Shown here piece after piece: positions 1 to 64,000 of a stretch of 64,000 nucleotides of DNA. Source of the stretch: Olsenella timonensis (GTDB taxonomy: Bacteria; Actinomycetota; Coriobacteriia; Coriobacteriales; Atopobiaceae); NCBI RefSeq assembly GCF_900119915.1, contig NZ_LT635455.1:434001-498000 (forward strand). The letters run 5' to 3'. Position numbers and translations under genes: made by a program. The notes under the pieces were generated by a model. The model saw only the letters and a program-made list of their open reading frames with translations, did not search any database and was not told the DNA's origin. Positions within the stretch are counted from its first letter, which is position 1. The number at the start of each line of letters is the position of its first letter.

Positions 1-435
1 GCCCACGTTGAGCTCGCGCATGAGGAAGCCCTGGTCGAGCTCGAGCTGGTCGGCGATGGCGCCGACGCGCTCGCGGAACTTGCGCGCGGTGGTCTTGAGC
101 TCCGGGCGCATCTGGCAGATCGTGCGCAGGAAGCTGTAGAGCGGCACGCCGGGCACCTCGACGGGCGCCTGGTAGGAGAGGAAGATGCCGGCGAGCGAGC
201 GCTTGTCGGCGGAGAGCTCGGTCACGTCCGCGCCGTCGAACTCGATGCGGCCCGAGGTCACGCGATAGGCCGGGTCGCCCATGATGACGTGGCCGAGCGT
301 GGACTTGCCGGCGCCGTTGGGACCCATGAGGACGTGGCACTCGCCCGCCCCGACGGCGAGGTCGACGCCGTGAAGGATGGGCTTGTCGTCAGTGCCTGCG
401 GAGAGGGCGCTCACGTTGAGCAGCGTGTCTGCCAT
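1..435 (-). CDS. sufC: Fe-S cluster assembly ATPase SufC (3' end outside window)
   Basis: Cytosolic ABC-type ATPase that works with SufB/SufD to build Fe-S clusters. The minus strand reads 145 codons from the ATG at 433-435 to the window edge. The start (MADTLLNVSALSAG) leads into a Walker A motif, GPNGAGKST, near residue 40. The stretches GHVIMGDPAYRVTSGRIEF and LSYQAPVEVPGVP are typical of SufC: the MGDP after the P-loop and the Q-loop followed by P-V-E-[IV]-P-G. Signature and Walker B motifs lie off the window. As the first gene on this strand, it probably leads a suf operon continuing to the left. A purine-rich ribosome site (AAGGAGCGACC) precedes the ATG. SufC is favoured over a generic ABC ATPase because of the PVEVPGV segment. 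Confidence 0.93.
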   Translation of the reverse strand, partial: MADTLLNVSALSAGTDDKPILHGVDLAVGAGECHVLMGPNGAGKSTLGHVIMGDPAYRVTSGRIEFDGADVTELSADKRSLAGIFLSYQAPVEVPGVPLYSFLRTICQMRPELKTTARKFRERVGAIADQLELDQGFLMRELNVG

Positions 436-494
436 TGGTCGCTCCTTGTGCTCGGCGCGACGTGCTGCCGCCGCGCGGTGGTTTCGCGTAATTC

Positions 495-522
495 ATAGTA
501 ATGAGTGGGGAATTAAAGGCAA
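495..522 (-). promoter_or_regulatory. Candidate sigma-70-type promoter for sufC
   Basis: On the minus strand a -35-like TTGCCT (522-517) and a -10-like TACTAT (500-495) are separated by 16 bases. This would put the transcript start about 50 bases ahead of the sufC ATG. It is the only good match in the 188-base gap between sufC and the upstream HAD gene. The call rests on consensus similarity only. Confidence 0.35.
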
Positions 523-623
523 GCGCCGGGCGAGAAAAACGTCGCTTCGCGACAAATCCTACTAAAATGGGGGCATTTACGGAGACGAGACGGGTTCCGT
601 GGATCGCTCGGGCATGCCGGGGG

Positions 624-1436
624 CTATCCCAGGAGTCGGCGCTCCACGAAGTCGGCGAAGCCGTCCTCGGCGTTGGTGGGGGCAACCTCGTCGGCCGCCG
701 CGAGTGCCTCGGGGATTGCGTTGCCCATGGCCACGCCGAGCCCGGCCTCGCGCAGCATCGCGGCGTCGTTGCCGCCGTCGCCGATCGCGCACACCTGCGC
801 CAGGGGGATTCCCAGCTTCGAGCAGAGCGTCGCGAGCCCGCTCGCCTTGGAGGCCCCTGCCGGCGCGATCTCGATGTTGCCCGCCTCCGATGCCGCGTGC
901 CAGAGCCCGAGGCCCTCGGCGACCGTCGCGAGGTCCTCGTAGCGACAGGGCTCGCGGAAGTGGGCGCCCACCTTGAGCGCCGGGGCGCCGAGGAGCTCGA
1001 TTCGCTCGGCGGCGTCCGGCACGACGCCCTCCTCCCAGCGAGCGCCGGCGCGCACGCGCTCGTACTCCTCCCGGCTCACGCACGATCCCAGGCGCGTTGC
1101 CCCCGCGTCATCAAGGCAGGCATAGGAGACGACCCCGGGGCGGGCCAGCTCCCGTACGAGCTGCGCCGCGACCGGCGCCTCGATGCCCCGGCGTCGCAGG
1201 AACCGCCCGCCCTCCACGTCGAGGACCACGGCACCGTTGGCGGCGATCGCGTAGCGGAACCCGTCCATCCCGAGCACGCGGTCGAAGAGCGTCTGGTACA
1301 CGCGACCCGTCGTGGGGACCGGCTCGATGCCCCGCTCACGCAGCAGCTCGACGGCCCTTCTCGCCCGCGGCGTGACGGACTTGTCCGGCGCGAGGAAGGT
1401 CCCGTCGAGGTCAAACGCGAGCAGGTGGACGTCCAT
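624..1436 (-). CDS. Cof-type HAD-IIB family sugar/cofactor phosphatase
   Basis: Soluble HAD-superfamily hydrolase of 270 residues, the normal size for the Cof/YidA group. Motif I is LLAFDLDGTFL at residues 4-14, with the nucleophile Asp and the acid/base Asp two residues on. Motif IV is CAIGDGGNDAAMLREAG near residue 220, and a Lys precedes it (SKASGL), as in family members that bind Mg and dephosphorylate sugar phosphates or cofactors. The start chosen is the ATG at 1434-1436 (MDVHLLAFD), because a GGGAGGGG ribosome site lies just ahead; a longer reading frame adds a poorly conserved leader. It is divergent from the PRD regulator at 1603. The substrate cannot be told from sequence. Confidence 0.88.
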   Translation of the reverse strand: MDVHLLAFDLDGTFLAPDKSVTPRARRAVELLRERGIEPVPTTGRVYQTLFDRVLGMDGFRYAIAANGAVVLDVEGGRFLRRRGIEAPVAAQLVRELARPGVVSYACLDDAGATRLGSCVSREEYERVRAGARWEEGVVPDAAERIELLGAPALKVGAHFREPCRYEDLATVAEGLGLWHAASEAGNIEIAPAGASKASGLATLCSKLGIPLAQVCAIGDGGNDAAMLREAGLGVAMGNAIPEALAAADEVAPTNAEDGFADFVERRLLG

Positions 1437-1602
1437 GTGCCCCCTCCCGAGGATCCGTTGGTGTCGCTTCCCCCAGCTTAGCCGTCCTCGCGGTGCCACG
1501 CCCGCGGCGGCGATGCACATTTCTCGGGATGCGTCGGCAAACGGAAGTGGGTATCTGACCTACGGCGCCTGTGCCTACAGTTTCGTTGAGAGGAGCATGC
1601 GA

Positions 1603-3531
1603 ATGCCAACGAGCGCACTACATAGCTTTGTGCTGAGCTATCTCGCGGACCATGACCGAGTCGACCTTGCCGAGCTGGCCGACCTGAGTGGCGTGACGCA
1701 GCAGACGCTTCGCTCGGAGCTGGCGGCGGTCGAGGCGGAGGTCAACTCGAGCGCACGCTGTCTCGTGGAGCTGTCGAGCCGCTACGTCGAGGTGGCGGAC
1801 AGGACGGCGCTCACACGGTTCCTCGCCTCCCGCCGGTCGCGAGACGAGATGTCCGCAGAGGATCGTATCGTTCTGGCGCTGGTGCTCTCTCCTGATTACG
1901 TTCCCATGCGACGTCTCGCCGAGGCCCTGTTCATGAGTCGGTCGGCGGTCGAGAAACACCTCTCTCGCATCGTACGGGAGGGGCGGCTGAAGGTGGCGAC
2001 AAGCCGTCGGCACGGCATCCGGCTGACGGTCGACGCGCGGGTCAGGTACGCGATGTTCGTTCGGGCCCTGCGCCCCTATGTCCGCGCGGACGACCTGCGC
2101 GGCAGCCTTCGGGCGTTCGCCGAGGAACAGTTCCCGCTGGGCGCCTTCATGGGAGGGGACGATGTCGAGGCGGCCCTTGCCCTCGTCGACGAGGTGGGCG
2201 AGCGCGACTCCGCGCTCTACGTTCCCGATTCTACGGAGGAGCTCCTTTGTCATGCGCTCATCCTCAGGTGGTGCGTACGACAGGGGGTCTTTCTCTCGAC
2301 AGATCCGGTTGTCCCAAGCGAGGACGAGCGGGACCTCGCCCATTACCAGGAAGTCGTCGATGCCAGCCTGGCTGCGCTGGGAGAGGACGACCCTCCCCGC
2401 GAGCGGGCATACCTCGCTCAGGTTCTCATGTCGCTGAGAAAGACCTGCACGCACGACAACGACTGGGTGATCCGCAAGATGGCGCCCTTCGTTCGGGGCA
2501 TCGTCAGAGAGGTGAGGAGGCGCTACGCGATTGACCTCTCGGGTGACGAGAAGCTCGTGGAGGGCCTCGCGCTTCATGTGTGGACGACGGTCATCCGCGG
2601 GGTAAGCCTGGTGTCAGAGCCGACTCTCTATCCCGTCGACGAGCTGCGCCGTGCCTACCCGCTCGGGTTCGAGCTCGCTGCCGTCGCCGCTGAGCTCATC
2701 GAGCGACGCTATGGCTATCTGCCGCAAGGGACGGAGGTCGCCTACATCGCGCTTCATCTCCAGGCGGCCCTTGAGCGCATGGGATTCTCGTCCGACCGCG
2801 CAGGCGAGCTTCGGGTGCTCATCGTCTGCCACTACGGGCTCGCGGCGTCCAACCTCATAGCGGAGCGTCTCGAGCGAGCGCTGCCCGACCTGCGCGTCGT
2901 CGGGCTCTATGCAGTTGCGGAGTACCGGGTTCACCTGGGCGAGTGCGATGCCATCGTCTCGACCGAGCTGCTGGACGAGGACGAGCGTCCCGTCTTCTAC
3001 GTTACTCCGATGCTCCATGAGGCTGAGCTCGCGCCGATGCGTCGGTTCCTGGAGGGCAGGGACCGGTTTGACTCTCGTATGGCGGTGACGCTTCTCGAGT
3101 CGGTCGTCGTCGACCTGTCGAGCTGCGCCTCCTCTGATGAGGCCGTGCGGGCGCTCTCGGACGCCCTCTGCGATTTGGGGTGCGTCGACGAGCTCTACGG
3201 CGAGAGCGTGCTGCGCCGGGAGCGAGTCTCCCCGACGAGCCTCGACTTCATCGCCGTGCCGCATGGTGACCCTGAGCGGGTGGCGCGCACTCGCCTCGCC
3301 GTTGGACGTGCTCCGCAGGGAATCGAATGGGCGGGATCGACCGTGTACCTGGTGTGCATGCTCGCCTTCTCCAGCGAGGGATTTGCGGCGAGCCCCCGGT
3401 TCTTCTCGAGCTTCTACAGGCGACTGGCCAGGCCTGAGACGGAGCGTGGCTTACGTGGGGTTGCGGACCTGTCGGATGCGGAGTGTCGGAAGGGCATGGT
3501 TCGCGTTGTCCTTGGAGACGAAGGGAGGTGA
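1603..3531 (+). CDS. PRD-containing, PTS-controlled transcriptional regulator (BglG/MtlR/LicR type)
   Basis: Regulator of 642 residues that probably activates the PTS genes right behind it. Visible parts, in order: two N-terminal helix-turn-helix segments (about residues 1-110, including RRLAEALFMSRSAVEKHL), one or two PTS regulation domains (about 180-400, with LHVWTT and EVAYIALHLQAA, where phosphorylatable His residues sit), an EIIB-like domain (VLIVCHYGLAASNLI, about 405-420) and an EIIA-like C-terminus with an IAVPHGD His site. This is the layout of DNA-binding MtlR/LicR activators rather than RNA-binding BglG antiterminators, so activation of DNA transcription is more likely. ATG 1603 was chosen over ATG 1597 because the ribosome site GAGAGGAG is only two bases from the earlier codon. 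Only 3 bases separate it from the EIIA gene. Confidence 0.87.
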   Translation: MPTSALHSFVLSYLADHDRVDLAELADLSGVTQQTLRSELAAVEAEVNSSARCLVELSSRYVEVADRTALTRFLASRRSRDEMSAEDRIVLALVLSPDYVPMRRLAEALFMSRSAVEKHLSRIVREGRLKVATSRRHGIRLTVDARVRYAMFVRALRPYVRADDLRGSLRAFAEEQFPLGAFMGGDDVEAALALVDEVGERDSALYVPDSTEELLCHALILRWCVRQGVFLSTDPVVPSEDERDLAHYQEVVDASLAALGEDDPPRERAYLAQVLMSLRKTCTHDNDWVIRKMAPFVRGIVREVRRRYAIDLSGDEKLVEGLALHVWTTVIRGVSLVSEPTLYPVDELRRAYPLGFELAAVAAELIERRYGYLPQGTEVAYIALHLQAALERMGFSSDRAGELRVLIVCHYGLAASNLIAERLERALPDLRVVGLYAVAEYRVHLGECDAIVSTELLDEDERPVFYVTPMLHEAELAPMRRFLEGRDRFDSRMAVTLLESVVVDLSSCASSDEAVRALSDALCDLGCVDELYGESVLRRERVSPTSLDFIAVPHGDPERVARTRLAVGRAPQGIEWAGSTVYLVCMLAFSSEGFAASPRFFSSFYRRLARPETERGLRGVADLSDAECRKGMVRVVLGDEGR

Positions 3532-3534
3532 AGC

Positions 3535-4017
3535 ATGGACATCACCGACGTGTTGAGTGCCGACTGCGTCGCATTCGACCAAGATCTGGTCGACAAGGGC
3601 CAGGTGTTCGACTTCCTGACGGGACTTCTTGTTCGCTGCGGGGTCGTGAGGTCGGCAGACGCATTTATTCGTGCGATCTGGGAGCGGGAGGGCCTTGCCA
3701 TGACCGGTCTGCAGGACGGCATTGCGATTCCGCATGGAATCAGCTCGGCGGTCACGCGGCCCGCCATGGCGTACGTGCGCCTGTCGCACCCGCTTGCCTG
3801 GGAGTCGATTGACGATGGCCCGGTCAGGCATGTCTTTCTCCTCGCCATTCCCCCGCGGGACGACGGGGAGCGGGACTCCGTGCACATCCGCATGCTCTCG
3901 ACGCTTGCGCGCAGCCTCATCCGACCCGGGGTCATCTCCGGAATCGAGGGGGCGAGAGGCGCGGGAGAGCTGTTGGATGCGTTGCGCGAGGGACGGCCCG
4001 TGACAGATGCGAGCTAA
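3535..4017 (+). CDS. PTS fructose/mannitol-type EIIA component
   Basis: A phosphocarrier of 160 residues that takes phosphate from HPr and hands it to the EIIB encoded next. The active-site His is in GIAIPHG, near residue 67, and HVFLLAIPPRDDG follows the family pattern (PTS_EIIA_2 type). Here the domain is a separate cytosolic protein rather than fused to EIIBC. Start ATG 3535 has the ribosome site GAAGGGAGG at good spacing. The regulator stop is 3 bases upstream and the EIIB gene starts 22 bases downstream, so the five genes from 1603 to 6103 read as one operon. Confidence 0.9.
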   Translation: MDITDVLSADCVAFDQDLVDKGQVFDFLTGLLVRCGVVRSADAFIRAIWEREGLAMTGLQDGIAIPHGISSAVTRPAMAYVRLSHPLAWESIDDGPVRHVFLLAIPPRDDGERDSVHIRMLSTLARSLIRPGVISGIEGARGAGELLDALREGRPVTDAS

Positions 4018-4039
4018 GGACGGCTACAAGGGAGGCGAT

Positions 4040-4363
4040 ATGAGGATAGTTGCGGTTACGGCGTGCACTGTGGGGGTCGCCCACACCTACATTGCGCGCG
4101 ACAAGCTTGAGGCGGCTGCCGTGAGGCGTGGTCACGAGATTTTGATCGAGACCCAGGGCAACGTGGGAATCGAGGACGAGCTGCCCCCAGAGGCCATACA
4201 GGATGCCGACGTCGTCGTTCTTGCCGCTGACGTTGCGGTGGCGCGCCAGGAGCGCTTCGCGGGCAAGAAGGTCGTGAGGGTCCCATCCGTGGTGGCGATT
4301 AAGCAGGCTGACCAGCTCATCAGGAAGATCGAGGAAAAGTTAGGAGCGAGCAACCATGGCTAA
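4040..4363 (+). CDS. PTS fructose-type EIIB component
   Basis: EIIB of 107 residues that accepts phosphate from EIIA on a Cys and passes it to the incoming sugar. The active-site loop is VTACTVGVAHTYIARDKLE at residues 5-23; fructose EIIBs usually read CPTGIAHTF, so the Pro after the Cys is replaced by Thr here. ETQGNVGIEDEL matches the family's next conserved block (E-T-Q-G). The ATG at 4040 follows the ribosome site GGGAGG and is preferred to an upstream in-frame codon that overlaps the EIIA gene. Its stop overlaps the EIIC start by 8 bases, pointing to translational coupling. Confidence 0.9.
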   Translation: MRIVAVTACTVGVAHTYIARDKLEAAAVRRGHEILIETQGNVGIEDELPPEAIQDADVVVLAADVAVARQERFAGKKVVRVPSVVAIKQADQLIRKIEEKLGASNHG

Positions 4364-5444
4364 GTTCAGAATCAACACGGGCCCCATGATGACCGGCGTG
4401 TCGTACATGATCCCCGTTATCTGCCTGGGCGGCATCCTGCAGTCGTTTGGCACCATGCTGGGAGGGTCCTCGGTCGGCAGCGACACGGCGTCGTTTGCGG
4501 GCCTGCTCTACGCAGGCGGTACGATTGCGATGAACATGGTGGTGCCAGTTCTCGCTGCCTACATTGCCTACGGCATCTGTGATCGCCCCGGCATTGCTCC
4601 CGGTCTCATGATCGGCGTGCTGTCCGTCAACTACAAGATCGGCTTTGTCGGCGGCATTATCGGCGGCTACGCGGTGGGCTACTTCCTCAAGTTCATGAAA
4701 GAGAGGATACCGCTGAGCAAGAACCTTCAGTCGCTCATGCCGCTGCTCATACTGCCGATTCTGGGCGGCCTTTTCTCCATCCTGCTCATGGACTATGTGG
4801 TGGGGCCCCTGCTGGGCGGCCTGCAGTCCCTCCTCGTCGAGGTGTTCGCGGAGCTCCAGGCAGGGCCGAGGGTCGTGTTTGGTCTGGTCATGGGAGCGAT
4901 GATGGGAGTCGACTTCGGTGGCCCGGTCACCAAGATCGCGACCACGGTCGCCAACGGGCTGGTTGCCGACGGTGTCCTGGGTCCCGAGGGCGCCAAGGTG
5001 TGCTGCGGCATCGTGCCCGCGCTCGGGCTTGGCATCGCGACGCTGCTGTTCCCCGGAAAGTTCACCAAGGCGGAGCGCGCCACCGGCCCGTCGGCGATCG
5101 TGCTCGGATGCGCCCAGGTCGGCGAGGGCGGGCTGCCGTATCTCCTGAGGGACCCGCTGCGTGTCATGCCTGCCGGTATTGCCGGAAGCGCCGTCACCGG
5201 TGCCATCGCGATGTACTTTAACGTGGGCTCGCCGGTCATGATGGGCGGGTTCTTCGCCTTCCCCGTCATGCAGAACATTCTGCCGGGGGCATTCATCGCG
5301 GTCGCGGCGGGCGTTGTCGTGGAGATCGCCCTCGTCGCGCTGCTCAAGCGAAAGGTCACAGGTGAGGACGAGCTCGACGAGCTCTCGGGCCTCGACGAGG
5401 CGACCGACGACATGGACTTCGACATCTCCATCGAGGAGGGCTAG
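4356..5444 (+). CDS. PTS fructose-type EIIC permease
   Basis: Integral membrane channel of 362 residues for the sugar of this operon, with about nine to ten hydrophobic segments. It has the fructose-EIIC landmarks: an N-terminal TGVSYMIPVICLGGILQSFG, a central GVDFGGPVTKIATT (compare the G-G-P-[VI]-N-K motif of FruA; Asn is replaced by Thr) and AQVGEGGLPYLLRDP, matching the family's I-T-E-G-A-I-P-F region. The C-terminus ends in an acidic tail rich in Glu and Asp. Transport specificity cannot be read from sequence; the adjacent aldolase suggests a sugar acid rather than fructose. Confidence 0.9.
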   Translation: MAKFRINTGPMMTGVSYMIPVICLGGILQSFGTMLGGSSVGSDTASFAGLLYAGGTIAMNMVVPVLAAYIAYGICDRPGIAPGLMIGVLSVNYKIGFVGGIIGGYAVGYFLKFMKERIPLSKNLQSLMPLLILPILGGLFSILLMDYVVGPLLGGLQSLLVEVFAELQAGPRVVFGLVMGAMMGVDFGGPVTKIATTVANGLVADGVLGPEGAKVCCGIVPALGLGIATLLFPGKFTKAERATGPSAIVLGCAQVGEGGLPYLLRDPLRVMPAGIAGSAVTGAIAMYFNVGSPVMMGGFFAFPVMQNILPGAFIAVAAGVVVEIALVALLKRKVTGEDELDELSGLDEATDDMDFDISIEEG

Positions 5445-5446
5445 CG

Positions 5447-6103
5447 ATGAGGGAGGCTGTGGTCGAGGAGCTCGACCGGGCGAAGCTCATGTGCATCTTT
5501 CGCGGGGGCAAGCTGTCCGACGACGAGCTGAGGAGATCCTGCCAGGCGGTGCTTGACGGCGGTGCTCGTATCGTCGAGCTCACGTACAACCACAACGATG
5601 ACAAGGTCGAGGAAACTCCACGCGCTATCGCGCTGCTGCGCGAGACCTTCGGAGACGATTTGATGGTCGGCTCGGGAACCACCCTGAACGTCGAGGAGGT
5701 GAGAATGGCGCATGAGGCGGGGGCAAGCTTCGTCGTGTCCCCGGTCCTCGACAAGGGCGTCATCGAGGAGGCCGCCAGGCTCGATTTGATGTGCATGCCG
5801 GGGGCGGGCAGCGCCACCGAGGCCCTTCGCGCATACGAGTGGGGGGCGGACTACGTGAAGCTGTTCCCTGCCGGGGAGATGGGGATCGGCTACGCCAGGG
5901 CGCTGATGGCGCCACTTGGCTTCATCAAGTACTTTGCGGTCTGTCGGATGACCCCCGGGTTCTTCGAGGAGTGCCTCAGGGCGGGTTTTGCCGGGGCGGG
6001 GGTGAGCAGCTGCATCAATGCCCCGGAGCTCATCGCCTCCAGAGCGTTCGACGAGATAGAGCGACGGGTCGCTGAGTATGTTGCCATAGCCGCGCGCTTC
6101 TAG
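5447..6103 (+). CDS. KDPG/KHG-family (Eda-like) 2-keto-3-deoxy-sugar-phosphate aldolase
   Basis: Class I aldolase of 218 residues, expected to split a 2-keto-3-deoxy-6-phospho-aldonate into pyruvate and an aldehyde phosphate. The Schiff-base Lys lies in DYVKLFPAGE, near residue 138; the family's Glu is in RIVELTYNH and the phosphate-binding Gly/Ser near the end is in FAGAGVSSCI. VGSGTTLNVEEV and MPGAGSATEA correspond to the G-x-G-T and P-G-x-x-[ST] blocks. ATG 5447 is 2 bases after the EIIC stop. No dehydratase, isomerase or kinase gene is in the operon, so the PTS product may itself be the aldolase substrate (inference). Confidence 0.88.
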   Translation: MREAVVEELDRAKLMCIFRGGKLSDDELRRSCQAVLDGGARIVELTYNHNDDKVEETPRAIALLRETFGDDLMVGSGTTLNVEEVRMAHEAGASFVVSPVLDKGVIEEAARLDLMCMPGAGSATEALRAYEWGADYVKLFPAGEMGIGYARALMAPLGFIKYFAVCRMTPGFFEECLRAGFAGAGVSSCINAPELIASRAFDEIERRVAEYVAIAARF

Positions 6104-6111
6104 ACGCCGTC

Positions 6112-6159
6112 AAGGGGCCCGTGCGGAGCGCACCTGGCGTACTCCGCACGGGCCCCTTT
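6112..6159 (+). terminator. Intrinsic terminator after the PTS/aldolase operon
   Basis: A perfect 17-bp inverted repeat (6112-6128 with 6142-6158, arm AAGGGGCCCGTGCGGAG) encloses a 13-base loop and ends in a short T run. It begins 8 bases after the aldolase stop. The strong GC stem makes termination likely although the T tract is short. Confidence 0.85.
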
Positions 6160-6248
6160 GCGAGCGCGTTACGACTGGGGGGATGCCATGCGGGCGGGAC
6201 GTACCATGTGCTCCGGTGCGCGACGTGCGAGGGGAGGCTCTTGTCGGC

Positions 6249-7214
6249 ATGGACGCATGGAAGCGGCTCGGCGCCTTCATCGGGAGCCACATGGCGTTCA
6301 TATCTCCGGCCTGCGTGGTCCTGGGCGTGCTGTTCCCCCAGATAGGCGCTCTGCATCCGCTCGTGACGCCGCTCTTTGCGTTCATGACGTTCCAGAGCTC
6401 CCTCTCCAACACCTTCGCCAACCTCGGGCGCGCGCTGCGCCACCCGGCCCCGATGCTCGTCTCGCTGGCGCTCGCTGCCGCGGTCATGCCGTGCGCGGCC
6501 TGCGCCCTCGCCACGGCGCTCTTCGGTGCCAGTCCCAACCTCGTCTGCGGCGTGGTGCTGGAGTACAGCGTGCCCGTGGCCGTGGTGGCTGCGATGTGGA
6601 CCAACATGCTCGGAGGCGACCCCGCGCTCTCGCTCGCCACGATCCTCGTCTCCACGGTCGCCGCCCCGTTCACGATTCCCCTCACGCTGCACGTCCTTCT
6701 CGGCCAGACGGTCGAGGTCGACGCCGCGCGGATGATGGGGAAGATGGTGGTCTCGATCGCGCTGCCGGCGCTCGCGGGGACGCTGGCCAACGACCTCACG
6801 CGCGGGCGCGCGGCGCGTGAGCTCTCGCCGGTGATCGCTCCGGCCGCCAAGATCGCGCTCGTGCTCGTGGTCCTCACCAACTCGACCGGCGTCGCCCCCT
6901 ACGTGCGCGACCTCACGCCGACGCTCGCCGCGGTGGCGCTGTTCATCTGCGTGTTCGCGGCGTGTGGCTATGCGCTCGGGCTTCTCGCCGCGCGGGCGAT
7001 GCGCGTCTCCGACGAGCGCGCGGTCTCGATGACGTATCTGGTGGGGATGCGCAACATATCTGCCGGTGCGGTGATCGCGGGCGAGTACTTCCCCGGGGAG
7101 GTGATGTTCCCGGTGGTGATCGGCACGCTCTTCCAGCAGGTGCTTGCCGCGCTGTTTGGGAGCCTGCTGCGCCGGCTGCGCGCGGGGTGCGCGAGGGGGC
7201 GCGCCGCTGCCTAG
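6249..7214 (+). CDS. Bile acid:sodium symporter (BASS) family transporter
   Basis: Membrane protein of 321 residues with about nine to ten hydrophobic segments. The segments FAFMTFQSSLSNTFANLGRALRHP (first third) and VSMTYLVGMRNISAGAVIAGEYFP (last third) fit the BASS/ACR3-like fold: a conserved F-M near the second helix, and the second crossover motif G-x-x-N-x-x. The natural substrate is unknown; these proteins carry organic anions with Na. The ATG at 6249 was chosen because GGGGAGG lies 11 bases ahead and the hydrophobic part starts soon after. It is a single gene between a terminator and a convergent small ORF. Confidence 0.78.
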   Translation: MDAWKRLGAFIGSHMAFISPACVVLGVLFPQIGALHPLVTPLFAFMTFQSSLSNTFANLGRALRHPAPMLVSLALAAAVMPCAACALATALFGASPNLVCGVVLEYSVPVAVVAAMWTNMLGGDPALSLATILVSTVAAPFTIPLTLHVLLGQTVEVDAARMMGKMVVSIALPALAGTLANDLTRGRAARELSPVIAPAAKIALVLVVLTNSTGVAPYVRDLTPTLAAVALFICVFAACGYALGLLAARAMRVSDERAVSMTYLVGMRNISAGAVIAGEYFPGEVMFPVVIGTLFQQVLAALFGSLLRRLRAGCARGRAAA

Positions 7215-7309
7215 TGGTGACGGTACATGCGCGGGTGAGGCTTCCCGTCGTCCAGGATGACCGCGAGCCCGGCGATGACGACAAACGCGATGAAGATGAG
7301 CTTCTTCAT
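7211..7309 (-). CDS. Small single-span membrane peptide
   Basis: A 32-residue ORF with a near-ideal ribosome site (AGGAGGTCATC) just ahead of its ATG (7307-7309). The sequence is a Lys-Lys-Leu start, about 15 hydrophobic residues (IFIAFVVIAGLAVIL) and a polar, His/Arg-rich tail (DDGKPHPRMYRHH). It could be a small anchored regulator or just a short peptide; no family was recognised. Its stop overlaps the 3' end of the BASS gene by 4 bases on the opposite strand. Confidence 0.5.
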   Translation of the reverse strand: MKKLIFIAFVVIAGLAVILDDGKPHPRMYRHH

Positions 7310-7708
7310 GATGACCTCCTCCTGAGCCGGTTGTTGGCTCAATCCTCGCAGGTCAGATGGTGCGGAGCCATCGATGCGACTTACGGTCGGCTTTCGGTTT
7401 CGTAAGGTTGCGGGGGCAGATGCGAGCTCCGGGGTCGCGCCTCCTCCCTTCCCCTCATCGAGTGTACGATTTGGACCGTTATCCCGTGAATACGTGAGCA
7501 TACAGGCATGCGTTATCTGCTGAAACGTCAGTCGCGATGACGTACCTTGCCTGCGGTCGGCGAGAATTTCGTACACTCGGCGCGTTCGCGGGGAAGCGAG
7601 GAGGTTCCGGCTCGGCGGCTTGCGTTTCGGAGGGGATGCGGTTGTCTCGCGTGAGGTCTCGCCTCGATGCCTGTCGTAGAATGAGCCTCAGATGAGTTAG
7701 GAGGGTTT
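7310..7708. other. Non-coding gap between the small peptide and the GT-C-like gene
   Basis: About 400 bases with no convincing ORF. It must hold the leader of the small peptide on the minus strand and the promoter of the membrane protein at 7709. TAGAAT at 7677-7682 is a possible -10 for the latter, but no good -35 stands at the right distance. No terminator-like hairpin was seen. Confidence 0.4.
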
Positions 7709-9379
7709 ATGTTCCAAAACAGGGCAGGCGTGCTCGGAGCGGGGGGAGAGGCGCCGCATGGTGCCAATCGGCCTGGGCGGCTTTTTGACGTCCTGCTGGT
7801 AAGGTTTCCGATTTGGTCGCTTCGCGTGATTCTCGCGCTTGTTCTGTTCGTGGCGCCCTTTGTGAACTATGCGACAAACAAGCGCTATTTGGTTCATTGG
7901 CAGCCTCTGCTGATACCCGCCGTGCTTGTCGTCGGCGCCGCGCTGCCACTTCTGGCCTGGGTGGTGGCCCGTCGTGTGCCCTCTCTCGTGGGACGGCGCT
8001 TCGTCCCCGTGGTCCTGGCGGGAGGCGTTGCCCTGCTGGTGACGCAGATCCTTCTTGTGCGCGCGGGCGTGTTCGTGACCGGTTGGGATGTCGGCTACAT
8101 CACCACGGTGGGCGATAGGGCAAACGCCGAGACGCTTTCTGCCCTTGGCGACTATCTCTCGTCCTGTCCCAACAACGCGCTGCCGAACGTGGTCTGTTCG
8201 ATTGCGGCGGCGATAGGGGCTCCTCTGGGGATAAACGCTTACGCCTCATGCATCGCCGGTGGTTGCGTGTGCGTGACCATATCCGTAGTGGCTTGCACGT
8301 TTGCTGCCCGGCGGGTGTTCGGCGAGCGCGTTGCTCTCGCCTTTGATCTTGTTGCCTCGCTCTACCTTGGTCTCAACGGTTGGATCTTCGTTCCCTATAC
8401 GGATACCTACGGGATGCTCTGCCCGTCGCTCGCCCTTGCATGCGTCACCTGCGTGCGTGACGCCAGACTGCGTGCGGTGCTCGTGGGGCTCCTCGCAGCC
8501 GTAGGGTATGCGATAAAGCCCACGGCAGTCTTCGTGGGGCTCGCCTGTGTGGCGCTCGCGTTTCCCCGCGTCGCGGCTGCTGTGCCCTCCTGGTTCGGCA
8601 GGATGCGCGCCTCGCGTTTTGCTGATGTCCTCCGAGCGCTTGCCCGGAGTCGTGCCGCGCAGGCTGCCTGCTGTGGCGCTCTTGCCTTCACGGTCGGTCT
8701 GTGCGTCTGTTCGGCCGTCACTGCTGCACGTTGTCGTGAGCTTGGGGCGGACCCGGCGGGGGCCATGGGCATTCCCCACTACCTCATGATGGGGGCCAAT
8801 GCCTCCACCATGGGCGGCTTCAATGGAAGCGACGTCGCCTTCAGCCAGTCTTTTGACGACCCGGGTGAACGCTCTGTCGCCAACCTGTCCGAGTGGGTCT
8901 CTCGTATAGGCGAGATGGGCCCCATGGGCGTTGCCAAGCTCGGGGTGCGAAAGATTCTCACAAACTTTGCCGACGGCACGTTTGCCTGGGAGTGCGAGGG
9001 AAGGTTCTATCGGTCGGTTCCGGGCAACAGCACGGCGGTGAAGGCGTGGTACGGCATTGGCGAAGGGGGCGCCTCGACGACTTCTGGCCTTCCCTACGAG
9101 CTGCTTTGTCAAGCCGTGTGGTTGTTCGTATTGGCGGGCTGTGCCGTGGCTCCACGAGATGGCGGCTCCGCGACGGAACGAGTTGCGCGCCTGTCTCTGC
9201 TCATGCTTGCTCTCTTCCTGACGGTGTTCGAGGCGCGTGCTCGCTATGTATTCCTGTTCGCCCCTTATTTCGTTCTGCTGGGCGTTGTCGGGTGGTTCCG
9301 TGCGGGAGCCGCGCTCGAGCGGCTGCTCGTCGGACGGTTGCGAGCGGCGCGGGACGAGGGTGCAGCCTCGAAGGCGTAG
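7709..9379 (+). CDS. Polytopic membrane protein, probable GT-C-type glycosyltransferase
   Basis: Protein of 556 residues with roughly 11-12 hydrophobic segments. After the second or third helix comes a loop with GWDVGYITTVGDRAN (about residues 117-131); GT-C enzymes that use polyprenyl-phosphate sugars carry their catalytic Asp in such a first outer loop. VPYTDTYGML in the middle is also usual for family 39/83-like proteins. The C-terminal region ends with FEARARYVFLFAPYFVLLGVVGW cut into a last helix and a basic tail. The ATG has AGGAGG just upstream. Donor and acceptor are unknown; another type of integral membrane protein is possible. Confidence 0.6.
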   Translation: MFQNRAGVLGAGGEAPHGANRPGRLFDVLLVRFPIWSLRVILALVLFVAPFVNYATNKRYLVHWQPLLIPAVLVVGAALPLLAWVVARRVPSLVGRRFVPVVLAGGVALLVTQILLVRAGVFVTGWDVGYITTVGDRANAETLSALGDYLSSCPNNALPNVVCSIAAAIGAPLGINAYASCIAGGCVCVTISVVACTFAARRVFGERVALAFDLVASLYLGLNGWIFVPYTDTYGMLCPSLALACVTCVRDARLRAVLVGLLAAVGYAIKPTAVFVGLACVALAFPRVAAAVPSWFGRMRASRFADVLRALARSRAAQAACCGALAFTVGLCVCSAVTAARCRELGADPAGAMGIPHYLMMGANASTMGGFNGSDVAFSQSFDDPGERSVANLSEWVSRIGEMGPMGVAKLGVRKILTNFADGTFAWECEGRFYRSVPGNSTAVKAWYGIGEGGASTTSGLPYELLCQAVWLFVLAGCAVAPRDGGSATERVARLSLLMLALFLTVFEARARYVFLFAPYFVLLGVVGWFRAGAALERLLVGRLRAARDEGAASKA

Positions 9380-9494
9380 GGTCGCCTTGCTTGCAGGGCC
9401 CCTCTCTGCGGGGATGCCGTAAAATGGCCAGAGAAGAACGAGGCCACCCGAGGCACGCCGTCCGCGTGGCGCGGTGACCTGGACAGGAGGACCC

Positions 9495-9812
9495 ATGCCG
9501 CTTACCAGAGAAGACGTGGCGGGCATCGCGGACTACGCGCGCATCGCCCTCACCGACGCCGAGCTCGATGAGATGACGTCCTACATGAACAGCGCGATCG
9601 AGCTGCTCGAGCCCATCCGCACCTACGACCTCGAGGGCGTCGAGCCCACGTTCCACCCCGTCGGGGACCTCTCCAACGTGATGGGCGCCGACGTCCCCGA
9701 CGACACGGACCGTCACCTGCCCCTCGACGTGGCGCTCGCAAACGCCGGAGCCTCGCGCGACCGCAGCTTCCGCGTTCCGTCCATCCTCGGCGACCAGGGG
9801 GGTGACCGATAG
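9495..9812 (+). CDS. gatC: Asp-tRNA(Asn)/Glu-tRNA(Gln) amidotransferase subunit C
   Basis: Small GatC subunit (105 residues), which helps fold GatA and bridges it to GatB. It starts MPLTREDVAGIADYARIAL, the family's usual L-x-x-[LI]-A-R-[LI]-x-[LI] beginning, and contains IRTYDLEGVEPTFHPVG with the expected V-x-P-x-x-H. The ATG at 9495 follows CAGGAGG; an in-frame ATG 21 bases earlier has no ribosome site. Its TAG shares one base with the GTG of gatA. Confidence 0.93.
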   Translation: MPLTREDVAGIADYARIALTDAELDEMTSYMNSAIELLEPIRTYDLEGVEPTFHPVGDLSNVMGADVPDDTDRHLPLDVALANAGASRDRSFRVPSILGDQGGDR

Positions 9813-11317
9813 TGGCAGCCTGCTTCGACCAGCTCTCCGCGCGCGGGATCGCCGCCGGCGTGGCGGCCGGTGACTTCACCGCGACCGAGGTCGCCCGCGC
9901 CGCGCTCGACGCCGTCGAGGCCCGTGACGGCGAGGTCCAGGCGTTCCTCCAGGTCACTGCCGACCTTGCACTCTCCGCCGCGGCGGCCACCGACAGGGCC
10001 CGCGCGGCGGGCGAGAAGCTCGGCCCGCTCGCCGGCGTCCCCGTGGCCTTCAAGGACAACATGAACCTCGCGGGCACGCGCACCACCTGCGCCTCGCGCA
10101 TGCTGGCCAACTATGAGAGCCCCTACACCGCCACCTGCGTGCAGCGCCTCCTCGACGCGGGTGCCACGCCCGTGGGCAAGACCAACATGGACGAGTTCGC
10201 CTTCGGGTCCTCGACCGAGTCCTCCGCCTTCCACCCCACGGCCAACCCCTGGGACACCGCTCGCGTGCCGGGCGGCTCCTCGGGCGGCTCGGCCGCTGCC
10301 GTCGCGGCCGGCGAGGTCACGCTCTCCCTGGGCTCCGACACCGGCGGCTCCATCCGCCAGCCCGCGAGCTTCTGCGGCGTCGTTGGCCTGAAGCCCACCT
10401 ACGGCGCGGTCAGCCGCTACGGCGTGGTCGCGTTCGGCAGCTCGCTCGACCAGGTGGGCCCCTTCGGCCGCAGCGTCGAGGACGTCGCGCTGACCATGAA
10501 CGCGCTCACGGCCGGCGGGCGCGACCCGTGGGACTCCACGAGCCAGCCCTGCGAGACCGACTTCCTCGCCCACCTTGACGACCCGATCGAGGGCCGTCGC
10601 GTGGGCGTCGTGCCCGCCCTCATGGAGGCCGCCGGCCTCGCCGACGAGGTGCGCGACGCCGTGAGCGCCGCCGCCCGCGCGCTCGCCGACCAGGGCGCCG
10701 AGCTCGTGGAGGTGGAGCTGCCCAACATCGCCTCCGCCATCGCCGCCTACTACGTGATCGCCCCGTGCGAAGCCTTCTCCAACCTCGCGCGCTTCGACGG
10801 CGTGCGCTACGGCTACCAGGAGCCCGGCTGCTCCACGCTCGCCGAGCAGACCTCGCTCTCCCGCGCGCACGGCTTCGGCGAAGAGGCGAAGCGCCGCCAG
10901 ATGCTGGGCGCCTACCTGCTCTCGAGCGGCACCTACGACACGTACTACTACCCGGCGCAGCAGGTCCGCACCCTCATCACGGCCGACTACGCCCGTGCGT
11001 ACGAGAAGTGCGACGTCATCCTCATGCCGGCAGCGCCTCGCACGGCGTTCAGGTTTGGCGAGCTCTCCGATCCCACGCAGATGTACGCCTCCGACCTGTT
11101 CACGATCTCCAACAACATCGTCGGCAACTGCGGCATCTCCGTGCCGCTGGGCCTGGGCGCGCAGAGCGGCCTCCCGGTCTCGGCGCAGCTGCAGGGCCCG
11201 GCCTTCGCCGACGCGACGCTGCTCACGTTCGCGCGCGCGATCGAGCGGTCCTTCTCGCCCGAGGGAGGGGCGCCCGTCGCGCCCGCCTTTGCCGGGAAGG
11301 GGGGTGAGCTCGCATGA
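9812..11317 (+). CDS. gatA: Asp-tRNA(Asn)/Glu-tRNA(Gln) amidotransferase subunit A
   Basis: Glutaminase subunit (501 residues) of the GatCAB complex; it releases ammonia from Gln for conversion of Glu-tRNA(Gln) or Asp-tRNA(Asn). The amidase-signature triad is visible: Lys in VAFKDNMN near residue 80, and the two Ser residues in the Gly/Ser-rich stretch PGGSSGGSAAAV and GSDTGGSIRQPASFCG (about 150-190). VGLKPTYG follows. The start is a GTG that overlaps the gatC stop by one base. The 3' end overlaps gatB by four bases (ATGA). Confidence 0.96.
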   Translation: MAACFDQLSARGIAAGVAAGDFTATEVARAALDAVEARDGEVQAFLQVTADLALSAAAATDRARAAGEKLGPLAGVPVAFKDNMNLAGTRTTCASRMLANYESPYTATCVQRLLDAGATPVGKTNMDEFAFGSSTESSAFHPTANPWDTARVPGGSSGGSAAAVAAGEVTLSLGSDTGGSIRQPASFCGVVGLKPTYGAVSRYGVVAFGSSLDQVGPFGRSVEDVALTMNALTAGGRDPWDSTSQPCETDFLAHLDDPIEGRRVGVVPALMEAAGLADEVRDAVSAAARALADQGAELVEVELPNIASAIAAYYVIAPCEAFSNLARFDGVRYGYQEPGCSTLAEQTSLSRAHGFGEEAKRRQMLGAYLLSSGTYDTYYYPAQQVRTLITADYARAYEKCDVILMPAAPRTAFRFGELSDPTQMYASDLFTISNNIVGNCGISVPLGLGAQSGLPVSAQLQGPAFADATLLTFARAIERSFSPEGGAPVAPAFAGKGGELA

Positions 11318-12822
11318 AGAAGCTCGCCGAGGTCCTGCGCGACTGGGAGGCCGTGATCGGCCTCGAGGTCCACACCGAGCTCACCGCGCTCGAGACCAAG
11401 ATGTTCTGCAACTGCCGCCTCTCCCACGACGACGAGCCCAACACCAACGTCTGCCCCGTGTGCCTGGGCATGCCGGGCGCGCTGCCCGTGCCCAACGAGA
11501 GGGCCATCGAGTCGATCGTGATGGCGGGCCTGGCCACCAACTGCCAGATCATGCGCCACTCGATGTTCTACCGGAAGCACTACTTCTACCCGGACATGGC
11601 CAAGAACTTCCAGACCACCCAGGGCCCCGTCGCGTTCTGCATGCACGGACACCTGGACCTGGAGGTCTCCGGGGCCGGCGCCAAGGAGCGTCCGGACGGC
11701 ACGGTCGAGAAGGACGGTGACGGCTCCTACGTCGCGCCCATCCGGATCCTGCGCATCCACATGGAGGAGGACGCCGCCAAGATGGTGCACGTGGGCGGCG
11801 AGGAGGGCCGGATCACCGCTGCCACCGAGAGCCTCATCGACTACAACCGCTGCGGCACGCCGCTGATCGAGCTCGTCACCGAGCCCGACCTGCGCACGCC
11901 CGAGGAGGCGCGCCTCTTCATGGAGAAGCTGCGCCAGACCTTCCTCACGCTCGGCATCTCCGACTGCTCGCTCGAGAACGGCTCCATGCGCTGCGACGGC
12001 AACATCTCGCTGCGCCGCAGGGGCGAGACGAAGTTCGGCACCAAGACCGAGATGAAGAACATCAACTCGTTCAAGAGCCTGCACGACGCGCTCGAGTACG
12101 AGATCTGCCGCCAGGCCGAGGTGCTCGAGGAGGGTGGCGTCGTCTACCAGGAGACGCGCCACTGGGAGCCGAGTCGTCGGCGCACTGTGGTCATGCGCGT
12201 CAAGGAGACCGCGGACGACTACCGCCTCTTCCCGGACCCGGACCTCGCGCCCTTCGACCTCACGGACGAGTTCGTCGAGCGCTGCCGCGCGCGCATCCCC
12301 GAGCTGCCGGACGCCAAGCGCGACCGCTACGTGGCCGACTACGGGCTCAGGCGCGCGGACGCGGCCCAGCTCGCGGGCGACCCGGCCGTGGCCGCCTTCT
12401 TCGAGGACGCGCTCGCCGCGGCGGGCGAGAAGAGCGTGGAGACCGTGGCCAAGGTCATGGTGAACCTCGTCCCCAGCTACGACGCGCTCACGCCCGCGCA
12501 GGTCGCGAGCCTCTCGGCGCTTCTCGCCGAGGACGCGATCACGTTCGCCCAGGCGCGCGAGGTGCTCGACGCCGTGAACGGCACCGGCGAGGACCCGGCC
12601 GCCTACGTGGACGCTCACGGGATGCGCCAGTCCACCGACGAGGGCGCGCTCGGCGCCATCGTGGACGAGGTGCTTGGTCGCTGCACCGACCAGGTGCAGC
12701 AGTATCGCGACGGCAACAAGAAGGTGCTCGGGTTCCTGGTGGGCCAGTGCATGAAGGCGGCGAAGGGCTCCGGCAACCCCAAGGCGTTCAACAAGATGCT
12801 CGCAGAGCGGCTCGAGGCGTAG
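11314..12822 (+). CDS. gatB: Asp-tRNA(Asn)/Glu-tRNA(Gln) amidotransferase subunit B
   Basis: The 502-residue kinase/transamidase subunit that phosphorylates and amidates the mischarged tRNA. Landmarks: VIGLEVHTELT at residues 10-20, a Zn-binding pair C-N-C-R and CPVCLGMPGALP, KHYFYPDMAKNFQTTQ, and LIDYNRCGTPLIELVTEPD (GatB signature). The C-terminal YqeY-like tail carries KVLGFLVGQCMKAAKGSGNP, which binds tRNA. The presence of GatCAB implies that the organism lacks GlnRS and/or AsnRS activity (family knowledge). Confidence 0.97.
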   Translation: MKKLAEVLRDWEAVIGLEVHTELTALETKMFCNCRLSHDDEPNTNVCPVCLGMPGALPVPNERAIESIVMAGLATNCQIMRHSMFYRKHYFYPDMAKNFQTTQGPVAFCMHGHLDLEVSGAGAKERPDGTVEKDGDGSYVAPIRILRIHMEEDAAKMVHVGGEEGRITAATESLIDYNRCGTPLIELVTEPDLRTPEEARLFMEKLRQTFLTLGISDCSLENGSMRCDGNISLRRRGETKFGTKTEMKNINSFKSLHDALEYEICRQAEVLEEGGVVYQETRHWEPSRRRTVVMRVKETADDYRLFPDPDLAPFDLTDEFVERCRARIPELPDAKRDRYVADYGLRRADAAQLAGDPAVAAFFEDALAAAGEKSVETVAKVMVNLVPSYDALTPAQVASLSALLAEDAITFAQAREVLDAVNGTGEDPAAYVDAHGMRQSTDEGALGAIVDEVLGRCTDQVQQYRDGNKKVLGFLVGQCMKAAKGSGNPKAFNKMLAERLEA

Positions 12823-12832
12823 GGGCCCCGGG

Positions 12833-12934
12833 GCGCGTCAGGCCCGCCCCAGAAGATCCGGCGCTCAGACAGCTTGCCGAGAAGAACGCTCGGCAAGAAC
12901 TCGCAGCGGACCTTCAGGGGCGGGCCTGACGCGC
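12833..12934. repeat. Nested inverted repeat downstream of gatB
   Basis: An outer perfect 18-bp inverted repeat (12833-12850 and 12917-12934, arm GCGCGTCAGGCCCGCCCC) encloses an inner perfect 9-bp hairpin (CTTGCCGAG at 12873-12881, CTCGGCAAG at 12889-12897). It begins 11 bases after the gatB stop. No T run follows on either strand, so it is not a clean intrinsic terminator. It might be a bidirectional end structure, a small RNA or a miniature mobile palindrome. Confidence 0.7.
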
Positions 12935-13036
12935 TTCCCGTACTTCTCGCGTGGTACTTCAATCTTCGAGGATGCGTAATCGAGCGGTGCTGGAAAACTT
13001 CGATTATGCGTCTCCAAAAAAATGACGAATAAAAAT

Positions 13037-13065
13037 GAATATTCGAGAAGAATATTCGGTATAAG
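13037..13065 (+). promoter_or_regulatory. Probable TetR operator with adjoining -10 element
   Basis: Two copies of the palindrome GAATATTC (13037-13044 and 13050-13057) lie 13 bases apart and together form one larger dyad. A -10-like TATAAG follows at 13060-13065. The site is 31 bases ahead of the tetR start, in the position expected for autorepression of the tetR-MFS pair. Confidence 0.6.
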
Positions 13066-13095
13066 GGTGGGGAGAGACGAGGGAGAGGGGCGAGG

Positions 13096-13719
13096 ATGCC
13101 GGCGATCTTCACGACGGGCGACCGGGAGGCGCTGCGCCAGCGCATGATCGAGGCGGGGTGGGAGTGCCTGCTCGAGCGGGGGTATCGCGCCACGCGCGTG
13201 GAGGACGTGGCGCGCGTGGCGGGCATCGCCCAGGGGACGTTCTACGGCTTCTTTGGGTCGAAGCGCGAGTTTGTGGCGGAGATGGTGATCAACAACCGCC
13301 GCGAGCTCCAGGCGGAGCTCGGGGAGCTGCGCGCGCGTACGGGAGGGTCGATCGGCCGCGGGGACCTCGGCGCGTGGATGCGCTCGGTCTGGCACAGCGA
13401 GCGCGTCGTGTTCCGCTGCATCGGGGCACGTGACTACCAGCGAATCTGCGAGCTGCTCCCGGACGAGGTGTGCCTGGGGCCCGAGCTCGAGGGGAGCCTG
13501 CTCGACGAGATCGGCCGTGCGGTCAGGGACGCCGGGGGGACGTCGGACCCCCAGCTCGCGTCGGCGCTCCAGCGCACGTGCGCGCTCACGCTGCTCGCGC
13601 GCAATCAGTTTGAGCCGGAGGTCCTCGAGCGCACGGTGGACGCGCTCATCGAGGCCACCCTCGACGCCCTCTACGGGCGAGGGGACGAGGGGGAGAGGGG
13701 AGGGGAAGGCGATGAGTGA
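13096..13719 (+). CDS. TetR family transcriptional regulator
   Basis: Repressor of 207 residues. The N-terminal DNA-binding domain is clear: residues 1-60 include GYRATRVEDVARVAGIAQGTFYGFFGSKREF, with the helix-turn-helix at about 32-52 and the usual F-Y-x-[FYH]-F turn. The remainder is a variable ligand-binding domain. The stop overlaps the MFS start by 8 bases, so it most likely controls that exporter and itself through the dyad at 13037-13057. The effector is unknown. Confidence 0.88.
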   Translation: MPAIFTTGDREALRQRMIEAGWECLLERGYRATRVEDVARVAGIAQGTFYGFFGSKREFVAEMVINNRRELQAELGELRARTGGSIGRGDLGAWMRSVWHSERVVFRCIGARDYQRICELLPDEVCLGPELEGSLLDEIGRAVRDAGGTSDPQLASALQRTCALTLLARNQFEPEVLERTVDALIEATLDALYGRGDEGERGGEGDE

Positions 13720-15160
13720 CGGGCACGACGAGTGCGGAGGGTCTGCCGGACGACGCGGCGAGGGCCGCGTCCATCGCGGCTGGGCGCTCTTCACGATCCT
13801 GTGCATGACGTTCATGGAGACGCTCGACGGGACCATCGTGAACGTGGCGCTTCCCACCATGCAGGCGGAGCTCGGCGTCGAGGCGACCCAGATCCAGCTC
13901 GTCGCCAGCGCGTTTCTCGTGGTGACCTGCGCGTTCCTCCTCGTCTTCGGCCGGCTGGGGGACATCGTGGGCAAGGTGCGCGTCTTCCAGCTGGGAGTCG
14001 TGCTCTTCACCGCGGGCTCGGCGCTCTGCGCGCTCTCCTCCACGCTCCCGGCGCTCGTGGGCGCGCGCGTGGTGCAGGCGCTCGGCGTCGCGGCGAGCCT
14101 CGCCAACAACCAGGGCATCATCACGGAGATGTTCGCCGAGAGCCGAGGTCGGGCGCTCGGTCTCGTGGCGACGTTCACCGCGCTCGGCGCGATGGCCGGG
14201 CCGACCATCGGCGGCGCGCTCGTCTCGTCGCTCCCCTGGGAGTCGATCTTCGTCATCAACCTGCCCATCGGGCTGGTGTCCCTGCTCGTCGGGCTGAGGG
14301 TGCTGCCCAACCGCCGTCCCGCCGAGCGCCGCTCGTTCGACGTCGTGGGCGCGCTGCTCGTGGTGCCGTCCATCCTGCTGCTGTTCGTCGCCATCACGCT
14401 CATGGAGTCGGGCGTGAACCCGACGGCGCTCATCGCGCTCGCTGCCGGCGCGGCCCTGCTCGTCACCTTCGTCCTCGCCGAGCGCAGGCAGGAGGAGCCG
14501 CTCGTGCGACTCGAGGTGTTCCGCAGCGCGAGCTGCGACATCGACCTCGTCGCCATGGTCCTCGTGTTTCTCGGCCTCTCGGGCGTGACCATCGTCATGC
14601 CGTTCTACCTGCAGGACGCCCTCGGCCTCGACCCGGCCGTCGCCGGGCTCGTGATGGCGTGCTACCCGCTCGTGAACGCCACCGTGGGCACGCTCGCCGG
14701 GGCCCTCTCGGACCGGGTCGGCTGCATCAAGCCCACGCTGCTGGGACAGGCGGTCTTCGCGCTGGGGCTCCTCGGGCTCTCGCTGCTCACGCTCTCCACG
14801 CCCGTCTCCGCCATCGTTCCCATGCTGATGTTCACCTCGCTCGGCAGCGCGGTCTTCCAGTCGCCCAACAACTCGCTCATCATGGGCCACGCGGCTCCCG
14901 AGACGCTGGGCTTCGTCGGCTCGCTCGGCAACCTCATGCGCTATCTCGGGCAGTCGCTCGGCGTGACCGTCTCCATGGGCGTCCTCTACGGGGCGATGAG
15001 CGCGCGTGCCGGACGGGTGGTGACGAGCTACGTTCCCGGTGAGCCCGAGCTCTTCATGGCGGGGCTCTCGACGGTGTTCCGGGCGCTCGCGGCCCTTGTC
15101 CTCGTGGGGCTTGCGCTCTCGCTCGTGCGCACGCTCGTGATCGAGCGGAGACATCGGTAA
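13712..15160 (+). CDS. MFS drug efflux transporter, DHA2 (14-TM) type
   Basis: Exporter of 482 residues in the cell membrane, expected to expel drugs or other toxic compounds with protons. The first helix region, TFMETLDGTIVNVALPTMQ, is motif D1 of DHA1/DHA2 proteins. FGRLGDIVGKVRVF is motif A, GARVVQALGVAASLAN motif B, and ALGAMAGPTIGGALV motif C of antiporters. The ATG at 13712 overlaps the tetR stop and is the first sensible in-frame codon; the hydrophilic first 25 residues are unusually Gly/Arg rich. Confidence 0.88.
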   Translation: MSDGHDECGGSAGRRGEGRVHRGWALFTILCMTFMETLDGTIVNVALPTMQAELGVEATQIQLVASAFLVVTCAFLLVFGRLGDIVGKVRVFQLGVVLFTAGSALCALSSTLPALVGARVVQALGVAASLANNQGIITEMFAESRGRALGLVATFTALGAMAGPTIGGALVSSLPWESIFVINLPIGLVSLLVGLRVLPNRRPAERRSFDVVGALLVVPSILLLFVAITLMESGVNPTALIALAAGAALLVTFVLAERRQEEPLVRLEVFRSASCDIDLVAMVLVFLGLSGVTIVMPFYLQDALGLDPAVAGLVMACYPLVNATVGTLAGALSDRVGCIKPTLLGQAVFALGLLGLSLLTLSTPVSAIVPMLMFTSLGSAVFQSPNNSLIMGHAAPETLGFVGSLGNLMRYLGQSLGVTVSMGVLYGAMSARAGRVVTSYVPGEPELFMAGLSTVFRALAALVLVGLALSLVRTLVIERRHR

Positions 15161-15226
15161 GCGGTTGGGCCATCCGTCCGGAAACCTGCTAGACTGCCAA
15201 AGCCGAGGGCGGTGGAAGGAGCAGCG

Positions 15227-16177
15227 GTGGAAGACGAGGCGGGGTCTCGAGCGGTCGTCGAGCCGGTCGCGGAGGAGATGACCCCCGACGAGGCGCGTCG
15301 CGCGGAGCGGCTCTCCCGGCGGCGCATGGCCTACAGCTTTCCGCAGTTCTTCTGCCTGCTCAACCTCGGCCTCATCCTCACGGCCGTGGCCCTGGTGCTC
15401 TTCAAGACGCCCAACCACCTGGCCTTCGGCGGCACCACGGGCTTTGCGATCCTGCTCAACACCGCGATTCCCGTCCTTCCCGTCTCTGCGTACATGTGGA
15501 TCCTGAACGCCGCGCTCGTCCTTCTCGGCCTGGTCTTCCTGGAGCGTAAGGCGGTGCTGTGGAGCGCGTTCGCGTCGTTCGCGCTCTCGGGCTACACGTC
15601 GCTCTTCGAGTGGCTGTTCCCCGTCACCGTCTCGATCACCGGCGACCTGTGGCTCGACGTCTGCTTCGCGGTGCTGCTGCCGGCGGTGGGGTCGGCCCTG
15701 GTCTTTGACATCGGCGCCTCCACGGGCGGCACCGACATCCTCGCCATGATCTTGCGCAGGCGCACCGACATAGAGATCGGCAAGGCGCTCTTCGCCGTGG
15801 ACGTGGGCGTGGTCGTGGCCGCGATCGGGCTCTACGGCGCGCGCGTGGGCCTCTACTGCGTGCTCGCGCTCATCGGGAAGACCTTCGTGGTGGACGGCTT
15901 CATCGAGTCCATCCGCCAGCGCAAGGTCTGCCAGGTCATCTGCGACCACCCGCGCGACGTGGAGGAGTTCATCGTCAAGAAGCTCGGGAGGACCGCGACG
16001 GTGACCTTTGGGTGGGGGGCGTACTCCGGCAGGCGCCAGACCATCCTCACGAGCGTGCTCTCGCGCCGGGAGGCCATGAAGCTGCGCCTCTTCGTGCGGG
16101 CACAGGACCCGAGCGCCTTCATCACGATCGTGAGCAGCTCGGAGATCGTCGGTCGCGGCTTCCGCGGCGTGAACTAG
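15227..16177 (+). CDS. YitT family membrane protein with C-terminal DUF2179 domain
   Basis: Protein of 316 residues: a hydrophilic N-terminus of about 40 residues, about five hydrophobic helices (YitT membrane domain), then a soluble DUF2179-type domain of about 80 residues. Typical YitT blocks are NHLAFGGTTGFAILLN and DIGASTGGTDILAMILRR. The tail IVKKLGRTATVTFGWGAYSG matches the conserved G-R-[GT]-x-T-x-x-x-x-x-G-x-Y-[ST] of DUF2179. Function is unknown across the family. The GTG at 15227 was chosen because AAGGAG lies 5 bases upstream; an earlier in-frame GTG at 15212 would contain that ribosome site. Confidence 0.85.
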   Translation: MEDEAGSRAVVEPVAEEMTPDEARRAERLSRRRMAYSFPQFFCLLNLGLILTAVALVLFKTPNHLAFGGTTGFAILLNTAIPVLPVSAYMWILNAALVLLGLVFLERKAVLWSAFASFALSGYTSLFEWLFPVTVSITGDLWLDVCFAVLLPAVGSALVFDIGASTGGTDILAMILRRRTDIEIGKALFAVDVGVVVAAIGLYGARVGLYCVLALIGKTFVVDGFIESIRQRKVCQVICDHPRDVEEFIVKKLGRTATVTFGWGAYSGRRQTILTSVLSRREAMKLRLFVRAQDPSAFITIVSSSEIVGRGFRGVN

Positions 16178-16205
16178 GAGCGGCGCCTCGCTCTTGTCGC
16201 CTGCG

Positions 16206-16376
16206 AGGGTGCGTGCAAACGCCTGGGAGGGTGTGTGCACGATTCGACAATTGATAAGGTACCGTGCAATTGCGTTTACGCCGGTAGAGCGGTTGGCGAG
16301 AAAAACATCAGATTTCGAATAGTGTACATACCCTCGTGGGAGGTGCACACACCCGCTCGAGAAGTGCGCATACCCT
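16206..16376. repeat. Five-copy array of a 12-13-bp element between convergent genes
   Basis: The element GTGYRCAYACCC occurs five times: twice on the minus strand (16206-16217 and 16228-16240) and three times on the plus strand (16322-16334, 16343-16354, 16364-16376). Start-to-start spacing is 21 or 22 bases inside each group, two helical turns. The two groups face each other across about 80 bases. The array sits between the 3' ends of the YitT gene and the YheO-like gene, so it is not in a normal promoter position. It could be a cluster of protein-binding sites, or the promoter region of an unseen transcript. Confidence 0.75.
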
Positions 16377-16399
16377 TCCGCCCGCGGGCGGCATGGCGC

Positions 16400-17050
16400 C
16401 TAGCCCTTCTCGCCGGAGCGCGCCTCGTCGAGGTAGTTGTAGAGCGTGTACTTGGAGATGCCGAAGAACTTGCAGACCTTGGGGCCGCTCTTGGTGATGA
16501 GGAACGCGCCGGTGTCGTTGAGGTAGCGGATCGCGCGGACCTTCTCCTCCTTGGACATGAGCGCCACCGGCGTTCCCACGAGCTGGACGCTCTGCTCGAT
16601 CAGGTCGTCGAGCAGGTCCGCCACGCTGCGCACAATCGGCTCCGGCTCGCGCGGCGCGCTCGGCTCCGTCCCCACGACCTCGGCGATGGTGTCGCCCATC
16701 GCGCGCAGGATCGTGATGTCGTAGTTGACGGCGAAGATGCCGACGGCGCGGCCGTCGTCGTCGCGTATGAAGACGGTCGAGGACTTGAGGATCTTGCCGT
16801 CGGCGGTCTTGGTGAGGTAGGCCAGACGGTCCTCCAGCCGCTCGCCGCCGGCGTGCAGCGCCTCGAGGACCACGTGGCTGGGGCCGTCGCCGAGCCTGCG
16901 GCCGGTGACGTGGCCATTCTCGATGGCGACGATGGAGTGGCTGGGGTCGGCAGCCTCGAGGTCATGGACCACGACCTCGCACCCGCTGCCAAACTGCAGG
17001 GCGAGCGCGTGGGCGAGCCGCTTGTAGAAGTCGAGCTGGGCCTCGGTCAT
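16400..17050 (-). CDS. YheO-like PAS/helix-turn-helix transcriptional regulator
   Basis: Cytosolic regulator of 216 residues with the two-part layout of the YheO/DauR group. The N-terminal PAS-like domain (about residues 5-125) includes FGSGCEVVVHDLE and IENGHVTGRRLGDGPS, the family's H-D-L and N-G-x-[IV]-[ST]-G-R-x-x-G-x-P blocks. The C-terminal domain has a helix-turn-helix near the end (GPKVCKFFGISKYTLYNYLDE). The gene is divergent from the purine permease cluster, so control of purine uptake and breakdown is likely (inference). Start ATG at 17048-17050 is preceded by a GGGAGGAAGC ribosome site. Confidence 0.85.
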   Translation of the reverse strand: MTEAQLDFYKRLAHALALQFGSGCEVVVHDLEAADPSHSIVAIENGHVTGRRLGDGPSHVVLEALHAGGERLEDRLAYLTKTADGKILKSSTVFIRDDDGRAVGIFAVNYDITILRAMGDTIAEVVGTEPSAPREPEPIVRSVADLLDDLIEQSVQLVGTPVALMSKEEKVRAIRYLNDTGAFLITKSGPKVCKFFGISKYTLYNYLDEARSGEKG

Positions 17051-17356
17051 GCTTCCTCCCGGCGTTCTTCTCGCTTTGTGTGAACGAGAGTGATGGTACC
17101 CGAAAAACCGGGCACGCCAAACTTTTTGTTTGGCCCGCGCAGCGGCCCCTCGCGGCGCCCCGAGCGAGAAGGACGCCCCTGACGTGGCGCTATATCAATT
17201 CGAGGACAACGAAAATATTTTGGCAACACGCCGTCCCGCCGACCGTTCGCGCCTCGCAACCGACCGTCTAACAGAATTTCATCGAAGCAGACAAATTGTA
17301 AGCGAACCCACGTAATACCATCGAAACAGAGTCGGAGCATCGTGGAGAGGACGAGC
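17051..17356. other. Divergent control region between the YheO-like regulator and the purine permease
   Basis: About 306 bases without a gene. It holds the regulator's promoter and overlapping palindrome (listed separately) and an AT-richer part at 17195-17330, the likely site of the permease promoter. TAATAC near 17314 is a possible -10 for the permease, but no good -35 was found at the right distance. Confidence 0.5.
17093..17134 (-). promoter_or_regulatory. Promoter of the YheO-like regulator with overlapping palindrome
   Basis: The minus strand has TTGGCG (17120-17115) and TACCAT (17098-17093) with a 16-base spacer. The -35 lies inside a perfect 7-bp inverted repeat (GCCAAAC at 17116-17122, GTTTGGC at 17128-17134, T5 centre). 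A repressor bound there would block the promoter, which would fit autoregulation. The call rests on consensus and symmetry only. Confidence 0.45.
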
Positions 17357-18691
17357 ATGGCCAACACGAAAGCGGCGGGGGAGAAGGGGTCCTCCGCGAT
17401 CCTGTTCCAGCGCGAGGGGATGCCGCCCGTCGGCGAGATGCTGCCCTGCGCGCTCCAGCACGTGCTGGCGTCCTTCGCCGGCATCATCACGCCGGCGATC
17501 CTCATCGCGGCCACCTTTGACTTCACCACCCAGCAGCGCACCGACATCATCCAGGTCGCGCTGATCCTCTCCGCCATCGACACGGCGCTGCAGGCCTTTG
17601 CGCCGTTCCGTCGCATCGGCGGCAACCTGCCCATCGTCATGGGCGTCTCGTTCGCGTTCCTGCCGGCGCTGCAGGCCATGGGTGCCACGTTCTCCTTCGG
17701 CGCCCTTCTCGGGGGAGAGATCGTGGGCGGCATCGCCGCGATTCTCTTCGGCATCTTCTACGGCAAGCTCAAGGGCTTCTTCCCGCCGGTCGTCACCGGC
17801 ACGGTGATCTTCACGATCGGCGTCTCGCTCTACCCGACGGCCATCAAGTACATGGCCGGCGGCGAGGGCACCCCGCTGTGGGGCACCCCGCAGGCCTGGT
17901 GCGTGGCGCTCGTCACCTTCGCCGTGGTCTTCGGCCTCAACAACTTCGCCAAGGGCACGCTCAAGCTCGGCAGCGTCTTCTTTGGCATGATCGCCGGCAT
18001 CATCGTCTCCGCGCCCTTCGGCATGCTCAACTTCTCCGCCGTTGGCGAGGCAGGCGTCTTCGCCCTCCCCAAGGTCATGCCGTATGCGATCGAGTTCCAC
18101 CCCGAGGTCTGCATCACGCTGGCCGTCGTCTACCCGATGGTCGCCATTCAGGTCATCGGAGACGTCTCCGCGGCCTGCCTCGGCTCCATGGACCGCATGC
18201 CCGACGAGCGCGAGCTCTCCGGCGCCATCGTCTCCCAGGGCGCCACGTCGCTCGTCTCCGCCTTCATCGGCGGCCTGCCCACGAGCGCCCTCGGCCAGAA
18301 CGTGGGCATTATCTGCTCCAACAAGGTCGTCAACAAGTGGGTCTTCGTGACCGTGGCGGTCGTCTTCGCCGCGGCGGGCCTGCTGCCGCAGCTCTCCGCC
18401 GTGCTCACGGCCATCCCGCAGCCCGTCATCGGCGGCGCCACGGTGGGCGTCTTCGGCACCATCACTATGAACGGCGTCCGCATGTTCACCAAGGACGGCC
18501 TCACCCCGCGCGTCACCACGATCGTGGGCACCTCGGTGGTCTTCGGCCTGGGCATCTGGATGGCCTCGGGCTGCCTCGCCGGCGAGGGCATGCCCAGCTG
18601 GGTGACCACGGTCATCGGCTCCAACGCCATCACCCCGGCCGCGATCATGGCCATCGCCCTCAACCTGATCCTCCCCAAGCCGGAAGAGTAG
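17357..18691 (+). CDS. NCS2 family xanthine/uric acid/uracil permease
   Basis: Inner-membrane nucleobase carrier of 444 residues, expected to take up xanthine, uric acid or related purines with protons. The family's Q-H pair in helix 1 is visible (PCALQHVLASFAGIITPAILIA). The central Glu-containing helix reads VVYPMVAIQVIGDVSAACLG and the N-Q/G motif of helix 10 appears as GGLPTSALGQNVGIIC. Start ATG 17357 was taken because GGAGAGGA precedes it; a GTG 15 bases earlier lacks one. It leads the run permease-ssnA-ygfK-ferredoxin-dehydrogenase. Gaps between these genes contain the 29-bp palindromes. Confidence 0.92.
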   Translation: MANTKAAGEKGSSAILFQREGMPPVGEMLPCALQHVLASFAGIITPAILIAATFDFTTQQRTDIIQVALILSAIDTALQAFAPFRRIGGNLPIVMGVSFAFLPALQAMGATFSFGALLGGEIVGGIAAILFGIFYGKLKGFFPPVVTGTVIFTIGVSLYPTAIKYMAGGEGTPLWGTPQAWCVALVTFAVVFGLNNFAKGTLKLGSVFFGMIAGIIVSAPFGMLNFSAVGEAGVFALPKVMPYAIEFHPEVCITLAVVYPMVAIQVIGDVSAACLGSMDRMPDERELSGAIVSQGATSLVSAFIGGLPTSALGQNVGIICSNKVVNKWVFVTVAVVFAAAGLLPQLSAVLTAIPQPVIGGATVGVFGTITMNGVRMFTKDGLTPRVTTIVGTSVVFGLGIWMASGCLAGEGMPSWVTTVIGSNAITPAAIMAIALNLILPKPEE

Positions 18692-18719
18692 GTCAAAAGG
18701 GGACAGTCCCCTTTTGACC
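18691..18719. repeat. 29-bp REP-like palindrome, copy 1
   Basis: Arms GGTCAAAAGGGGAC and GTCCCCTTTTGACC flank a central A. It begins with the last base of the permease stop codon, so it forms a stem of 14 bp directly at the 3' end of the message. The same element recurs at 20226, 23273 and 23335. Confidence 0.9.
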
Positions 18720-18738
18720 CATTTCGCAGGGAAGAGGG

Positions 18739-18760
18739 GCGAGAAGACCGGTCTTCTCGC
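18739..18760. repeat. 22-bp perfect palindrome ahead of ssnA
   Basis: GCGAGAAGACC is followed at once by its reverse complement, with no spacer. It lies 20 bases downstream of palindrome copy 1 and 19 bases ahead of the ssnA start. It may be an operator or simply another repeat. Confidence 0.75.
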
Positions 18761-18779
18761 CAGAAAGATAGGAGACGCC

Positions 18780-20123
18780 ATGCTGCTCGTCACCAACGGT
18801 CGCGTCATCACGCGCGACGCCGCCAACGCCTACCTCGAGAGCGGCGCCGTCGCCATCGACGGCGAGAGGATCGCCGAGGTCGGCGACGCCCGTGCCCTGG
18901 CCGAGAAGTACCCGGGCGCCGAGGTCGTGGACGCCCACGGCGGCGTCATCATGCCGGGCCTCGTGAACTGCCACACCCACATCTACTCCGGCCTGGCGCG
19001 CGGCCTGTCCATCAAGGGCTGCAACCCCACCAACTTCCTCGAGAACCTCGAGCAGCAGTGGTGGAAGATCGACGACAACCTCACGCTCGACGGCACGCGC
19101 GCGAGCGCCTACGCCACCGTGCTCGACAGCCTGCGCGACGGCGTGACGACGATCTTCGACCACCACGCGAGCTTCTGCGAGATTCCCGGCTCCCTCTTCG
19201 CGATTAAGGACGTCTGCGAGGAGACGGGCATCCGTGCGTGCCTGTGCTACGAGACCTCCGACCGCCGAGGCGACGAGAAGCGCGACCAGTCGATCGCCGA
19301 GAACGCCGAGTTCGCGCGGTGGGCGGCCGAGCAGGACTCTGGCATGATCGCCGCGATGTTCGGTGGCCACGCCACCTTCACGCTCTCCGACGAGACGATG
19401 GACAAGATGGCCGAGGCCAACGACGGCCTCACGGGCTTCCACATCCACGTCTGCGAGGGCATGAACGACGTCTGGGACTCCCGACAGAACCGCGGCGGCA
19501 TCTCGCCGATCGAGCGCCTGCTGCAGCACGACCTCCTCGGGCCGCGCACGATGCTCGGCCACTGCATCCACGTCACGCCCGCCGAGATGGACATCATCAA
19601 GGAGACCGGCACCCACATCGTCAACAACCCCGAGTCCAACATGGGCAACGCCGTGGGCTGCGCGCCGGTGCTCGAGTTCTTCCGCCGCGGCATCCCCGTC
19701 CACATGGGCACGGACGCCTACACGCACGACATGCTCGAGAGCCTCAAGGTCTTCCTCATCATCCAGCGCCACAACGCCGCCATGCCCAACGTGGGCTGGG
19801 TCGAGGCCATGACGATGCTCTTCCAGAACAACCCCGCCATGGCGAGCGCCTACTTCGGGCGCGAGGTCGGCGTGCTGCGTCCCGGCGCCGCGGCCGACGT
19901 CATCGTGATGGACTACCCGGTCTTCACGCCGTTCTCGGACGAGAACGTCGACGGCCACATGCTCTTCGGCATGATGGGCAAGAACTGCCGCACCACGATT
20001 GTCAACGGCAGGGTGCTCTACAAGGACCGCGAGTTCGTGGCCTTCGACGAGGAGCGCATCAACGCCTGGACGCTCGAGCAGTCCAAGAGGCTCTGGGGCA
20101 CGCTCAACGAGCGCGCGTACTAG
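18780..20123 (+). CDS. ssnA: SsnA-type amidohydrolase of the purine catabolism cluster
   Basis: Metal-dependent amidohydrolase of 447 residues in the cytosol. Metal ligands are visible in order: PGLVNCHTHIYSGLARG (H-x-H near residues 64-66), GFHIHVCEG (about 220), GHCIHVTPAEMD (about 260) and HMGTDAYTHDM (Asp near 310). These are the ligands of the guanine-deaminase/ATZ-TRZ group, and the R-G-L-[ST] segment and N-N-P-E-S-N-M-x-N block fit the SsnA subgroup. SsnA is a known partner of YgfK and xanthine dehydrogenase in anaerobic purine breakdown; it probably opens or deaminates a purine ring, but its exact reaction is not settled here. Start ATG 18780 follows ATAGGAGACGCC. Confidence 0.9.
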   Translation: MLLVTNGRVITRDAANAYLESGAVAIDGERIAEVGDARALAEKYPGAEVVDAHGGVIMPGLVNCHTHIYSGLARGLSIKGCNPTNFLENLEQQWWKIDDNLTLDGTRASAYATVLDSLRDGVTTIFDHHASFCEIPGSLFAIKDVCEETGIRACLCYETSDRRGDEKRDQSIAENAEFARWAAEQDSGMIAAMFGGHATFTLSDETMDKMAEANDGLTGFHIHVCEGMNDVWDSRQNRGGISPIERLLQHDLLGPRTMLGHCIHVTPAEMDIIKETGTHIVNNPESNMGNAVGCAPVLEFFRRGIPVHMGTDAYTHDMLESLKVFLIIQRHNAAMPNVGWVEAMTMLFQNNPAMASAYFGREVGVLRPGAAADVIVMDYPVFTPFSDENVDGHMLFGMMGKNCRTTIVNGRVLYKDREFVAFDEERINAWTLEQSKRLWGTLNERAY

Positions 20124-20225
20124 GAAGTCCGGGCCGGGCGCGAGGGGCGCCCGGCCTTTCTCGGCCTCCGCGGGGCCGACCGTTACCCTTTTCGCCGGCG
20201 CGCGGTCTCGCCGGCGGGCCAGATA

Positions 20226-20254
20226 GGTCAAAAGGGGACTGTCCCCTTTTGACC
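20226..20254. repeat. 29-bp REP-like palindrome, copy 2
   Basis: Same arms as copy 1 with T in the centre. It lies between the ssnA stop and the ygfK start, 17 bases ahead of the ygfK ATG. Confidence 0.9.
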
Positions 20255-20271
20255 CACGGAGAGGAGCAGCA

Positions 20272-23265
20272 ATGAGCGACGTCATGAGGCCGATGCCGTT
20301 TGGCCAGGTCATGGACTGGATCCTGACCGAGCACGAGACCCAGGGCGCCATCTTCGGCGTGCGCAAGGCCTACGTCCACGAGGGCGGCGCCGAGCCCATC
20401 TTTGCGGAGAGGATCGAGACGCCCTTTGGCCCCGCCGCCGGCCCCAACACCCAGCTCGCGCAGAACATCGTCGCCTCCTACGTGGCGGGCTCGCGCTTCT
20501 TCGAGCTCAAGACCGTGCAGATCATGGACGGCGAGGAGCTCTCCGCCTGCGTGAACAAGCCCTGCATCGTGGCCGAGGACGAGTGCTACAACTGCGAGTG
20601 GTCCACCGAGCTCACGGTTCCGCAGGCCTTCGCCGAGTACGTCAAGGCCTGGTGGGCCTGCAAGCTCGTCGCCCGCGAGTACGGCCTCGGGGACCCGGAC
20701 GGCTTCGTCTTCAACATGTCCGTGGGCTACAGCCTCGAGGGCATCCAGAGCCCCAAGGTCGACGCCTACATCGAGGGCATGAAGGACGCTTCCGGCACCG
20801 ACGTCTGGGCGGAGTGCCGTGACTGGGCCCTCGCCAACCTCGACCGCTTCCAGAACGTCGACGCCGCCTTCGTCGAGTCCGTCTCGCCGGTCGTGTCCCG
20901 CTCCGTCACCGAGTCCACGCTCCACGGCTGCCCGCCCGACGAGATCGAGCGCATCGCCACCTACCTCATCACCGAGAAGGGCGTGAACACCTACATCAAG
21001 TGCAACCCCACACTCCTGGGCTACGACTTCGCCCGCGAGCGCCTGAACGAGCTCGGCTTTGACTACATCGCCTTCGACGACACGCACTTCCGCGAGGACC
21101 TGCAGTGGGTCGACGCCGTGCCCATGTTCGAGCGCCTGATCGAGCTCTGCGACGAGCGCGGCCTCGCCTTCGGCGTCAAGCTCACCAACACGTTCCCGGT
21201 GGACGTGACCCGCGGCGAGCTGCCGAGCGAGGAGATGTACATGTCCGGCCGCTCGCTCTTCCCGCTCACGATCGAGCTCGCGCGCCGCATCGCCCGCCAG
21301 TTCGACGGCCGCCTGCGCATCTCCTACTCCGGCGGCGCCGACGCCCGCAACGTCCGCGAGCTCTACGCGGCCGGCATCTGGCCGATCACCATGGCGACCA
21401 ACGTCCTCAAGCCCGGCGGATACGAGCGCTTCTCACAGATCGCCGACCTTCTCGCCGGCGCCGAGCGCCGCGAGGACGTGGACGTGGACGCCGTGACCGA
21501 GCTCGCGTCGCGCACCGCCTCGGGCAAGGACTACCAGAAGCCCATCAAGCCGGCCAAGCCGCACAAGATCGACGCCGAGCTGCCGCTCATGAGCTGCTTC
21601 ACGGCGCCGTGCCGCTCCGGCTGCCCCATCCAGCAGGACATCCCGGCCTACCTCTCCCGCGTGGACGAGGGGAAGTTTGCCGAGGCGCTCCAGATCATCG
21701 TCGAGCGCAACGCCCTGCCGCACATCACCGGCAACCTCTGCCCGCATCCCTGCGGCGCCAAGTGCGAGCGCGGCTTCTACGAGCCCGACGGCGCCCGCAT
21801 CCGCGGCCACAAGCTGGACGCCGCGCGCGGCGGCTTCGACGAGGTCGTGGCCAAGCTCCGCGCCGCGGGCCCGGGCAGGGGCGCGGCGGCGGCCGACAAG
21901 AACGTCGCCGTGATCGGCGGCGGCCCGGCCGGCCTGGCCACGGCGTTCTTCCTCACGCGCGCCGGCGCCAAGGTCACCATCATCGAGCGCACGGACAAGC
22001 TCGGCGGCGTGGCGCGCCACGTCATCCCCGAGTTCCGCATCTCCCACGACGACATCGACAAGGACGTGGCGCTGTGCCTCGCCTTTGGCGCGCAGGTCCA
22101 GATGGAGCGCGAGGTCACGAGCGTCCAGCAGCTCCTCGACGAGGGCTTCACCGACGTCGTGGTGGCCACCGGCGCGTGGGCGCCCGGCAAGGTGGGCCTC
22201 AAGATGGGCGAGGAGATCGACGTCCTGGAGTTCCTGGCCGCCGCCAAGGCCGGCGAGCCCATGGAGCTGGGAACCGACGTCGTGATCGTGGGCGCCGGCA
22301 ACACCGCCATGGACGCCGCGCGCGTGGCCAAGCGCGCCGAGGGCGTCAAGAACGTGCGCATCGTCTACCGCCGCACCAAGAAGGAGATGCCGGCGGACGA
22401 GGAGGAGCTGCAGCTGGCCCTCGAGGAGGGCGTGGAGCTCTGCGAGCTTCTCGCCCCGATCGGCGTGGCCAACGACATGCTGGCCTGCGAGGTCATGCGC
22501 CTCGGCGAGCCGGACGAGTCCGGCCGTCGCCGTCCCGAGCCCACGGGCGACACCGTGGACGTCCCTGCCACGGCCGTGATCTGCGCCGTGGGCGAGCAGA
22601 TCGAGCGCGGGCTCTACGAGGGCGCGGGCGTGGAGGTCGACCGTCGGGGACGGCCGGCCGGCACCGCCACCGGCGTCGACCACGTCTGGGCCGCCGGCGA
22701 CTGCCGCCGCGGGCCGGCCACCTTCGTTGAGGCCATCGCCGACGCTCAGGCGGTGGCGCGCGACCTGGCCGGCGTCGACTTCAACGCGTACGCCGAGAAG
22801 AACGTGCGCGCCGACAAGCACGACGCCATCATGGCGCGCAAGGGCGAGCTCTGCCTCGACGTCGCCGGCTGCACCACGAGCCGCTGCCTGGGCTGCGCCA
22901 CCGTCTGCGAGGTCTGCTGCGACGTCTGCCCCAACCGCGCCAACGTGGCGGTCAAGGTGCCTGGCCTCGCCCAGGAGCAGGTCGTCCACGTGGACGGCAT
23001 GTGCAACGAGTGCGGCAACTGCGCCGTGTTCTGCCCGTGGAGCGGGCGCCCGTACAAGGACAAGCTCACGCTCTTCTGGAGCGCCGAGGACATGGACGCG
23101 AGCGAGAACCGCGGCTTCCTGCCCGTCGAGGGCGGCTTCCGCGTGCGCCTGGCCTCCGGCGAGGGCGTCTTTGACGTGGACGACGCCGCGTGCGGCCTGC
23201 CCGAGGACGTGCGCCTCACCATCCGCGCCGTCCGCGACGACTACGGCTACCTGCTGGCCAAGTAG
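20272..23265 (+). CDS. ygfK: YgfK-type Fe-S flavoprotein (putative selenate reductase/purine reductase subunit)
   Basis: Multidomain oxidoreductase of 997 residues. Order: a TIM-barrel-like N-terminal half similar to dihydropyrimidine dehydrogenase-type proteins (about 1-420); a Cys-rich Fe-S segment CRSGCPIQQDIPAYL near 446; a GltB-like FAD/NAD(P)H core with VIGGGPAGLATAF near 547 and VIVGAGNTAMDAARV near 665; VWAAGDCRRGPATFVEAIA; and a Cys-rich C-terminus (about 866-925) with spacing C-x2-C-x3-C and CNECGNCAVFCPW. It most likely passes electrons between NADPH and a purine intermediate together with the ferredoxin and dehydrogenase downstream. YgfK was once called selenate reductase, but it belongs to purine catabolism clusters. 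The ATG follows GGAGAGGAGCA. Confidence 0.92.
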   Translation: MSDVMRPMPFGQVMDWILTEHETQGAIFGVRKAYVHEGGAEPIFAERIETPFGPAAGPNTQLAQNIVASYVAGSRFFELKTVQIMDGEELSACVNKPCIVAEDECYNCEWSTELTVPQAFAEYVKAWWACKLVAREYGLGDPDGFVFNMSVGYSLEGIQSPKVDAYIEGMKDASGTDVWAECRDWALANLDRFQNVDAAFVESVSPVVSRSVTESTLHGCPPDEIERIATYLITEKGVNTYIKCNPTLLGYDFARERLNELGFDYIAFDDTHFREDLQWVDAVPMFERLIELCDERGLAFGVKLTNTFPVDVTRGELPSEEMYMSGRSLFPLTIELARRIARQFDGRLRISYSGGADARNVRELYAAGIWPITMATNVLKPGGYERFSQIADLLAGAERREDVDVDAVTELASRTASGKDYQKPIKPAKPHKIDAELPLMSCFTAPCRSGCPIQQDIPAYLSRVDEGKFAEALQIIVERNALPHITGNLCPHPCGAKCERGFYEPDGARIRGHKLDAARGGFDEVVAKLRAAGPGRGAAAADKNVAVIGGGPAGLATAFFLTRAGAKVTIIERTDKLGGVARHVIPEFRISHDDIDKDVALCLAFGAQVQMEREVTSVQQLLDEGFTDVVVATGAWAPGKVGLKMGEEIDVLEFLAAAKAGEPMELGTDVVIVGAGNTAMDAARVAKRAEGVKNVRIVYRRTKKEMPADEEELQLALEEGVELCELLAPIGVANDMLACEVMRLGEPDESGRRRPEPTGDTVDVPATAVICAVGEQIERGLYEGAGVEVDRRGRPAGTATGVDHVWAAGDCRRGPATFVEAIADAQAVARDLAGVDFNAYAEKNVRADKHDAIMARKGELCLDVAGCTTSRCLGCATVCEVCCDVCPNRANVAVKVPGLAQEQVVHVDGMCNECGNCAVFCPWSGRPYKDKLTLFWSAEDMDASENRGFLPVEGGFRVRLASGEGVFDVDDAACGLPEDVRLTIRAVRDDYGYLLAK

Positions 23266-23272
23266 CTCGGTC

Positions 23273-23363
23273 GGTCAAAAGGGGACAGTCCCCTTTTGAC
23301 CGCCCTTTTGACCGATTCCGAGCGCGATCACATGGGTCAAAAGGGGACTGTCCCCTTTTGACC
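23273..23363. repeat. REP-like palindromes, copies 3 and 4 plus a half copy
   Basis: Full copies are at 23273-23301 (central A) and 23335-23363 (central T). Between them at 23303-23313 lies a lone right half (CCCTTTTGACC). The cluster fills the whole gap from the ygfK stop to the ribosome site of the ferredoxin gene. The half copy suggests recombination or imperfect duplication between copies. Confidence 0.9.
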
Positions 23364-23378
23364 GACGAGGGGAGAGAC

Positions 23379-23591
23379 ATGGACGACGAGACCAGGCGCA
23401 TCTGGGTGGCCGACGAGGGCTGCATAAGCTGCCGCCTCTGCGAGCGCGCGTGCCCCGCGGGCGCCATGCGCGTGGAGGACAAGCAGGCGCGCATCGACTA
23501 CGCGCTGTGCATCGCGTGCGGCATGTGCGCCACCAAGTGCCGCAAGGGCGTCATCCACGACACGCTGGGCATCTACGCCCCGGCCCAGTAG
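23379..23591 (+). CDS. Small 2[4Fe-4S] ferredoxin
   Basis: Electron carrier of 70 residues. It has two cluster motifs: GCISCRLCERACP (C-x2-C-x2-C-x3-C-P) near residues 14-26 and LCIACGMCATKCRKG near 43-57, the second ending C-R rather than C-P. It probably links YgfK to the dehydrogenase encoded 11 bases downstream. The ATG at 23379 follows GAGGGGAGAGAC; the longer frame upstream runs through a palindrome and was rejected. Confidence 0.88.
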   Translation: MDDETRRIWVADEGCISCRLCERACPAGAMRVEDKQARIDYALCIACGMCATKCRKGVIHDTLGIYAPAQ

Positions 23592-23602
23592 GGGAGGAGA
23601 CC

Positions 23603-26359
23603 ATGGCAGCCAACGCCGAGTACCGTTTCACCGTCAACGGCGAGGAGCAGGTCGTCACGTGCGACAAGCCGCTCCTGCGCTACCTGCGCGACGACCTCAG
23701 GCTCACCTCCGTCAAGGACGGCTGCTCCGAGGGCGCGTGCGGCACCTGCACCGTGCTCGTGGACGACCGTGCCACCAAGGCGTGCGTCCTCACCACGCGC
23801 CTGGCCAACGGCCGCGACATCGTGACCGTGGAGGGCCTGCCGCACGAGGAGCAGGAGGCCTTCGTCTACGCCTTCGGTGCGGTGGGCGCCGTGCAGTGCG
23901 GCTTCTGCATCCCCGGCATGGTCATGGCGGGCGCGGCCCTCGTCCACAAGGTGCCCAACCCCACTGAGGACCAGGTCAAGGTGGCTATCCGCGGCAACGT
24001 CTGCCGCTGCACCGGCTACAAGAAGATCATCGAGGGCATCCTGCTCGCCGCCGCGATCCTGCGGGGCGAGAAAAGCATCGACCCGGACCTCGAGCGCGGC
24101 GACGACTACGGCGTGGGCAAGCGCGCCTTCCGCGTGGACGTGCGCCGCAAGGTGCTCGGCTACGGCAAGTACCCCGATGACATCGACGAGCGCGACTTCC
24201 CTGACCTCACCTACGCGAGCGCCGTGCGCTCCAAGCACCCGCGCGCCCGCGTGGTGAGGATCGACGCCGAGAAGGCCCGCGCCATGCCGGGCGTCCTCGC
24301 CGTGCTCACGGCCGCCGACGTGCCGGTGAACGCGGTGGGCCACCTGCTCTACGACTGGGACGTCATGACCGCGGAGGGCGACGTCACGCACTGCGTGGGC
24401 GACGCCATCGCGCTCGTGGTGGCCGAGGACGCCGCCACGCTCGAGAAGGCCAAGAAGGCCGTCAAGGTGGAGTACGAGGTGCTCGAGCCGGTGCGCTCGA
24501 TCGAGGAGGCCCGCGCGGAGGGCGCGCCCGTCCTCCACAAGCCCTACCTTGCCTTCGGCAACTGGGTCACGCCCGAGAACAACATCTGCCAGCAGCGCCA
24601 CGTGGTCCGCGGTGACGCGGCCGCGGCGCTCGCGAGCGCCGCGCACAAGGTGACGCGCACCTTCAAGACGCCGTTCACCGAGCACGCGTTCCTCGAGCCC
24701 GAGTGCGCCGTGGCCTTCCCGTACAAGGACGGCGTGAAGGTCTGCTCGTCGGACCAGGGCGCCTACGACTCCCGCAAGGAGATCGCCCACATGCTCGGCT
24801 GGGATGCCACGCCGGAGTGCGTGGTCGTGGAGACCATGCTCGTGGGCGGCGGCTTCGGCGGCAAGGAGGACGTCTCCGTGCAGCACCTGGCCGCGCTCGC
24901 CGCGCTCGCGGTGAACCGGCCGGTCAAGGTGCGCCTTACGCGCCAGGAGTCCATCAACTTCCACCCCAAGCGCCACTACATGGAGGGCACCTTCACGCTC
25001 GGCTGCGACGAGGACGGCACCTTCGTGGGCCTGGACTGCGAGATCAACTTCGACACCGGCGCCTACGCGAGCCTGTGCGGCCCGGTCCTGGAGCGCGCCT
25101 GCACGCACTCCGTGGGCCCGTACTGCTACCAGAACACCGACATCCGCGGCTTTGGCTGGTACACCAACAACCCGCCCGCCGGCGCGTTCCGCGGCTTCGG
25201 CGTGTGCCAGAGCGAGTTCGCGCTCGAGAGCCTCATCGACCTTCTCGCCGACGAGGTGGGCATCTCGCCGTGGGAGATCCGGTACCGCAACGCCATCGAG
25301 CCGGGCAAGGTCCTGCCCAACGGCCAGATCGCCGACCGCTCCACCGCGCTCAAGGAGACGCTGCTCGCGGTGCGCGACGTCTACGAGGCGCATCCCGGCC
25401 ATGCCGGCATCGCGTGCGCGATGAAGAACTCCGGCGTGGGCGTGGGTCTGCCCGACGCCGGTCGCTGCAAGATCCGCGTGGAGGACGGCCGCGCGGTGGT
25501 CTACTCCGCCACCTCCGACATCGGCCAGGGCTGCAACACGGTCTTTCTCCAGGACGTGGCCGAGGCCACGGGCCTGCCCCTGTCGCACATCGCCAACGGC
25601 GAGTGCTCAACCGAGAACGCGCCCGACTCCGGCACCACCTCCGGATCGCGCCAGACGCTCATCACCGGCGAGGCCGTGCGCGGCGCGGCGTTCCTGCTGC
25701 GCGACGCCATGCTCGCGGTGGAGGAGGGGACGGAGACCGGCACGGAGCCCGTGGTCGCGCACGGCGACGGCTTTGTGGTCGAGTACGCCGACGGCACGCC
25801 CTACGTGGGCCCGGGCGCCGGCTACCACGCGCAGGACCCGGTCGCCGCGCTGGCAGCACTCGAGGGCCGCGAGTTCTCCTACGAGTACCTCGAGAAGACC
25901 GACAAGCTCGGCGCGGACGTGCCCAACCCCAAGAGCCACGTGGCCTACGGCTACGCGACGCACGTGGTGATCCTGGACGACGACGGGCGCGTGACCGAGG
26001 TCCACGCCGCGCACGACTCCGGACGCGTGGTGAACCCGATCGCCATCCAGGGCCAGATCGAGGGCGGCGTGCTCATGGGCATGGGCTACGCGCTGACCGA
26101 GCACTTTGACCTCGAGGACTGCGTGCCGCAGGTGAAGTTCGGCACGCTGGGTCTCTTCAGGGCGACGGACATCCCGGACATCCACGCGATCTACGTCGAG
26201 AAGGACGAGCTTTTGGACGTGGCCTACGGCGGCAAGGGCATCGGCGAGATCGCCACGATCCCGACGGCGCCCGCGGTGCAGAACGCCTACCGCGCGCTCA
26301 CCGGCGAGCTGCAGTGCGAACTGCCGCTGCGCCACTCGTACTACGCGCGCGAGAAGTAG
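23603..26359 (+). CDS. Fused xanthine dehydrogenase (Fe-S and molybdenum domains), selenium-dependent type
   Basis: Molybdenum hydroxylase of 918 residues that oxidises xanthine or a related purine. The N-terminal 150 residues form the [2Fe-2S] subunit: KDGCSEGACGTCTVLVDD near 38-55, GAVQCGFCIPGMVMAG near 94, and GNVCRCTGYKKI near 132. The rest is the Mo-cofactor subunit with VGGGFGGKEDVS, PPAGAFRGFGVCQSEFALES, TSDIGQGCNT, and near the end GKGIGEIATIPTAPAV, whose Glu is the expected base. There is no FAD domain. Fusion of the two subunits with YgfK/SsnA neighbours matches the group annotated as selenium-dependent xanthine dehydrogenase. Start ATG 23603 follows GGGGAGGAGACC. Confidence 0.92.
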   Translation: MAANAEYRFTVNGEEQVVTCDKPLLRYLRDDLRLTSVKDGCSEGACGTCTVLVDDRATKACVLTTRLANGRDIVTVEGLPHEEQEAFVYAFGAVGAVQCGFCIPGMVMAGAALVHKVPNPTEDQVKVAIRGNVCRCTGYKKIIEGILLAAAILRGEKSIDPDLERGDDYGVGKRAFRVDVRRKVLGYGKYPDDIDERDFPDLTYASAVRSKHPRARVVRIDAEKARAMPGVLAVLTAADVPVNAVGHLLYDWDVMTAEGDVTHCVGDAIALVVAEDAATLEKAKKAVKVEYEVLEPVRSIEEARAEGAPVLHKPYLAFGNWVTPENNICQQRHVVRGDAAAALASAAHKVTRTFKTPFTEHAFLEPECAVAFPYKDGVKVCSSDQGAYDSRKEIAHMLGWDATPECVVVETMLVGGGFGGKEDVSVQHLAALAALAVNRPVKVRLTRQESINFHPKRHYMEGTFTLGCDEDGTFVGLDCEINFDTGAYASLCGPVLERACTHSVGPYCYQNTDIRGFGWYTNNPPAGAFRGFGVCQSEFALESLIDLLADEVGISPWEIRYRNAIEPGKVLPNGQIADRSTALKETLLAVRDVYEAHPGHAGIACAMKNSGVGVGLPDAGRCKIRVEDGRAVVYSATSDIGQGCNTVFLQDVAEATGLPLSHIANGECSTENAPDSGTTSGSRQTLITGEAVRGAAFLLRDAMLAVEEGTETGTEPVVAHGDGFVVEYADGTPYVGPGAGYHAQDPVAALAALEGREFSYEYLEKTDKLGADVPNPKSHVAYGYATHVVILDDDGRVTEVHAAHDSGRVVNPIAIQGQIEGGVLMGMGYALTEHFDLEDCVPQVKFGTLGLFRATDIPDIHAIYVEKDELLDVAYGGKGIGEIATIPTAPAVQNAYRALTGELQCELPLRHSYYAREK

Positions 26360-26385
26360 CTCCGCTTCCTCGCACATCCCTTGCA

Positions 26386-26426
26386 GAGGGTCCGCCGGTT
26401 TGCCATGCCCGGCGGGCCCTCGTTTT
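26386..26426 (+). terminator. Intrinsic terminator after the purine cluster
   Basis: Stem GAGGGTCCGCCGG (26386-26398) pairs with CCGGCGGGCCCTC (26409-26421), with one U-G pair, a 10-base loop and a GTTTT tail. It starts 27 bases after the dehydrogenase stop and marks the end of the operon and of the core-like region. Confidence 0.85.
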
Positions 26427-26468
26427 GTGCGTTAACGGTACAGCGTGGGATATCTGTCGAGTGCAACC

Positions 26469-26750
26469 TTACGCCGGCTCATGGTAGGGCCCCATCCTCT
26501 TGAGCTCGAGTGTGGCTCCATTGAGGATGAGTGTCTTATAGGTTCGCAGTGACTTCGGGCTGGTGGTGAGCCCCGCAAGCGCCGTGGTAGGCAGGTCGCT
26601 TCCAAGGATGTAGCCAACGACGACGCGCCAGCTGGCCCCGTCCTCGCTCAGCTCGATGCCCTCGAGAGAAGCGTACTTGGCCTCTGGGATGAGCTCGACG
26701 AGGATTTCAACCGCCTTCTTTGCTGCTGCCCGCGCAGACGAGACGTCCAT
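26469..26750 (-). CDS. Hypothetical protein, 93 residues
   Basis: Small soluble protein with no family recognised. Residues 1-25 look helical and Ala/Lys/Glu rich (MDVSSARAAAKKAVEILVEL); the rest looks like beta strands (GIELSEDGASWRVVVGYIL, then TYKTLILNGATLELKRMG). The ATG at 26748-26750 has a good GGAGG ribosome site seven bases ahead. It stands alone on the minus strand next to the coiled-coil gene at 27023, which reads away from it. Codon use agrees with the GC-rich neighbours. It may be an immunity-like or toxin-antitoxin-related gene, but nothing in the sequence proves that. Confidence 0.6.
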   Translation of the reverse strand: MDVSSARAAAKKAVEILVELIPEAKYASLEGIELSEDGASWRVVVGYILGSDLPTTALAGLTTSPKSLRTYKTLILNGATLELKRMGPYHEPA

Positions 26751-26953
26751 ATGAGTCCTCCAACCATGTCGTCCTTCCCATATCCAGTGTACTGTGTGCG
26801 AAGGCCGGTGCCCTTACTCCAGCCACCAGTCTACGTCTATGGAGTATCTGACTTCGATGGGCTCTGGGTTGAGGTCAGGAATGTGGTTTGAATCTCCGGT
26901 CCTCCGTATCTCAGAATATTGAGACCTGTTGCCGAGTTGACGGTATGACTCGC

Positions 26954-26981
26954 TTGCCGCAGGGCGTGACTGAAACATAAT
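26954..26981 (+). promoter_or_regulatory. Candidate promoter of the 27023 coiled-coil gene
   Basis: TTGCCG (26954-26959) and CATAAT (26976-26981) with a 16-base spacer stand about 40 bases ahead of the ATG. The match is good for this GC-rich region but is not proof. Confidence 0.35.
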
Positions 26982-27022
26982 CGGGGGCGTAGAGATTTCG
27001 TTTTCTGAAGAATCGAGCAGAT

Positions 27023-28825
27023 ATGCGACTTGAGAACGAGCAGCTGCACTATCGGGCAAGGTTCGAGGTCTTTCCCTATGACACCCAGAACCCGGCCATG
27101 CCCAAGATCCAGCAGATTCTCTGGGACTGGCTGCGGAACAAGGAGCGCCGGCGCAAGGAGGGCGACCTGTTCAGCACCCTTTCGGCCGCCGGCGCTCGCG
27201 ACGCGTTCTTCGACGGGAAGCTCGAGACGAACTATTCCGGCGGACTGAACGTCGATGGCCAGACGAGGCTTGCGGTTGACGCTTTCGCGTCCGAGCAGGA
27301 CGGCCGAGTCCTCTGGGCAATGGAGTACGACGAGCCTGACTCCAGGGTCTGGTTCAGGCACTGGCACACCCGCGTGGGGCTTTCTGGAAGCGACTCGGGC
27401 TCCTGCCTGGTCAATGTGAGAATTACCTACTACACGCTTCCGGACTACGTTGGCAACCCGGGACTGGTCCCGTTTGCGAACGTCCCCAACTTCGTCAGGG
27501 AGATCGTTGAGCTGGGCGCATATCAGTCATGTGTCGGAGAGACGGTTCTCAATCGTGAGGAGACCTACCTAACCAGCGACAACATCGACGAGGAGTTCAC
27601 GAGCAACCTCCTGAGCGAGCAGAGGGAGCTCCCCCTCGTGCTCATGTGCACCGACGAGAGCGGGGCGACCCCCGTCTGGGACGCCACGGAGCTTGCCAAG
27701 AAGCTCGTCGGCATGGCCAACGTCTACGTTGCCGACTGGCGAGATGCCGGTCTGAGAGGGCGCCTCCGCGAGCTCTTCCCCAGAGACATGCCAGCATTCC
27801 AGTACCGATGCGGCGCGTCGATGCTCCGGATCTATCGCCCGGGCATTGACCTCTCCGATCCCGACGGCTGGCGCACCCACACCTTCTTCCCCAAGGACCG
27901 TATCGACCACTACTGCAAGCGTGGCCCAAACGAGTTCGTCGACACTCTGAGCCGGGGCCTCGGAAGGAGCATCACAAAAGGCGAGTCCGACATCCTCGAG
28001 CTGGGCGACGTCGAGTGGGCACGGAGCAGCCGGGCGTCCGAGGAGCTGTCAAGGCGCCTCGAGGAGATGAGGGCGAGCAGCCTGATCGGAAAGCCGGTGG
28101 GCGAGGGCGCCGCCGCCAGCGAGAAGCGCGTGGAGGAGCTGGAGGCGGAGCTGAGGGAGAGCCAGTGGTTCCTGGGCGAGTACGAGCGGGAAAACGCGTC
28201 GCTCAGGGGGACGACCGCCGAGCTCAAGTCCGAGAACAACGAGCTCAGCAGTGAGAACTCGACCCTGAAGTATCGACTTAGCTCGGCCGAGGATCGAGCA
28301 GACTCCCTCGAGGCGGAGATTGGCGAGATGAGGGGCGCGCTCGAGGCAATCAACGCGCTTGACCGCATGCCTTCGAGCCTTGAGGAGCTGCTCGACCTCG
28401 CCGAAAGCATCTGGCCCTCTCGGATTGTGATACTCGATGACGCCAAGTCGTCCGCGCAGTCGTTCAACGGGGACCTCAACGAGGAGTGGCAGATAATCAG
28501 AAGTGTCGCCACGGTGCTCTGGCCTCTGTACTTTGATGACGACGTCATGTCCTGCGACGTGGCGAATGAGTATAAGGTCAAAGCGGGCTACGAGCTCGCC
28601 TTGACAGAGAAGAAGCTGACCAAGGCAGACTCGAAGAAGATGAGCGAGAGACGCCGGCGGTACAAGGGCGCTGAGATCGACATCACGCCTCATATCAAGG
28701 GTAGGAACAAGAACCCCAAGTTCGCCTTCCGTCTCCACTATTACGTCGACAGGGACGGCAGGAAGCTCGTCATCGGGCACTGCGGGGCGCACCTCACCAC
28801 GGCGGGGACGCAGAAGCTGAGCTAA
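27023..28825 (+). CDS. Uncharacterised coiled-coil protein with a conserved-looking C-terminal domain
   Basis: Protein of 600 residues, not recognised. The N-terminal part (1-330) is globular and mixed; WAMEYDEPDSRVWFRHWHT and NVRITYYTLPDYVGNPG lie in it. A long coiled coil spans roughly 330-445 (heptad Leu/Glu/Ser runs such as SSENSTLKYRLSSAEDRAD). The C-terminus (about 455-600) is compact: KMSERRRRYKGAEIDITPHI, then FRLHYYVDRDGRKLVIGHCGAHL. This end, with basic Arg/Tyr residues, strands and G-H-C-G-x-H-L, looks like a small catalytic or RNA-binding domain, perhaps RelE-like (inference). The ribosome site is weak. It overlaps the Fic gene tail to tail by 32 bases. A defence or toxin role is possible from the setting. 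Confidence 0.75.
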   Translation: MRLENEQLHYRARFEVFPYDTQNPAMPKIQQILWDWLRNKERRRKEGDLFSTLSAAGARDAFFDGKLETNYSGGLNVDGQTRLAVDAFASEQDGRVLWAMEYDEPDSRVWFRHWHTRVGLSGSDSGSCLVNVRITYYTLPDYVGNPGLVPFANVPNFVREIVELGAYQSCVGETVLNREETYLTSDNIDEEFTSNLLSEQRELPLVLMCTDESGATPVWDATELAKKLVGMANVYVADWRDAGLRGRLRELFPRDMPAFQYRCGASMLRIYRPGIDLSDPDGWRTHTFFPKDRIDHYCKRGPNEFVDTLSRGLGRSITKGESDILELGDVEWARSSRASEELSRRLEEMRASSLIGKPVGEGAAASEKRVEELEAELRESQWFLGEYERENASLRGTTAELKSENNELSSENSTLKYRLSSAEDRADSLEAEIGEMRGALEAINALDRMPSSLEELLDLAESIWPSRIVILDDAKSSAQSFNGDLNEEWQIIRSVATVLWPLYFDDDVMSCDVANEYKVKAGYELALTEKKLTKADSKKMSERRRRYKGAEIDITPHIKGRNKNPKFAFRLHYYVDRDGRKLVIGHCGAHLTTAGTQKLS

Positions 28826-29819
28826 GCCCTGGCGCTCTGATCGATCGGCCGGCTCCCTCGATCTGGGTGCGGACGACCCACGTGCCGCCGCGGGCGGCAC
28901 CCTTGCGTCGGAGCTTGCCCTCCTTGCGGAGGCTTGCCACAAGTCGTTCCGCGGAGCGCTTTGAGCAGCCGAGAAGGTCGGCGAGCCCCGCGACCGTTCC
29001 CTTGGGGTTCGCCGAGAAGTATGCGAGGGCCTGTCGAGCGCGGCTTTCACCCTCGGTCTCCGGCAGAGAGAAGGGCAGCAGCGCGTCGCGGATGACCTGA
29101 AGCATGAACGTGACGAAGCTCTCCGAGGAGCTCGCAGCGTTGGACTCTGCCAGTGCCCTGTAGTACCCCTGCTGTCGCTCGCGGATGACGCTCTCTACAG
29201 GAAGCCATGCAAGGGCAGGCCTCCAGCGCGAGAGCAGCAGCGTGTGCCAGAGCCTTCCCGTGCGTCCGTTGCCGTCGGCAAAGGGATGGATGAACTCGAA
29301 CTCGTAGTGGAAGATGCACGATGCGAGGAGCGGGTGAAGATCGGTCGAGGCAAGCCACCCGAAGAGGTTCGCCATGACCTGTGGGACGTAGTTTGCCGGC
29401 GTGCCGGCATGGATGAGAGTGTCTCCGTCAAAGACGCCGACGTCACCGGAGCGGAAGCAGCCGGCATGTTCGATAAGCCCATCCATCATGACTCGATGGA
29501 CACGTAGGAGGTCATCCAGGCTCAGTGGATCGAGGGAGTCAATGAGCTCGTAGGCCCGCTTTGCGTTTTCGACCTCGAGGATGTCCCTTGCGGGTCCAAG
29601 GACGCGCTTGCCGTCCATGATGGCGGTCACGGCTTCCTCGGAAAGTGTGTTTCCCTCGATCATGAGGGATGAGCGAATGGTACGGATGCGCAGCTCGCGG
29701 TGGAGGACAGGGCTTGTGCCGAGGCCCGAGGAGGGGTGCAGCATACCCACGAGCTCCGCTATCTCCATGCAGAGGGTATCGATTGTCGACGTTCTCTCAA
29801 AAGGTGGCTCGTATCCCAT
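28794..29819 (-). CDS. Fic family protein with C-terminal winged-helix-like domain
   Basis: Fic-domain enzyme of 341 residues, likely transferring AMP (or another nucleotide) to a protein. The catalytic motif is complete: HPFADGNGRTGR near residue 190. An N-terminal inhibitory helix is present, SSLMIEGNTLS near 48-58 ([ST]-x-x-x-E-[GN]), so the protein is a class II, self-inhibited Fic. The flap before the active site includes VFDGDTLIHAGTPANYVPQ. The C-terminal 80 residues look like a helix-turn-helix (AGLADLLGCSKRSAERLVASLRKEGKL), so it may bind the operator in its own promoter. The ATG at 29817-29819 follows AAAGGAGGTCGC; an earlier ATG lies upstream inside the operator. Confidence 0.9.
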   Translation of the reverse strand: MGYEPPFERTSTIDTLCMEIAELVGMLHPSSGLGTSPVLHRELRIRTIRSSLMIEGNTLSEEAVTAIMDGKRVLGPARDILEVENAKRAYELIDSLDPLSLDDLLRVHRVMMDGLIEHAGCFRSGDVGVFDGDTLIHAGTPANYVPQVMANLFGWLASTDLHPLLASCIFHYEFEFIHPFADGNGRTGRLWHTLLLSRWRPALAWLPVESVIRERQQGYYRALAESNAASSSESFVTFMLQVIRDALLPFSLPETEGESRARQALAYFSANPKGTVAGLADLLGCSKRSAERLVASLRKEGKLRRKGAARGGTWVVRTQIEGAGRSIRAPGLSSASASPPW

Positions 29820-29842
29820 GCGACCTCCTTTTACCGTCATTA

Positions 29843-29865
29843 TTTTACCGCCAATGGCGGTAAAA
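29843..29865. promoter_or_regulatory. Operator palindrome in the fic promoter
   Basis: A perfect 23-bp palindrome (arms TTTTACCGCCA and TGGCGGTAAAA around one A) lies 24 bases ahead of the fic start. A half copy, TTTTACCG, sits at 29829-29836. On the fic strand, TTTACC and TAATGA with 16 bases between them could be the -35 and -10, overlapping the palindrome. Autorepression by the Fic protein's own DNA-binding tail is the simplest reading. Confidence 0.7.
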
Positions 29866-29944
29866 CGGATTATCGCATTGATTATTGCCTGACTGAGGCG
29901 CAGGGGCACAGCCTAGATAGCTTTGCCTGTGCCGGGTAGTTCTT

Positions 29945-30427
29945 TCACCGCCACCAGTCCGAGTGTCGTGAGAGCCCTGATTCCTTCTTGATGAGTGAGA
30001 ACAACTTTTTTACTGGGCTGTCCGTCTCGACCCCCCAGGTATAGCAGCTTAAAGACTTTCCTTGCGCTCCGCAGGAAAAGGACCTTCCCGTGTCATCAAT
30101 TGCGAAGTAGCTCGGACTGAAGATGTGCTGCACATAGCCATTGAGTCGATCATAAGGGTACTTGCTTTCGATAAGTTCGAGTGTTGCGGCCCCTAATTGG
30201 GCAACGTGGAACTGCGCGTTGTCGATGACCCTTTGACGAACGACGAGTAGTGACTGAATCGTGTCAAGTTCCGTTCTTGTGGCACGAATATAATTGTTTA
30301 TGCAGCGAAGCTTTCGTTCAGCGTGGCTTGTAAGGCAGACGCGCCCTGACAGCAGGTCGCACGCTAGGGTCCAACGCTCATCGCCCCAGCAGAAGGCATG
30401 AAAGTGTATCCAGGTCAGCTTGTCCAT
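29945..30427 (-). CDS. Hypothetical protein, 160 residues
   Basis: Soluble protein, not recognised. It starts MDKLTWIHFHAFCWGDERW and is rich in aromatic residues and Cys (six). A helical middle (SHAERKLRCINNYIRATRTEL and RQRVIDNAQFHVAQLGAATL) could dimerise; the end is Trp-rich (SDWWR). The start at 30425-30427 has a GGAGGTGAGG site about ten bases ahead, a little far. Codon use is less GC-rich than that of the transporter downstream, so the gene may have been acquired. It is upstream of fic on the same strand, separated by the fic operator, so a separate transcript is likely. Confidence 0.65.
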   Translation of the reverse strand: MDKLTWIHFHAFCWGDERWTLACDLLSGRVCLTSHAERKLRCINNYIRATRTELDTIQSLLVVRQRVIDNAQFHVAQLGAATLELIESKYPYDRLNGYVQHIFSPSYFAIDDTGRSFSCGAQGKSLSCYTWGVETDSPVKKLFSLIKKESGLSRHSDWWR

Positions 30428-30467
30428 CGCCGTGCCTCACCTCCGTATAGGTGACGTTGGCCCCTAG

Positions 30468-30487
30468 TATGATTTGAAAGAATCATA
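30468..30487. promoter_or_regulatory. Palindrome upstream of the 29945 gene
   Basis: TATGATT (30468-30474) and AATCATA (30481-30487) are perfect inverted copies around six bases. It lies about 41 bases ahead of the hypothetical gene on the minus strand, in an AT-rich patch, where an operator would be expected. Confidence 0.4.
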
Positions 30488-30676
30488 TCGTCAGCGTAGG
30501 ACAGGGGTATTCTACGGAGAATAACCTTGCATCCGAGAAGAACACGCTGCTGCCGACGATTCCGACGGCGGCCGCCCATCTGTCAACGCTCCCGTCACAC
30601 TACGGAAACACAGGTAGGGCAAAGTTACCCTCTGTGTAGCTGACACCGCCCCGCGTCCCAAGACGAGAGGTACCTC

Positions 30677-32107
30677 ATGTTCGAAAGCTTCATGTCCGCC
30701 GTTGCCGCGCTCAACACCAACGTACTGTGGGGCGTCCCCATGGTCGTGCTGATGCTCGGAACAGGCGTGTTCCTGCTCGTCGTCACCCGCGGCGTCGTGT
30801 TCTCGCGCTTCAACGTGGTCATGCGCTACACCACCAAGACGCTCTTCCAGCGCCCCGACCCGTCGGAGGCGGGGGAGGGCACCATCTCGCCCTTCCAGGC
30901 GGTGTGCACCGCGCTCGCGGCCACGCTCGGCACCGGCAACATCGTGGGCGTGGCGCTCGCGGTGGCCACGGGCGGCCCGGGCTCGATCTTCTGGCTGTGG
31001 CTCTCCGCGCTGGCTGGCATGGTCATCAAGTTCTGCGAGGTCACGCTCTCGGTGGCCTACCGCACGCGCAACGAGCGCGGCGAGATCGTGGGCGGCCCCA
31101 TGTACTACATCTCCCGCGGCCTGGGCAAGACTTGGCTCGCCATGCTGTTTGCTGCCTTCGGCTTCCTCGCGTCCTTCGGCATCGGCGCGAGCGTGCAGGC
31201 CAACTCGCTCGCCGGCAGCGTGAACGCCACCTTTGGCGTGCCGCTGCCCGTCATCGGAGCCGTCGTGGCGCTGCTCGCGGGACTCGTCCTCATCGGCGGC
31301 ATCACCCGCATCGCTCAGATCACCGAGAAGCTCGTGCCCTTCGCGGCCATCTTCTACCTGCTCGGCGCCGCGGCGGTGCTCGTGGTCAACGCCGGAGAGA
31401 TCCCTGCCGCCATCGCCCAGATCTTCCGCGACGCCTTCACCGGCACGGCCGCCACGGGCGGATTTCTGGGCGCCACGGTCATGTACGCCTGCCGCGTGGG
31501 CATGTCGCGCGGCGTGTTCACGCACGAGGCGGGCATGGGATCGGCGCCCATCGCGCACGCCTCCGCCGACACCGACCACCCCGCCCGCCAGGGCCTGTGG
31601 GGCACATTCGAGGTGTTCTTCGACAGCATCGTCATGTGCACGGTCACGGGACTCGTGATCATCACCTCGGGGCTGTGGCATGCTGACCCCATGATGTCCG
31701 AGGGCGCCATGAGCTCGGCGGCCTTTGGGCAGAGCATCCCCGGCGGCCAGTACATCGTGACCGTGGGCCTCATGCTCTTCGCGTTTGCCACGCTCATCGC
31801 GTGGTACTACTACGGCGAGAAGTGCGTCGAGTACCTCTTCCGCAAGAGCCGCGCCCAGCGCGTGGCCGTGCGCGTCTACCAGGTTGCCTACGTCGCCATG
31901 GTGTTCGCGGGCTGCGTGACCAACCTCGACGTGGTGTGGGAGTTCGCCGACTGCTTCAACGGCCTCATGGCGATCCCCAACCTCATCGCGCTGATTGCGC
32001 TCTCGCCCGTGATCCGTCGACTCGCCGCGGACTTCTTCCGCGATCCCGACCGCCGACGCCCGCGCGACACGGACTACAGCGGGATGCTGTCGTTCAGGGA
32101 CAAGTAG
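30677..32107 (+). CDS. AGCS family alanine/glycine:cation symporter
   Basis: Sodium-coupled amino acid transporter of 476 residues with about 10-11 hydrophobic segments. Family landmarks: FQAVCTALAATLGTGNIVGVALAVATGGPGSIFW (broken helix 1-2, AGCS signature with G-T-G-N-I-x-G), IVGGPMYYISRGLG, and CRVGMSRGVFTHEAGMGSAPIAHA (the E-A-G-x-G-S-A-P-I-A-H-A block). The usual size and both signatures are intact. No RBS better than GAGAGGTACCTC was seen ahead of the ATG. It is flanked by accessory genes on the left and a lipoprotein on the right. Confidence 0.92.
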   Translation: MFESFMSAVAALNTNVLWGVPMVVLMLGTGVFLLVVTRGVVFSRFNVVMRYTTKTLFQRPDPSEAGEGTISPFQAVCTALAATLGTGNIVGVALAVATGGPGSIFWLWLSALAGMVIKFCEVTLSVAYRTRNERGEIVGGPMYYISRGLGKTWLAMLFAAFGFLASFGIGASVQANSLAGSVNATFGVPLPVIGAVVALLAGLVLIGGITRIAQITEKLVPFAAIFYLLGAAAVLVVNAGEIPAAIAQIFRDAFTGTAATGGFLGATVMYACRVGMSRGVFTHEAGMGSAPIAHASADTDHPARQGLWGTFEVFFDSIVMCTVTGLVIITSGLWHADPMMSEGAMSSAAFGQSIPGGQYIVTVGLMLFAFATLIAWYYYGEKCVEYLFRKSRAQRVAVRVYQVAYVAMVFAGCVTNLDVVWEFADCFNGLMAIPNLIALIALSPVIRRLAADFFRDPDRRRPRDTDYSGMLSFRDK

Positions 32108-32170
32108 CGGGCCCCTGGCGTTCGTTCTGCGACAATGGAGCCACAATCCCCCTCGCGCGGGAGGTTCCCC

Positions 32171-33571
32171 ATGACGTATGCCACCGCTCCGGTTTCGCAC
32201 CGCAAGCTCGCCCCGCTCGTTCTTCTCGCCATAGTGACCGTTCTTGCCCTTGGGAGTTGCGGCAACCTGGGGGAGTTCGACGAGGAGGATGTCGCCAGGC
32301 AGGCGGAGCAGTATTACGCCGAGAAGTACGGTGACAACGCCCGCGTGGTCGACGTCTGGGAGGACCGGTCGTACGCCCTGTTTGGCTACCAGTCGTCCGG
32401 TCGGGCGTTCTGCACCATGAGCGACGGTCAGACGGTGCTCGTGGACTTTGAGGACGGCGTCGTTGGCGACAACCGGCAGCAGGACGAGGTCACGGCAGCC
32501 TACGAGCAGCGCTTCCGCGAGGAGCTCGAGGGTTGCTGCGAGCGCCTGGGGGACGCGGGCTGCGACGTTGCATCCGTGACTGTGAACGGCGTCCCGCTTG
32601 AGGAGGACGGCTTCTTTGCGGGGTGCATCTCGACGTACTACTGGCCGGAGGATCCAGCTGGCGAGAAGAACGGCGAGGCCGAGACGACCGTGGAGCAGAG
32701 CGCCTCGTTCTTCTACGCGCGCTACACGGGCGACGAAAGCTTCTTCGAGCAGGAGGCCTCGCGCGTCAGCCTGGGCGTGCCGTACGTTGAGATTGAGCTC
32801 TCCGGTGCGGACGCGGACTACGCGTACGGCTTCCCGACGGACGTTCCCGAGACGCCCGCGTGGGTGGCGCCCATCGACGAGACGTGTCGCGCGCTGCTTC
32901 CCCTGACGGACGGGGACGCGGAGACGCGGGTGGTCGTCTACCAGGCTGGGTGTTGCAATGAGGCTTTCGAAGACGCCGACTCCGCCGTCCCCAGCGACGC
33001 GGAAAACGGCAAGCTTGGCGAGCTCAGCCCCTTTGACGACAACGACACGGGCGCCGGCGACATTGGCAGCTGGCTCATCGTGGAGTGGGTCCCCGTGGGC
33101 AAGGGCGTCTACGTCACCTCAGACGAATGCGGCGCGCGTCTACGCGCGGGCGACGTGACGCTGGAGACCGTGGAGAGTCCCGTCTCGCTGGAGGAGCTTC
33201 AGGAGAGTGGGAGCCTCGAGCGCTTTGACGAGCGCGAGTTTGCACCGGCGGCCTTTGAGGCCTATAGCCTGGCGGTGGCCCCGGACCTCTTTGCGCGTTT
33301 GCCGGAAAGCATGCGGGACAAAGGTTGGTTTAACATCAGGTTGGCGTATGACAACCAGGACCCGCAGACGGGCCTTGCGGAGCTGGGCGTCACGCCGGGC
33401 GGCCTTGCGCCCACGCTCTATCGGGTCGAGAAGAACCCCGCCGCCGAGGACGTCGACAGCGCTCCTCCCTACGAGGTGATTGCGATGCGGACGGAGACGC
33501 TGGCGAACGGCTTCCAGTACAGCGAGCCCGAGCTGTTTGCGGACGAGCCCCTGCTCTTCGTGCGGATGTAG
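32171..33571 (+). CDS. Lipoprotein of unknown function
   Basis: Protein of 466 residues anchored outside the cell membrane. Residues 1-30 are a lipoprotein signal: basic start (SHRKLAP), hydrophobic core (LVLLAIVTVLALG) and lipobox L-G-S-C at about residue 30. The mature part is very acidic (Glu/Asp rich) and has about 10 Cys, including paired C-C (EGCCER, AGCCNE), which suggests disulfides. No family was recognised. The ATG at 32171 follows CGGGAGG. A gap of 63 bases separates it from the symporter; a shared transcript is possible. Confidence 0.8.
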   Translation: MTYATAPVSHRKLAPLVLLAIVTVLALGSCGNLGEFDEEDVARQAEQYYAEKYGDNARVVDVWEDRSYALFGYQSSGRAFCTMSDGQTVLVDFEDGVVGDNRQQDEVTAAYEQRFREELEGCCERLGDAGCDVASVTVNGVPLEEDGFFAGCISTYYWPEDPAGEKNGEAETTVEQSASFFYARYTGDESFFEQEASRVSLGVPYVEIELSGADADYAYGFPTDVPETPAWVAPIDETCRALLPLTDGDAETRVVVYQAGCCNEAFEDADSAVPSDAENGKLGELSPFDDNDTGAGDIGSWLIVEWVPVGKGVYVTSDECGARLRAGDVTLETVESPVSLEELQESGSLERFDEREFAPAAFEAYSLAVAPDLFARLPESMRDKGWFNIRLAYDNQDPQTGLAELGVTPGGLAPTLYRVEKNPAAEDVDSAPPYEVIAMRTETLANGFQYSEPELFADEPLLFVRM

Positions 33572-33666
33572 GTGGTGTATCTGGGCGAGGCGCTCTCCGC
33601 TGGCAACTGTACTGGCGGGACTCACGGATGACTAAACATATGGGATTCGGACGCAATATCCTTGGG

Positions 33667-33697
33667 TATACAATGTACGACAAAGTAGGACGTTGTA
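33667..33697 (+). promoter_or_regulatory. relB-yafQ promoter with overlapping operator
   Basis: A strong -10-like TATACAAT (33667-33674) overlaps an imperfect 29-base inverted repeat: TACAATGTAC (33669-33678) and GGACGTTGTA (33688-33697). The repeat ends 13 bases ahead of the antitoxin start. This is the usual arrangement for autorepression by an antitoxin or antitoxin-toxin complex. No clear -35 was seen. Confidence 0.6.
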
Positions 33698-33710
33698 GTA
33701 AGGAGTAACC

Positions 33711-33995
33711 ATGGCCACCGCAGCTGCGACCGAGTCCATCTCCGCAAAGCTTCGCAAGGACGAGAAGGACCGCTTCTCCATGATCTGCGATGAGATCGGC
33801 ACCTCTCCAAGTAACGCAATCCGCATGTTCGTGTCTGCGTTCAACCGTCGCGGGGGCTTCCCGTTTGATCCGTCCAATCCCTACGGGTTTAGCCAGGAGA
33901 CGCTTGCAGCAATGGATGATGCAGTGACTGGCAGGAACCTCTCTGGCCCTTATCACACCGTCAAGGAGGCAATGGCAGCGCTCGACGAGGAGTAG
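33711..33995 (+). CDS. RelB/DinJ family antitoxin
   Basis: Antitoxin of 94 residues that should bind YafQ and the promoter. The N-terminal ribbon-helix-helix (about 1-45) reads ESISAKLRKDEKDRFSMICDEIG followed by SPSNAIRMFVSAFNRRGGFPF, the DinJ pattern with the closing P-F. The rest is the flexible toxin-binding tail. Start ATG follows AAGGAG. Three bases separate its stop from the toxin gene. Confidence 0.92.
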   Translation: MATAAATESISAKLRKDEKDRFSMICDEIGTSPSNAIRMFVSAFNRRGGFPFDPSNPYGFSQETLAAMDDAVTGRNLSGPYHTVKEAMAALDEE

Positions 33996-33998
33996 GCC

Positions 33999-34316
33999 AT
34001 GCTGGAGCTGAGGTTCACCGCCAAGTTCAAGAAGGACTACAAGCGCGTGAAGCGGCAAGGCAAAGACCTCGCGAAGCTCGAGCGGACCCTTGAGGCGCTT
34101 ATGCGCGGGGAAGCTCTTCCAGATGCGATGCGCGACCATTCGCTCGGTGGAACATACCGCGGTCACCGCGAGTGTTACATCAAGCCTGGCTGGCTGCTCA
34201 TCTATCGTGTTGACGAGGAGGGGTTCGTTCTTGTTGCTACGAGGGTGGGAAGTCATAGCGAGTTGTTGGGGGCAGCTCTTTTGTCGAACATGAATCTGAG
34301 AGGATATGCATGTTGA
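33999..34316 (+). CDS. YafQ/RelE family mRNA interferase toxin
   Basis: Toxin of 105 residues that cuts mRNA on the ribosome. Family blocks are visible: RFTAKFKKDYKRVKRQGKDL, RDHSLGGTYRGHRECYIKPGW (the H-x-L-x-G and R-E-C-H/Y-I-x-x-x-W core) and LIYRVDEEGFVLVATRVGSHSELLG. YafQ proteins normally end soon after S-H-S-[ED]-L-F; here about 15 further residues (up to RGYAC) run on, and the stop overlaps the start of the STAND ATPase gene by 7 bases. The tail may be without function, or may keep the next gene coupled. Confidence 0.9.
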   Translation: MLELRFTAKFKKDYKRVKRQGKDLAKLERTLEALMRGEALPDAMRDHSLGGTYRGHRECYIKPGWLLIYRVDEEGFVLVATRVGSHSELLGAALLSNMNLRGYAC

Positions 34317-37300
34317 GACAGCACGCAATTGAGAACGAGCTGAAGCAGCTCGAAGGTGGAGCGTTTCAAAAACTTGCTGAGGCATATGTTTACCGCAAGC
34401 TTCACCTTCAGTCCTTGACCACTCTTGGATCGCAGCCTGGAACAAATAAAGTGACAGAGGGCATTCCCGATGCACACAGTCTTACAGACTGCGATGCGAT
34501 TCTCATTGCATTTACTACTGCTCAGCACGGGTATTTCAGAAAACTCGAGAAAGACATTAAAGACTGTCTTTCGTCTCAAGTTCCTAATGGCTACACCAAG
34601 AGAATCATTTGCTGTCATCTTGCGTGGAGGCTATCTCCAGAACAGGAAGGCAAACTTCGTGCGCCTGATTCTCGAATCGAATTGATTGGCCCAAAGACAA
34701 TCGCATCGGATTTGGCGAACAAGTATCACGATCTTGCCGCGGAATTTCTGCATGTCCGTATGGGAGTCGACGCAATTATTACTCCTGATGAATGGATAAG
34801 GCGAGAAGAGAGGAAAGGCTATGCGACCCCACAATCGGGAGAGTTGCGTCACAGAGCCAAAGAACTGGAAGAACTCAGAGATGCTCTTGAACGAGTCCAA
34901 ATTGTTGTAATTCACGGTCCTTCTGGATGTGGCAAAACGAGGTTAGCTCTTGAGCTTGTTAACCGCTATGCGCAAGACAAACGAGTTGCATCATATGTTT
35001 TATCGAAAGTGAGAGGGGCTGGTGTTGCGGAGGATGTAAACGAGTTCCTTTCAGAGGGTGATGCCGTTCTCTTGGTTGATGATGCGCAGCAATCGGACGG
35101 ACTCGACGAGCTTCTTGAGGTAGTTTTGAAGAACGAAGGTCTTCGAGTTGTTCTTACTGTGCGGGACTACGCACATAAGTCATTGCTGACCGCCCTACGT
35201 CGTTCAGTAAAAATCGAAGAATACTCTCTACAACCGCTGGATAATCAGGCTGTAGAAGAGTTGGTGAGAGACAATTTCGGAATTATCAACCACCACCTCC
35301 TTGAAAAGATTGGGAAGGTTGCTCGCGGAAACTTAAGGCTTGCGATAATGGCGGCATTGTGCGCGGAAAGGGATGGTTATTCTGGCATTGAGAGCGCTCA
35401 TGCTGTAATGGACCTCTTCTACAAGGGCCTTATTGATGAGCTCGGGCAAGACGACTTGATTTTGCTGTCATATCTGAGCGTATATGCTCCGTGTGACTTC
35501 AAAGAGGGGGATCCAGCTTATGAGGCCCTGGTGGCAGAGGGGATGTTGCCGTCGGAGATGGAACGTAGGGCGAGGAAGCTCCATGACCGTAATATTCTCG
35601 ATGTATTAGAGAGTCCTGAAAGAGTTGTTGCGGTTAAGTTCGAGCAGCTGAATCTCCAAGACTACTGCACCTATAAGGCCATTTTTGAAGAGCACGTCGT
35701 TGACTTGTATGAGTTTGTTTCAATGTTTGTCCTTCGTGATAGGCGGAGGGTCGTCAGGGTTCTTAATGTGCTCATCTCCATATTCGGCGACGACAAGACC
35801 ATTTCAAAAATCAAATTTGACTGCAAAAGAGTTTGGATGAACTCTGGCTCTTATCGTATTGCAGAGCGTCGTGAAATCATGGATGTGCTCCATCCCCTCA
35901 TACCGGATGACGCTTACTGTTTCGCGTGCAATGAGATTAGCGGGATGCCGTCTTCAAGCGTTCCGATATCAGAGCAAGGGGATTATGGAAGACAGGCGAC
36001 CGGTGAGATTCCAGTTAGCCTTGCCATTCTCTGTGAGCTGATGGACTCAAAGCACTATCCCGATGCGATCTCTGTCCTACTTGATGGCATACAGAAAGGA
36101 TGCTTCAAAATAGGGGACTACAAGTCTGTCATTGAGGAATCTCTGGTAATAACTATGCACTCTGTAGAGACTGGGTTTCTGCGCGAGCGTAGGTTCCTTG
36201 ATGAGCTGAGACAGAGGATGAACAAAGAGTCTGACTCTCGAAACTTGCAGTTTTTTGGCCTAAAGCTTTGCGAACAATACCTGGCCTTTTCTCACGTATC
36301 GACCGAAGCTGAGGAAGGGGGAGCGATTCGTTCTCTCACCATCAAAATGCCGGAAACGGAAGACGCTCTTGAGCTTAGAAGCAGCGCAATAGCATTCCTC
36401 TGCAGCTTGCTAGAGCTGTCAAACTATCAATCCGATGCGGCTCGGGTTCTTTGCCCGCATGTCGGGATAGTCGAAAAAGAACCGGTCAAGGAGGATGTTC
36501 GTTTCTTTCTAGAGAGTGGTATTCGGTCGTTTGTATCGCATATTCCGGCAGGATTTGTGCCTACTTCTAGGGAGGAGCTGGAGCTCGTTTACCATTGCTC
36601 TCTTGCTTGCGAGGCGCTTTCGCTGCAAGAGCAAGAGACGATGTCGAGCCTTCTGCCCTTGGCGTATTCCGACCGCGAGAAGTTGATGGAAAGCTTTAAT
36701 CCAGATGAGGGGGAAATACTCTCTGCGGTCGAAGGCTGGAGCTCCCAGAGATATGAGGATGTACTCAAGATTAACCAAGAGATGTGGGGGAAAGGAGAGC
36801 TAGACCCATACAGTGCTGGCTCTCTTGTTGACAGGGTTTTTATTGCTCTGCTTTCAGAGGATAGGCCTGACATTAGCCTCGACGGTTTTTTCGATTATTA
36901 CTGCAATCTCCATGATGCTGACCAGCAGATATCTCTTGGCTCTAGGATTATTGAGAGGCTCGGTCAGAGAATCGGATGGCGTCTACTTCTCGATACGGCG
37001 ATTTCTCATGGGCTTGCGACTCTAGCCGTCGCTGGAATTGAGATGGTGCCGGCTGATATCGCGTCAAATAACGACATGGATTTCCTTCTTTCCGTGGCGG
37101 AATCGGGGCAGGTTTTGATGCGTATCGATGAAGTTATGGGCATCGAATCGAAGACTTCCGGCTTTGCAAGCAGATACTGTAGGACAGTCAAGCCATCTTT
37201 ACTCAAGAAACCCGGGCACGCACATCTATTCTTTTTGCCTCTCTCAAATTCAAGAGAGCCGATGGCCGATCTTGACGTGTGCTTCGGGGCTGACTTGAAC

Positions 37301-37978
37301 GATTTGCTTGAGATATACGCAGACAATATCCATGATCGTCATTTCGACTACACAGGCTTAGTGTTTAGATACCTCGATGAGCGAGGTGCGGACCCAATTG
37401 AGAGGCTATTTCAGTTGCTGGTGGCCGCTGATAATTATGCCTCGCGCCGAGCTATTATTTGTCGACTGGGGCAGGCATCAAGACTGAGTAATCCTATGAA
37501 AAGGATGCAAGAGGTTGTTCGCCATCTTGCAGATGTTGTTAAATACCCAATGATAGATGTCTACGCTTTGCTTGTTCATAATGAATATCTTGCCGCTGGA
37601 TTTGATGTTCCAACTTTAATATTTGAAGATCTGATGCTCAGGTTGGAAAAGGGCGACATTCCAAATTACTACAGTATGGTTCTTTCAGACATTCCGTTCA
37701 AGAATCGGGTGGAACCATATGTTGCGCTGCTGAGCAGCGATTTAGCTGGCAAACTATTTGACGTCCTTCCATTTGGTTCGTCCTCTTATGCTGGTTCGAT
37801 TGAGCAAGGATTTGCGCCAGCTATTCGTAGGGAGATTGAGATTATTGAAACGATTTCTAATATGCTTCCACATGATGGTCGCTTCAAGTATCACAGGGAA
37901 GTATTGAGCGATATTATCCGCAGAAAAGAGCGGGAAATCGATGAAGAGAGGTGGCGGAGCTTCCACGAGACGCTTTAA
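34310..37978 (+). CDS. STAND-type NTPase with N-terminal nuclease-like domain (Avs-like)
   Basis: Protein of 1222 residues, probably an intracellular phage sensor-effector. Residues 1-150 look like a degenerate PD-(D/E)XK fold: GAFQKLAEAYVYRKL, KVTEGIPDAHSLTDCDAIL and AFTTAQHGYFRKLEKDI. In related proteins the strand before T-T usually has a Glu; here it is Ala, so nuclease activity is doubtful. The NTPase core has Walker A GPSGCGKTRL near 203-212, Walker B VLLVDDAQ near 253 and VVLTVRDYAH near 283 (sensor). The rest, about 750 residues, is helical-repeat-like and likely the ligand-binding part. It carries AT-rich codons unlike the transporters upstream. The ribosome site is AGAGGAT within the toxin gene. 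Confidence 0.8.
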   Translation: MLRQHAIENELKQLEGGAFQKLAEAYVYRKLHLQSLTTLGSQPGTNKVTEGIPDAHSLTDCDAILIAFTTAQHGYFRKLEKDIKDCLSSQVPNGYTKRIICCHLAWRLSPEQEGKLRAPDSRIELIGPKTIASDLANKYHDLAAEFLHVRMGVDAIITPDEWIRREERKGYATPQSGELRHRAKELEELRDALERVQIVVIHGPSGCGKTRLALELVNRYAQDKRVASYVLSKVRGAGVAEDVNEFLSEGDAVLLVDDAQQSDGLDELLEVVLKNEGLRVVLTVRDYAHKSLLTALRRSVKIEEYSLQPLDNQAVEELVRDNFGIINHHLLEKIGKVARGNLRLAIMAALCAERDGYSGIESAHAVMDLFYKGLIDELGQDDLILLSYLSVYAPCDFKEGDPAYEALVAEGMLPSEMERRARKLHDRNILDVLESPERVVAVKFEQLNLQDYCTYKAIFEEHVVDLYEFVSMFVLRDRRRVVRVLNVLISIFGDDKTISKIKFDCKRVWMNSGSYRIAERREIMDVLHPLIPDDAYCFACNEISGMPSSSVPISEQGDYGRQATGEIPVSLAILCELMDSKHYPDAISVLLDGIQKGCFKIGDYKSVIEESLVITMHSVETGFLRERRFLDELRQRMNKESDSRNLQFFGLKLCEQYLAFSHVSTEAEEGGAIRSLTIKMPETEDALELRSSAIAFLCSLLELSNYQSDAARVLCPHVGIVEKEPVKEDVRFFLESGIRSFVSHIPAGFVPTSREELELVYHCSLACEALSLQEQETMSSLLPLAYSDREKLMESFNPDEGEILSAVEGWSSQRYEDVLKINQEMWGKGELDPYSAGSLVDRVFIALLSEDRPDISLDGFFDYYCNLHDADQQISLGSRIIERLGQRIGWRLLLDTAISHGLATLAVAGIEMVPADIASNNDMDFLLSVAESGQVLMRIDEVMGIESKTSGFASRYCRTVKPSLLKKPGHAHLFFLPLSNSREPMADLDVCFGADLNDLLEIYADNIHDRHFDYTGLVFRYLDERGADPIERLFQLLVAADNYASRRAIICRLGQASRLSNPMKRMQEVVRHLADVVKYPMIDVYALLVHNEYLAAGFDVPTLIFEDLMLRLEKGDIPNYYSMVLSDIPFKNRVEPYVALLSSDLAGKLFDVLPFGSSSYAGSIEQGFAPAIRREIEIIETISNMLPHDGRFKYHREVLSDIIRRKEREIDEERWRSFHETL

Positions 37979-38047
37979 TCAAGTGTGTCCTAGAGAGATG
38001 AGCATGGTTGAGCGTTATATCTCCGTCCGAATGTCGGCCGTGCACTC

Positions 38048-38836
38048 TCACGCGCACCGCTCGAAGACGCGGTCGTTGTGGTAGTGGATGAAGTCGAGGC
38101 TCGGCCAAGTTGACTCGTTGCTGTCCGGCAGGGCGATCTTCCTCCCGTCGAAGGCGTAGAGCCACTGGTCGTTCGTGGGCGTGTGCGGCACGCGCGAGGA
38201 GATCACGACGCGGTAGCGGTCGTCGAGCGTGATGAGGCCGCGGTCGAAGGCGCGGTCGTGCAGGGCGTTCAGCAAAAGGCCGTTCGAAGACATGAGACGC
38301 TCGCTCGGCGTGGCCGCCGCCCACGGCTTGATGTGGCTCGCCGTGAGCAGGGCGGGAATGTCGATGCCCGTGAGACAGCAGGTGCCGCCGTAGTTGGCAA
38401 GAAGCACGCTGCGGAAGTAGCCCTGGTTGACGCGCGTGCGAACCTGCTCAACACGTTCCAGCCCGAGCTGCCGAGGCCGACTGGGGCGAGAAGAACCCGA
38501 GGCCTCGATCTCTCCGTCGTAGGAGATTCGAATCCCGATCTGCTCGAGCTCCCACATCGCTTCGGACATGGTTGCGTCCGGATCGGCGAGGTACTCACTT
38601 ATGACTTGTCGGTCCATTCCTGCGGCATTGATGAAGCCGAGGCCAGTCCGGTTTGGGTCGCACGCCTTGAGGTTTGCAATCTTGAAGCAGACAGCAGACT
38701 CCGTGCGCCCGATCTCTCCGGCAAGAAGCCGGATCTCGGTATCGCTGTCGTCCCAGTTCTTCCGGGGAAGGGGAGGGCACAGGTAGAAGGCGAGCGCCAT
38801 GAGGGTCTCTTGACGTGACCAGTTCCTGCGGGACAT
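38048..38836 (-). CDS. HNH endonuclease domain protein
   Basis: Nuclease-like protein of 262 residues. The N-terminal half is a small helical domain (RRNWSRQETLMALAFYLC... DPNRTGLGF). The C-terminal HNH fold is clear: GGTCCLTGIDIPALLTASHIKPW (His of H-x-I-x-P), NGLLLNALHDRAFDRGLIT (Asn and second His). This is the HNH type seen with McrA-like and orphan restriction enzymes. The start codon taken is the ATG at 38834-38836, with the ribosome site AGGAGGAGCG just ahead; an ATG 18 bases upstream lacks one. It lies 95 bases downstream of the 38932 gene on the same strand, perhaps in one transcript. Confidence 0.87.
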   Translation of the reverse strand: MSRRNWSRQETLMALAFYLCPPLPRKNWDDSDTEIRLLAGEIGRTESAVCFKIANLKACDPNRTGLGFINAAGMDRQVISEYLADPDATMSEAMWELEQIGIRISYDGEIEASGSSRPSRPRQLGLERVEQVRTRVNQGYFRSVLLANYGGTCCLTGIDIPALLTASHIKPWAAATPSERLMSSNGLLLNALHDRAFDRGLITLDDRYRVVISSRVPHTPTNDQWLYAFDGRKIALPDSNESTWPSLDFIHYHNDRVFERCA

Positions 38837-38931
38837 CGCTCCTCCTACCTTCATCTGGGCTCAGAATGCCAGGAAGACTCGATTGCTCATCGAAGCCTTC
38901 TGTTCTGCGGGGCCGCTTGAAGCGTAGCCCT

Positions 38932-40107
38932 CTATTCGTTTGGAAGAAGATAGAGCGCCTCCGAGTCGGCGGCAATTGCCAAAGGCTTCTCGCGTAAAGA
39001 GGCGAGGGACTCGACTCCTTGCTGTAGAGGGAGTACCTCAGGAGAGCTCATGCTGCGCAGTTGAGCCATGAGGGAATCGGTGATTCCCTCATTGAATTTG
39101 CCGATCTCTTCCCCAGCGCCCTTGAGTGCTTCGTCAACAGGGGTTGCCTCTCCGAGAGGTGTCTGCGAAAGAAATCCGCCGAGCGCTTTACCAGCATCAG
39201 CAATACCGCCCAGTACAGCAGAGTCAAGCGAGTTGCGGGCGCCCTCTTCAACGGCGTTATAGCACTCGGTATAGAGCTCGCGATACGCGAGGCCATGGGC
39301 GGAGATGCGCTCGGACACAGAGTGCAGGTAGGCAGCGTCGTTGTTTCTGCTTAGAAGAGGCTCGAGGAACGATGAGAGGGCGTGGGTGTAGACTGCGAGA
39401 CGGTATTCAGCAAGATGGTCAACAAGCTCGGAGAGACGAGCCTCTACGGATGCCCTTATCTCGATGGGACCTCCGTTGAGCTTTCCTCTGATCTGAGCTC
39501 GTTGAAGCGTTGCGATGGCATCAGCCTGCTTTCTGATTTCGAGCACCTGTGCATGCGAGCTCTGCATGAAGGTGTCGTTCGACCAGTTGAAGCGATAGTC
39601 CCGAGCAATGTCGGCAAGGGCCTGGAGAGCTCCGCGAAGTTCGGCTTTGTCTCGCTGCCGTAGGTACTCGAACATCTCTTCCTGCGTGTGCTGAATCGAG
39701 TCGAGCTTCTGCGACACGACCATGAGAGTGGCAGCCATCATGAGCGTTACGGGGTCAACGACGACGGCGGTAGCCTGCGCAGCCTCGGCAACATGGAGGC
39801 GCGCCTGACCAAAGCCTTTTATTGGATCTCGGAAAGAGCCGAGAAGCCCGGACCCATCATTGAATGCTTGTAATACAGCAGGAGGAATCGGATTGCCGGC
39901 GACGTCAGTGACTGTGAAAAGGACCGGTGCCGCAGCTGAAGCAACGGCGGGAGCGAGTGCGCTGGCCAGTGAGGGTAGCCCAAGTCCAAGAGCTGGCAAC
40001 TGGTCAAAGGGGATGCGAAGAGCATCATCAGTCTTAACCTCGATATCGGTCGGAACGAGGCCAAGGACAAGCTCGTCAGGCTTCTGGATGCTCTTCTTCT
40101 CACACAT
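38932..40107 (-). CDS. Unknown protein with hydrophobic centre and long helices
   Basis: Protein of 391 residues, no family recognised. Layout: a short polar start, an Ala/Pro/Leu-rich stretch (about 40-65), a hydrophobic segment near 112-130 (AVVVDPVTLMMAATLMVV) that could span or insert in a membrane, then long helices, QKLDSIQHTQEEMFEYLRQ and onward through 200-260 (coiled coil), and a Gly/Ala-rich part near 300-320 (GGIADAGKALGGFL). Helical pore-forming proteins look like this, but that is only a resemblance. The ATG at 40105-40107 follows GAGAGGTAAATC. It is divergent from the DUF4268 gene and lies upstream of the HNH gene, so a cell-killing role in phage defence is conceivable. Confidence 0.7.
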   Translation of the reverse strand: MCEKKSIQKPDELVLGLVPTDIEVKTDDALRIPFDQLPALGLGLPSLASALAPAVASAAAPVLFTVTDVAGNPIPPAVLQAFNDGSGLLGSFRDPIKGFGQARLHVAEAAQATAVVVDPVTLMMAATLMVVSQKLDSIQHTQEEMFEYLRQRDKAELRGALQALADIARDYRFNWSNDTFMQSSHAQVLEIRKQADAIATLQRAQIRGKLNGGPIEIRASVEARLSELVDHLAEYRLAVYTHALSSFLEPLLSRNNDAAYLHSVSERISAHGLAYRELYTECYNAVEEGARNSLDSAVLGGIADAGKALGGFLSQTPLGEATPVDEALKGAGEEIGKFNEGITDSLMAQLRSMSSPEVLPLQQGVESLASLREKPLAIAADSEALYLLPNE

Positions 40108-40220
40108 GATTTACCTCTCAACTCACTTGATGTTTACGGGATTTTGCTTGGGTCTCCACACGAACCGTTATGAGAGAATTATGTCAGCAATCTGAGCTCG
40201 CGATATTGAGGGGACAAAAG

Positions 40221-41183
40221 ATGTCTGCCAAGCTTCCGCTTAGTGAGATTGAGCAGGTACGACTTCGAGATATATGGCCTTACGAGGCGAACGACTTCAC
40301 TACGTGGCTTGCCGTTCCAAAAAACCTTTCCAAGCTCGGAAATGCGTGTGGTATAGAGTTGGAGCCCTACGAAACCGAGAGCGCGGTGGGCACCTTCTCG
40401 GTGGATATCTTTGCTCGAGAACTTGATACCGAGCGACCGGTTGTCATCGAGAATCAATTGGAGGACACCAATCACGACCATCTTGGCAAGCTCATAACGT
40501 ACGCGGCTGGCAAGGACGCTGGCATCATCATCTGGGTTGTTAAGAGGGCCCGCGGTCCGCATCGCAAGGCAATCGAGTGGCTAAACAATCACACAGATGG
40601 GGGCTGTGCGTTCTTCCTGGTTGAAGTCGAGGCCTGGCGAATCGACCAATCTAATCCAGCAGTTGTGTTCAAGGTCGTTGAGTCTCCAAATGATTGGGCG
40701 CGAGATGAGAAGGGCAAGACAGGCCTCACTCAAACTGAACGTGCGGCGTTCGAGTATTGGCAGACGTACTATGAGCTGGCCAGCTCAGATGCCTACGGTG
40801 ACTCCGACGAGCTGTTGCCAGATGCAAGCAAGAAGCTCTGGATTAAACTTAACGTCGGATCTGCGAAGTACTTCCTTGCCGTTCAGATTTACTCTCAATA
40901 TAAGAGGGTGAGCGTTGAGGTTCGTATGACGGACGACGCGTTCTCTTCCTTCATCAACGCGCACATTGACGAACTCATGTTGGCGTTGGGCCAAGACTAT
41001 GATGAATATGAGATGCGGAAAGAGAACAAGGGGATTGTCTTTCATAAGACCGACTGCGACGTGGTGAATGGGCCTCGCGAGAAGTGGCCAGAGTATATCG
41101 GCTGGCAGCGAGATAAGCTTGGCAAACTATATGCTGTGGTGAGCAAGCTTGAGGCTGAATTCGAACAGGGGAGCACGTCGTGA
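40221..41183 (+). CDS. PD-(D/E)XK-like protein with DUF4268 domain
   Basis: Protein of 320 residues. The N-terminal half carries a nuclease-like core: FSVDIFAREL (Asp near residue 62) and PVVIENQLEDTNHDHLGKL (E-N-Q near 76-78), then AGIIIWVVKRARGPHRKAIEWL. The E-x-Q form occurs in some active and some inactive PD-(D/E)XK folds. The C-terminal half (about 190-320) fits DUF4268: KLWIKLNVGSAKYFLAVQI and FHKTDCDVVNGPREKWPEYIGW. Start ATG 40221 follows GAGGGGAC; the longer frame has no ribosome site. It overlaps the GIY-YIG gene (GTGA). Its place at the head of the type I R-M run suggests a restriction accessory. Confidence 0.78.
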   Translation: MSAKLPLSEIEQVRLRDIWPYEANDFTTWLAVPKNLSKLGNACGIELEPYETESAVGTFSVDIFARELDTERPVVIENQLEDTNHDHLGKLITYAAGKDAGIIIWVVKRARGPHRKAIEWLNNHTDGGCAFFLVEVEAWRIDQSNPAVVFKVVESPNDWARDEKGKTGLTQTERAAFEYWQTYYELASSDAYGDSDELLPDASKKLWIKLNVGSAKYFLAVQIYSQYKRVSVEVRMTDDAFSSFINAHIDELMLALGQDYDEYEMRKENKGIVFHKTDCDVVNGPREKWPEYIGWQRDKLGKLYAVVSKLEAEFEQGSTS

Positions 41184-41836
41184 GCAAAGGCGTCATCTAC
41201 ATCCTCACCAACCCTAGCTTCCCGCAGTACGTGAAGATTGGTTACGCGAGCAACCTGCAGCGTAGGCTCCATGAGCTCAACCGCTCCGGGGCGCTCCCGT
41301 ACGCGTTTCGGACGTATGCGACCTACGATGTCGACCATAAGCTGACGGATAAGGCGCTCCACGAGCTCATCGACCAGCTGAATCCCGACCTTCGCACCAT
41401 CGAGACCTTCAATGGGAAGACCCGTACCAAGGAGTTCTTCGAGATGTCTCCCGAGGATGCCTATGCCATCCTTGAGGCCATCGCCCGCATCTCGGGAACG
41501 GAGGGCAGGCTCCATCGCGTCACTCCCACTGGCGAGCAGATTGAAGAGGAGCGCGAGGCGGAGGAGGCCCGCCATGATGCAGAGACTGGAAGGCGAACTC
41601 GCTTCCGCTTCTCCATGGTTGGCATCAAGCCTGGCGAGAAAGTGGTTTTCGCAAACGACCCATCAAAGGTGGCTATCGTTGTTGACGACACGCGCGTCGA
41701 GTATGAAGGCGTAACTACTTCGCTCTCTGCGCTGGCCAAGGAGTTCCTGGGCCGCAATAGCGGGGTGCAGGGGCCGCTTCACTTTACTTACGAAGGGGAG
41801 CGTCTCTCTGAGAGAAGACTTCGCATGGAGGATTAG
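41180..41836 (+). CDS. GIY-YIG nuclease with C-terminal RAMA/DUF4357-like domain
   Basis: Protein of 218 residues. The N-terminal GIY-YIG domain starts VIYILTNPSFPQYVKIGYAS (residues 5-24) followed by NLQRRLHELNRSG, as in the T5orf172/Mei-type group, with Arg (RRLHEL) and Glu (KEFFEM) in expected places. A charged helix (about 120-140) links to a small domain: GEKVVFANDPSKVAIVVDD, GVTTSLSALAKEFLG and GPLHFTYEGERLSERR. The latter resembles the RAMA/DUF4357 fold that goes with adenine methylases. The GTG start is fused to the stop of the preceding gene. It may cut or sense foreign DNA beside HsdM. Confidence 0.82.
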   Translation: MSKGVIYILTNPSFPQYVKIGYASNLQRRLHELNRSGALPYAFRTYATYDVDHKLTDKALHELIDQLNPDLRTIETFNGKTRTKEFFEMSPEDAYAILEAIARISGTEGRLHRVTPTGEQIEEEREAEEARHDAETGRRTRFRFSMVGIKPGEKVVFANDPSKVAIVVDDTRVEYEGVTTSLSALAKEFLGRNSGVQGPLHFTYEGERLSERRLRMED

Positions 41837-41908
41837 AAAGCGTCAAGCGAATAACCGAGATTTGTTGTGTTCACAGCGGCGATTCGCTTTCTAGCGAGGA
41901 GATCATGC

Positions 41909-43480
41909 ATGGCAGAGTTTGATACAACAAGAGAGCAGCAGCGCTCGGCGTTGCATAGGGCCATCTGGGGCATTGCCGACGACGTCCGCGGCGCTGTAGA
42001 CGGCTGGGACTTCAAGATGTACGTCCTGGGTTTCCTCTTCTACCGCTTCATCTCCGAAGATCTTGCAGCCTACATTGACGAGGGCGAGCATGAGGCGGGA
42101 GACCTCGCGTTCTCTTACGCCGCCATGTCCGACGTTGACGCCGAGGCCGCGCGGGAGGATATCGTCGAAGAGCGCGGCTACTTCATGCTGCCCTCTGAGC
42201 TCTTCGTGAATGTCTCCGCGCGCTGCGACAAGGATTCCGATCTCAACGAAACCGTCAAGGCCGTGTTTGACCACATTGAGGGTTCGAGCGTCGGCACGCC
42301 CTCTGAGAGGAGTTTCCGAGGCCTTTTCGACGACATCGACCTCAACTCCAGCAAGCTTGGAAATGGGGTTGCCGAGCGCAACGGCCGTCTTGTCAAGATT
42401 ATCAAGGGCATAGCTGGACTCGACTTTGGCAACGTCGCCGACGCCAAGATTGACCTGTTCGGCGATGCCTACGAGTACCTCATGAATATGTACGCCTCGA
42501 GTGCTGGCAAGTCGGGTGGCGAGTTCTTTACGCCACAGGAGGTATCCGAGCTCCTGGCAAAGATCGTCATCGGTGACAAAGCGAGCGTCAACAAGGTCTA
42601 CGATCCTGCCTGCGGGTCGGGGTCGCTGCTGCTAAAGTTCGCCAAGCTGCTGGGACAGGAGAACGTCCGCCGTGGGTTTTATGGCCAGGAGATCAACATC
42701 ACGACATATAACCTGGCTCGCATTAACATGTTCCTGCACAAGGTGAACTTCGACAAGTTCGACATCGCTCTTGGGGACACTCTGCTCGAGCCCAAGCATT
42801 GGGATGATGAGCCGTTTGATGCCATCGTCTCTAATCCGCCGTACTCAGTGAAGTGGGCGGGCGACGCCGACCCAACGCTTATCAACGATCCACGCTTCGC
42901 GCCAGCGGGCGTGCTCGCGCCGAAGTCCAAGGCTGACCTTGCGTTCACGATGCACATGCTCAGTTGGCTCTCCGCTGACGGTAAGGCTGCCATCGTCGAG
43001 TTTCCCGGCGTATTGTATCGTGGCGGCGCCGAGCAGAAGATTCGCAAGTATCTCGTAGACAACAACTTTGTTGAGGCGGTCATCCAGTTGCCGGCGAATC
43101 TCTTCTTCGGCGTGACGATTGCCACCTGCGTCATCGTGCTCTCCAAGGGCAAGGCCGATGATAAGATTCTTTTCGTCGACGCGTCCGAGGAGTTCAGCCA
43201 CGTCGGCAACAAGAACAAGCTGATGCCCGAGAATATCCAGAAGATTTACGACGCCGTACACGACCGCAGTGAGGAAGAGCACTTCTCAAAGCTTGTCGGC
43301 ATCGACGAGGTCGGCTCCGAGAACGACTACAACCTGTCGGTTGGCACCTACGTCGAGAAGCTCGACACGCGTGAGAGGGTCGACATCGTCGAGCTCAACG
43401 AGCGCATCAAGGGCATCGTCGCGCGCGAGCAGGAGCTGCGCGAGCAGATCGACGCCATCGTTGCGGACCTGGAGGCGTGA
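41909..43480 (+). CDS. hsdM: Type I restriction-modification methyltransferase subunit HsdM
   Basis: N6-adenine DNA methyltransferase of 523 residues. The N-terminal helical domain (about 1-150) includes KMYVLGFLFYRFISEDL. The SAM site is VYDPACGSGSLLLKFAKL near 230-247, and the catalytic motif IV is IVSNPPYSVKW near 307-317. GEFFTPQEVSELL and FFGVTIATCVIVLSKGK are typical of HsdM. The C-terminal end forms a coiled coil that binds HsdS. The start ATG 41909 follows GAGGAGATC. The next gene begins 4 bases after the stop. Confidence 0.96.
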   Translation: MAEFDTTREQQRSALHRAIWGIADDVRGAVDGWDFKMYVLGFLFYRFISEDLAAYIDEGEHEAGDLAFSYAAMSDVDAEAAREDIVEERGYFMLPSELFVNVSARCDKDSDLNETVKAVFDHIEGSSVGTPSERSFRGLFDDIDLNSSKLGNGVAERNGRLVKIIKGIAGLDFGNVADAKIDLFGDAYEYLMNMYASSAGKSGGEFFTPQEVSELLAKIVIGDKASVNKVYDPACGSGSLLLKFAKLLGQENVRRGFYGQEINITTYNLARINMFLHKVNFDKFDIALGDTLLEPKHWDDEPFDAIVSNPPYSVKWAGDADPTLINDPRFAPAGVLAPKSKADLAFTMHMLSWLSADGKAAIVEFPGVLYRGGAEQKIRKYLVDNNFVEAVIQLPANLFFGVTIATCVIVLSKGKADDKILFVDASEEFSHVGNKNKLMPENIQKIYDAVHDRSEEEHFSKLVGIDEVGSENDYNLSVGTYVEKLDTRERVDIVELNERIKGIVAREQELREQIDAIVADLEA

Positions 43481-43484
43481 GACT

Positions 43485-44297
43485 GTGGGACATAAGGAAG
43501 ATCAGGAAATTCGTGAGCAGGAAGTCATGAAACGTGTTCATGAATTCCTGAAGCGCCAAGACCTCAACTACTTTTACGGCTTCTCCGCTGAAGACGTAGA
43601 AAGACTGGCGGAGGCGTTTTCTTCGCTGGTGCAAAACAACGACACTACGTTTCCCGACTTCTATAGTTCAAATTCTTGTGTTGAGCTGTTCAGCGTCTCC
43701 TCCTCGATTTCTGAGCGCAAGGGTTCAGCACAGATGAAGCAGGATGGCAAGCTGAGGGTGAAGATTGCACAGGATGATGAGAAGGCTGTTAGCTCGTGCG
43801 ATTTCAAGAGGCGGACGTATTTATGCGCTCATCCGGAGCACACGTACGAAGCTTTGACGAATAACCTGCGAGAGCAGGTGGCCAAGCACGTCGGAAGCAA
43901 ACGTGCATGCAGTAAGCAGTTCGACACGTCTGTATTTGTAATTGATCTTAATGAACTTGATTTAAGCTGCATGCTCCGCCCTCTCGAGCTCGTGGTTTTA
44001 GATGGCTTGCGAATTGGTGATTTGGAGTCTACCTATGCGGACGGAAAGCCGTATGGGCTTTATCGTCTGTCGCGTGATCGGGAGAATCTTGAGTGGTTGG
44101 CGCAGTATGTGAACGACGTAAACTACGTCGTCTTCTGTGGTCTAAACGTCATTGAAGCGATTAACTTGCATCATGTGCGGGAGATTGTAGCGTTTCTGCC
44201 ATGGAAGCTGGTCACTGCGGCAAATAACTCACTTACTTTTGTATCTTCGGCCCCTCTTGTCAATGAGGGATTGGCGGGTTCGCATGGGCAGGATTGA
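43485..44297 (+). CDS. Unknown protein inserted between hsdM and hsdS
   Basis: Protein of 270 residues, not assigned to a family. DTTFPDFYSSNSCVELFSV followed by SSSISERKGSAQ resembles a pattern of PD-(D/E)XK-like proteins (P-D-F, then E-x-F-x-V-[ST]-S and K-G-S), but this is an impression only. The rest is mixed alpha/beta, with FVIDLNELDLSCMLRPLELVV and YVVFCGLNVIEAIN. The start is probably the GTG at 43485 with GGAGG ahead; ATG 43527 is the alternative. It overlaps the hsdS start by 14 bases and shows AT-richer codons than hsdM. It may be an accessory restriction subunit. Confidence 0.65.
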   Translation: MGHKEDQEIREQEVMKRVHEFLKRQDLNYFYGFSAEDVERLAEAFSSLVQNNDTTFPDFYSSNSCVELFSVSSSISERKGSAQMKQDGKLRVKIAQDDEKAVSSCDFKRRTYLCAHPEHTYEALTNNLREQVAKHVGSKRACSKQFDTSVFVIDLNELDLSCMLRPLELVVLDGLRIGDLESTYADGKPYGLYRLSRDRENLEWLAQYVNDVNYVVFCGLNVIEAINLHHVREIVAFLPWKLVTAANNSLTFVSSAPLVNEGLAGSHGQD

Positions 44298-45477
44298 CGA
44301 GATGATTCAGCGGCTCTGCCCGGATGGCGTGGAGTACAAGAAGCTGGGTCAGGTTGCTGAAATTGGTACTGGCTCGAGCAACACACAGGATCAGGTCGAG
44401 AATGGCGACTACCCGTTCTATGTTCGCTCGTCTGAGGTCAAGCGGTCGGATACCTATGAGTTTGATGAGACAGCGATTATTACCGCCGGGGATGGTGAAG
44501 TTGGAAAAGTATTTCACTTTGCTGAAGGGAAGTATGCATTGCACCAGCGTGCATATCGTGTCCATGTAACTTCTTCTGAGCTCATGCCTCGCTTTTGCTA
44601 CTGGTATATGGTTGGTCGTTTTCAAGGGTACGTAGAGATGAAGGCCTGCTCTGCCACCGTCATGTCACTTCGTAAGCCGATGTTCCTTGAGTTTCCAATA
44701 CCCGTCCCGCCCCTCGACATCCAGCATGAGGTCGTGCGGGTTCTAGACTCCTTCGCGGAGCTGGAGGCGGAGCTGAAGGCGGAGTTGGAGGCACGCAAGG
44801 CGCAGTACGCCCACTACCGCGACAAGCTGCTGTCCCGCGAAAGCCTCGAGGCGATGGCAGGTGCGCCGGTAAACTTGGCGCCATTGGGCGAGCTTGGCAC
44901 CTTTTCGCGCGGGCGACGTTTCACGAAAGCTGACTATGTCGATGAGGGCATTCCGAGCATTCATTACGCTGAGATTTATACACGGTTTGGAACATCTACT
45001 AATAAGGCGTTCTCCTTTGTACGTCCGGACAAGGCAAATTCCCTTCGATATGCTCAATATGGTGATTTGGTAATTGCATGTACTGGAGAGGACGCTAAGG
45101 ACATCGCTAAGGCTGTCGTTTGGCTTGGTGAAGAGCCGGTTGCCGTTCATGATGACTGCTCGATTTACCGTCATTCTCTGAACCCGAAATACGTGTCGTA
45201 TTTCTTCCAGACCAGTAGCTTTTCCAGGCTGAAAGAGATGTATTCGACGGAAGCGAAGATGACAAGGATATCTGCGAAGCGCCTCGCCGCGATTGAGATT
45301 CCCGTTCCACCGCCATCGGTTCAGCAGAAGGTCGTTGACATCTTAGATCGCTTTGAATCGCTCACGACCTCTCTTACCGACGGCCTGTCTGCGGAGATCG
45401 AGGCGCGACGCCAGCAGTACGAGTACTACCGCGACAGGCTCCTCGACTTCCCGCGCAAGGAGGAGGCGACGTCATGA
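44284..45477 (+). CDS. hsdS: Type I restriction-modification specificity subunit HsdS
   Basis: DNA recognition subunit of 397 residues with two target-recognition domains. It starts MGRIDEMIQRLCPDGVEYKKLG, the usual N-terminus. The first domain runs to about 150 and ends in EFPIPVPPLDIQHEVVRVLDSF; the second begins near 195 (VNLAPLGELGTFSRG) and ends with the matching EIPVPPPSVQQKVVDILDRFE. Each is followed by a spacer helix with repeated Y-x-Y-Y-R-D-[KR]-L-L (AHYRDKLLS, EYYRDRLLD). The two domains differ in composition, as expected if they were exchanged. The stop overlaps hsdR (ATGA). Confidence 0.95.
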   Translation: MGRIDEMIQRLCPDGVEYKKLGQVAEIGTGSSNTQDQVENGDYPFYVRSSEVKRSDTYEFDETAIITAGDGEVGKVFHFAEGKYALHQRAYRVHVTSSELMPRFCYWYMVGRFQGYVEMKACSATVMSLRKPMFLEFPIPVPPLDIQHEVVRVLDSFAELEAELKAELEARKAQYAHYRDKLLSRESLEAMAGAPVNLAPLGELGTFSRGRRFTKADYVDEGIPSIHYAEIYTRFGTSTNKAFSFVRPDKANSLRYAQYGDLVIACTGEDAKDIAKAVVWLGEEPVAVHDDCSIYRHSLNPKYVSYFFQTSSFSRLKEMYSTEAKMTRISAKRLAAIEIPVPPPSVQQKVVDILDRFESLTTSLTDGLSAEIEARRQQYEYYRDRLLDFPRKEEATS

Positions 45478-48400
45478 CCGTCGATGACCCCATCGCCAAG
45501 GACACTGCTCCCGGCACGCCGACCTACGGCCTCATCCTGCAGGGCCCCGAGTCGACGGTTTGCTCCGAGGCACCCGCCGCGCCCGCGGCCGAGGGCGCCT
45601 ACCAGTCGGAGGCCGACCTCGAGGCCGGCCTCATCGACATCCTCACGCACCAGGGCTACGACCGGTTCTACGTCGAAACCGAGGCCGAGCTCGTCGCCAA
45701 CCTGCGCGCCAAGCTCGAGGAGCTGAACGGTATCGAGTTCACCGACGCCGAGTGGAAACGGTTCAGCTCGGAGAACGTCACGAACCCGGCGCTCACGGTC
45801 ATAGACAAGACCCGGCGCATCCAGGACGACCCGGTCGTCGCCTTCCAGCGCGACGACGGCTCGTACAAGAACGTCTACCTCCTGGACCGCGACCACATCC
45901 ACAGGAACCGCCTCCAGGTGATGAACCAGTACGAGGCGGACGAAGGCACGCACAAGAACCGCTACGACGTGACTGTGCTCGTGAACGGCCTTCCGCTCGT
46001 GCACATAGAGCTCAAGCGGCGCGGGGTGCGCCTGCGCGAGGCGTTCAACCAGATCGAGCGCTACCAGCGCGAGAGCTTCTGGTCGGGCTCGGGGCTCTTC
46101 GAGTTCGTCCAGGTCTTCGTAATCTCCAACGGGACGAGCACGAAGTACTACGGCAACACCGTGCGCTGGGACCACACGCACCCGAAGGCGGGGCGGAGGG
46201 GCGCCTCCTCGTTCGAGTTCACGAGCTGGTGGACCGACTCGAGGAACCGCCGCATCGCCGACCTCGAGGGCTTCGCGCGCACCTTCCTCTCGAAGGGGAC
46301 GCTGCTCATGGTCCTCACGCACTACTGCGTGCTCACCGCCGAGGACGAGCCTAAGCTGCTCGTCATGCGTCCGTACCAGATCTGCGCCACCGAGCGGATA
46401 CTCAACCGCATCCTCGTCTCGGAGCTTGACAAGCGCCGCCTCGGCACGGTCGACGCCGGCGGCTACGTCTGGCACACCACGGGCTCGGGCAAGACGCTCA
46501 CCTCGTTCAAGTGCGCCCAGCTCGCGAGCCGCATGGAGGGCGTCGACAAGGTCATGTTCGTCGTGGACCGCAAGGATCTCGACTATCAGACCATGAAAGA
46601 GTACAACCGCTTCCAGAGAGACGCAGTTAACGGCTCAGTTGATACATGGGCGCTTGATATGAATTTGCGTGACGATACTAAGCGTATCTGCGTCACAACT
46701 ATTCAAAAGCTCAGTGTACTGATTGAGAGAAACGCGAGGCATCCAATCTATTTCCAGCACGTCGTGTTGATCTTCGACGAGTGTCATCGCTCTCAGTTTG
46801 GCAAGATGCACCAGGAGATCGTCAAGAAGTTCAAGTACTACCACCTGTTCGGCTTCACGGGCACGCCTATCTTCGCGAAGAACGCCAACATGAGCGGAGA
46901 CCCGACCCTGCGCACCACCGAGCAGGCGTTCGGCGACAGGCTTCACTCCTACACCATCGTGAACGCCATCGACGACGGCAACGTGCTGCCGTTCCGCGTG
47001 AGCTATCTGCAGACGATGAGGGCAAAGGATGGGCTCAGGGACGACCAGGTTCAGGCCATCGACACCGAGGGTGCCCTTACGTCCTTCTCGCGCATCCTGG
47101 GCAACGCCGAGTACATCCTCGACCACTACGACCAGCACACGATGCGCCAAGCGTCTGGAACTGGTTTCACCTCTCTTCTCGCGACGGAGTCGATTCCTGC
47201 CGCCAGGCGCTACTATGCCGCGCTCAAGCAGCTTCAGGAGACTAGGGCTGAGAGGGGAGAGCTCAAGCTTCCCCTCAAGATTGCGATGATTTACAGCTAT
47301 GCGCCAAACGGGGACGATCTGGCGACGGGCATTATTGCGGACGAGTCCATGGACGCCGGCCAGCTCGACGCAAGCGACCGTGAGGCGCTCGAGGTGGCCA
47401 TCGAGGACTACAACGCCATGTTTGGCACGTCCTTCTCTACGGACGGAGCCAAGTTCCAGAACTACTACAAAGATGTCTCGCAGCGCCTCAAGTCTCGCGA
47501 GCTCGACATGCTCGTTGTCGTGGACATGTTCCTGACGGGTTTTGACTCCAAGACGCTGAACACCCTTTGGGTGGACAAGAATCTGCGTATGCACGGCCTT
47601 ATCCAGGCGTTCTCGAGGACGAATCGCATCCTCGATTCCGTTAAGGCCTTTGGAAACGTTGTCTGCTTCCGTGACCTTTCGGACGAGGTGGACGACGCTC
47701 TTGAACTCTTCGGGGACGAGAGTGCCGGCGGTATCGTCATTCTTAAGTCGTATCAGGAGTACCTGTCTGATTACATGATGCTTCTGGAGGAGATTAAGAA
47801 GAAGTATCTCTCCGAGGACGGTACACTCTGCATCTTTGGGGAGGCTGCCGAGAAGGGCTTTGTCGGCGCATTCGGGGCGTTGTTGAGGTTGCGCAACGTG
47901 CTTTCCGTGTTTGACGATTTCCCCAAGGACGACGTGCTCAGTCCACGGCTGCTGCAGGACATGCAGAGCATGTACCTTGACATTGCCGACAAGCTTAAGG
48001 CCAAGGCGAAGGCCGAGAAGGTTGACATCGTTGATGACCTTGTCTTTGAGATTGAGCTCATCAAGCAAGTTGAGGTCAACATCGACTACATTCTCGAGCT
48101 TGTGATGCAGGCGCGAGGCGGCAACGGTGAAGACAAGGTTGCATACGACAAGATTTCGCGTGCTATTGCGATCTCGCCGCAGCTGCGTGACAAGGCCGAG
48201 CTCATCATGGAGTTTGTCGAGCGCATGGGCGTTACTTCCGACGGCGTGAGCGTGCTCGATGAGGGCGGAGAGGCCGCGCGTCGCTCCAAGGTGGATGCTG
48301 AGTGGACCTCTTACGTGCGCGAGCGCGTGGAACGTGAGCTCAACGCGATTATCACTGAGGAGAAGCTCAAGCCTGAGGAGACGCGACGTGTTGTCTCATA

Positions 48401-48593
48401 TGCCTTTGATGCGGGCGGGGTGCCAGAGACGGGGACACTCGTTCAGTCCTGCCTGCCGAAGGTATCGCGATTTGCAAAGGGCAACGCCTACGGAGAGCAG
48501 CGTCATAGGGTGATTTCAAGGCTGCGGGAGTTTTACGAGAAGTTCAGGACGCTTATCCGGAGGTATCCGGTGCAGCTTGAAGAACAGTCATGA
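45474..48593 (+). CDS. hsdR: Type I restriction endonuclease subunit HsdR
   Basis: Motor and nuclease subunit of 1039 residues. The N-terminal PD-(D/E)XK site is RYDVTVLVNGLPLVHIELKRRG near 163-185 (Asp, and E-x-K). Helicase motifs follow: VWHTTGSGKTLTSFK near 331 (Walker A), LIFDECHRSQFG near 430 (D-E-x-H), FGFTGTPIF (motif III) and DMFLTGFDSKTLN and GLIQAFSRTNR (motifs V-VI). The C-terminus is helical. The first ~1.1 kb uses strongly GC-rich codons; after about 46600 the codon use is plainly less GC-rich, so the gene may be a mosaic. It ends 14 bases before the RT start. Confidence 0.96.
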   Translation: MTVDDPIAKDTAPGTPTYGLILQGPESTVCSEAPAAPAAEGAYQSEADLEAGLIDILTHQGYDRFYVETEAELVANLRAKLEELNGIEFTDAEWKRFSSENVTNPALTVIDKTRRIQDDPVVAFQRDDGSYKNVYLLDRDHIHRNRLQVMNQYEADEGTHKNRYDVTVLVNGLPLVHIELKRRGVRLREAFNQIERYQRESFWSGSGLFEFVQVFVISNGTSTKYYGNTVRWDHTHPKAGRRGASSFEFTSWWTDSRNRRIADLEGFARTFLSKGTLLMVLTHYCVLTAEDEPKLLVMRPYQICATERILNRILVSELDKRRLGTVDAGGYVWHTTGSGKTLTSFKCAQLASRMEGVDKVMFVVDRKDLDYQTMKEYNRFQRDAVNGSVDTWALDMNLRDDTKRICVTTIQKLSVLIERNARHPIYFQHVVLIFDECHRSQFGKMHQEIVKKFKYYHLFGFTGTPIFAKNANMSGDPTLRTTEQAFGDRLHSYTIVNAIDDGNVLPFRVSYLQTMRAKDGLRDDQVQAIDTEGALTSFSRILGNAEYILDHYDQHTMRQASGTGFTSLLATESIPAARRYYAALKQLQETRAERGELKLPLKIAMIYSYAPNGDDLATGIIADESMDAGQLDASDREALEVAIEDYNAMFGTSFSTDGAKFQNYYKDVSQRLKSRELDMLVVVDMFLTGFDSKTLNTLWVDKNLRMHGLIQAFSRTNRILDSVKAFGNVVCFRDLSDEVDDALELFGDESAGGIVILKSYQEYLSDYMMLLEEIKKKYLSEDGTLCIFGEAAEKGFVGAFGALLRLRNVLSVFDDFPKDDVLSPRLLQDMQSMYLDIADKLKAKAKAEKVDIVDDLVFEIELIKQVEVNIDYILELVMQARGGNGEDKVAYDKISRAIAISPQLRDKAELIMEFVERMGVTSDGVSVLDEGGEAARRSKVDAEWTSYVRERVERELNAIITEEKLKPEETRRVVSYAFDAGGVPETGTLVQSCLPKVSRFAKGNAYGEQRHRVISRLREFYEKFRTLIRRYPVQLEEQS

Positions 48594-48606
48594 CAGGGAC
48601 AAAACA

Positions 48607-50130
48607 ATGACGAAGTCAGTTAGTGAGCAGCTCGAGTGTCACCGTTCTTACGCAGAATATCTCGATGAGATTTCTGAAGATGAGCTCTTGTATGGACTAC
48701 TAGGTTGCGGAATGTTTAGCGATAAACTCCCACCCATGTTTTCCTCAGAAGCGCTCTTTGGCTATGTGGAGAACTTTTCTCTACCGACAAAGCCAGAGAG
48801 GCACAGGTATGTTTCCTTCTGCACTCCAAAAAACGATGGGGGTGTTAGGGCTATGGGGATCCCGCACCCCATATCCTATGCCCAGCTTTGCTTAACGCTT
48901 GAGGACAGCTGGGCAAAAATAAAGCAGAGAATGAAAGACGGCTGTATTAATCAAAAATACAAGGTGAGTCGAATTCATCTCCGCAAACAAAGCATTTCCG
49001 GAAGACTATTCAAAATGAACTATCACGTGTGGCAGCTTGACGGAGACCCAACTCCTCTGATTCAGATTAACGCCACTTATCGAGTAACGACAGATATCTC
49101 GATGTGCTTCCCCAGTATATATAGTCATGCAGTCCCGTGGGCTTTGGTCGGGAAAGAAGCAGCTAAAGTAAAGAGAGGCAATCAGCTCTGGTTTAATAAG
49201 ATTGATCGCGACCTTAGAAATTGTACAGATGGCGAAACCCATGGAATACTTATCGGCCCCGATTCTTCAAACCTAATTGCTGAAATTATACTTACGGAAA
49301 TTGATAAAGAGCTGATTGCAAAGGGATATAGATACGTTAGAAATATAGATGATTATACCTGCTATACAGAATCGTACGATGGCGCCCGGAGATTCCTTGT
49401 AGAGCTGGATGAGCAGCTAATCAAATACGGTTTACTTAGAAATCAGAAGAAGACTTTAATCGAGCCTCTCCCGGTCCCGTTAAGCGAGGATTGGGTTACG
49501 GAGCTAAGGCGCCTATCGAATGAACTACCAGAAAAAGTCGATAGGGGCGCTGTAGACAGTTCGCTCGATTACGCTACAGCTCTTATGCAGGTACATAAGA
49601 ATACATCCATTATGATTTTCCTGCTTCGTGTTCTTGCTAAACGAGATTTTACGGCTCCGGCTGAAGAACTGTTGGTGAGCAGAATGCTCCAGCTAGTAAG
49701 ATCCTATCCTTATTTAGTTATCACGTTCGAAGAGCTTGTCCTCAACAGGTTTAATGTGGCCACTGAAGATATCAACCTCTTATCAAACTACTTATATAAG
49801 CTTAGTTTTGATACGCACGATTGGTTTGGAGCGTACTACGCATTTTACTACTCACTTAAATACAAGTTTAATATTAATGGCGTGCTCGTCGATGACGTAA
49901 TATCTTCCGACGATTGTCTACTCAAGACGCTAGAATACCGATATGCTCTAGAGCGGAATAATAAGAGTGCAATTCAGAAACTTGAGTCGGATGCAATGCA
50001 GCTTCTGAAAAACGGAGACGCAGATGATAACTGGCTGTTTGTGTATGAAGCACTATCCGCTCAACAGCTCGGGAACAATTCTCTCGGAGATTTGAAATCG
50101 AAAGGCGTTGCCTTTATCTCGTTCGCATAG
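48607..50130 (+). CDS. Reverse transcriptase of the defence-associated (Abi/UG) type
   Basis: RNA-directed DNA polymerase of 507 residues. RT motifs: the Asp of TYRVTTDISMCFPSIYSHAV near residue 163 (motif A); GILIGPDSSNLIAEIILTEI near 212 (motif B, with G-P and S); and YVRNIDDYTCYTE near 244-256 with the D-D pair (motif C, where F/Y-x-D-D is replaced by N-I-D-D). The N-terminal FCTPKNDGGVRAMGIPHPISYAQLC is the fingers region. The C-terminal 220 residues look helical, as in AbiA/AbiK/UG proteins that make untemplated or short DNA. The ATG at 48607 follows CAGGGAC; a TTG in frame upstream overlaps hsdR. Codons are AT-rich. It is very close to hsdR, so co-expression is likely. Confidence 0.88.
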   Translation: MTKSVSEQLECHRSYAEYLDEISEDELLYGLLGCGMFSDKLPPMFSSEALFGYVENFSLPTKPERHRYVSFCTPKNDGGVRAMGIPHPISYAQLCLTLEDSWAKIKQRMKDGCINQKYKVSRIHLRKQSISGRLFKMNYHVWQLDGDPTPLIQINATYRVTTDISMCFPSIYSHAVPWALVGKEAAKVKRGNQLWFNKIDRDLRNCTDGETHGILIGPDSSNLIAEIILTEIDKELIAKGYRYVRNIDDYTCYTESYDGARRFLVELDEQLIKYGLLRNQKKTLIEPLPVPLSEDWVTELRRLSNELPEKVDRGAVDSSLDYATALMQVHKNTSIMIFLLRVLAKRDFTAPAEELLVSRMLQLVRSYPYLVITFEELVLNRFNVATEDINLLSNYLYKLSFDTHDWFGAYYAFYYSLKYKFNINGVLVDDVISSDDCLLKTLEYRYALERNNKSAIQKLESDAMQLLKNGDADDNWLFVYEALSAQQLGNNSLGDLKSKGVAFISFA

Positions 50131-50359
50131 ACATCTTGCGGGATAGCTTTGTATCCATGTTGTAGTTGAAGAAGAGCTGTTTTTCGTCGTATCGGGCATG
50201 AGAATGTGTTGGCGAGCGGGAGGACCTCTACGCCAACCACTGACGCAAAAACGAGGAGACGCTCGGCGCGGATAACCACGATGAGGTCTTCGATGAGTTG
50301 GTACCGTCAAGATTCTTGCGCACTTTCCGACAGCCCCATAGGCCCGCCCTCCGGTGCGG
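50131..50359. other. Junction after the reverse transcriptase: hairpin and degraded coding traces
   Basis: No complete gene. GTTGGCG (50208-50214) and CGCCAAC (50231-50237) form a hairpin with an inner GAGG/CCTC pairing. In the frame from 50220 to 50300 the reading EDLYANH, stop, then RKNEETLGADNHDEVFDEL looks like the end of a protein broken by a stop. From about 50310 onwards the sequence belongs to the 3' end of an older IS256-type element. Confidence 0.4.
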
Positions 50360-50550
50360 CTACCCCTCCAGCAGCGTCACGTCCAGGTACCGCCTCGAGC
50401 CCCACTCGCTCTCGGCGACGTACTTCAGCCTCGCGGTCACGAGCATGAGGGTGCTCCTCCCGTCGGGGAACGTACCGACCACGCGGGTGCGCCTGCGGAT
50501 CTCGCGGTTGAGTCGCTCGATGGCGTTGTTCGTGCGTATGCGCCGGTAGT
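50360..50550 (-). pseudogene. 3' end of an IS256-family (mutator) transposase
   Basis: About 63 codons remain: YRRIRTNNAIERLNREIRRR, then RVVGTFPDGRSTLMLVTARLKYV cut short, ending in a stop at 50360-50362. The N-A-I-E-R-x-N-R-E-I-R-R-R block carries the third catalytic Glu region of IS256-type transposases. The 5' part is missing because another IS starts at 50551. It differs from the complete transposase next to it, so it is a separate element. Confidence 0.85.
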
Positions 50551-51966
50551 GTCGCGAAAAGTGGTGTAGGGGGCCTCCGCCCGTGATCTCAATGAGCCGA
50601 ACCTACGCCGCCATCGCCCCCTCGTCAATCCCCGAGAGCGCCGCGATTCTCGAGCGAGCCCTCGTGACCTGCCCCTCGGTCGGCTCCGGGACGGGCAAGA
50701 GCTCGCGCCCCCACAGGCCCTCGATCGCGGACGGCTCCATGTACCTGCGGCCGGACCAGTCCTCGGACGCCTCGCAGCAGACCGCACCCACCAGCCGGAC
50801 CAGCGCCTCCTCCGACGGGAAGCTCTGGACCACTCGCGCGCGGCGCTTGATCTCGCGGTTGCAGCGCTCCTGCACGTTGTTCGTCCTGATGCGGCGGCGG
50901 TGGGCCTCGGGGAAGTCGAGGTATGCGAGGGCGTCCGCCTCGGCCCCCTCCATGATCCTCCCGGCGTCAGGCGACAGGGACGAGACGACGTCGCAGGCCG
51001 CGCGGTAGAGCGCCCTCACCCTCCCGGGGTCGTCCTCGTCGAACACCGCGTGGAGGACGCGCCCGGCGGCGGCCCTCTTCGCGCGCGTCGGGCACGCGTC
51101 GATCACGTCCCGCTCGAGGTGGACGACGCAGCGCTGCCAGGCCGCGCCCGGGAAGAGCTCCCTCGCCGCCCGGGCGATGCCGCCGTGGGCGTCGGAGGTC
51201 ACGCACTGCACGCCGGAGAGCCCGCGCTCGCGGAGGCCGCGCGGGAAGCCCTTCCAGCTCGCGTAGGACTCCGCGTCGACGCACGCCAGGCCGACGGCCC
51301 TGCGCACGCCGTCCTCGCCGACGGCGATGGCCGTGACCACCGCGGCCGTGGCGCCGCGGCCGCCCCTGCGGCAGGGCACGTAGGTCGCGTCGACCCACAG
51401 GTACGGGAAGCGCATCGCGGGGAGCTGCCGGGAGCGCAGCTCCGCGACCTCGGCGTCGAGGGCCGAGCAGATGCGCGAGACGGCGTCCTTGGACAGCCGG
51501 TCGGCGCCCATGCGCTCGAGGACCTTCCCCACCTTCCTGGTCGAGACGCCGAGCGCGCACGTCTCGGCCACCGCGCAGATCACGGCGCGGTCCACCCGGC
51601 TCCACCGCTCGACGAGGCCGTCCGGGAAGTAGGTGCCCTGGCGCAGCTTCGGTATCCTGAGCGCGATGGTCCCGACCTGCGTCTCGAGACGCCTCTCTCG
51701 GAACCCGCTCCTCGTCGTGCCGGTCGCCTCGCAGGCGGCGTCGGCCTGGGCGGCCATCATCTCGTTGACGCCCGCCTCGAGCAGGGCCCTGGCGAGGCCC
51801 GTGAGCCCCTCGCCGCCCTCCTCGGCGAGCCCGAGCGTCGCGAACGCGTCTTGCTGTACAGTTTCCATTGCGGTCTCCGTTCCCTCGAATCCTTCTCTTG
51901 GTCGAAAGAGATTCTAGGACGGAGGCCGTTCCTAATTCAGGTCTCCCTTACACCACATTTCGCGAC
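50551..51966. mobile_element. Complete IS256-family insertion sequence
   Basis: Element of 1416 bases bounded by near-perfect 22-bp inverted repeats: left GTCGCGAAAAGTGGTGTAGGGG (first 20 bases given by positions 50551-50570) and right at 51945-51966; two positions differ. It contains one intact transposase on the minus strand. Flanking bases (GCCGGTAGT left, GTGATCGCA right) show no direct target repeat, so the ends now seen probably come from recombination or deletion after insertion. Confidence 0.85.
50603..51868 (-). CDS. IS256-family transposase
   Basis: DDE transposase of 421 residues, normal for the family. Catalytic blocks: LWVDATYVPCR (first Asp, near 175), CVTSDAHGGIARAARELFPG (second Asp, with S-D-A-H-x-G) and NNVQERCNREIKRRARVV (third acid, Glu). 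HLERDVIDACP also fits. The start at 51866-51868 is normal. The frame is intact, so the element could still move. Confidence 0.93.
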   Translation of the reverse strand: METVQQDAFATLGLAEEGGEGLTGLARALLEAGVNEMMAAQADAACEATGTTRSGFRERRLETQVGTIALRIPKLRQGTYFPDGLVERWSRVDRAVICAVAETCALGVSTRKVGKVLERMGADRLSKDAVSRICSALDAEVAELRSRQLPAMRFPYLWVDATYVPCRRGGRGATAAVVTAIAVGEDGVRRAVGLACVDAESYASWKGFPRGLRERGLSGVQCVTSDAHGGIARAARELFPGAAWQRCVVHLERDVIDACPTRAKRAAAGRVLHAVFDEDDPGRVRALYRAACDVVSSLSPDAGRIMEGAEADALAYLDFPEAHRRRIRTNNVQERCNREIKRRARVVQSFPSEEALVRLVGAVCCEASEDWSGRRYMEPSAIEGLWGRELLPVPEPTEGQVTRARSRIAALSGIDEGAMAA

Positions 51967-51976
51967 GTGATCGCAG

Positions 51977-52433
51977 ATGGATGGCTTGCAGGACGAGACA
52001 AAGCAGGTCGACGAGGGCACAGCGCAGCAGACACAGGACGCGTCAGCGCAGGTGAGCGGTGACGCGGGCGCCGCTGCAGATGGCGGCATCGCCCAGGCGC
52101 GCGCGGACTACGAGGCAGCTCTGAAGGAGCGCGACGCGCGCATCGCGGAGCTCGAGGGCGAGATCGCGGAGGCGGCCAAGACCGCCGAGGGCGCGGAGGC
52201 CCTGCGCAAGGAGATGGACGAGCTGCGCCGCAGGGGCGATGAGGAGCGTGTCGGCTTCGAGCTGCAGCTCGCGGGCGCGCGCAACGTCAAGGCGGCCCGC
52301 GCGCTGCTCAGTGATTACGACAACGACGTGGAGAAGCTCAGGGCCGCCGAGCGCGGGCGCCGCCGGGACCGACGAGGCCACGCAGATGAGCCGCTGGCGC
52401 AGGATTGCCGGCCTTCCCGAGAGCGAGGAGTAG
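51977..52433 (+). pseudogene. Phage scaffold-like (GP20-type) protein, frameshifted
   Basis: The frame from the ATG at 51977 encodes an acidic helical protein (MDGLQDETKQVDEGT then QARADYEAALKERDARIAEL) like a phage minor structural/scaffold protein. Near 52350 the good frame moves: DYDNDVEKLRAAE continues as GAAGTDEATQMSRWRRIAGL in another frame and ends at the TAG 52431-52433. One or more indels have broken the gene. Its 5' end abuts the IS. Confidence 0.6.
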
Positions 52434-52436
52434 CAG

Positions 52437-52668
52437 ATGGCAAACAGCATCGCGTACACCAAGAACTACACGGCAGTCCTGGACGAGGTCTACAAGAGGG
52501 CAGTGTGCTCGACGTGCCTGAACTCGCTGCGCCGCATGGCGCGCGGGATGCCATGCCGGGGAGATTGTTGTCCCCAAGATCGAGGTGACGAGGCTCGGCG
52601 ACTACACCCGCAACGTGGGGTACAAGACGGGGTCGATCACCTACGAGTTCGAGACCAGGACAGCCGCT
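52437..52668 (+). pseudogene. Phage major capsid protein start, frameshifted and truncated
   Basis: ATG 52437 is 3 bases after the scaffold stop. MANSIAYTKNYTAVLDEVYK is the first frame; SVLDVPELAAPHGA follows in a second; GEIVVPKIEVTRLGDYTRNV and GYKTGSITYEFETRT in a third. Read across the shifts, this matches the N-terminus of an HK97- or P22-type coat protein. It stops near 52668, where unrelated sequence begins. With the scaffold piece it is a remnant of a prophage structural module. Confidence 0.65.
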
Positions 52669-52730
52669 TCCTGCGGTAAAAATGTCCGCCCTAATGCTTG
52701 TAGTATTAATGAAAACTGAGAGGAGTAGAG

Positions 52731-55124
52731 ATGAACGACTTCATAGAAAGTTTGCTAGAGCAAAAGCCTCATTACAATGAAGAAATACTTGGACTAAAGG
52801 AGGAGATTACAGACATTCTTCTGCGCCTTGATCCCCTCGCTGTCATGCTTCATTCGATGTGGTATGCGCGAACGCTTTGCTTTCTGTTTTACGCACAATG
52901 CGAAGGCCCGAGCGAGGGAGATTCCGAGCCGGAGCCTCTCACTGAACCAGAGCTAAACAATGCACTAATTGTTCCGGAGTACCTGCAGTCGATGTTGACG
53001 GCACTTCCGCGGGACAAGGTTGCTCGTCTGGACGATAGCAAAGCTATTGAGAACGCTCACATGCTCTTGTTTGACAAATGCGAGGAGCTTATTCGTCTAT
53101 GCTATTTTCATAAGATTATTGAGTTCGCACAGGTAGAGGCATCTTCAATCAGTTCTCAAAATGAATTTGAAGCTGCTATCAAAGCGTTTCAAGAGGAGGC
53201 TAGCTCATACCAAGCGCTGCGTGGAAAAAGATATCAACTTCTCGAAGAGGAGTACCTGAGCAATTTGCTGTCAGGTCAAGACAAGCTAATTCATACAATA
53301 TACGGCATGAGTTACTCTGACGTTGTAAAAGGGGTGATTGCTCTTCGAAATTCAATATGCCTTGGTTGGGGCAATGTGATGAATCGCTTCGATGAGGCAT
53401 TCGAAGAGTGGCAGCGTACCGATCAAAGCGATCGGGATTCTATGCACGCTCTACGAGAGAAGTTCAATGCGCAAGATATATCAGAAAAACTGTTCGGTTC
53501 AGGCCTATATGATGTGCAGAAGATAACTGGCTGGCCCGCAGAATTAATCCAAGATCTTTCCATGCCTTCATTTCCAGAGTCCGGCAGTGAGGGCTTGGCT
53601 TACGAAATAAATCCGGTCGGCATTATGCCCATACGGAACTATCCGTTTATCACAATAGGAGGAAAGGCATACTGTTTCTGCTACGCAAACCTTATGGATA
53701 ACTTCTACAGGGCATTTTATTCGGCCATGCGCCATCGTAATGATTTGCAGATAGTTAAGACTGAAGAGGCATTTATTAGTGAGTGGAAAGAGAATCAAGC
53801 GGAGTCCTCAGAGAGCGCTGTTGCCACATTGTTTGGAAAGCTCCTGCCCGGAGCAGGCATCTATCGGAATGTATTTCACCCAAAAGAAGGCGTTACGTTC
53901 AGTAGGCGGAAGGCGTCTCAAGAGAGTGACATAGTAGTCGTATTTGACGACTGTGTCCTAGCAGTTGAGGTGAAAGCGGGTGCGTATTGTCCGACTGACC
54001 CTATGGAGGATCCGGAGGGTCATATTAAGGCATTCAAGTCACTAATTGAAAAGGCGTCCAAACAGGCGGCAGCGACGATTGATTATCTTTGTCGCTGTGA
54101 CCCTAAAGCAAAATTGTACGATAAGGATGGGCATGCTGTTGCATCAATCGACATGTCTTCAATTCGTGAGTGCTTTAGAATCTGCGTTACAGTTGACGAC
54201 ATAAATGAGTTTGCAGCTCGCGCCGAGAAACTGCCCTTTATCGATGTTGAGTCGGGCACTATTGCCATTTCAATCGATGATCTTCTCGTATTCAATCGCT
54301 ATTTCGATAATCCCCTTGTATTCCTGCATTTTCTCATGCAGCGCCGCAGGGCTTCTGAACACAAGAGAATCGCGTTCAATGACGAACTCGATCATCTGGG
54401 AATGTATATCGAGAACAATTGCTATTCGGTAACTATTGATGACATGCTTAATGAGCATGAATCCAAATACGGGCAACTCAATATGGTTGTGTATGACGGC
54501 TGCAGAGACGAACTGAACAAATGGTTTGACGGACATTTTACGGGCGTCAATGGAGAAAAACCAGTTCAGCCTAGTCCTGAGGGATTCTATCAATTGGTAG
54601 ATGCCCTCGGTAACAGTGGGATTCCAAATCGTCGACTTGTTGCTTGCAGCCTGCTTGATTTGGGAAGTGAAGAAAGGTCAATGGTTGCCGAATCAATGCG
54701 AGCTCGAGCGTCTGGTCTTACGCCGCTGAATTGCATTCTATGTTTACCTGGGCTGAGTTCAGGGGGAGTAACCAAGATTTGCCTGTTCGGGTGTCTACTA
54801 GAGAGGCCTAACGACGAAAGCATAATGAGGGCAAAAACGGCAGCCACGCTGCTATCTAGTTCATGTCTAGATGCTATAGCAATGAACTTCGTCTATCACA
54901 GCCCTCGGGAAATTACAGACGTTACATCGTTCTATCTTCGGAGGTCCGATCTCACAGACAGTGAGCGCAGAGAGGCGGAGAAGTATATCGAGAGCGTGAC
55001 TCGTGCGCAGTCAAATGCATATAGAAGAAAGTACGGTCACAAGCCAGGGCGTAACGATTCATGTCCATGCGGCAGCGGTAAGAAATATAAGAAATGTTGT
55101 CTTGGGAAGGGCCTATACGAATAG
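52731..55124 (+). CDS. PD-(D/E)XK-like protein with C-terminal SEC-C zinc motif
   Basis: Protein of 797 residues. The first 380 residues are largely helical with no family recognised. A nuclease-like core lies near 398-415: QESDIVVVFDDCVLAVEVKAG, with Asp and E-x-K. The region 420-760 is mixed. The last 20 residues are a SEC-C motif (NDSCPCGSGKKYKKCCLG), which binds Zn. This layout is seen in uncharacterised proteins of defence islands. Codon use is AT-rich. The ATG follows GAGAGGAGTAGAG. Probably a phage-defence nuclease, but this is inference. Confidence 0.75.
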   Translation: MNDFIESLLEQKPHYNEEILGLKEEITDILLRLDPLAVMLHSMWYARTLCFLFYAQCEGPSEGDSEPEPLTEPELNNALIVPEYLQSMLTALPRDKVARLDDSKAIENAHMLLFDKCEELIRLCYFHKIIEFAQVEASSISSQNEFEAAIKAFQEEASSYQALRGKRYQLLEEEYLSNLLSGQDKLIHTIYGMSYSDVVKGVIALRNSICLGWGNVMNRFDEAFEEWQRTDQSDRDSMHALREKFNAQDISEKLFGSGLYDVQKITGWPAELIQDLSMPSFPESGSEGLAYEINPVGIMPIRNYPFITIGGKAYCFCYANLMDNFYRAFYSAMRHRNDLQIVKTEEAFISEWKENQAESSESAVATLFGKLLPGAGIYRNVFHPKEGVTFSRRKASQESDIVVVFDDCVLAVEVKAGAYCPTDPMEDPEGHIKAFKSLIEKASKQAAATIDYLCRCDPKAKLYDKDGHAVASIDMSSIRECFRICVTVDDINEFAARAEKLPFIDVESGTIAISIDDLLVFNRYFDNPLVFLHFLMQRRRASEHKRIAFNDELDHLGMYIENNCYSVTIDDMLNEHESKYGQLNMVVYDGCRDELNKWFDGHFTGVNGEKPVQPSPEGFYQLVDALGNSGIPNRRLVACSLLDLGSEERSMVAESMRARASGLTPLNCILCLPGLSSGGVTKICLFGCLLERPNDESIMRAKTAATLLSSSCLDAIAMNFVYHSPREITDVTSFYLRRSDLTDSERREAEKYIESVTRAQSNAYRRKYGHKPGRNDSCPCGSGKKYKKCCLGKGLYE

Positions 55125-55142
55125 CGTGCAGTCGAAGTTGCC

Positions 55143-55706
55143 TTGCAGTTAGTCGGACCTTACGCGTGCACCATGGCTGGTGCGTGTGGGGACAAGGAGC
55201 TCCGCGTTTTTCTTGCCCGTATACGATCGCTCGATGTTTCCGTCGTAAACCCGCTGCTCATGTCCTTCTTCGAGGACTATGTCGGCGATGCCCTCTCGCA
55301 TGACGACTTCGCCTCCATGCTGAGGACCACGGAGAGCTACCTCTTCCGTCGCTCTGTGTGTGATGTTGCGACGAACAGCTTGAACAAGTTCTTCTCGTCC
55401 GTGATCGCGCGGCTGAACTTGGTACGGGACGGCGGCGGCAACATCCGCGAAGCCTATGAGGCGACCCTCTTGGTCGAAGAGGGGACTGCTTGGCGCATGC
55501 CGAGCGACGTGGAGTTCGAGAGGGCGCTCAGGACGCGCGACTGCTACGCGTTCAAGCGCGGCTTCTATCTGCTCACCACGCTTGAGAATAGCTGGCACGC
55601 GAAGGACCTGCTGGACTTCTCGGGAGGCATCTTCTCCATCGAGCGCATCATTCCGCAGAACGCGCTCGCTAGCACGGAGTGGCGCGAGATGCTCGGGGAA
55701 GATTAA
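55143..55706 (+). pseudogene. GmrSD-type restriction gene remnant (DUF262/DUF1524 C-terminal part)
   Basis: Frame of 187 codons (TTG start) that lacks the whole DUF262 front. It contains YVGDALSHDDFASML, TESYLFRRSVCDVATNSLNK, MPSDVEFERALRTRDCYAFK and the DUF1524 nuclease beginning SIERIIPQNALASTEWREML, where the family has I-E-H-I-x-P-Q; His is replaced by Arg. It stops there, short of the usual end. Both truncation and the lost His suggest it is dead. A shorter second copy is at 60347-60619. Confidence 0.7.
55348..55620 (+). repeat. 273-bp direct repeat, left copy (in GmrSD remnant)
   Basis: Matches 60347-60619 base for base except three positions near the right end (C/T at 55598, and C/T and T/C at 55607-55609). 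The two copies lie in the same orientation, 4999 bases apart, on either side of the SMEK-STAND gene. Low divergence points to a recent duplication. Confidence 0.92.
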
Positions 55707-55865
55707 TGAGTCGTCTGCTAGCCCGTAGAGTCTAGCTGATGGACCTTACTTTGCGGATACAGCTGAATTAGGTCCTCTCTGGGTTGGGTACGGCAATGCG
55801 GCTAAAATAATTTCATTGAATTCGAGCTGTTCTTGTGGGTAACGTTCACGGGGAAGTGAGACACA

Positions 55866-58800
55866 ATGGCTCTTGCTAGGTCAGTGAACTTTGAGACAGT
55901 AAACGAGCTTCTTACAAAGATTAACCAGGAGTCGGCACAGGCCGCATCCTCTAACCTCCAGTCTACCCAGGTGCACCTCGAGGACACCTTCCGTGATTTG
56001 CTCAATTGCCTTCATGGCACCCATCTTGTCAACGCCAACTCAGTTTCTATGAACTATCCAGGAATCGATCTCATCGACGAGTCATCGCTACTTTGCATTC
56101 AGGTTACCGCCAACACATCAGCAAAAAAGATGAGGGAAACCCTTGCGAAACCCATAATGAAGTCGTTGTCAGAAAAGGGCTATAGGTTAAAGTTCTGTTA
56201 TGTTGGCGACCAAAACAAGAATGTAAAAAGGCGTCACCCAGAGAATCCCTATGGAATTAAGTTTAGCGCATCATCCGACGTTATCCTTACCACAGATATT
56301 CTCGCTGCGTTCAATCATCTTGACCTTGACCGTCAGGAAGAAGTCATAGCCCTGCTTAGGCGGGAAGTAGGCGAAGGCTGTGTAATTGATGCCGATCAGA
56401 TGAGAGAAATGCTCAGTCGGGCGACAAAACAGCTAGGGCCTCGGTACACCCCGGACGCAAATGTCGAGACACCTGACATGATGCGCCTCGCTGCGTTAGC
56501 AGGTGACGAGCTTTTCAGAAAGGATCTTCTCAAGAAAGCGCAAAGTGCTGCGACTGGCATAGATAGTCTGATGGGCCATGATATCGATGAGGCTGACAAA
56601 GACGCTTTGGCTGAAGTGACAGAGTTCTTCTCCCCCTTGACAGAGGTGCTGGCCGATATTCCAAAAGGACAAGCGGCACGGACGGACTTCGAGGAATGGG
56701 CGCTTCGCCTTAATGCTGCCGCGGGCGAGTGTTCTCAATACCCAGCCAATTTGTTTGAAAAAGTCAGGTCGCGAGGCAGGCTGGCTACTACTTTTCAAGA
56801 TGCCCTGTATCGCGTTTGGGCAATTGGGGATGCTTGTCATACTTGGGGGATCGAGTATCTCGGCGGCAAGCGCGTTCTTGTTTGCGGGGAGGCGGGTATC
56901 GGCAAATCGCATCTACTGGCGGATCTTTGCGAAAAGGAACTTGAGAACGGAAACGCTGCAGTACTAGTGCTCGGCAGCCAATTTGTCGAAGAGGGTTCTT
57001 CTGAGGAGTCCATTCCAAAGATTCTCGGACTTTCCGGGTCTTTTGACGATTTGCTTGCTGAAATGCAGCGCTATGCGCATGCAAGGCGAGGCATCGCCAT
57101 TCTTGCTATTGATGCACTTAACGAGGGAAGAGGCCGTGTCATCTGGCGCCACTCCCTCCTGTCGTTGATAGATAAAGTTTCGCATCACTCACTTGTAAGG
57201 CTGGTTCTGTCAGTAAGGTCTACTTACAAAGCCGAGGTAATCCCAGATTCGCTTTCGGATGACGAGATTGGAGTCATGGAGTGCAAGGGCTTCGGAGAAG
57301 TTTCATCTGTGGCCTTAGAAACCCTATGTGACTACTACAACATCGCTTACCCAACAACGCCACTTATTGGAATGGAGTTTTCCAACCCTCTCTACCTCAA
57401 ACTTCTCTGTAGGCACCTCTACGATTGCGGGGGCCATTTCACGACGGATGTTGAGATGGGCGACCTTGTTACAGGGCTTCTCGCTGAGATCAATAACAAG
57501 CTTGCAGATTCGCAAAGAGCTAACTATGACAGACGTATCCCGCTGGTCGCAAGGGCTGCTCAAGCAATCGTGCGTTCGCCTGGCTTTTTCTACGGGGCTA
57601 TAGATTATGAGAAAGCGGAGAGGGCAGTCATTGAAGTTGTGCGAGATTACGTGAGCCCTCCGGGATCATTTTTGGAGGGTCTCGTCTCTGAGGGATTGTT
57701 CAACGTACTCGACGGAGAGGGAAGCAGCTATCTCACGTTTTCATATGATCTGGTAGGGAACTATGTTGTTGCCGCGATGGTCGTGGAAAGGGCAAAAGAG
57801 CTGCAGCGGATAGGCAGATTTGCATCATCTGCGGAGGCTCTGTCGAGTCTTCTTAATGAAGAGTATGGGTGGATTTCGGGCGATCAAGGAGCTCTGGCAG
57901 CCCTGAGCGCAATTTGTCCAACGGAATGTGAGTGTGAGCTCTTCGAACTTGACCTTAATCGCAACGGCGCATTCTCACCGGTAAGGGAAGCCTTTGTCGA
58001 AGGGATACCATGGCGCAGAACCATCGAGGTGACGCCTGATCTAGATAACTTCATTCGTACGGAGGTGCTTGCTGACAAGTATTCGATGCACGACTTCATC
58101 TCGATGTCATTCCAGTTGGCGACAAAGCGCGGCGGCATCGACGTTAAGTATTTCAGGGATTTGCTGCTGCCCCTGCCGATGTCCAAAAGGGATTATGTCT
58201 GGTCTTCTACAGTTGCAACCAGTGCGAAAGCCGCTTCTTTTGTTGACTGGGTTTGGAAGCATGGGGGTGAGCTTGACGAGCGGCACGTGGAGAATATTGC
58301 GATTCTGCTGACTCTCTGTCTTGCTGCAACGAACATCATGCTTCGCCGCAAGGCCATCAAGGCGCTTGCACTTGTGCTGATAAACTGTCCCAGCGTTGCC
58401 TCATGCCTTTGGGATGTTTTTTGCAGCGTCGATGACGACTACATTTTGGAAGGGCTTTGCGGGGCAATTTTCGGGGCCGCCGTCAACTCGAGTGACCTTG
58501 GCATATGGACTACAACGGCAGACAAGGTCGTATCTGCCGTGCTGAACGAAGGCGAGGCCTATCCAAATATTGCCGTTCGCGATTACGTCGTGCTGTTAAG
58601 TGATTCGGTTTTGGAATCGCATTTCATGCAGTCCTGTCTGAGCGAGCCGTTCGTCTCCTCGTGGCGAAGCGACTGGTACGATTCCCTTCCAAGCAATGAA
58701 GAGATCGATGCTTTCCTGGAAGCATGCGAGGAAAAATACGGGAAAAAATCGAAGGAGGCGTCAGCTGTCTGGTGGCTCATTCATTCGATGGTAACGGAAT

Positions 58801-60128
58801 ACGGTCGTGGCACCTGCGCCTATGGTGACTTCGGGCGATACGTGTTCGGGCATAGGGTTTCGGCATGGGTTAATCAGTTCGAAAGTGATCAGCAATTAAG
58901 TAATGCTCTAGTCGCACAAATCCTAACGAAATGGTATGACCCTGATCTCCACGCCGGTTACGACGTGGAGACAAAGCGGCGTGAAGGTAGTTCTCTGTAT
59001 ACGGGATGTGAACGTATCGGAAAGAAGTATCAGAAGATTGCGATGAATCGCCTGCTTGCCCGCTTGATGGATAACTATTCTCCGTATCGCACCAATAAGA
59101 TATATCGGGAAGGCTTTGAGGAATACAGTGAGAAAAGAGCAGCCCTCCTCAAAGAGTCTATCTCGTTGGGTGACTACTCTGCTTTCTCCAAAGTGGCCGA
59201 TGACGTTTCTGATTGGGTTGTCGGTGAAAGGCACGAACCACTGAATAGAGGAGAGGTTGGGAATGAACTTCTTTTCGTTCGGTCGCACGATCCGTCTTTT
59301 CCATGGAAATGGTCGTCACTTGCATCTCCATATAATGTTGCTGAGGCTTTTCCCAGTTTTATTCCCACTGACGGGGACCCTGACGAGTGGTGTAAAAGCG
59401 ACGCTGAGATTTCCACGGTTGATGGGTTTAGGATTAGGCAACTTGACGGACGAAGGTTCTACACGATTGCTGCCTATATTAAGTGGCAGATGACGAAGCG
59501 CGGCAAACGCTGTAGAGAGTCCACATGGATTTCGGGGGCTCTTTTCGTGGGCAAGAACGATATCAGCGATGTTTTCGGGCATTACTCCGGTCGTTCCACA
59601 AGTCTCGATTTCACAGGCGTTCGCTTCGGTGAGCTCTTCGACGGTTGGGGGTTTGGACTGTCGAATTCCGTGCATCAGTCAGAGCTTTTCGAGTTGGAAA
59701 ACAAGGTTACCGAGGCATCCTATCTCTACGACTGGAGTGAAGATCGAGAGGAGCTTCAAGGGGAAGGACCTTGTATCCTTTTGCCCTGCGCTGCTCTTGT
59801 CAATTACTTTGGGCTTTTCCGACGTGGACCCTTTATTTGGGAGAACGCTTCAGGTGAGATTGTGTCCTATTGCCTGATTGACCAGGAGACCGAAAGCCGC
59901 GCCCTTCTCTTTGATGCGGATTTACTTAATGAATATCTTGATAAGACTGCTCGGGAGCTCATATGGGACGATTATTTCGAGAAACAAACTGCACGACTCA
60001 TTTATCGGAAATGGATTAACACAAAGGTTGAAGACGGCCAGTTTTGTATGGAGGATACCGAGGAGCCGTATTGCGGGGAAGCTATGCGTGCTCATTGGAT
60101 GAGCGAGGATGGTTGGTTTGATGCCTGA
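55866..60128 (+). CDS. SMEK-domain STAND NTPase (Avs-like)
   Basis: Protein of 1420 residues, likely a phage sensor with a nuclease effector. The N-terminus (about 1-125) is a SMEK domain: VHLEDTFRDLLNCLHGTHLV, SVSMNYPGIDLIDESSLLCI and QVTANTSAKKMRETLAK, where Glu, Asp and Q-V-T-A form the nuclease-like core. The NTPase: Walker A VCGEAGIGKSHLLADLC near 337-353, Walker B AILAIDALNEG near 410, LVRLVLSVRSTYKAE near 443. The remaining 900 residues are repeat-like and probably bind a phage protein. It is bracketed by the 273-bp repeats and has AT-richer codons than most neighbours. Start ATG 55866 follows GGGGAAGTGAGAC. Confidence 0.85.
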   Translation: MALARSVNFETVNELLTKINQESAQAASSNLQSTQVHLEDTFRDLLNCLHGTHLVNANSVSMNYPGIDLIDESSLLCIQVTANTSAKKMRETLAKPIMKSLSEKGYRLKFCYVGDQNKNVKRRHPENPYGIKFSASSDVILTTDILAAFNHLDLDRQEEVIALLRREVGEGCVIDADQMREMLSRATKQLGPRYTPDANVETPDMMRLAALAGDELFRKDLLKKAQSAATGIDSLMGHDIDEADKDALAEVTEFFSPLTEVLADIPKGQAARTDFEEWALRLNAAAGECSQYPANLFEKVRSRGRLATTFQDALYRVWAIGDACHTWGIEYLGGKRVLVCGEAGIGKSHLLADLCEKELENGNAAVLVLGSQFVEEGSSEESIPKILGLSGSFDDLLAEMQRYAHARRGIAILAIDALNEGRGRVIWRHSLLSLIDKVSHHSLVRLVLSVRSTYKAEVIPDSLSDDEIGVMECKGFGEVSSVALETLCDYYNIAYPTTPLIGMEFSNPLYLKLLCRHLYDCGGHFTTDVEMGDLVTGLLAEINNKLADSQRANYDRRIPLVARAAQAIVRSPGFFYGAIDYEKAERAVIEVVRDYVSPPGSFLEGLVSEGLFNVLDGEGSSYLTFSYDLVGNYVVAAMVVERAKELQRIGRFASSAEALSSLLNEEYGWISGDQGALAALSAICPTECECELFELDLNRNGAFSPVREAFVEGIPWRRTIEVTPDLDNFIRTEVLADKYSMHDFISMSFQLATKRGGIDVKYFRDLLLPLPMSKRDYVWSSTVATSAKAASFVDWVWKHGGELDERHVENIAILLTLCLAATNIMLRRKAIKALALVLINCPSVASCLWDVFCSVDDDYILEGLCGAIFGAAVNSSDLGIWTTTADKVVSAVLNEGEAYPNIAVRDYVVLLSDSVLESHFMQSCLSEPFVSSWRSDWYDSLPSNEEIDAFLEACEEKYGKKSKEASAVWWLIHSMVTEYGRGTCAYGDFGRYVFGHRVSAWVNQFESDQQLSNALVAQILTKWYDPDLHAGYDVETKRREGSSLYTGCERIGKKYQKIAMNRLLARLMDNYSPYRTNKIYREGFEEYSEKRAALLKESISLGDYSAFSKVADDVSDWVVGERHEPLNRGEVGNELLFVRSHDPSFPWKWSSLASPYNVAEAFPSFIPTDGDPDEWCKSDAEISTVDGFRIRQLDGRRFYTIAAYIKWQMTKRGKRCRESTWISGALFVGKNDISDVFGHYSGRSTSLDFTGVRFGELFDGWGFGLSNSVHQSELFELENKVTEASYLYDWSEDREELQGEGPCILLPCAALVNYFGLFRRGPFIWENASGEIVSYCLIDQETESRALLFDADLLNEYLDKTARELIWDDYFEKQTARLIYRKWINTKVEDGQFCMEDTEEPYCGEAMRAHWMSEDGWFDA

Positions 60129-60346
60129 CATGATTTTGGCGCCTACGTTGTTTTATATGCTTCAGCCTGTGCAAACAGGGCCTCTTCAGCTGCTGCCCAG
60201 CCTTTGTGGCAGCATATGTTTCTCAGGGTGATGGTTTGCCCGGCGTGAGCCCGAAACAAACTGATGATATCGAAGTGGCGGTGATTCGGCTAACCCTTCA
60301 GCTCTGAACCCGTTCGATATCGCACCAAGTCCGCCGATCTCGGTTT

Positions 60347-60621
60347 GTCGCTCTGTGTGTGATGTTGCGACGAACAGCTTGAACAAGTTCTTCTCGTCCG
60401 TGATCGCGCGGCTGAACTTGGTACGGGACGGCGGCGGCAACATCCGCGAAGCCTATGAGGCGACCCTCTTGGTCGAAGAGGGGACTGCTTGGCGCATGCC
60501 GAGCGACGTGGAGTTCGAGAGGGCGCTCAGGACGCGCGACTGCTACGCGTTCAAGCGCGGCTTCTATCTGCTCACCACGCTTGAGAATAGCTGGCATGCG
60601 AAGGATCCGCTGGACTTCTAG
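60347..60621 (+). pseudogene. Second GmrSD fragment (right copy of the 273-bp direct repeat)
   Basis: Open frame CRSVCDVATNSLNKFFSS to AKDPLDF, then a stop at 60619-60621. It copies the middle of the remnant at 55143-55706 (repeat at 60347-60619) but lacks its beginning and the DUF1524 end. Sequence on both sides differs from the left copy. Confidence 0.8.
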
Positions 60622-60624
60622 GGT

Positions 60625-61209
60625 CTAGCCCTCGATACTCCAGTCTGGTTCATATCGCCGCCATGCCTTCAATGGCGTCTTCATGTCGTAATCAAAAGCA
60701 TCGTAGAGGACTATCCAGTCTTCGTAGCTCTCCGCCAGCCACCAGTTCCGAACCTTCTCGTTCACTGCATCGAAGAACTTCTCCATCACGACTCGAGGGG
60801 ACAGGAGCTTTTCAGTGGGATCGTGCCTCATTCCGATGAGGCTGTACTTATCCGAGCCCTCCTCTAGGTTGAGCTTCCTGCAAACCGTGTCGAAGAACGC
60901 ATCGTTGAAGAAGACGCCGATTTCATGAGGGGTGTGTTTCATTTCTTCAGGGAAGTCGTCTGCGCATACCCTCTTGAACCATCTGGTTACCTTGCTGCTT
61001 TTCGGGTCGTCGAAGACCATGAGGCGGTCGCATTCCCAGCATTGCCAGATTTCCACGCTTCTTACTCCGGCGGTATACTCCAGCTCAAAGAAAGCAAGGT
61101 CATCCATGTGGCTTCGGAGCTCTTTCCATGGATAAAAGCAGCACTGTGGGTTGTTCTCGTCGCAACCATTCCACAGCGTGTTCCCGCACGGGCAGCCCAA
61201 CTTTGCCAC
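60625..61209 (-). CDS. Hypothetical protein with Zn-ribbon-like Cys pairs
   Basis: Soluble protein of 194 residues. The N-terminus has LGCPCGNTLWNGCDENNPQCC and a second pair in WQCWECDRLMVFDD (about 54-67), a pattern of a metal-binding ribbon. The remaining part is acidic and aromatic (FFNDAFFDTVCRKLNLEEGS). No family was recognised. The start is a GTG (61207-61209) with GGAGGCGG about 11 bases ahead. It is transcribed toward the GmrSD fragment and divergent from mcrB. Confidence 0.65.
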   Translation of the reverse strand: MAKLGCPCGNTLWNGCDENNPQCCFYPWKELRSHMDDLAFFELEYTAGVRSVEIWQCWECDRLMVFDDPKSSKVTRWFKRVCADDFPEEMKHTPHEIGVFFNDAFFDTVCRKLNLEEGSDKYSLIGMRHDPTEKLLSPRVVMEKFFDAVNEKVRNWWLAESYEDWIVLYDAFDYDMKTPLKAWRRYEPDWSIEG

Positions 61210-61611
61210 GTGATGTTCTCCGCCTCCTGCTCACCAGTTAATGACTTCGCTCGTTGCTTTATCTGAGTCTATTCCAGCCCTAGGAAGTCAACAATATGTG
61301 ACGCATGCCGCAGGTAAAGGTTGTGCGAATTGGGATATGAGGTTGCGGCGATGGGATGCGCTTGCGATCTGCTGCGCCTGAGCGGGACACTATCCGTCTG
61401 TCTGGGCTGTCACCTGTTTTGTTGCCGGTCAACTCGTGTTTATCGCCGGTGGTCTAGCATGTGAGCGTATCGACAATCTTGGCTCAAAGCCCTGCGGTAG
61501 GATGCTGTGATAAGGGTTGGGTTTCTCGGCTATAGGTGCAAACGATTCGCTGCCTAGGAATCTTCCCGTTATCATTTCCTAAGCGAGTGCAGCGCATAAA
61601 GGGGTCAGGCA
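61210..61611. other. Divergent non-coding region ahead of mcrB
   Basis: About 400 bases between the Zn-ribbon gene (minus) and mcrB (plus). No ORF with a ribosome site was seen. It should hold both promoters; no clear -35/-10 pair or palindrome was found. Confidence 0.5.
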
Positions 61612-64000
61612 ATGATTAATTCGACTCGTCTGAGAGAAGTGCTCGTAGGGTACAAGAAGAACTATATTGCTCACCAGTGGGGTGAGGAGAAGTACAAGTG
61701 GGAAGCTGTGAAGCACTTCCAGGAGAATTGGAACGTGAACGCCGACGACTTCGCAGAGATGCTTGAGAGATCGCTTGCAAAGACGGGTAACTTACTCACT
61801 TCAAAAAACACTTTCCCCAAAGGGATGATGGTTCAGTTTGCCAATGCTGCCCCTGAGGAGGTTCGCGCTCTGTTCATCATGTTATTTGATGAAAGCAAAG
61901 ACTATTTCGAGCGCATCAATGAATTCAAGCAAGAATCCTCGACGTTGCTTGAGAAATATGGCAACGGAGCGAAGCAACACTACCAGTATGAGAACGCAAT
62001 CACCACGTATCTGTGGCTGCGCTATCCGGATAAATACTATATCTATAAGCTTGGCGAGGTGAAGAAAGCAGCAGAAGAGCTTGAGGCGAACTACCGCTTC
62101 AAGAAAGGTGCATATGCTGACAATGTTCGCGGTCATCTTGCGTTCTATGATGAGGTCAGTGCGGAGCTAAAGAAGGATAATGAGCTTGCTCAACTTCTAC
62201 AATCTCAGTTGACACCCGAGTGCTACCCAGATTCCGAGCTACGTACGCTAACCATGGACGTATGCTTCTATATCAGCCGGCATGTCTCTGGCGAGAAAAC
62301 GGTTTCTGAGGATGACTGGTTTCCAACAAAGAATGAGTACGATCCCGGGCTGTCCTCAGACGACTGGCTGTTGCTGCTGGGGGACGAGACGGTCTTCACC
62401 GAGAGCAGCCTGGAGATCATGAAGCGTCTTAAAGACTACGGCGGAGCCGCGACCTGCACCCAGCTTGCGGTGAAATACGGCAGCACCATGAACTTCTACA
62501 ACTCGGGCTCCGCGGCGCTTGCAAAGAGGGTAGTTGAGAAAACCGGTTGCCCGGTTATTGAACGAGATACGGGAAGCCCGATGTGGTGGCCTGTTCTCTA
62601 TGTCGGTCACCCGGTAGGCAAGGATGAAGGCGGCGTTTATACATGGAGACTGCGCGACGAGTTGTCGGATGCAATCGACCACTTTGATATGTCTCACGTG
62701 GCGCTCTACGCGTCAGATTCTGACGACGAGGACACTTGTGGCTACTGGTGGCTCAACGCCAATCCCAAGATCTGGAGCTTCTCCGACATTGCCGTCGGTG
62801 AGATTCAGTCCTACACCCTCTACAACGAGAACGGCAACAAGCGCCGCATCTTCCAAAATTTCCTTGACGCAAAAGTCGGTGACATGGTCATTGGTTACGA
62901 GTCAAACCCCGTGAAACAAGTCGTTGCCATTGCCAAGATAACCTCAGAGCAAGATGGCGAACGGCTCTGCTTTGAGAAGGTCGAGGGATTTGCTACGCCC
63001 ATTGACTACCAGACGCTGCACGAATGTCCCGAGCTCGAGAAGATGGAGTACTTTGCCAACCCGCAGGGAAGCCTCTTCAAACTAACCCCTGGCGAGTATG
63101 ACTTCATTCTTGACCTCATCCGGGAGGAGAACCCTCTTTCCGAGAAGAGGGCTGCTGAGCCTTACACCCGAGATGACTTTCTCGGGGGCGTCTATATGAC
63201 TGAGGAGCGATACGATCATCTTGTCTCGGTACTCCGCAACAAGAAGAACGTCATCCTGCAGGGAGCCCCGGGCGTGGGGAAGACCTTTGCCGCCACCCGA
63301 CTCGCGTGGTCGCTCATGGGCGAGAAGGACAATGCCCGCATCGAGTTCGTGCAGTTCCATCAGAACTACTCCTACGAGGATTTCATGATGGGCTACAAGC
63401 CCCAAGGCGACACCTTCGAGTTGAAGTACGGCGTGTTCTACCACTTCTGCCAGAAGGCGGCAAATCAACCCGACAAAGAGTTCTTCTTTATCATCGACGA
63501 GATTAACCGCGGCAACATGTCAAAGATATTCGGTGAGCTCTTGATGCTCATAGAGCGGGACTATCGCGGTCACAAGGTGACGCTCGCATACAGCGGTCTG
63601 CCCTTCAGCGTGCCCTCCAACCTTTATATCATCGGCATGATGAACACAGCCGATCGCTCGCTGGCGATGATCGACTACGCTCTTCGCCGTAGGTTCAGCT
63701 TCTTCGAGATGGGGCCGGGATTTGACTCTGAGGGCTTCGTGGCGTATCAGAAGTCGCTCGAGAGCGATACGCTCGACGAGCTTGTTTTGAAGGTCAAGGA
63801 GTTGAACGCCGAGATTGCTCGCGATAAGTCGCTCGGACGAGGGTTCTGCATCGGGCATAGTTACTTCTGCGGGCGCGATACCGCTTCTGACGAGTGGCTT
63901 CGCGAGGTCGTTGATTATGACATTCTGCCAATGCTGTCCGAGTACTGGTTCGATGATGAAGCTAAGGTTACGCGCTGGGAGAACGTGCTCCACGGGGTAT
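61612..64000 (+). CDS. mcrB: McrB-type GTPase of a modified-DNA restriction system (3' end outside window)
   Basis: The frame is open for 796 codons to the window edge. Residues 1-370 are an N-terminal region with no clear fold. About 385-500 resembles an EVE-type reader of modified bases: NPKIWSFSDIAVGEIQSYTL, KVGDMVIGYESNPVKQVVAI and LTPGEYDFILDLIREE. The AAA motor follows: Walker A VILQGAPGVGKTFAATRLA near 546, FFIIDEINRGNMSKIFGELL near 625, and MNTADRSLAMIDYALRRRF (McrB signature M-N-T-A-D-R-S). HQNYSYEDFMMGYKP is also typical. McrC should follow beyond the window. The start ATG 61612 follows AAGGGGTCAGGC. Confidence 0.93.
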   Translation, partial: MINSTRLREVLVGYKKNYIAHQWGEEKYKWEAVKHFQENWNVNADDFAEMLERSLAKTGNLLTSKNTFPKGMMVQFANAAPEEVRALFIMLFDESKDYFERINEFKQESSTLLEKYGNGAKQHYQYENAITTYLWLRYPDKYYIYKLGEVKKAAEELEANYRFKKGAYADNVRGHLAFYDEVSAELKKDNELAQLLQSQLTPECYPDSELRTLTMDVCFYISRHVSGEKTVSEDDWFPTKNEYDPGLSSDDWLLLLGDETVFTESSLEIMKRLKDYGGAATCTQLAVKYGSTMNFYNSGSAALAKRVVEKTGCPVIERDTGSPMWWPVLYVGHPVGKDEGGVYTWRLRDELSDAIDHFDMSHVALYASDSDDEDTCGYWWLNANPKIWSFSDIAVGEIQSYTLYNENGNKRRIFQNFLDAKVGDMVIGYESNPVKQVVAIAKITSEQDGERLCFEKVEGFATPIDYQTLHECPELEKMEYFANPQGSLFKLTPGEYDFILDLIREENPLSEKRAAEPYTRDDFLGGVYMTEERYDHLVSVLRNKKNVILQGAPGVGKTFAATRLAWSLMGEKDNARIEFVQFHQNYSYEDFMMGYKPQGDTFELKYGVFYHFCQKAANQPDKEFFFIIDEINRGNMSKIFGELLMLIERDYRGHKVTLAYSGLPFSVPSNLYIIGMMNTADRSLAMIDYALRRRFSFFEMGPGFDSEGFVAYQKSLESDTLDELVLKVKELNAEIARDKSLGRGFCIGHSYFCGRDTASDEWLREVVDYDILPMLSEYWFDDEAKVTRWENVLHGV

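Follow-up and report, generated by a model that had tools for sequence, protein, structure and literature searches.

A type IC restriction-modification operon of Olsenella timonensis with an apparently undescribed embedded gene and a neighbouring DRT4-class reverse transcriptase

Seven genes between positions 40221 and 50130 of the window, the 64,000-nucleotide stretch of Olsenella timonensis DNA analysed here, combine a type I restriction-modification (R-M) system with two genes in front, an unnamed gene between hsdM and hsdS (hereafter X) and a reverse transcriptase (RT) behind hsdR. The locus raises the question of whether X and the RT belong to the R-M system or simply adjoin it. A preliminary description had suggested that the RT may act in sensing or repair after restriction, or as a guard against phages that block the R-M system. 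Our preferred answer, held tentatively and as a whole at slightly less than an even chance, is that the run is an EcoR124-type (IC) operon in a defence island with passenger defence genes, in which X would be an undescribed effector embedded in the type I genes and the DRT4 RT an independent neighbour.

Layout of the defence run

Read from the sequence, all seven genes are present as placed, on the forward strand and in the order DUF4268, T5orf172/GIY-YIG-type, hsdM, X, hsdS, hsdR and RT (Table 1). The first two genes overlap by 4 bases, and the 72-base gap between the second and hsdM is the widest in the run. X follows hsdM after 4 bases and overlaps hsdS by 14 bases, hsdS overlaps hsdR by 4 bases, and the RT begins 13 bases after hsdR. 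The preliminary description, which gave seven genes in one direction with overlaps or tiny gaps and a largest gap of about 70 bases before hsdM, is thus accurate on the layout, the other junctions ranging from -14 to +13. A consensus scan of the run found a single promoter-like site, inside X (shuffle mean 5.0), and none before hsdM or before the RT. Terminator-like sites are about as frequent as expected by chance (11 vs 9.0). The pattern fits a putative single transcript. The source organism is a gut bacterium.

Table 1. Features of the defence run and of the insertion element behind it
Feature	Coordinates	Strand	Evidence or remark
DUF4268 protein, 320 aa	40221..41183	+	Pfam DUF4268 1.9e-7; PADLOC PDC-S11 1.5e-93 (residues 5-310)
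T5orf172/GIY-YIG-type protein, 218 aa	41180..41836	+	Pfam T5orf172 8.6e-14; PADLOC PDC-S57 1e-96 (residues 1-217)
hsdM, 523 aa, EcoR124/IC-like methyltransferase subunit	41909..43480	+	TIGR00497 689 bits
X, unnamed embedded gene, 270 aa	43485..44297	+	between hsdM and hsdS; putative effector
hsdS, 397 aa from ATG 44284, two specificity stretches	44284..45477	+	Methylase_S 6.9e-32
hsdR, 1039 aa, EcoR124-like motor and nuclease subunit	45474..48593	+	HSDR_N, SWI2_SNF2, EcoR124_C
DRT4/UG15 reverse transcriptase, 507 aa	48607..50130	+	PADLOC Drt4 model PDLC02178, 6e-178
Mutator/IS256-type insertion element	50551..51966	.	Pfam Transposase_mut; 22-bp inverted repeats at ends
Transposase of this element	50603-51868	-	

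The two front genes are candidate defence genes by the PADLOC models PDC-S11 and PDC-S57, each matched over its full length. A further ATG for the DUF4268 gene lies at 40170, and the GIY-YIG model proper scores only 0.14 on the T5orf172 protein. The hsd genes belong to the EcoR124 (IC) type: HsdM, HsdS and HsdR carry the N6-methyltransferase, specificity and HSDR_N/motor domains, and HsdR matches the EcoR124 HsdR chains in the PDB at about 1e-241 (phmmer). Methylation and restriction by the three products are predicted from this subunit content.

The reverse transcriptase behind hsdR

PADLOC places the RT in the DRT4 class, with 591 bits for PDLC02178 vs 288 bits for the best other class (Drt6), and the protein matches the UG15 chains in the PDB at 5e-42. 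The stretches DISMCFPSIY and IDDY, which we take to be RT motifs, are both intact. The RT scores 343 bits on the NCBIfam Drt4 equivalog model NF041749, below its cut-off of 450 bits, and is therefore a diverged DRT4 member or a close relative by the NCBIfam standard. DRT4 is described as a single-gene antiphage RT that makes random single-stranded DNA (ssDNA) without a template (PMC13213688).

None of seven other RTs with Drt4 as best PADLOC class has an HsdM, HsdS or HsdR match in its retrieved flanks, two of which are short (the L013 contig measures 6.5 kb, and one flank of L095 is limited to 0.6 kb). Likewise, L060 alone carries the RT among ten other loci with the order hsdM-X-hsdS-hsdR, of which L077 is uninformative because its sequence stops 159 bases past hsdR. 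A single-protein scan of viral contigs found no relative of the RT, and the plasmid relatives considered are the best 2 of 195 records, the remaining 193 having about 25-31% identity where listed. An Azospirillum RT (L012) was dropped from the DRT4 count as class DRT6. Another genome of the phylum (L016) has an RT directly behind hsdS, which was rejected as an hsd-DRT4 case because this RT is AbiP2 (9.7e-189).

The only other hsdR-DRT4 junction found is that of L060, a near-copy of the window locus on a contig from a metagenome-assembled genome (MAG). It keeps the order S57-hsdM-X-hsdS-hsdR-RT, with similarity running from 41180 to 50545, just short of the start of the insertion element (50551); the DUF4268 gene has no match in L060. 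From 48173 to 50130, covering the 3' end of hsdR and the RT, the two loci differ by one base, which is also the only difference counted in the RT, and hsdM and X are nearly identical, with HsdS only about 41-42% identical. Since L060 is almost identical to the window, it is not an independent second case. We conclude that the RT is probably an independent, already known defence gene, known beside hsdR from two closely related copies only. The dedicated partnership with the R-M system thus finds no support in this comparison, and an occurrence of the RT mostly away from R-M genes, which the preliminary description itself had named as evidence against its proposal, is what the small sample yields. 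The other sign it had named, separate promoters before hsdM and the RT, finds no support in the promoter scan.

Distribution, divergence and fold of X

To find relatives of X, 84,980 species genomes were scanned with a degenerate motif. Of 37 matches, six were dropped as chance by reading (L027, L028, L029, L036, L038, L054), leaving 31 relatives. Three viral matches represent two different X, as L017 and L019 carry one and the same; single-protein and first-alignment scans found none in viral contigs. X is rare: it is absent from the 196 other genomes of its own order and from 200 further genomes of a Lachnospiraceae order. No meaningful match was found in Pfam, NCBIfam or PADLOC for 26 members (single-member matches no better than 0.0058), in PHROGs for the window X, or among PDB sequences. 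X appears to represent an undescribed, recurrent family, often located at the hsdM/hsdS junction.

The inserted gene recurs in the same slot elsewhere, a point that the preliminary description had proposed to check: X starts within about 130 bases of the end of hsdM in 15 of the 31 relatives, and hsdS comes next in 11 of these. Among the 15, L062 and L063 have hsdM in pieces, L065 and L079 have a shortened hsdM, and in L081 the contig end truncates it; the gap in L061 is 126 bases by the aligned ATG or 45 by the first possible start; and the L077 and L078 operons are near-identical. In L063, L088 and L090 the contig stops either inside X or no more than about 0.3 kb past it. Three further relatives are flanked by hsd genes or by part of an hsdM. 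The remaining 13 lack an hsd match in the retrieved flank; the search used phmmer (E <= 1e-4) with subunits from the window and from E. lactis as queries and may miss distant type I genes. L086 is one of these 13, although reading its flank reveals an HsdS-like gene 3.3 kb away that phmmer did not detect.

Junctions were computed for nine of the 12 hsdM-X-hsdS loci, window included. In eight of the nine the hsdM-X junction falls between -4 and +4 bases (L076, -31), and in eight X overlaps hsdS by 4 to 26 bases (L081 has a 353-base gap). These tight junctions suggest co-translation. In three type I operons lacking X, hsdM and hsdS overlap by 4 bases or lie a few bases apart.

X also occurs in other settings. 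It lies behind hsdR in L085 (1.2 kb) and, broken, in E. lactis L006 (about 0.4 kb). Some solitary X adjoin defence-type genes (D12 methyltransferase, SIR2/HerA, DUF4365, AGS_C), and several adjoin genes that resemble ordinary metabolism by reading (L071, L074). X is also found amid tail-region genes of phages and in the immediate or wider vicinity of serine recombinases; the phage-borne X have no hsd match in the retrieved flanks, and no hsd gene is annotated in the 10.1 kb inspected around the X of a Jeotgalibaca plasmid.

X diverges about as fast as HsdS and far faster than HsdM and HsdR. Between L064 and L075, for example, HsdM is 91% identical, X 37% and HsdS 50%. Across 10 loci the identities of X and HsdM nevertheless correlate (rho 0.60, a value reached in 4 of 2000 permutations); the set includes L088 and L090, whose X is truncated by a contig end, and L085, where X lies outside the slot. 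In a tree of 17 chosen HsdM rows, some on long branches, the window HsdM clusters with an HsdM from a locus lacking X (support 96/96), and X has therefore been gained or lost more than once.

Two structure models of X reached pLDDT 82 and 92. Foldseek gave no PDB match with E <= 0.001 for either model, and one model gave no clear fold match in BFVD. The top VIA matches are non-nucleases, namely PA4535 (Z 7.5) and an acetyl-CoA carboxylase domain (Z 7.7 and 6.5), and a Z under 8 may be chance. Nuclease rows range from Z 2.2 to 4.8, level with unrelated folds such as small GTPases; N.BspD6I (Z 3.9, 117 aligned, 4.2 A) and Hef (Z 3.5, 103 aligned, 5.5 A) are weak matches below the non-nucleases. 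The conserved candidate residues are E11, D58, E67, K79 and H135. D and E are each conserved in 29 of 29 sequences, both forced by the search motif, which also imposes the conserved F-P-D-F, E, F, V and S columns; K is kept in 28 and the first E in 27 of the 29. D, E and K are also present in the Jeotgalibaca X, which a motif-independent tblastn search had found. The arrangement of the acidic residues and lysine differs from the classical ExK. X is possibly a PD-(D/E)XK-like nuclease, which these residues and the very weak fold matches would permit.

Explanations weighed and comparison with known systems

That the RT, X and the R-M system cooperate as one integrated cassette, in which the RT senses or backs up failed restriction, seems quite improbable to us. 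The shared gene order of the window and L060, their near identity across the hsdR-RT junction and its narrow spacing speak for such a cassette, as do the AbiP2 RT behind hsdS in L016 and the Abi-type RTs AbiA and AbiK, noted near R-M genes in PMC8934634. However, the second copy is non-independent and its MAG binning provisional, the other DRT4 flanks and all but one of the other loci with X and the three hsd genes (one uninformative) lack the combination, and DRT4 is described as acting alone (PMC13213688). It is also rather unlikely that X is a free-standing mobile endonuclease without an immune role, which homes by cutting hsdM-hsdS junctions that lack X. Occupation of the same junction in diverged operons, the low identity of X beside a conserved HsdM, its repeated gain or loss and its company of phage tail-region genes and serine recombinases would all be expected of such an element, but X is also found behind hsdR, its tight junctions suggest co-translation, and none of the 26 members matched a homing-endonuclease family.

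A third possibility, to which we give a small chance, is that X is a non-nuclease subunit of the type I enzyme, structural or regulatory, which modulates methylation, assembly or restriction alleviation. The placement of X between both methyltransferase genes, with tight junctions, its HsdS-like divergence and the lack of a clear nuclease fold agree with this proposal, whereas the 13 relatives without detected hsd genes and the conserved acidic and basic residues argue against it. A more far-reaching version of an effector role appears unlikely as well: X would be a new fourth type I component, a latent nuclease translated together with the M2S core and retained by it; its rapid, HsdS-like divergence would mirror the variety of phage anti-restriction factors or DNA modifications that it recognises, and the DRT4 RT would be an extra layer added behind hsdR in this lineage and triggered by failed restriction.

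We therefore return to the tentative reading of X as an embedded effector and the RT as an independent neighbour. The recurrent and fast-evolving X, packed tightly between hsdM and hsdS, would be a possibly nuclease-type effector beside the methyltransferase core, presumably transcribed and translated together with it, and would provide a backup against phages that evade or block the R-M system. It might be latent, bound by the M2S complex until an anti-restriction trigger frees it, as described for PrrC; alternatively, in the manner described for TgvAB, it might be a second nuclease that acts on DNA resistant to the R-M enzyme. The RT would be an independent module that landed next to hsdR and would be expected to make random ssDNA on infection. 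Of the preliminary reading, the non-standard operon and the recurrent inserted gene stand, and the dedicated RT/R-M partnership does not. Type I operons are a classic site of hidden backup immunity, with PrrC as the example. If X is an effector, a single small gene and a well-characterised enzyme suffice for a direct test of 'guilt by embedding', and adjacency of an RT alone can be a weaker clue than recurrence in a slot.

The gene set is indeed non-standard, yet defence genes within or beside type I operons are already a known theme. EcoprrI is a type IC R-M system with the embedded anticodon nuclease PrrC (PMC3874165, PMC12707154). X similarly is one extra gene within a type IC operon, with a candidate guardian role by analogy; unlike PrrC, it has 270 residues and lies between hsdM and hsdS, and it was rejected as a PrrC because none of 26 members has an ABC ATPase match in Pfam at E <= 0.1. 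In a type I locus of V. cholerae, the embedded genes TgvAB were shown to be an independent phage-defence system (PMC11411939); X shares with them the position of an uncharacterised gene embedded in a type I operon, whereas TgvAB are two genes of the GmrSD kind and X is a single gene without a family match. In EPEC, the type I locus of the RRDM island has the toxin-antitoxin pair DarTG2 inserted between hsdS and hsdR (PMC12255303); X resembles it as a separate module within hsd genes, but matches no Pfam family at a meaningful score. The RT agrees with DRT4/UG15 by PADLOC models and by similarity to solved UG15 chains, and differs from described DRT4 by its position directly behind hsdR and its score below the NCBIfam cut-off. 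L105 offers a parallel in layout: this related type IC operon comes from the same order, has PDC-S57 between hsdS and hsdR and carries an additional gene in the hsdM/hsdS slot. Its slot gene, unlike X, belongs to another protein family, DUF4145, and the slot therefore accepts more than one kind of gene.

Gene content of the run and its surroundings

The seven genes in one direction noted in the preliminary description are all present at their positions, as judged by the window sequence and family searches, and this observation stands. The searches identify DUF4268/PDC-S11, T5orf172/PDC-S57, HsdM, HsdS, HsdR and a DRT4 reverse transcriptase (RT), and leave the unnamed gene between hsdM and hsdS, referred to as X, without a family. 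Since the closest PDB sequence to the window HsdR is EcoR124 HsdR (~1e-241), the restriction-modification (R-M) core is assigned by sequence to the EcoR124 (IC) type. The junctions along the run are, in order, -4, +72, +4, -14, -4 and +13 bases. A consensus scan of the run gave one promoter-like site, versus 5.0 expected in shuffles, with none before hsdM or before the RT, and no clear excess of terminator-like sites (11 vs 9.0). The scan seems compatible with a single transcript and proves no more.

The genome is one contig of 2.18 Mb, in which the window is G000:C1:434001-498000; the host is presumably a Collinsella-like gut member of the Coriobacteriales. Also in the island are a STAND NTPase, an Avs2-like gene and an HNH nuclease gene, the last of which has 150 bases in common with the contig L060.

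Features of the window and of loci retrieved for comparison
Feature	Position	Strand	Remark
nSTAND3-type NTPase	window 34310-37978	+	upstream of run
HNH restriction-like nuclease	window 38048-38854	-	upstream of run
Seven-gene run	window 40221-50130	+	
X	window 43485-44297	+	270 aa
Avs2-like NTPase, N-terminal SMEK domain	window 55866-60128	+	PADLOC Avs2 2e-150; same island as run
X locus, phage contig	L020 8377-9279		
X locus, phage contig	L021 768-1670		
X and serine recombinase gene	L112 7364-8681		genes overlap
X and serine recombinase gene	L067 11862-12473		~2 kb apart
Type IC operon	L105 8898-16194		other genome of the order
PDC-S57 locus	L104 6132-12221		same genus
AbiP2 RT locus	L016 5906-14963		another genome of the phylum
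DRT4 RT	L096 8889-10034		one in-frame stop within profile match

Relatives of X and their position

No relatives of the window X were found in 196 other genomes of the order, 395 other genomes of the phylum, or phage records. An Enterococcus lactis plasmid carries a broken relative ~0.4 kb behind hsdM-hsdS-hsdR, and a degenerate motif built from both sequences, F-P-D-F-x7-E-x-F-x-V-[ST]-S, yielded 3 viral and 37 genome stretches. All 3 viral matches (two different X) and 31 of the 37 genome matches are relatives; the other 6 were judged to be chance and dropped. A Jeotgalibaca plasmid carries X with no gene annotated as hsd in the stretch inspected. On the phage contigs L020 and L021, X is flanked on one side by tail-region genes and on the other by a 966-aa gene that reads as tape-measure-like, and in L021 what reads as the end of a group-II-intron-like RT is located just upstream. 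No paper on the gene was among the literature matches listed (open-licence papers only), and the family is apparently undescribed.

X starts within ~130 bases of the end of hsdM, or of an hsdM fragment, in 15 of the 31 genome loci (L060-L065, L070, L075-L079, L081, L088, L090). The next hsd gene is hsdS in 11 of these, while the contig ends there in three and an hsdR fragment follows in one. The flanks of three more loci (L067, L072, L085) contain either hsd genes or a fragment of hsdM, and 13 of the 31 have no hsd match in the retrieved flank. Ten of the 11 hsdM-X-hsdS loci run on to hsdR, the remaining contig ending in hsdS; an RT match occurs in just one of the ten, L060 (L077 ends 159 bases behind hsdR), which is also the only one of the 31 with a PDC-S57 match in the retrieved stretch.

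Junctions were computed for nine of the 12 hsdM-X-hsdS loci, window included (all but L061, L070 and L078). The hsdM-X junction is -4 to +4 bases in eight of them and -31 in L076, and X overlaps hsdS by 4 to 26 bases in eight, with a gap of 353 in L081; for L061, the aligned ATG gives an hsdM-X gap of 126 bases. Of three X-less operons, two have hsdM and hsdS overlapping by 4 bases and one has them a few bases apart. L105, a related type IC operon, reads hsdM, DUF4145 gene, hsdS, PDC-S57, hsdR, where the DUF4145 gene is another filling of the same slot. L006 and L067 carry an hsdM from other type I lineages, with ~40-43% identity to that of the window, and in these X is near the slot, not in it. 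In L104 a PDC-S57 gene (95% identical) precedes a partially matching Eco57I-type methylase and a ResIII helicase, which links this candidate family to R-M once more.

Identities of X and HsdM correlate over ten loci (rho 0.60; 4 of 2000 permutations as high), although X is much more variable: L064 and L075 share 91% identity in HsdM, 50% in HsdS and 37% in X, and L061 and L077 share 88% in HsdM, 80% in HsdR and 43% in X. The HsdM tree, built on 17 chosen rows, requires the slot gene to have been gained or lost three times; well supported branches force two of these events. Since the window HsdM pairs there with that of X-less L105 (support 96/96), X has been gained or lost more than once. The serine recombinases in L112 and L067 hint at inversion or mobility of X.

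The reverse transcriptase and a second copy of the run

PADLOC classes the window RT as Drt4 (591 bits, against 288 for Drt6, the next best class), with solved UG15 chains in the PDB matching at 5e-42 and a score below the NCBIfam Drt4 cut-off (343 vs 450 bits). DRT4-like RTs of this kind are rare, being found in 3 of 197 order and 3 of 396 phylum genomes, window genome counted, and in 3 of 344 from a Lachnospiraceae order; a fourth phylum match is really AbiP2 and was left out of the count. RT matches of some kind came from 195 plasmid records, of which the best 2 were examined. In L016 an AbiP2 RT (9.7e-189) lies directly 3' of hsdS, with other genes and a partial hsdR behind it.

L060, a 12.9-kb contig from a MAG labelled Atopobiaceae, whose binning could be wrong, carries S57-hsdM-X-hsdS-hsdR-RT in the window's order. 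It is a mosaic relative to the window: hsdM, X and the 3' part of S57 differ little, 1 of 1521 RT positions and 188 hsdR positions differ, and HsdS is ~42% identical; the DUF4268 gene was not detected in L060, where similarity starts at the S57 start codon. Both copies thus have a recent history in common and exchange pieces, and they do not count as independent evidence for an RT/R-M link.

The preliminary interpretation centred on that link, and the wider context examined gives it no support: besides the dependence of L060, none of the seven other Drt4-best RTs retrieved (L011, L013, L014, L015, L094, L095, L096) has an HsdM, HsdS or HsdR match in its retrieved flanks, two of which are short. 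No paper on an hsdR-DRT4 pair was among the literature matches listed (open-licence papers only). PMC8934634 mentions that RTs from other classes occur close to R-M genes, and the overview PMC13213688 describes DRT4 as a single-gene system whose random ssDNA turns toxic once a phage protein protects it.

Fold and possible role of X

The AlphaFold models are mixed alpha/beta for both the window X (pLDDT 82) and a shorter family member (pLDDT 92). At E <= 0.001, Foldseek gave no match in the PDB for either model or in BFVD for the second. The top matches upon VIA re-alignment are PA4535 (Z 7.5 with either model) and an acetyl-CoA carboxylase domain (Z 7.7 and 6.5). Weak matches follow below these: for the window X, DdmD, XPF/ERCC1, Hjc and McrBC chains; for the second model, Hef nuclease, arenavirus endonuclease, BsaWI, EcoRV and the nickase N.BspD6I (Z 3.9, 117 residues, 4.2 A). 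Outside the search motif, conserved columns (numbered as in the L052 member) are E7 (27/29), N45 (29/29), K74 (28/29), G75 (29/29), H137 (29/29) and S140 (29/29), equivalent to E11, N51, K79, G80, H135 and S138 in the window, and D, E, K and H are also retained in a relative that tblastn detected independently of the motif. X is possibly a PD-(D/E)XK-like nuclease.

We give close to an even chance to the reading of an EcoR124-type operon with X as an embedded, possibly nuclease-type effector and the DRT4 RT as an independent module. Alternatively, X might be a structural or regulatory subunit of the type I enzyme and not a nuclease, which we consider rather unlikely. Small GTPases and other unrelated folds align with the X models at Z values similar to those of the nucleases; because of this tie, we lowered the effector reading slightly and raised the subunit one. 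X is the part worth following, as an apparently undescribed family with a recurrent slot, rapid divergence and a testable function.

The effector role, most likely in our view, is proposed by analogy with known genes that, like X, are embedded in type I loci. PrrC is described as residing in a type IC operon, where the enzyme keeps it silent until a phage peptide inhibits the enzyme and PrrC is freed (reviews PMC3874165 and PMC12707154; also PMC2610378). Two research papers show DarTG2 within a type I locus (PMC12255303) and TgvAB, also within one, acting on its own against phages (PMC11411939). X would be either a guardian released as PrrC is or an independent nuclease resembling TgvAB.
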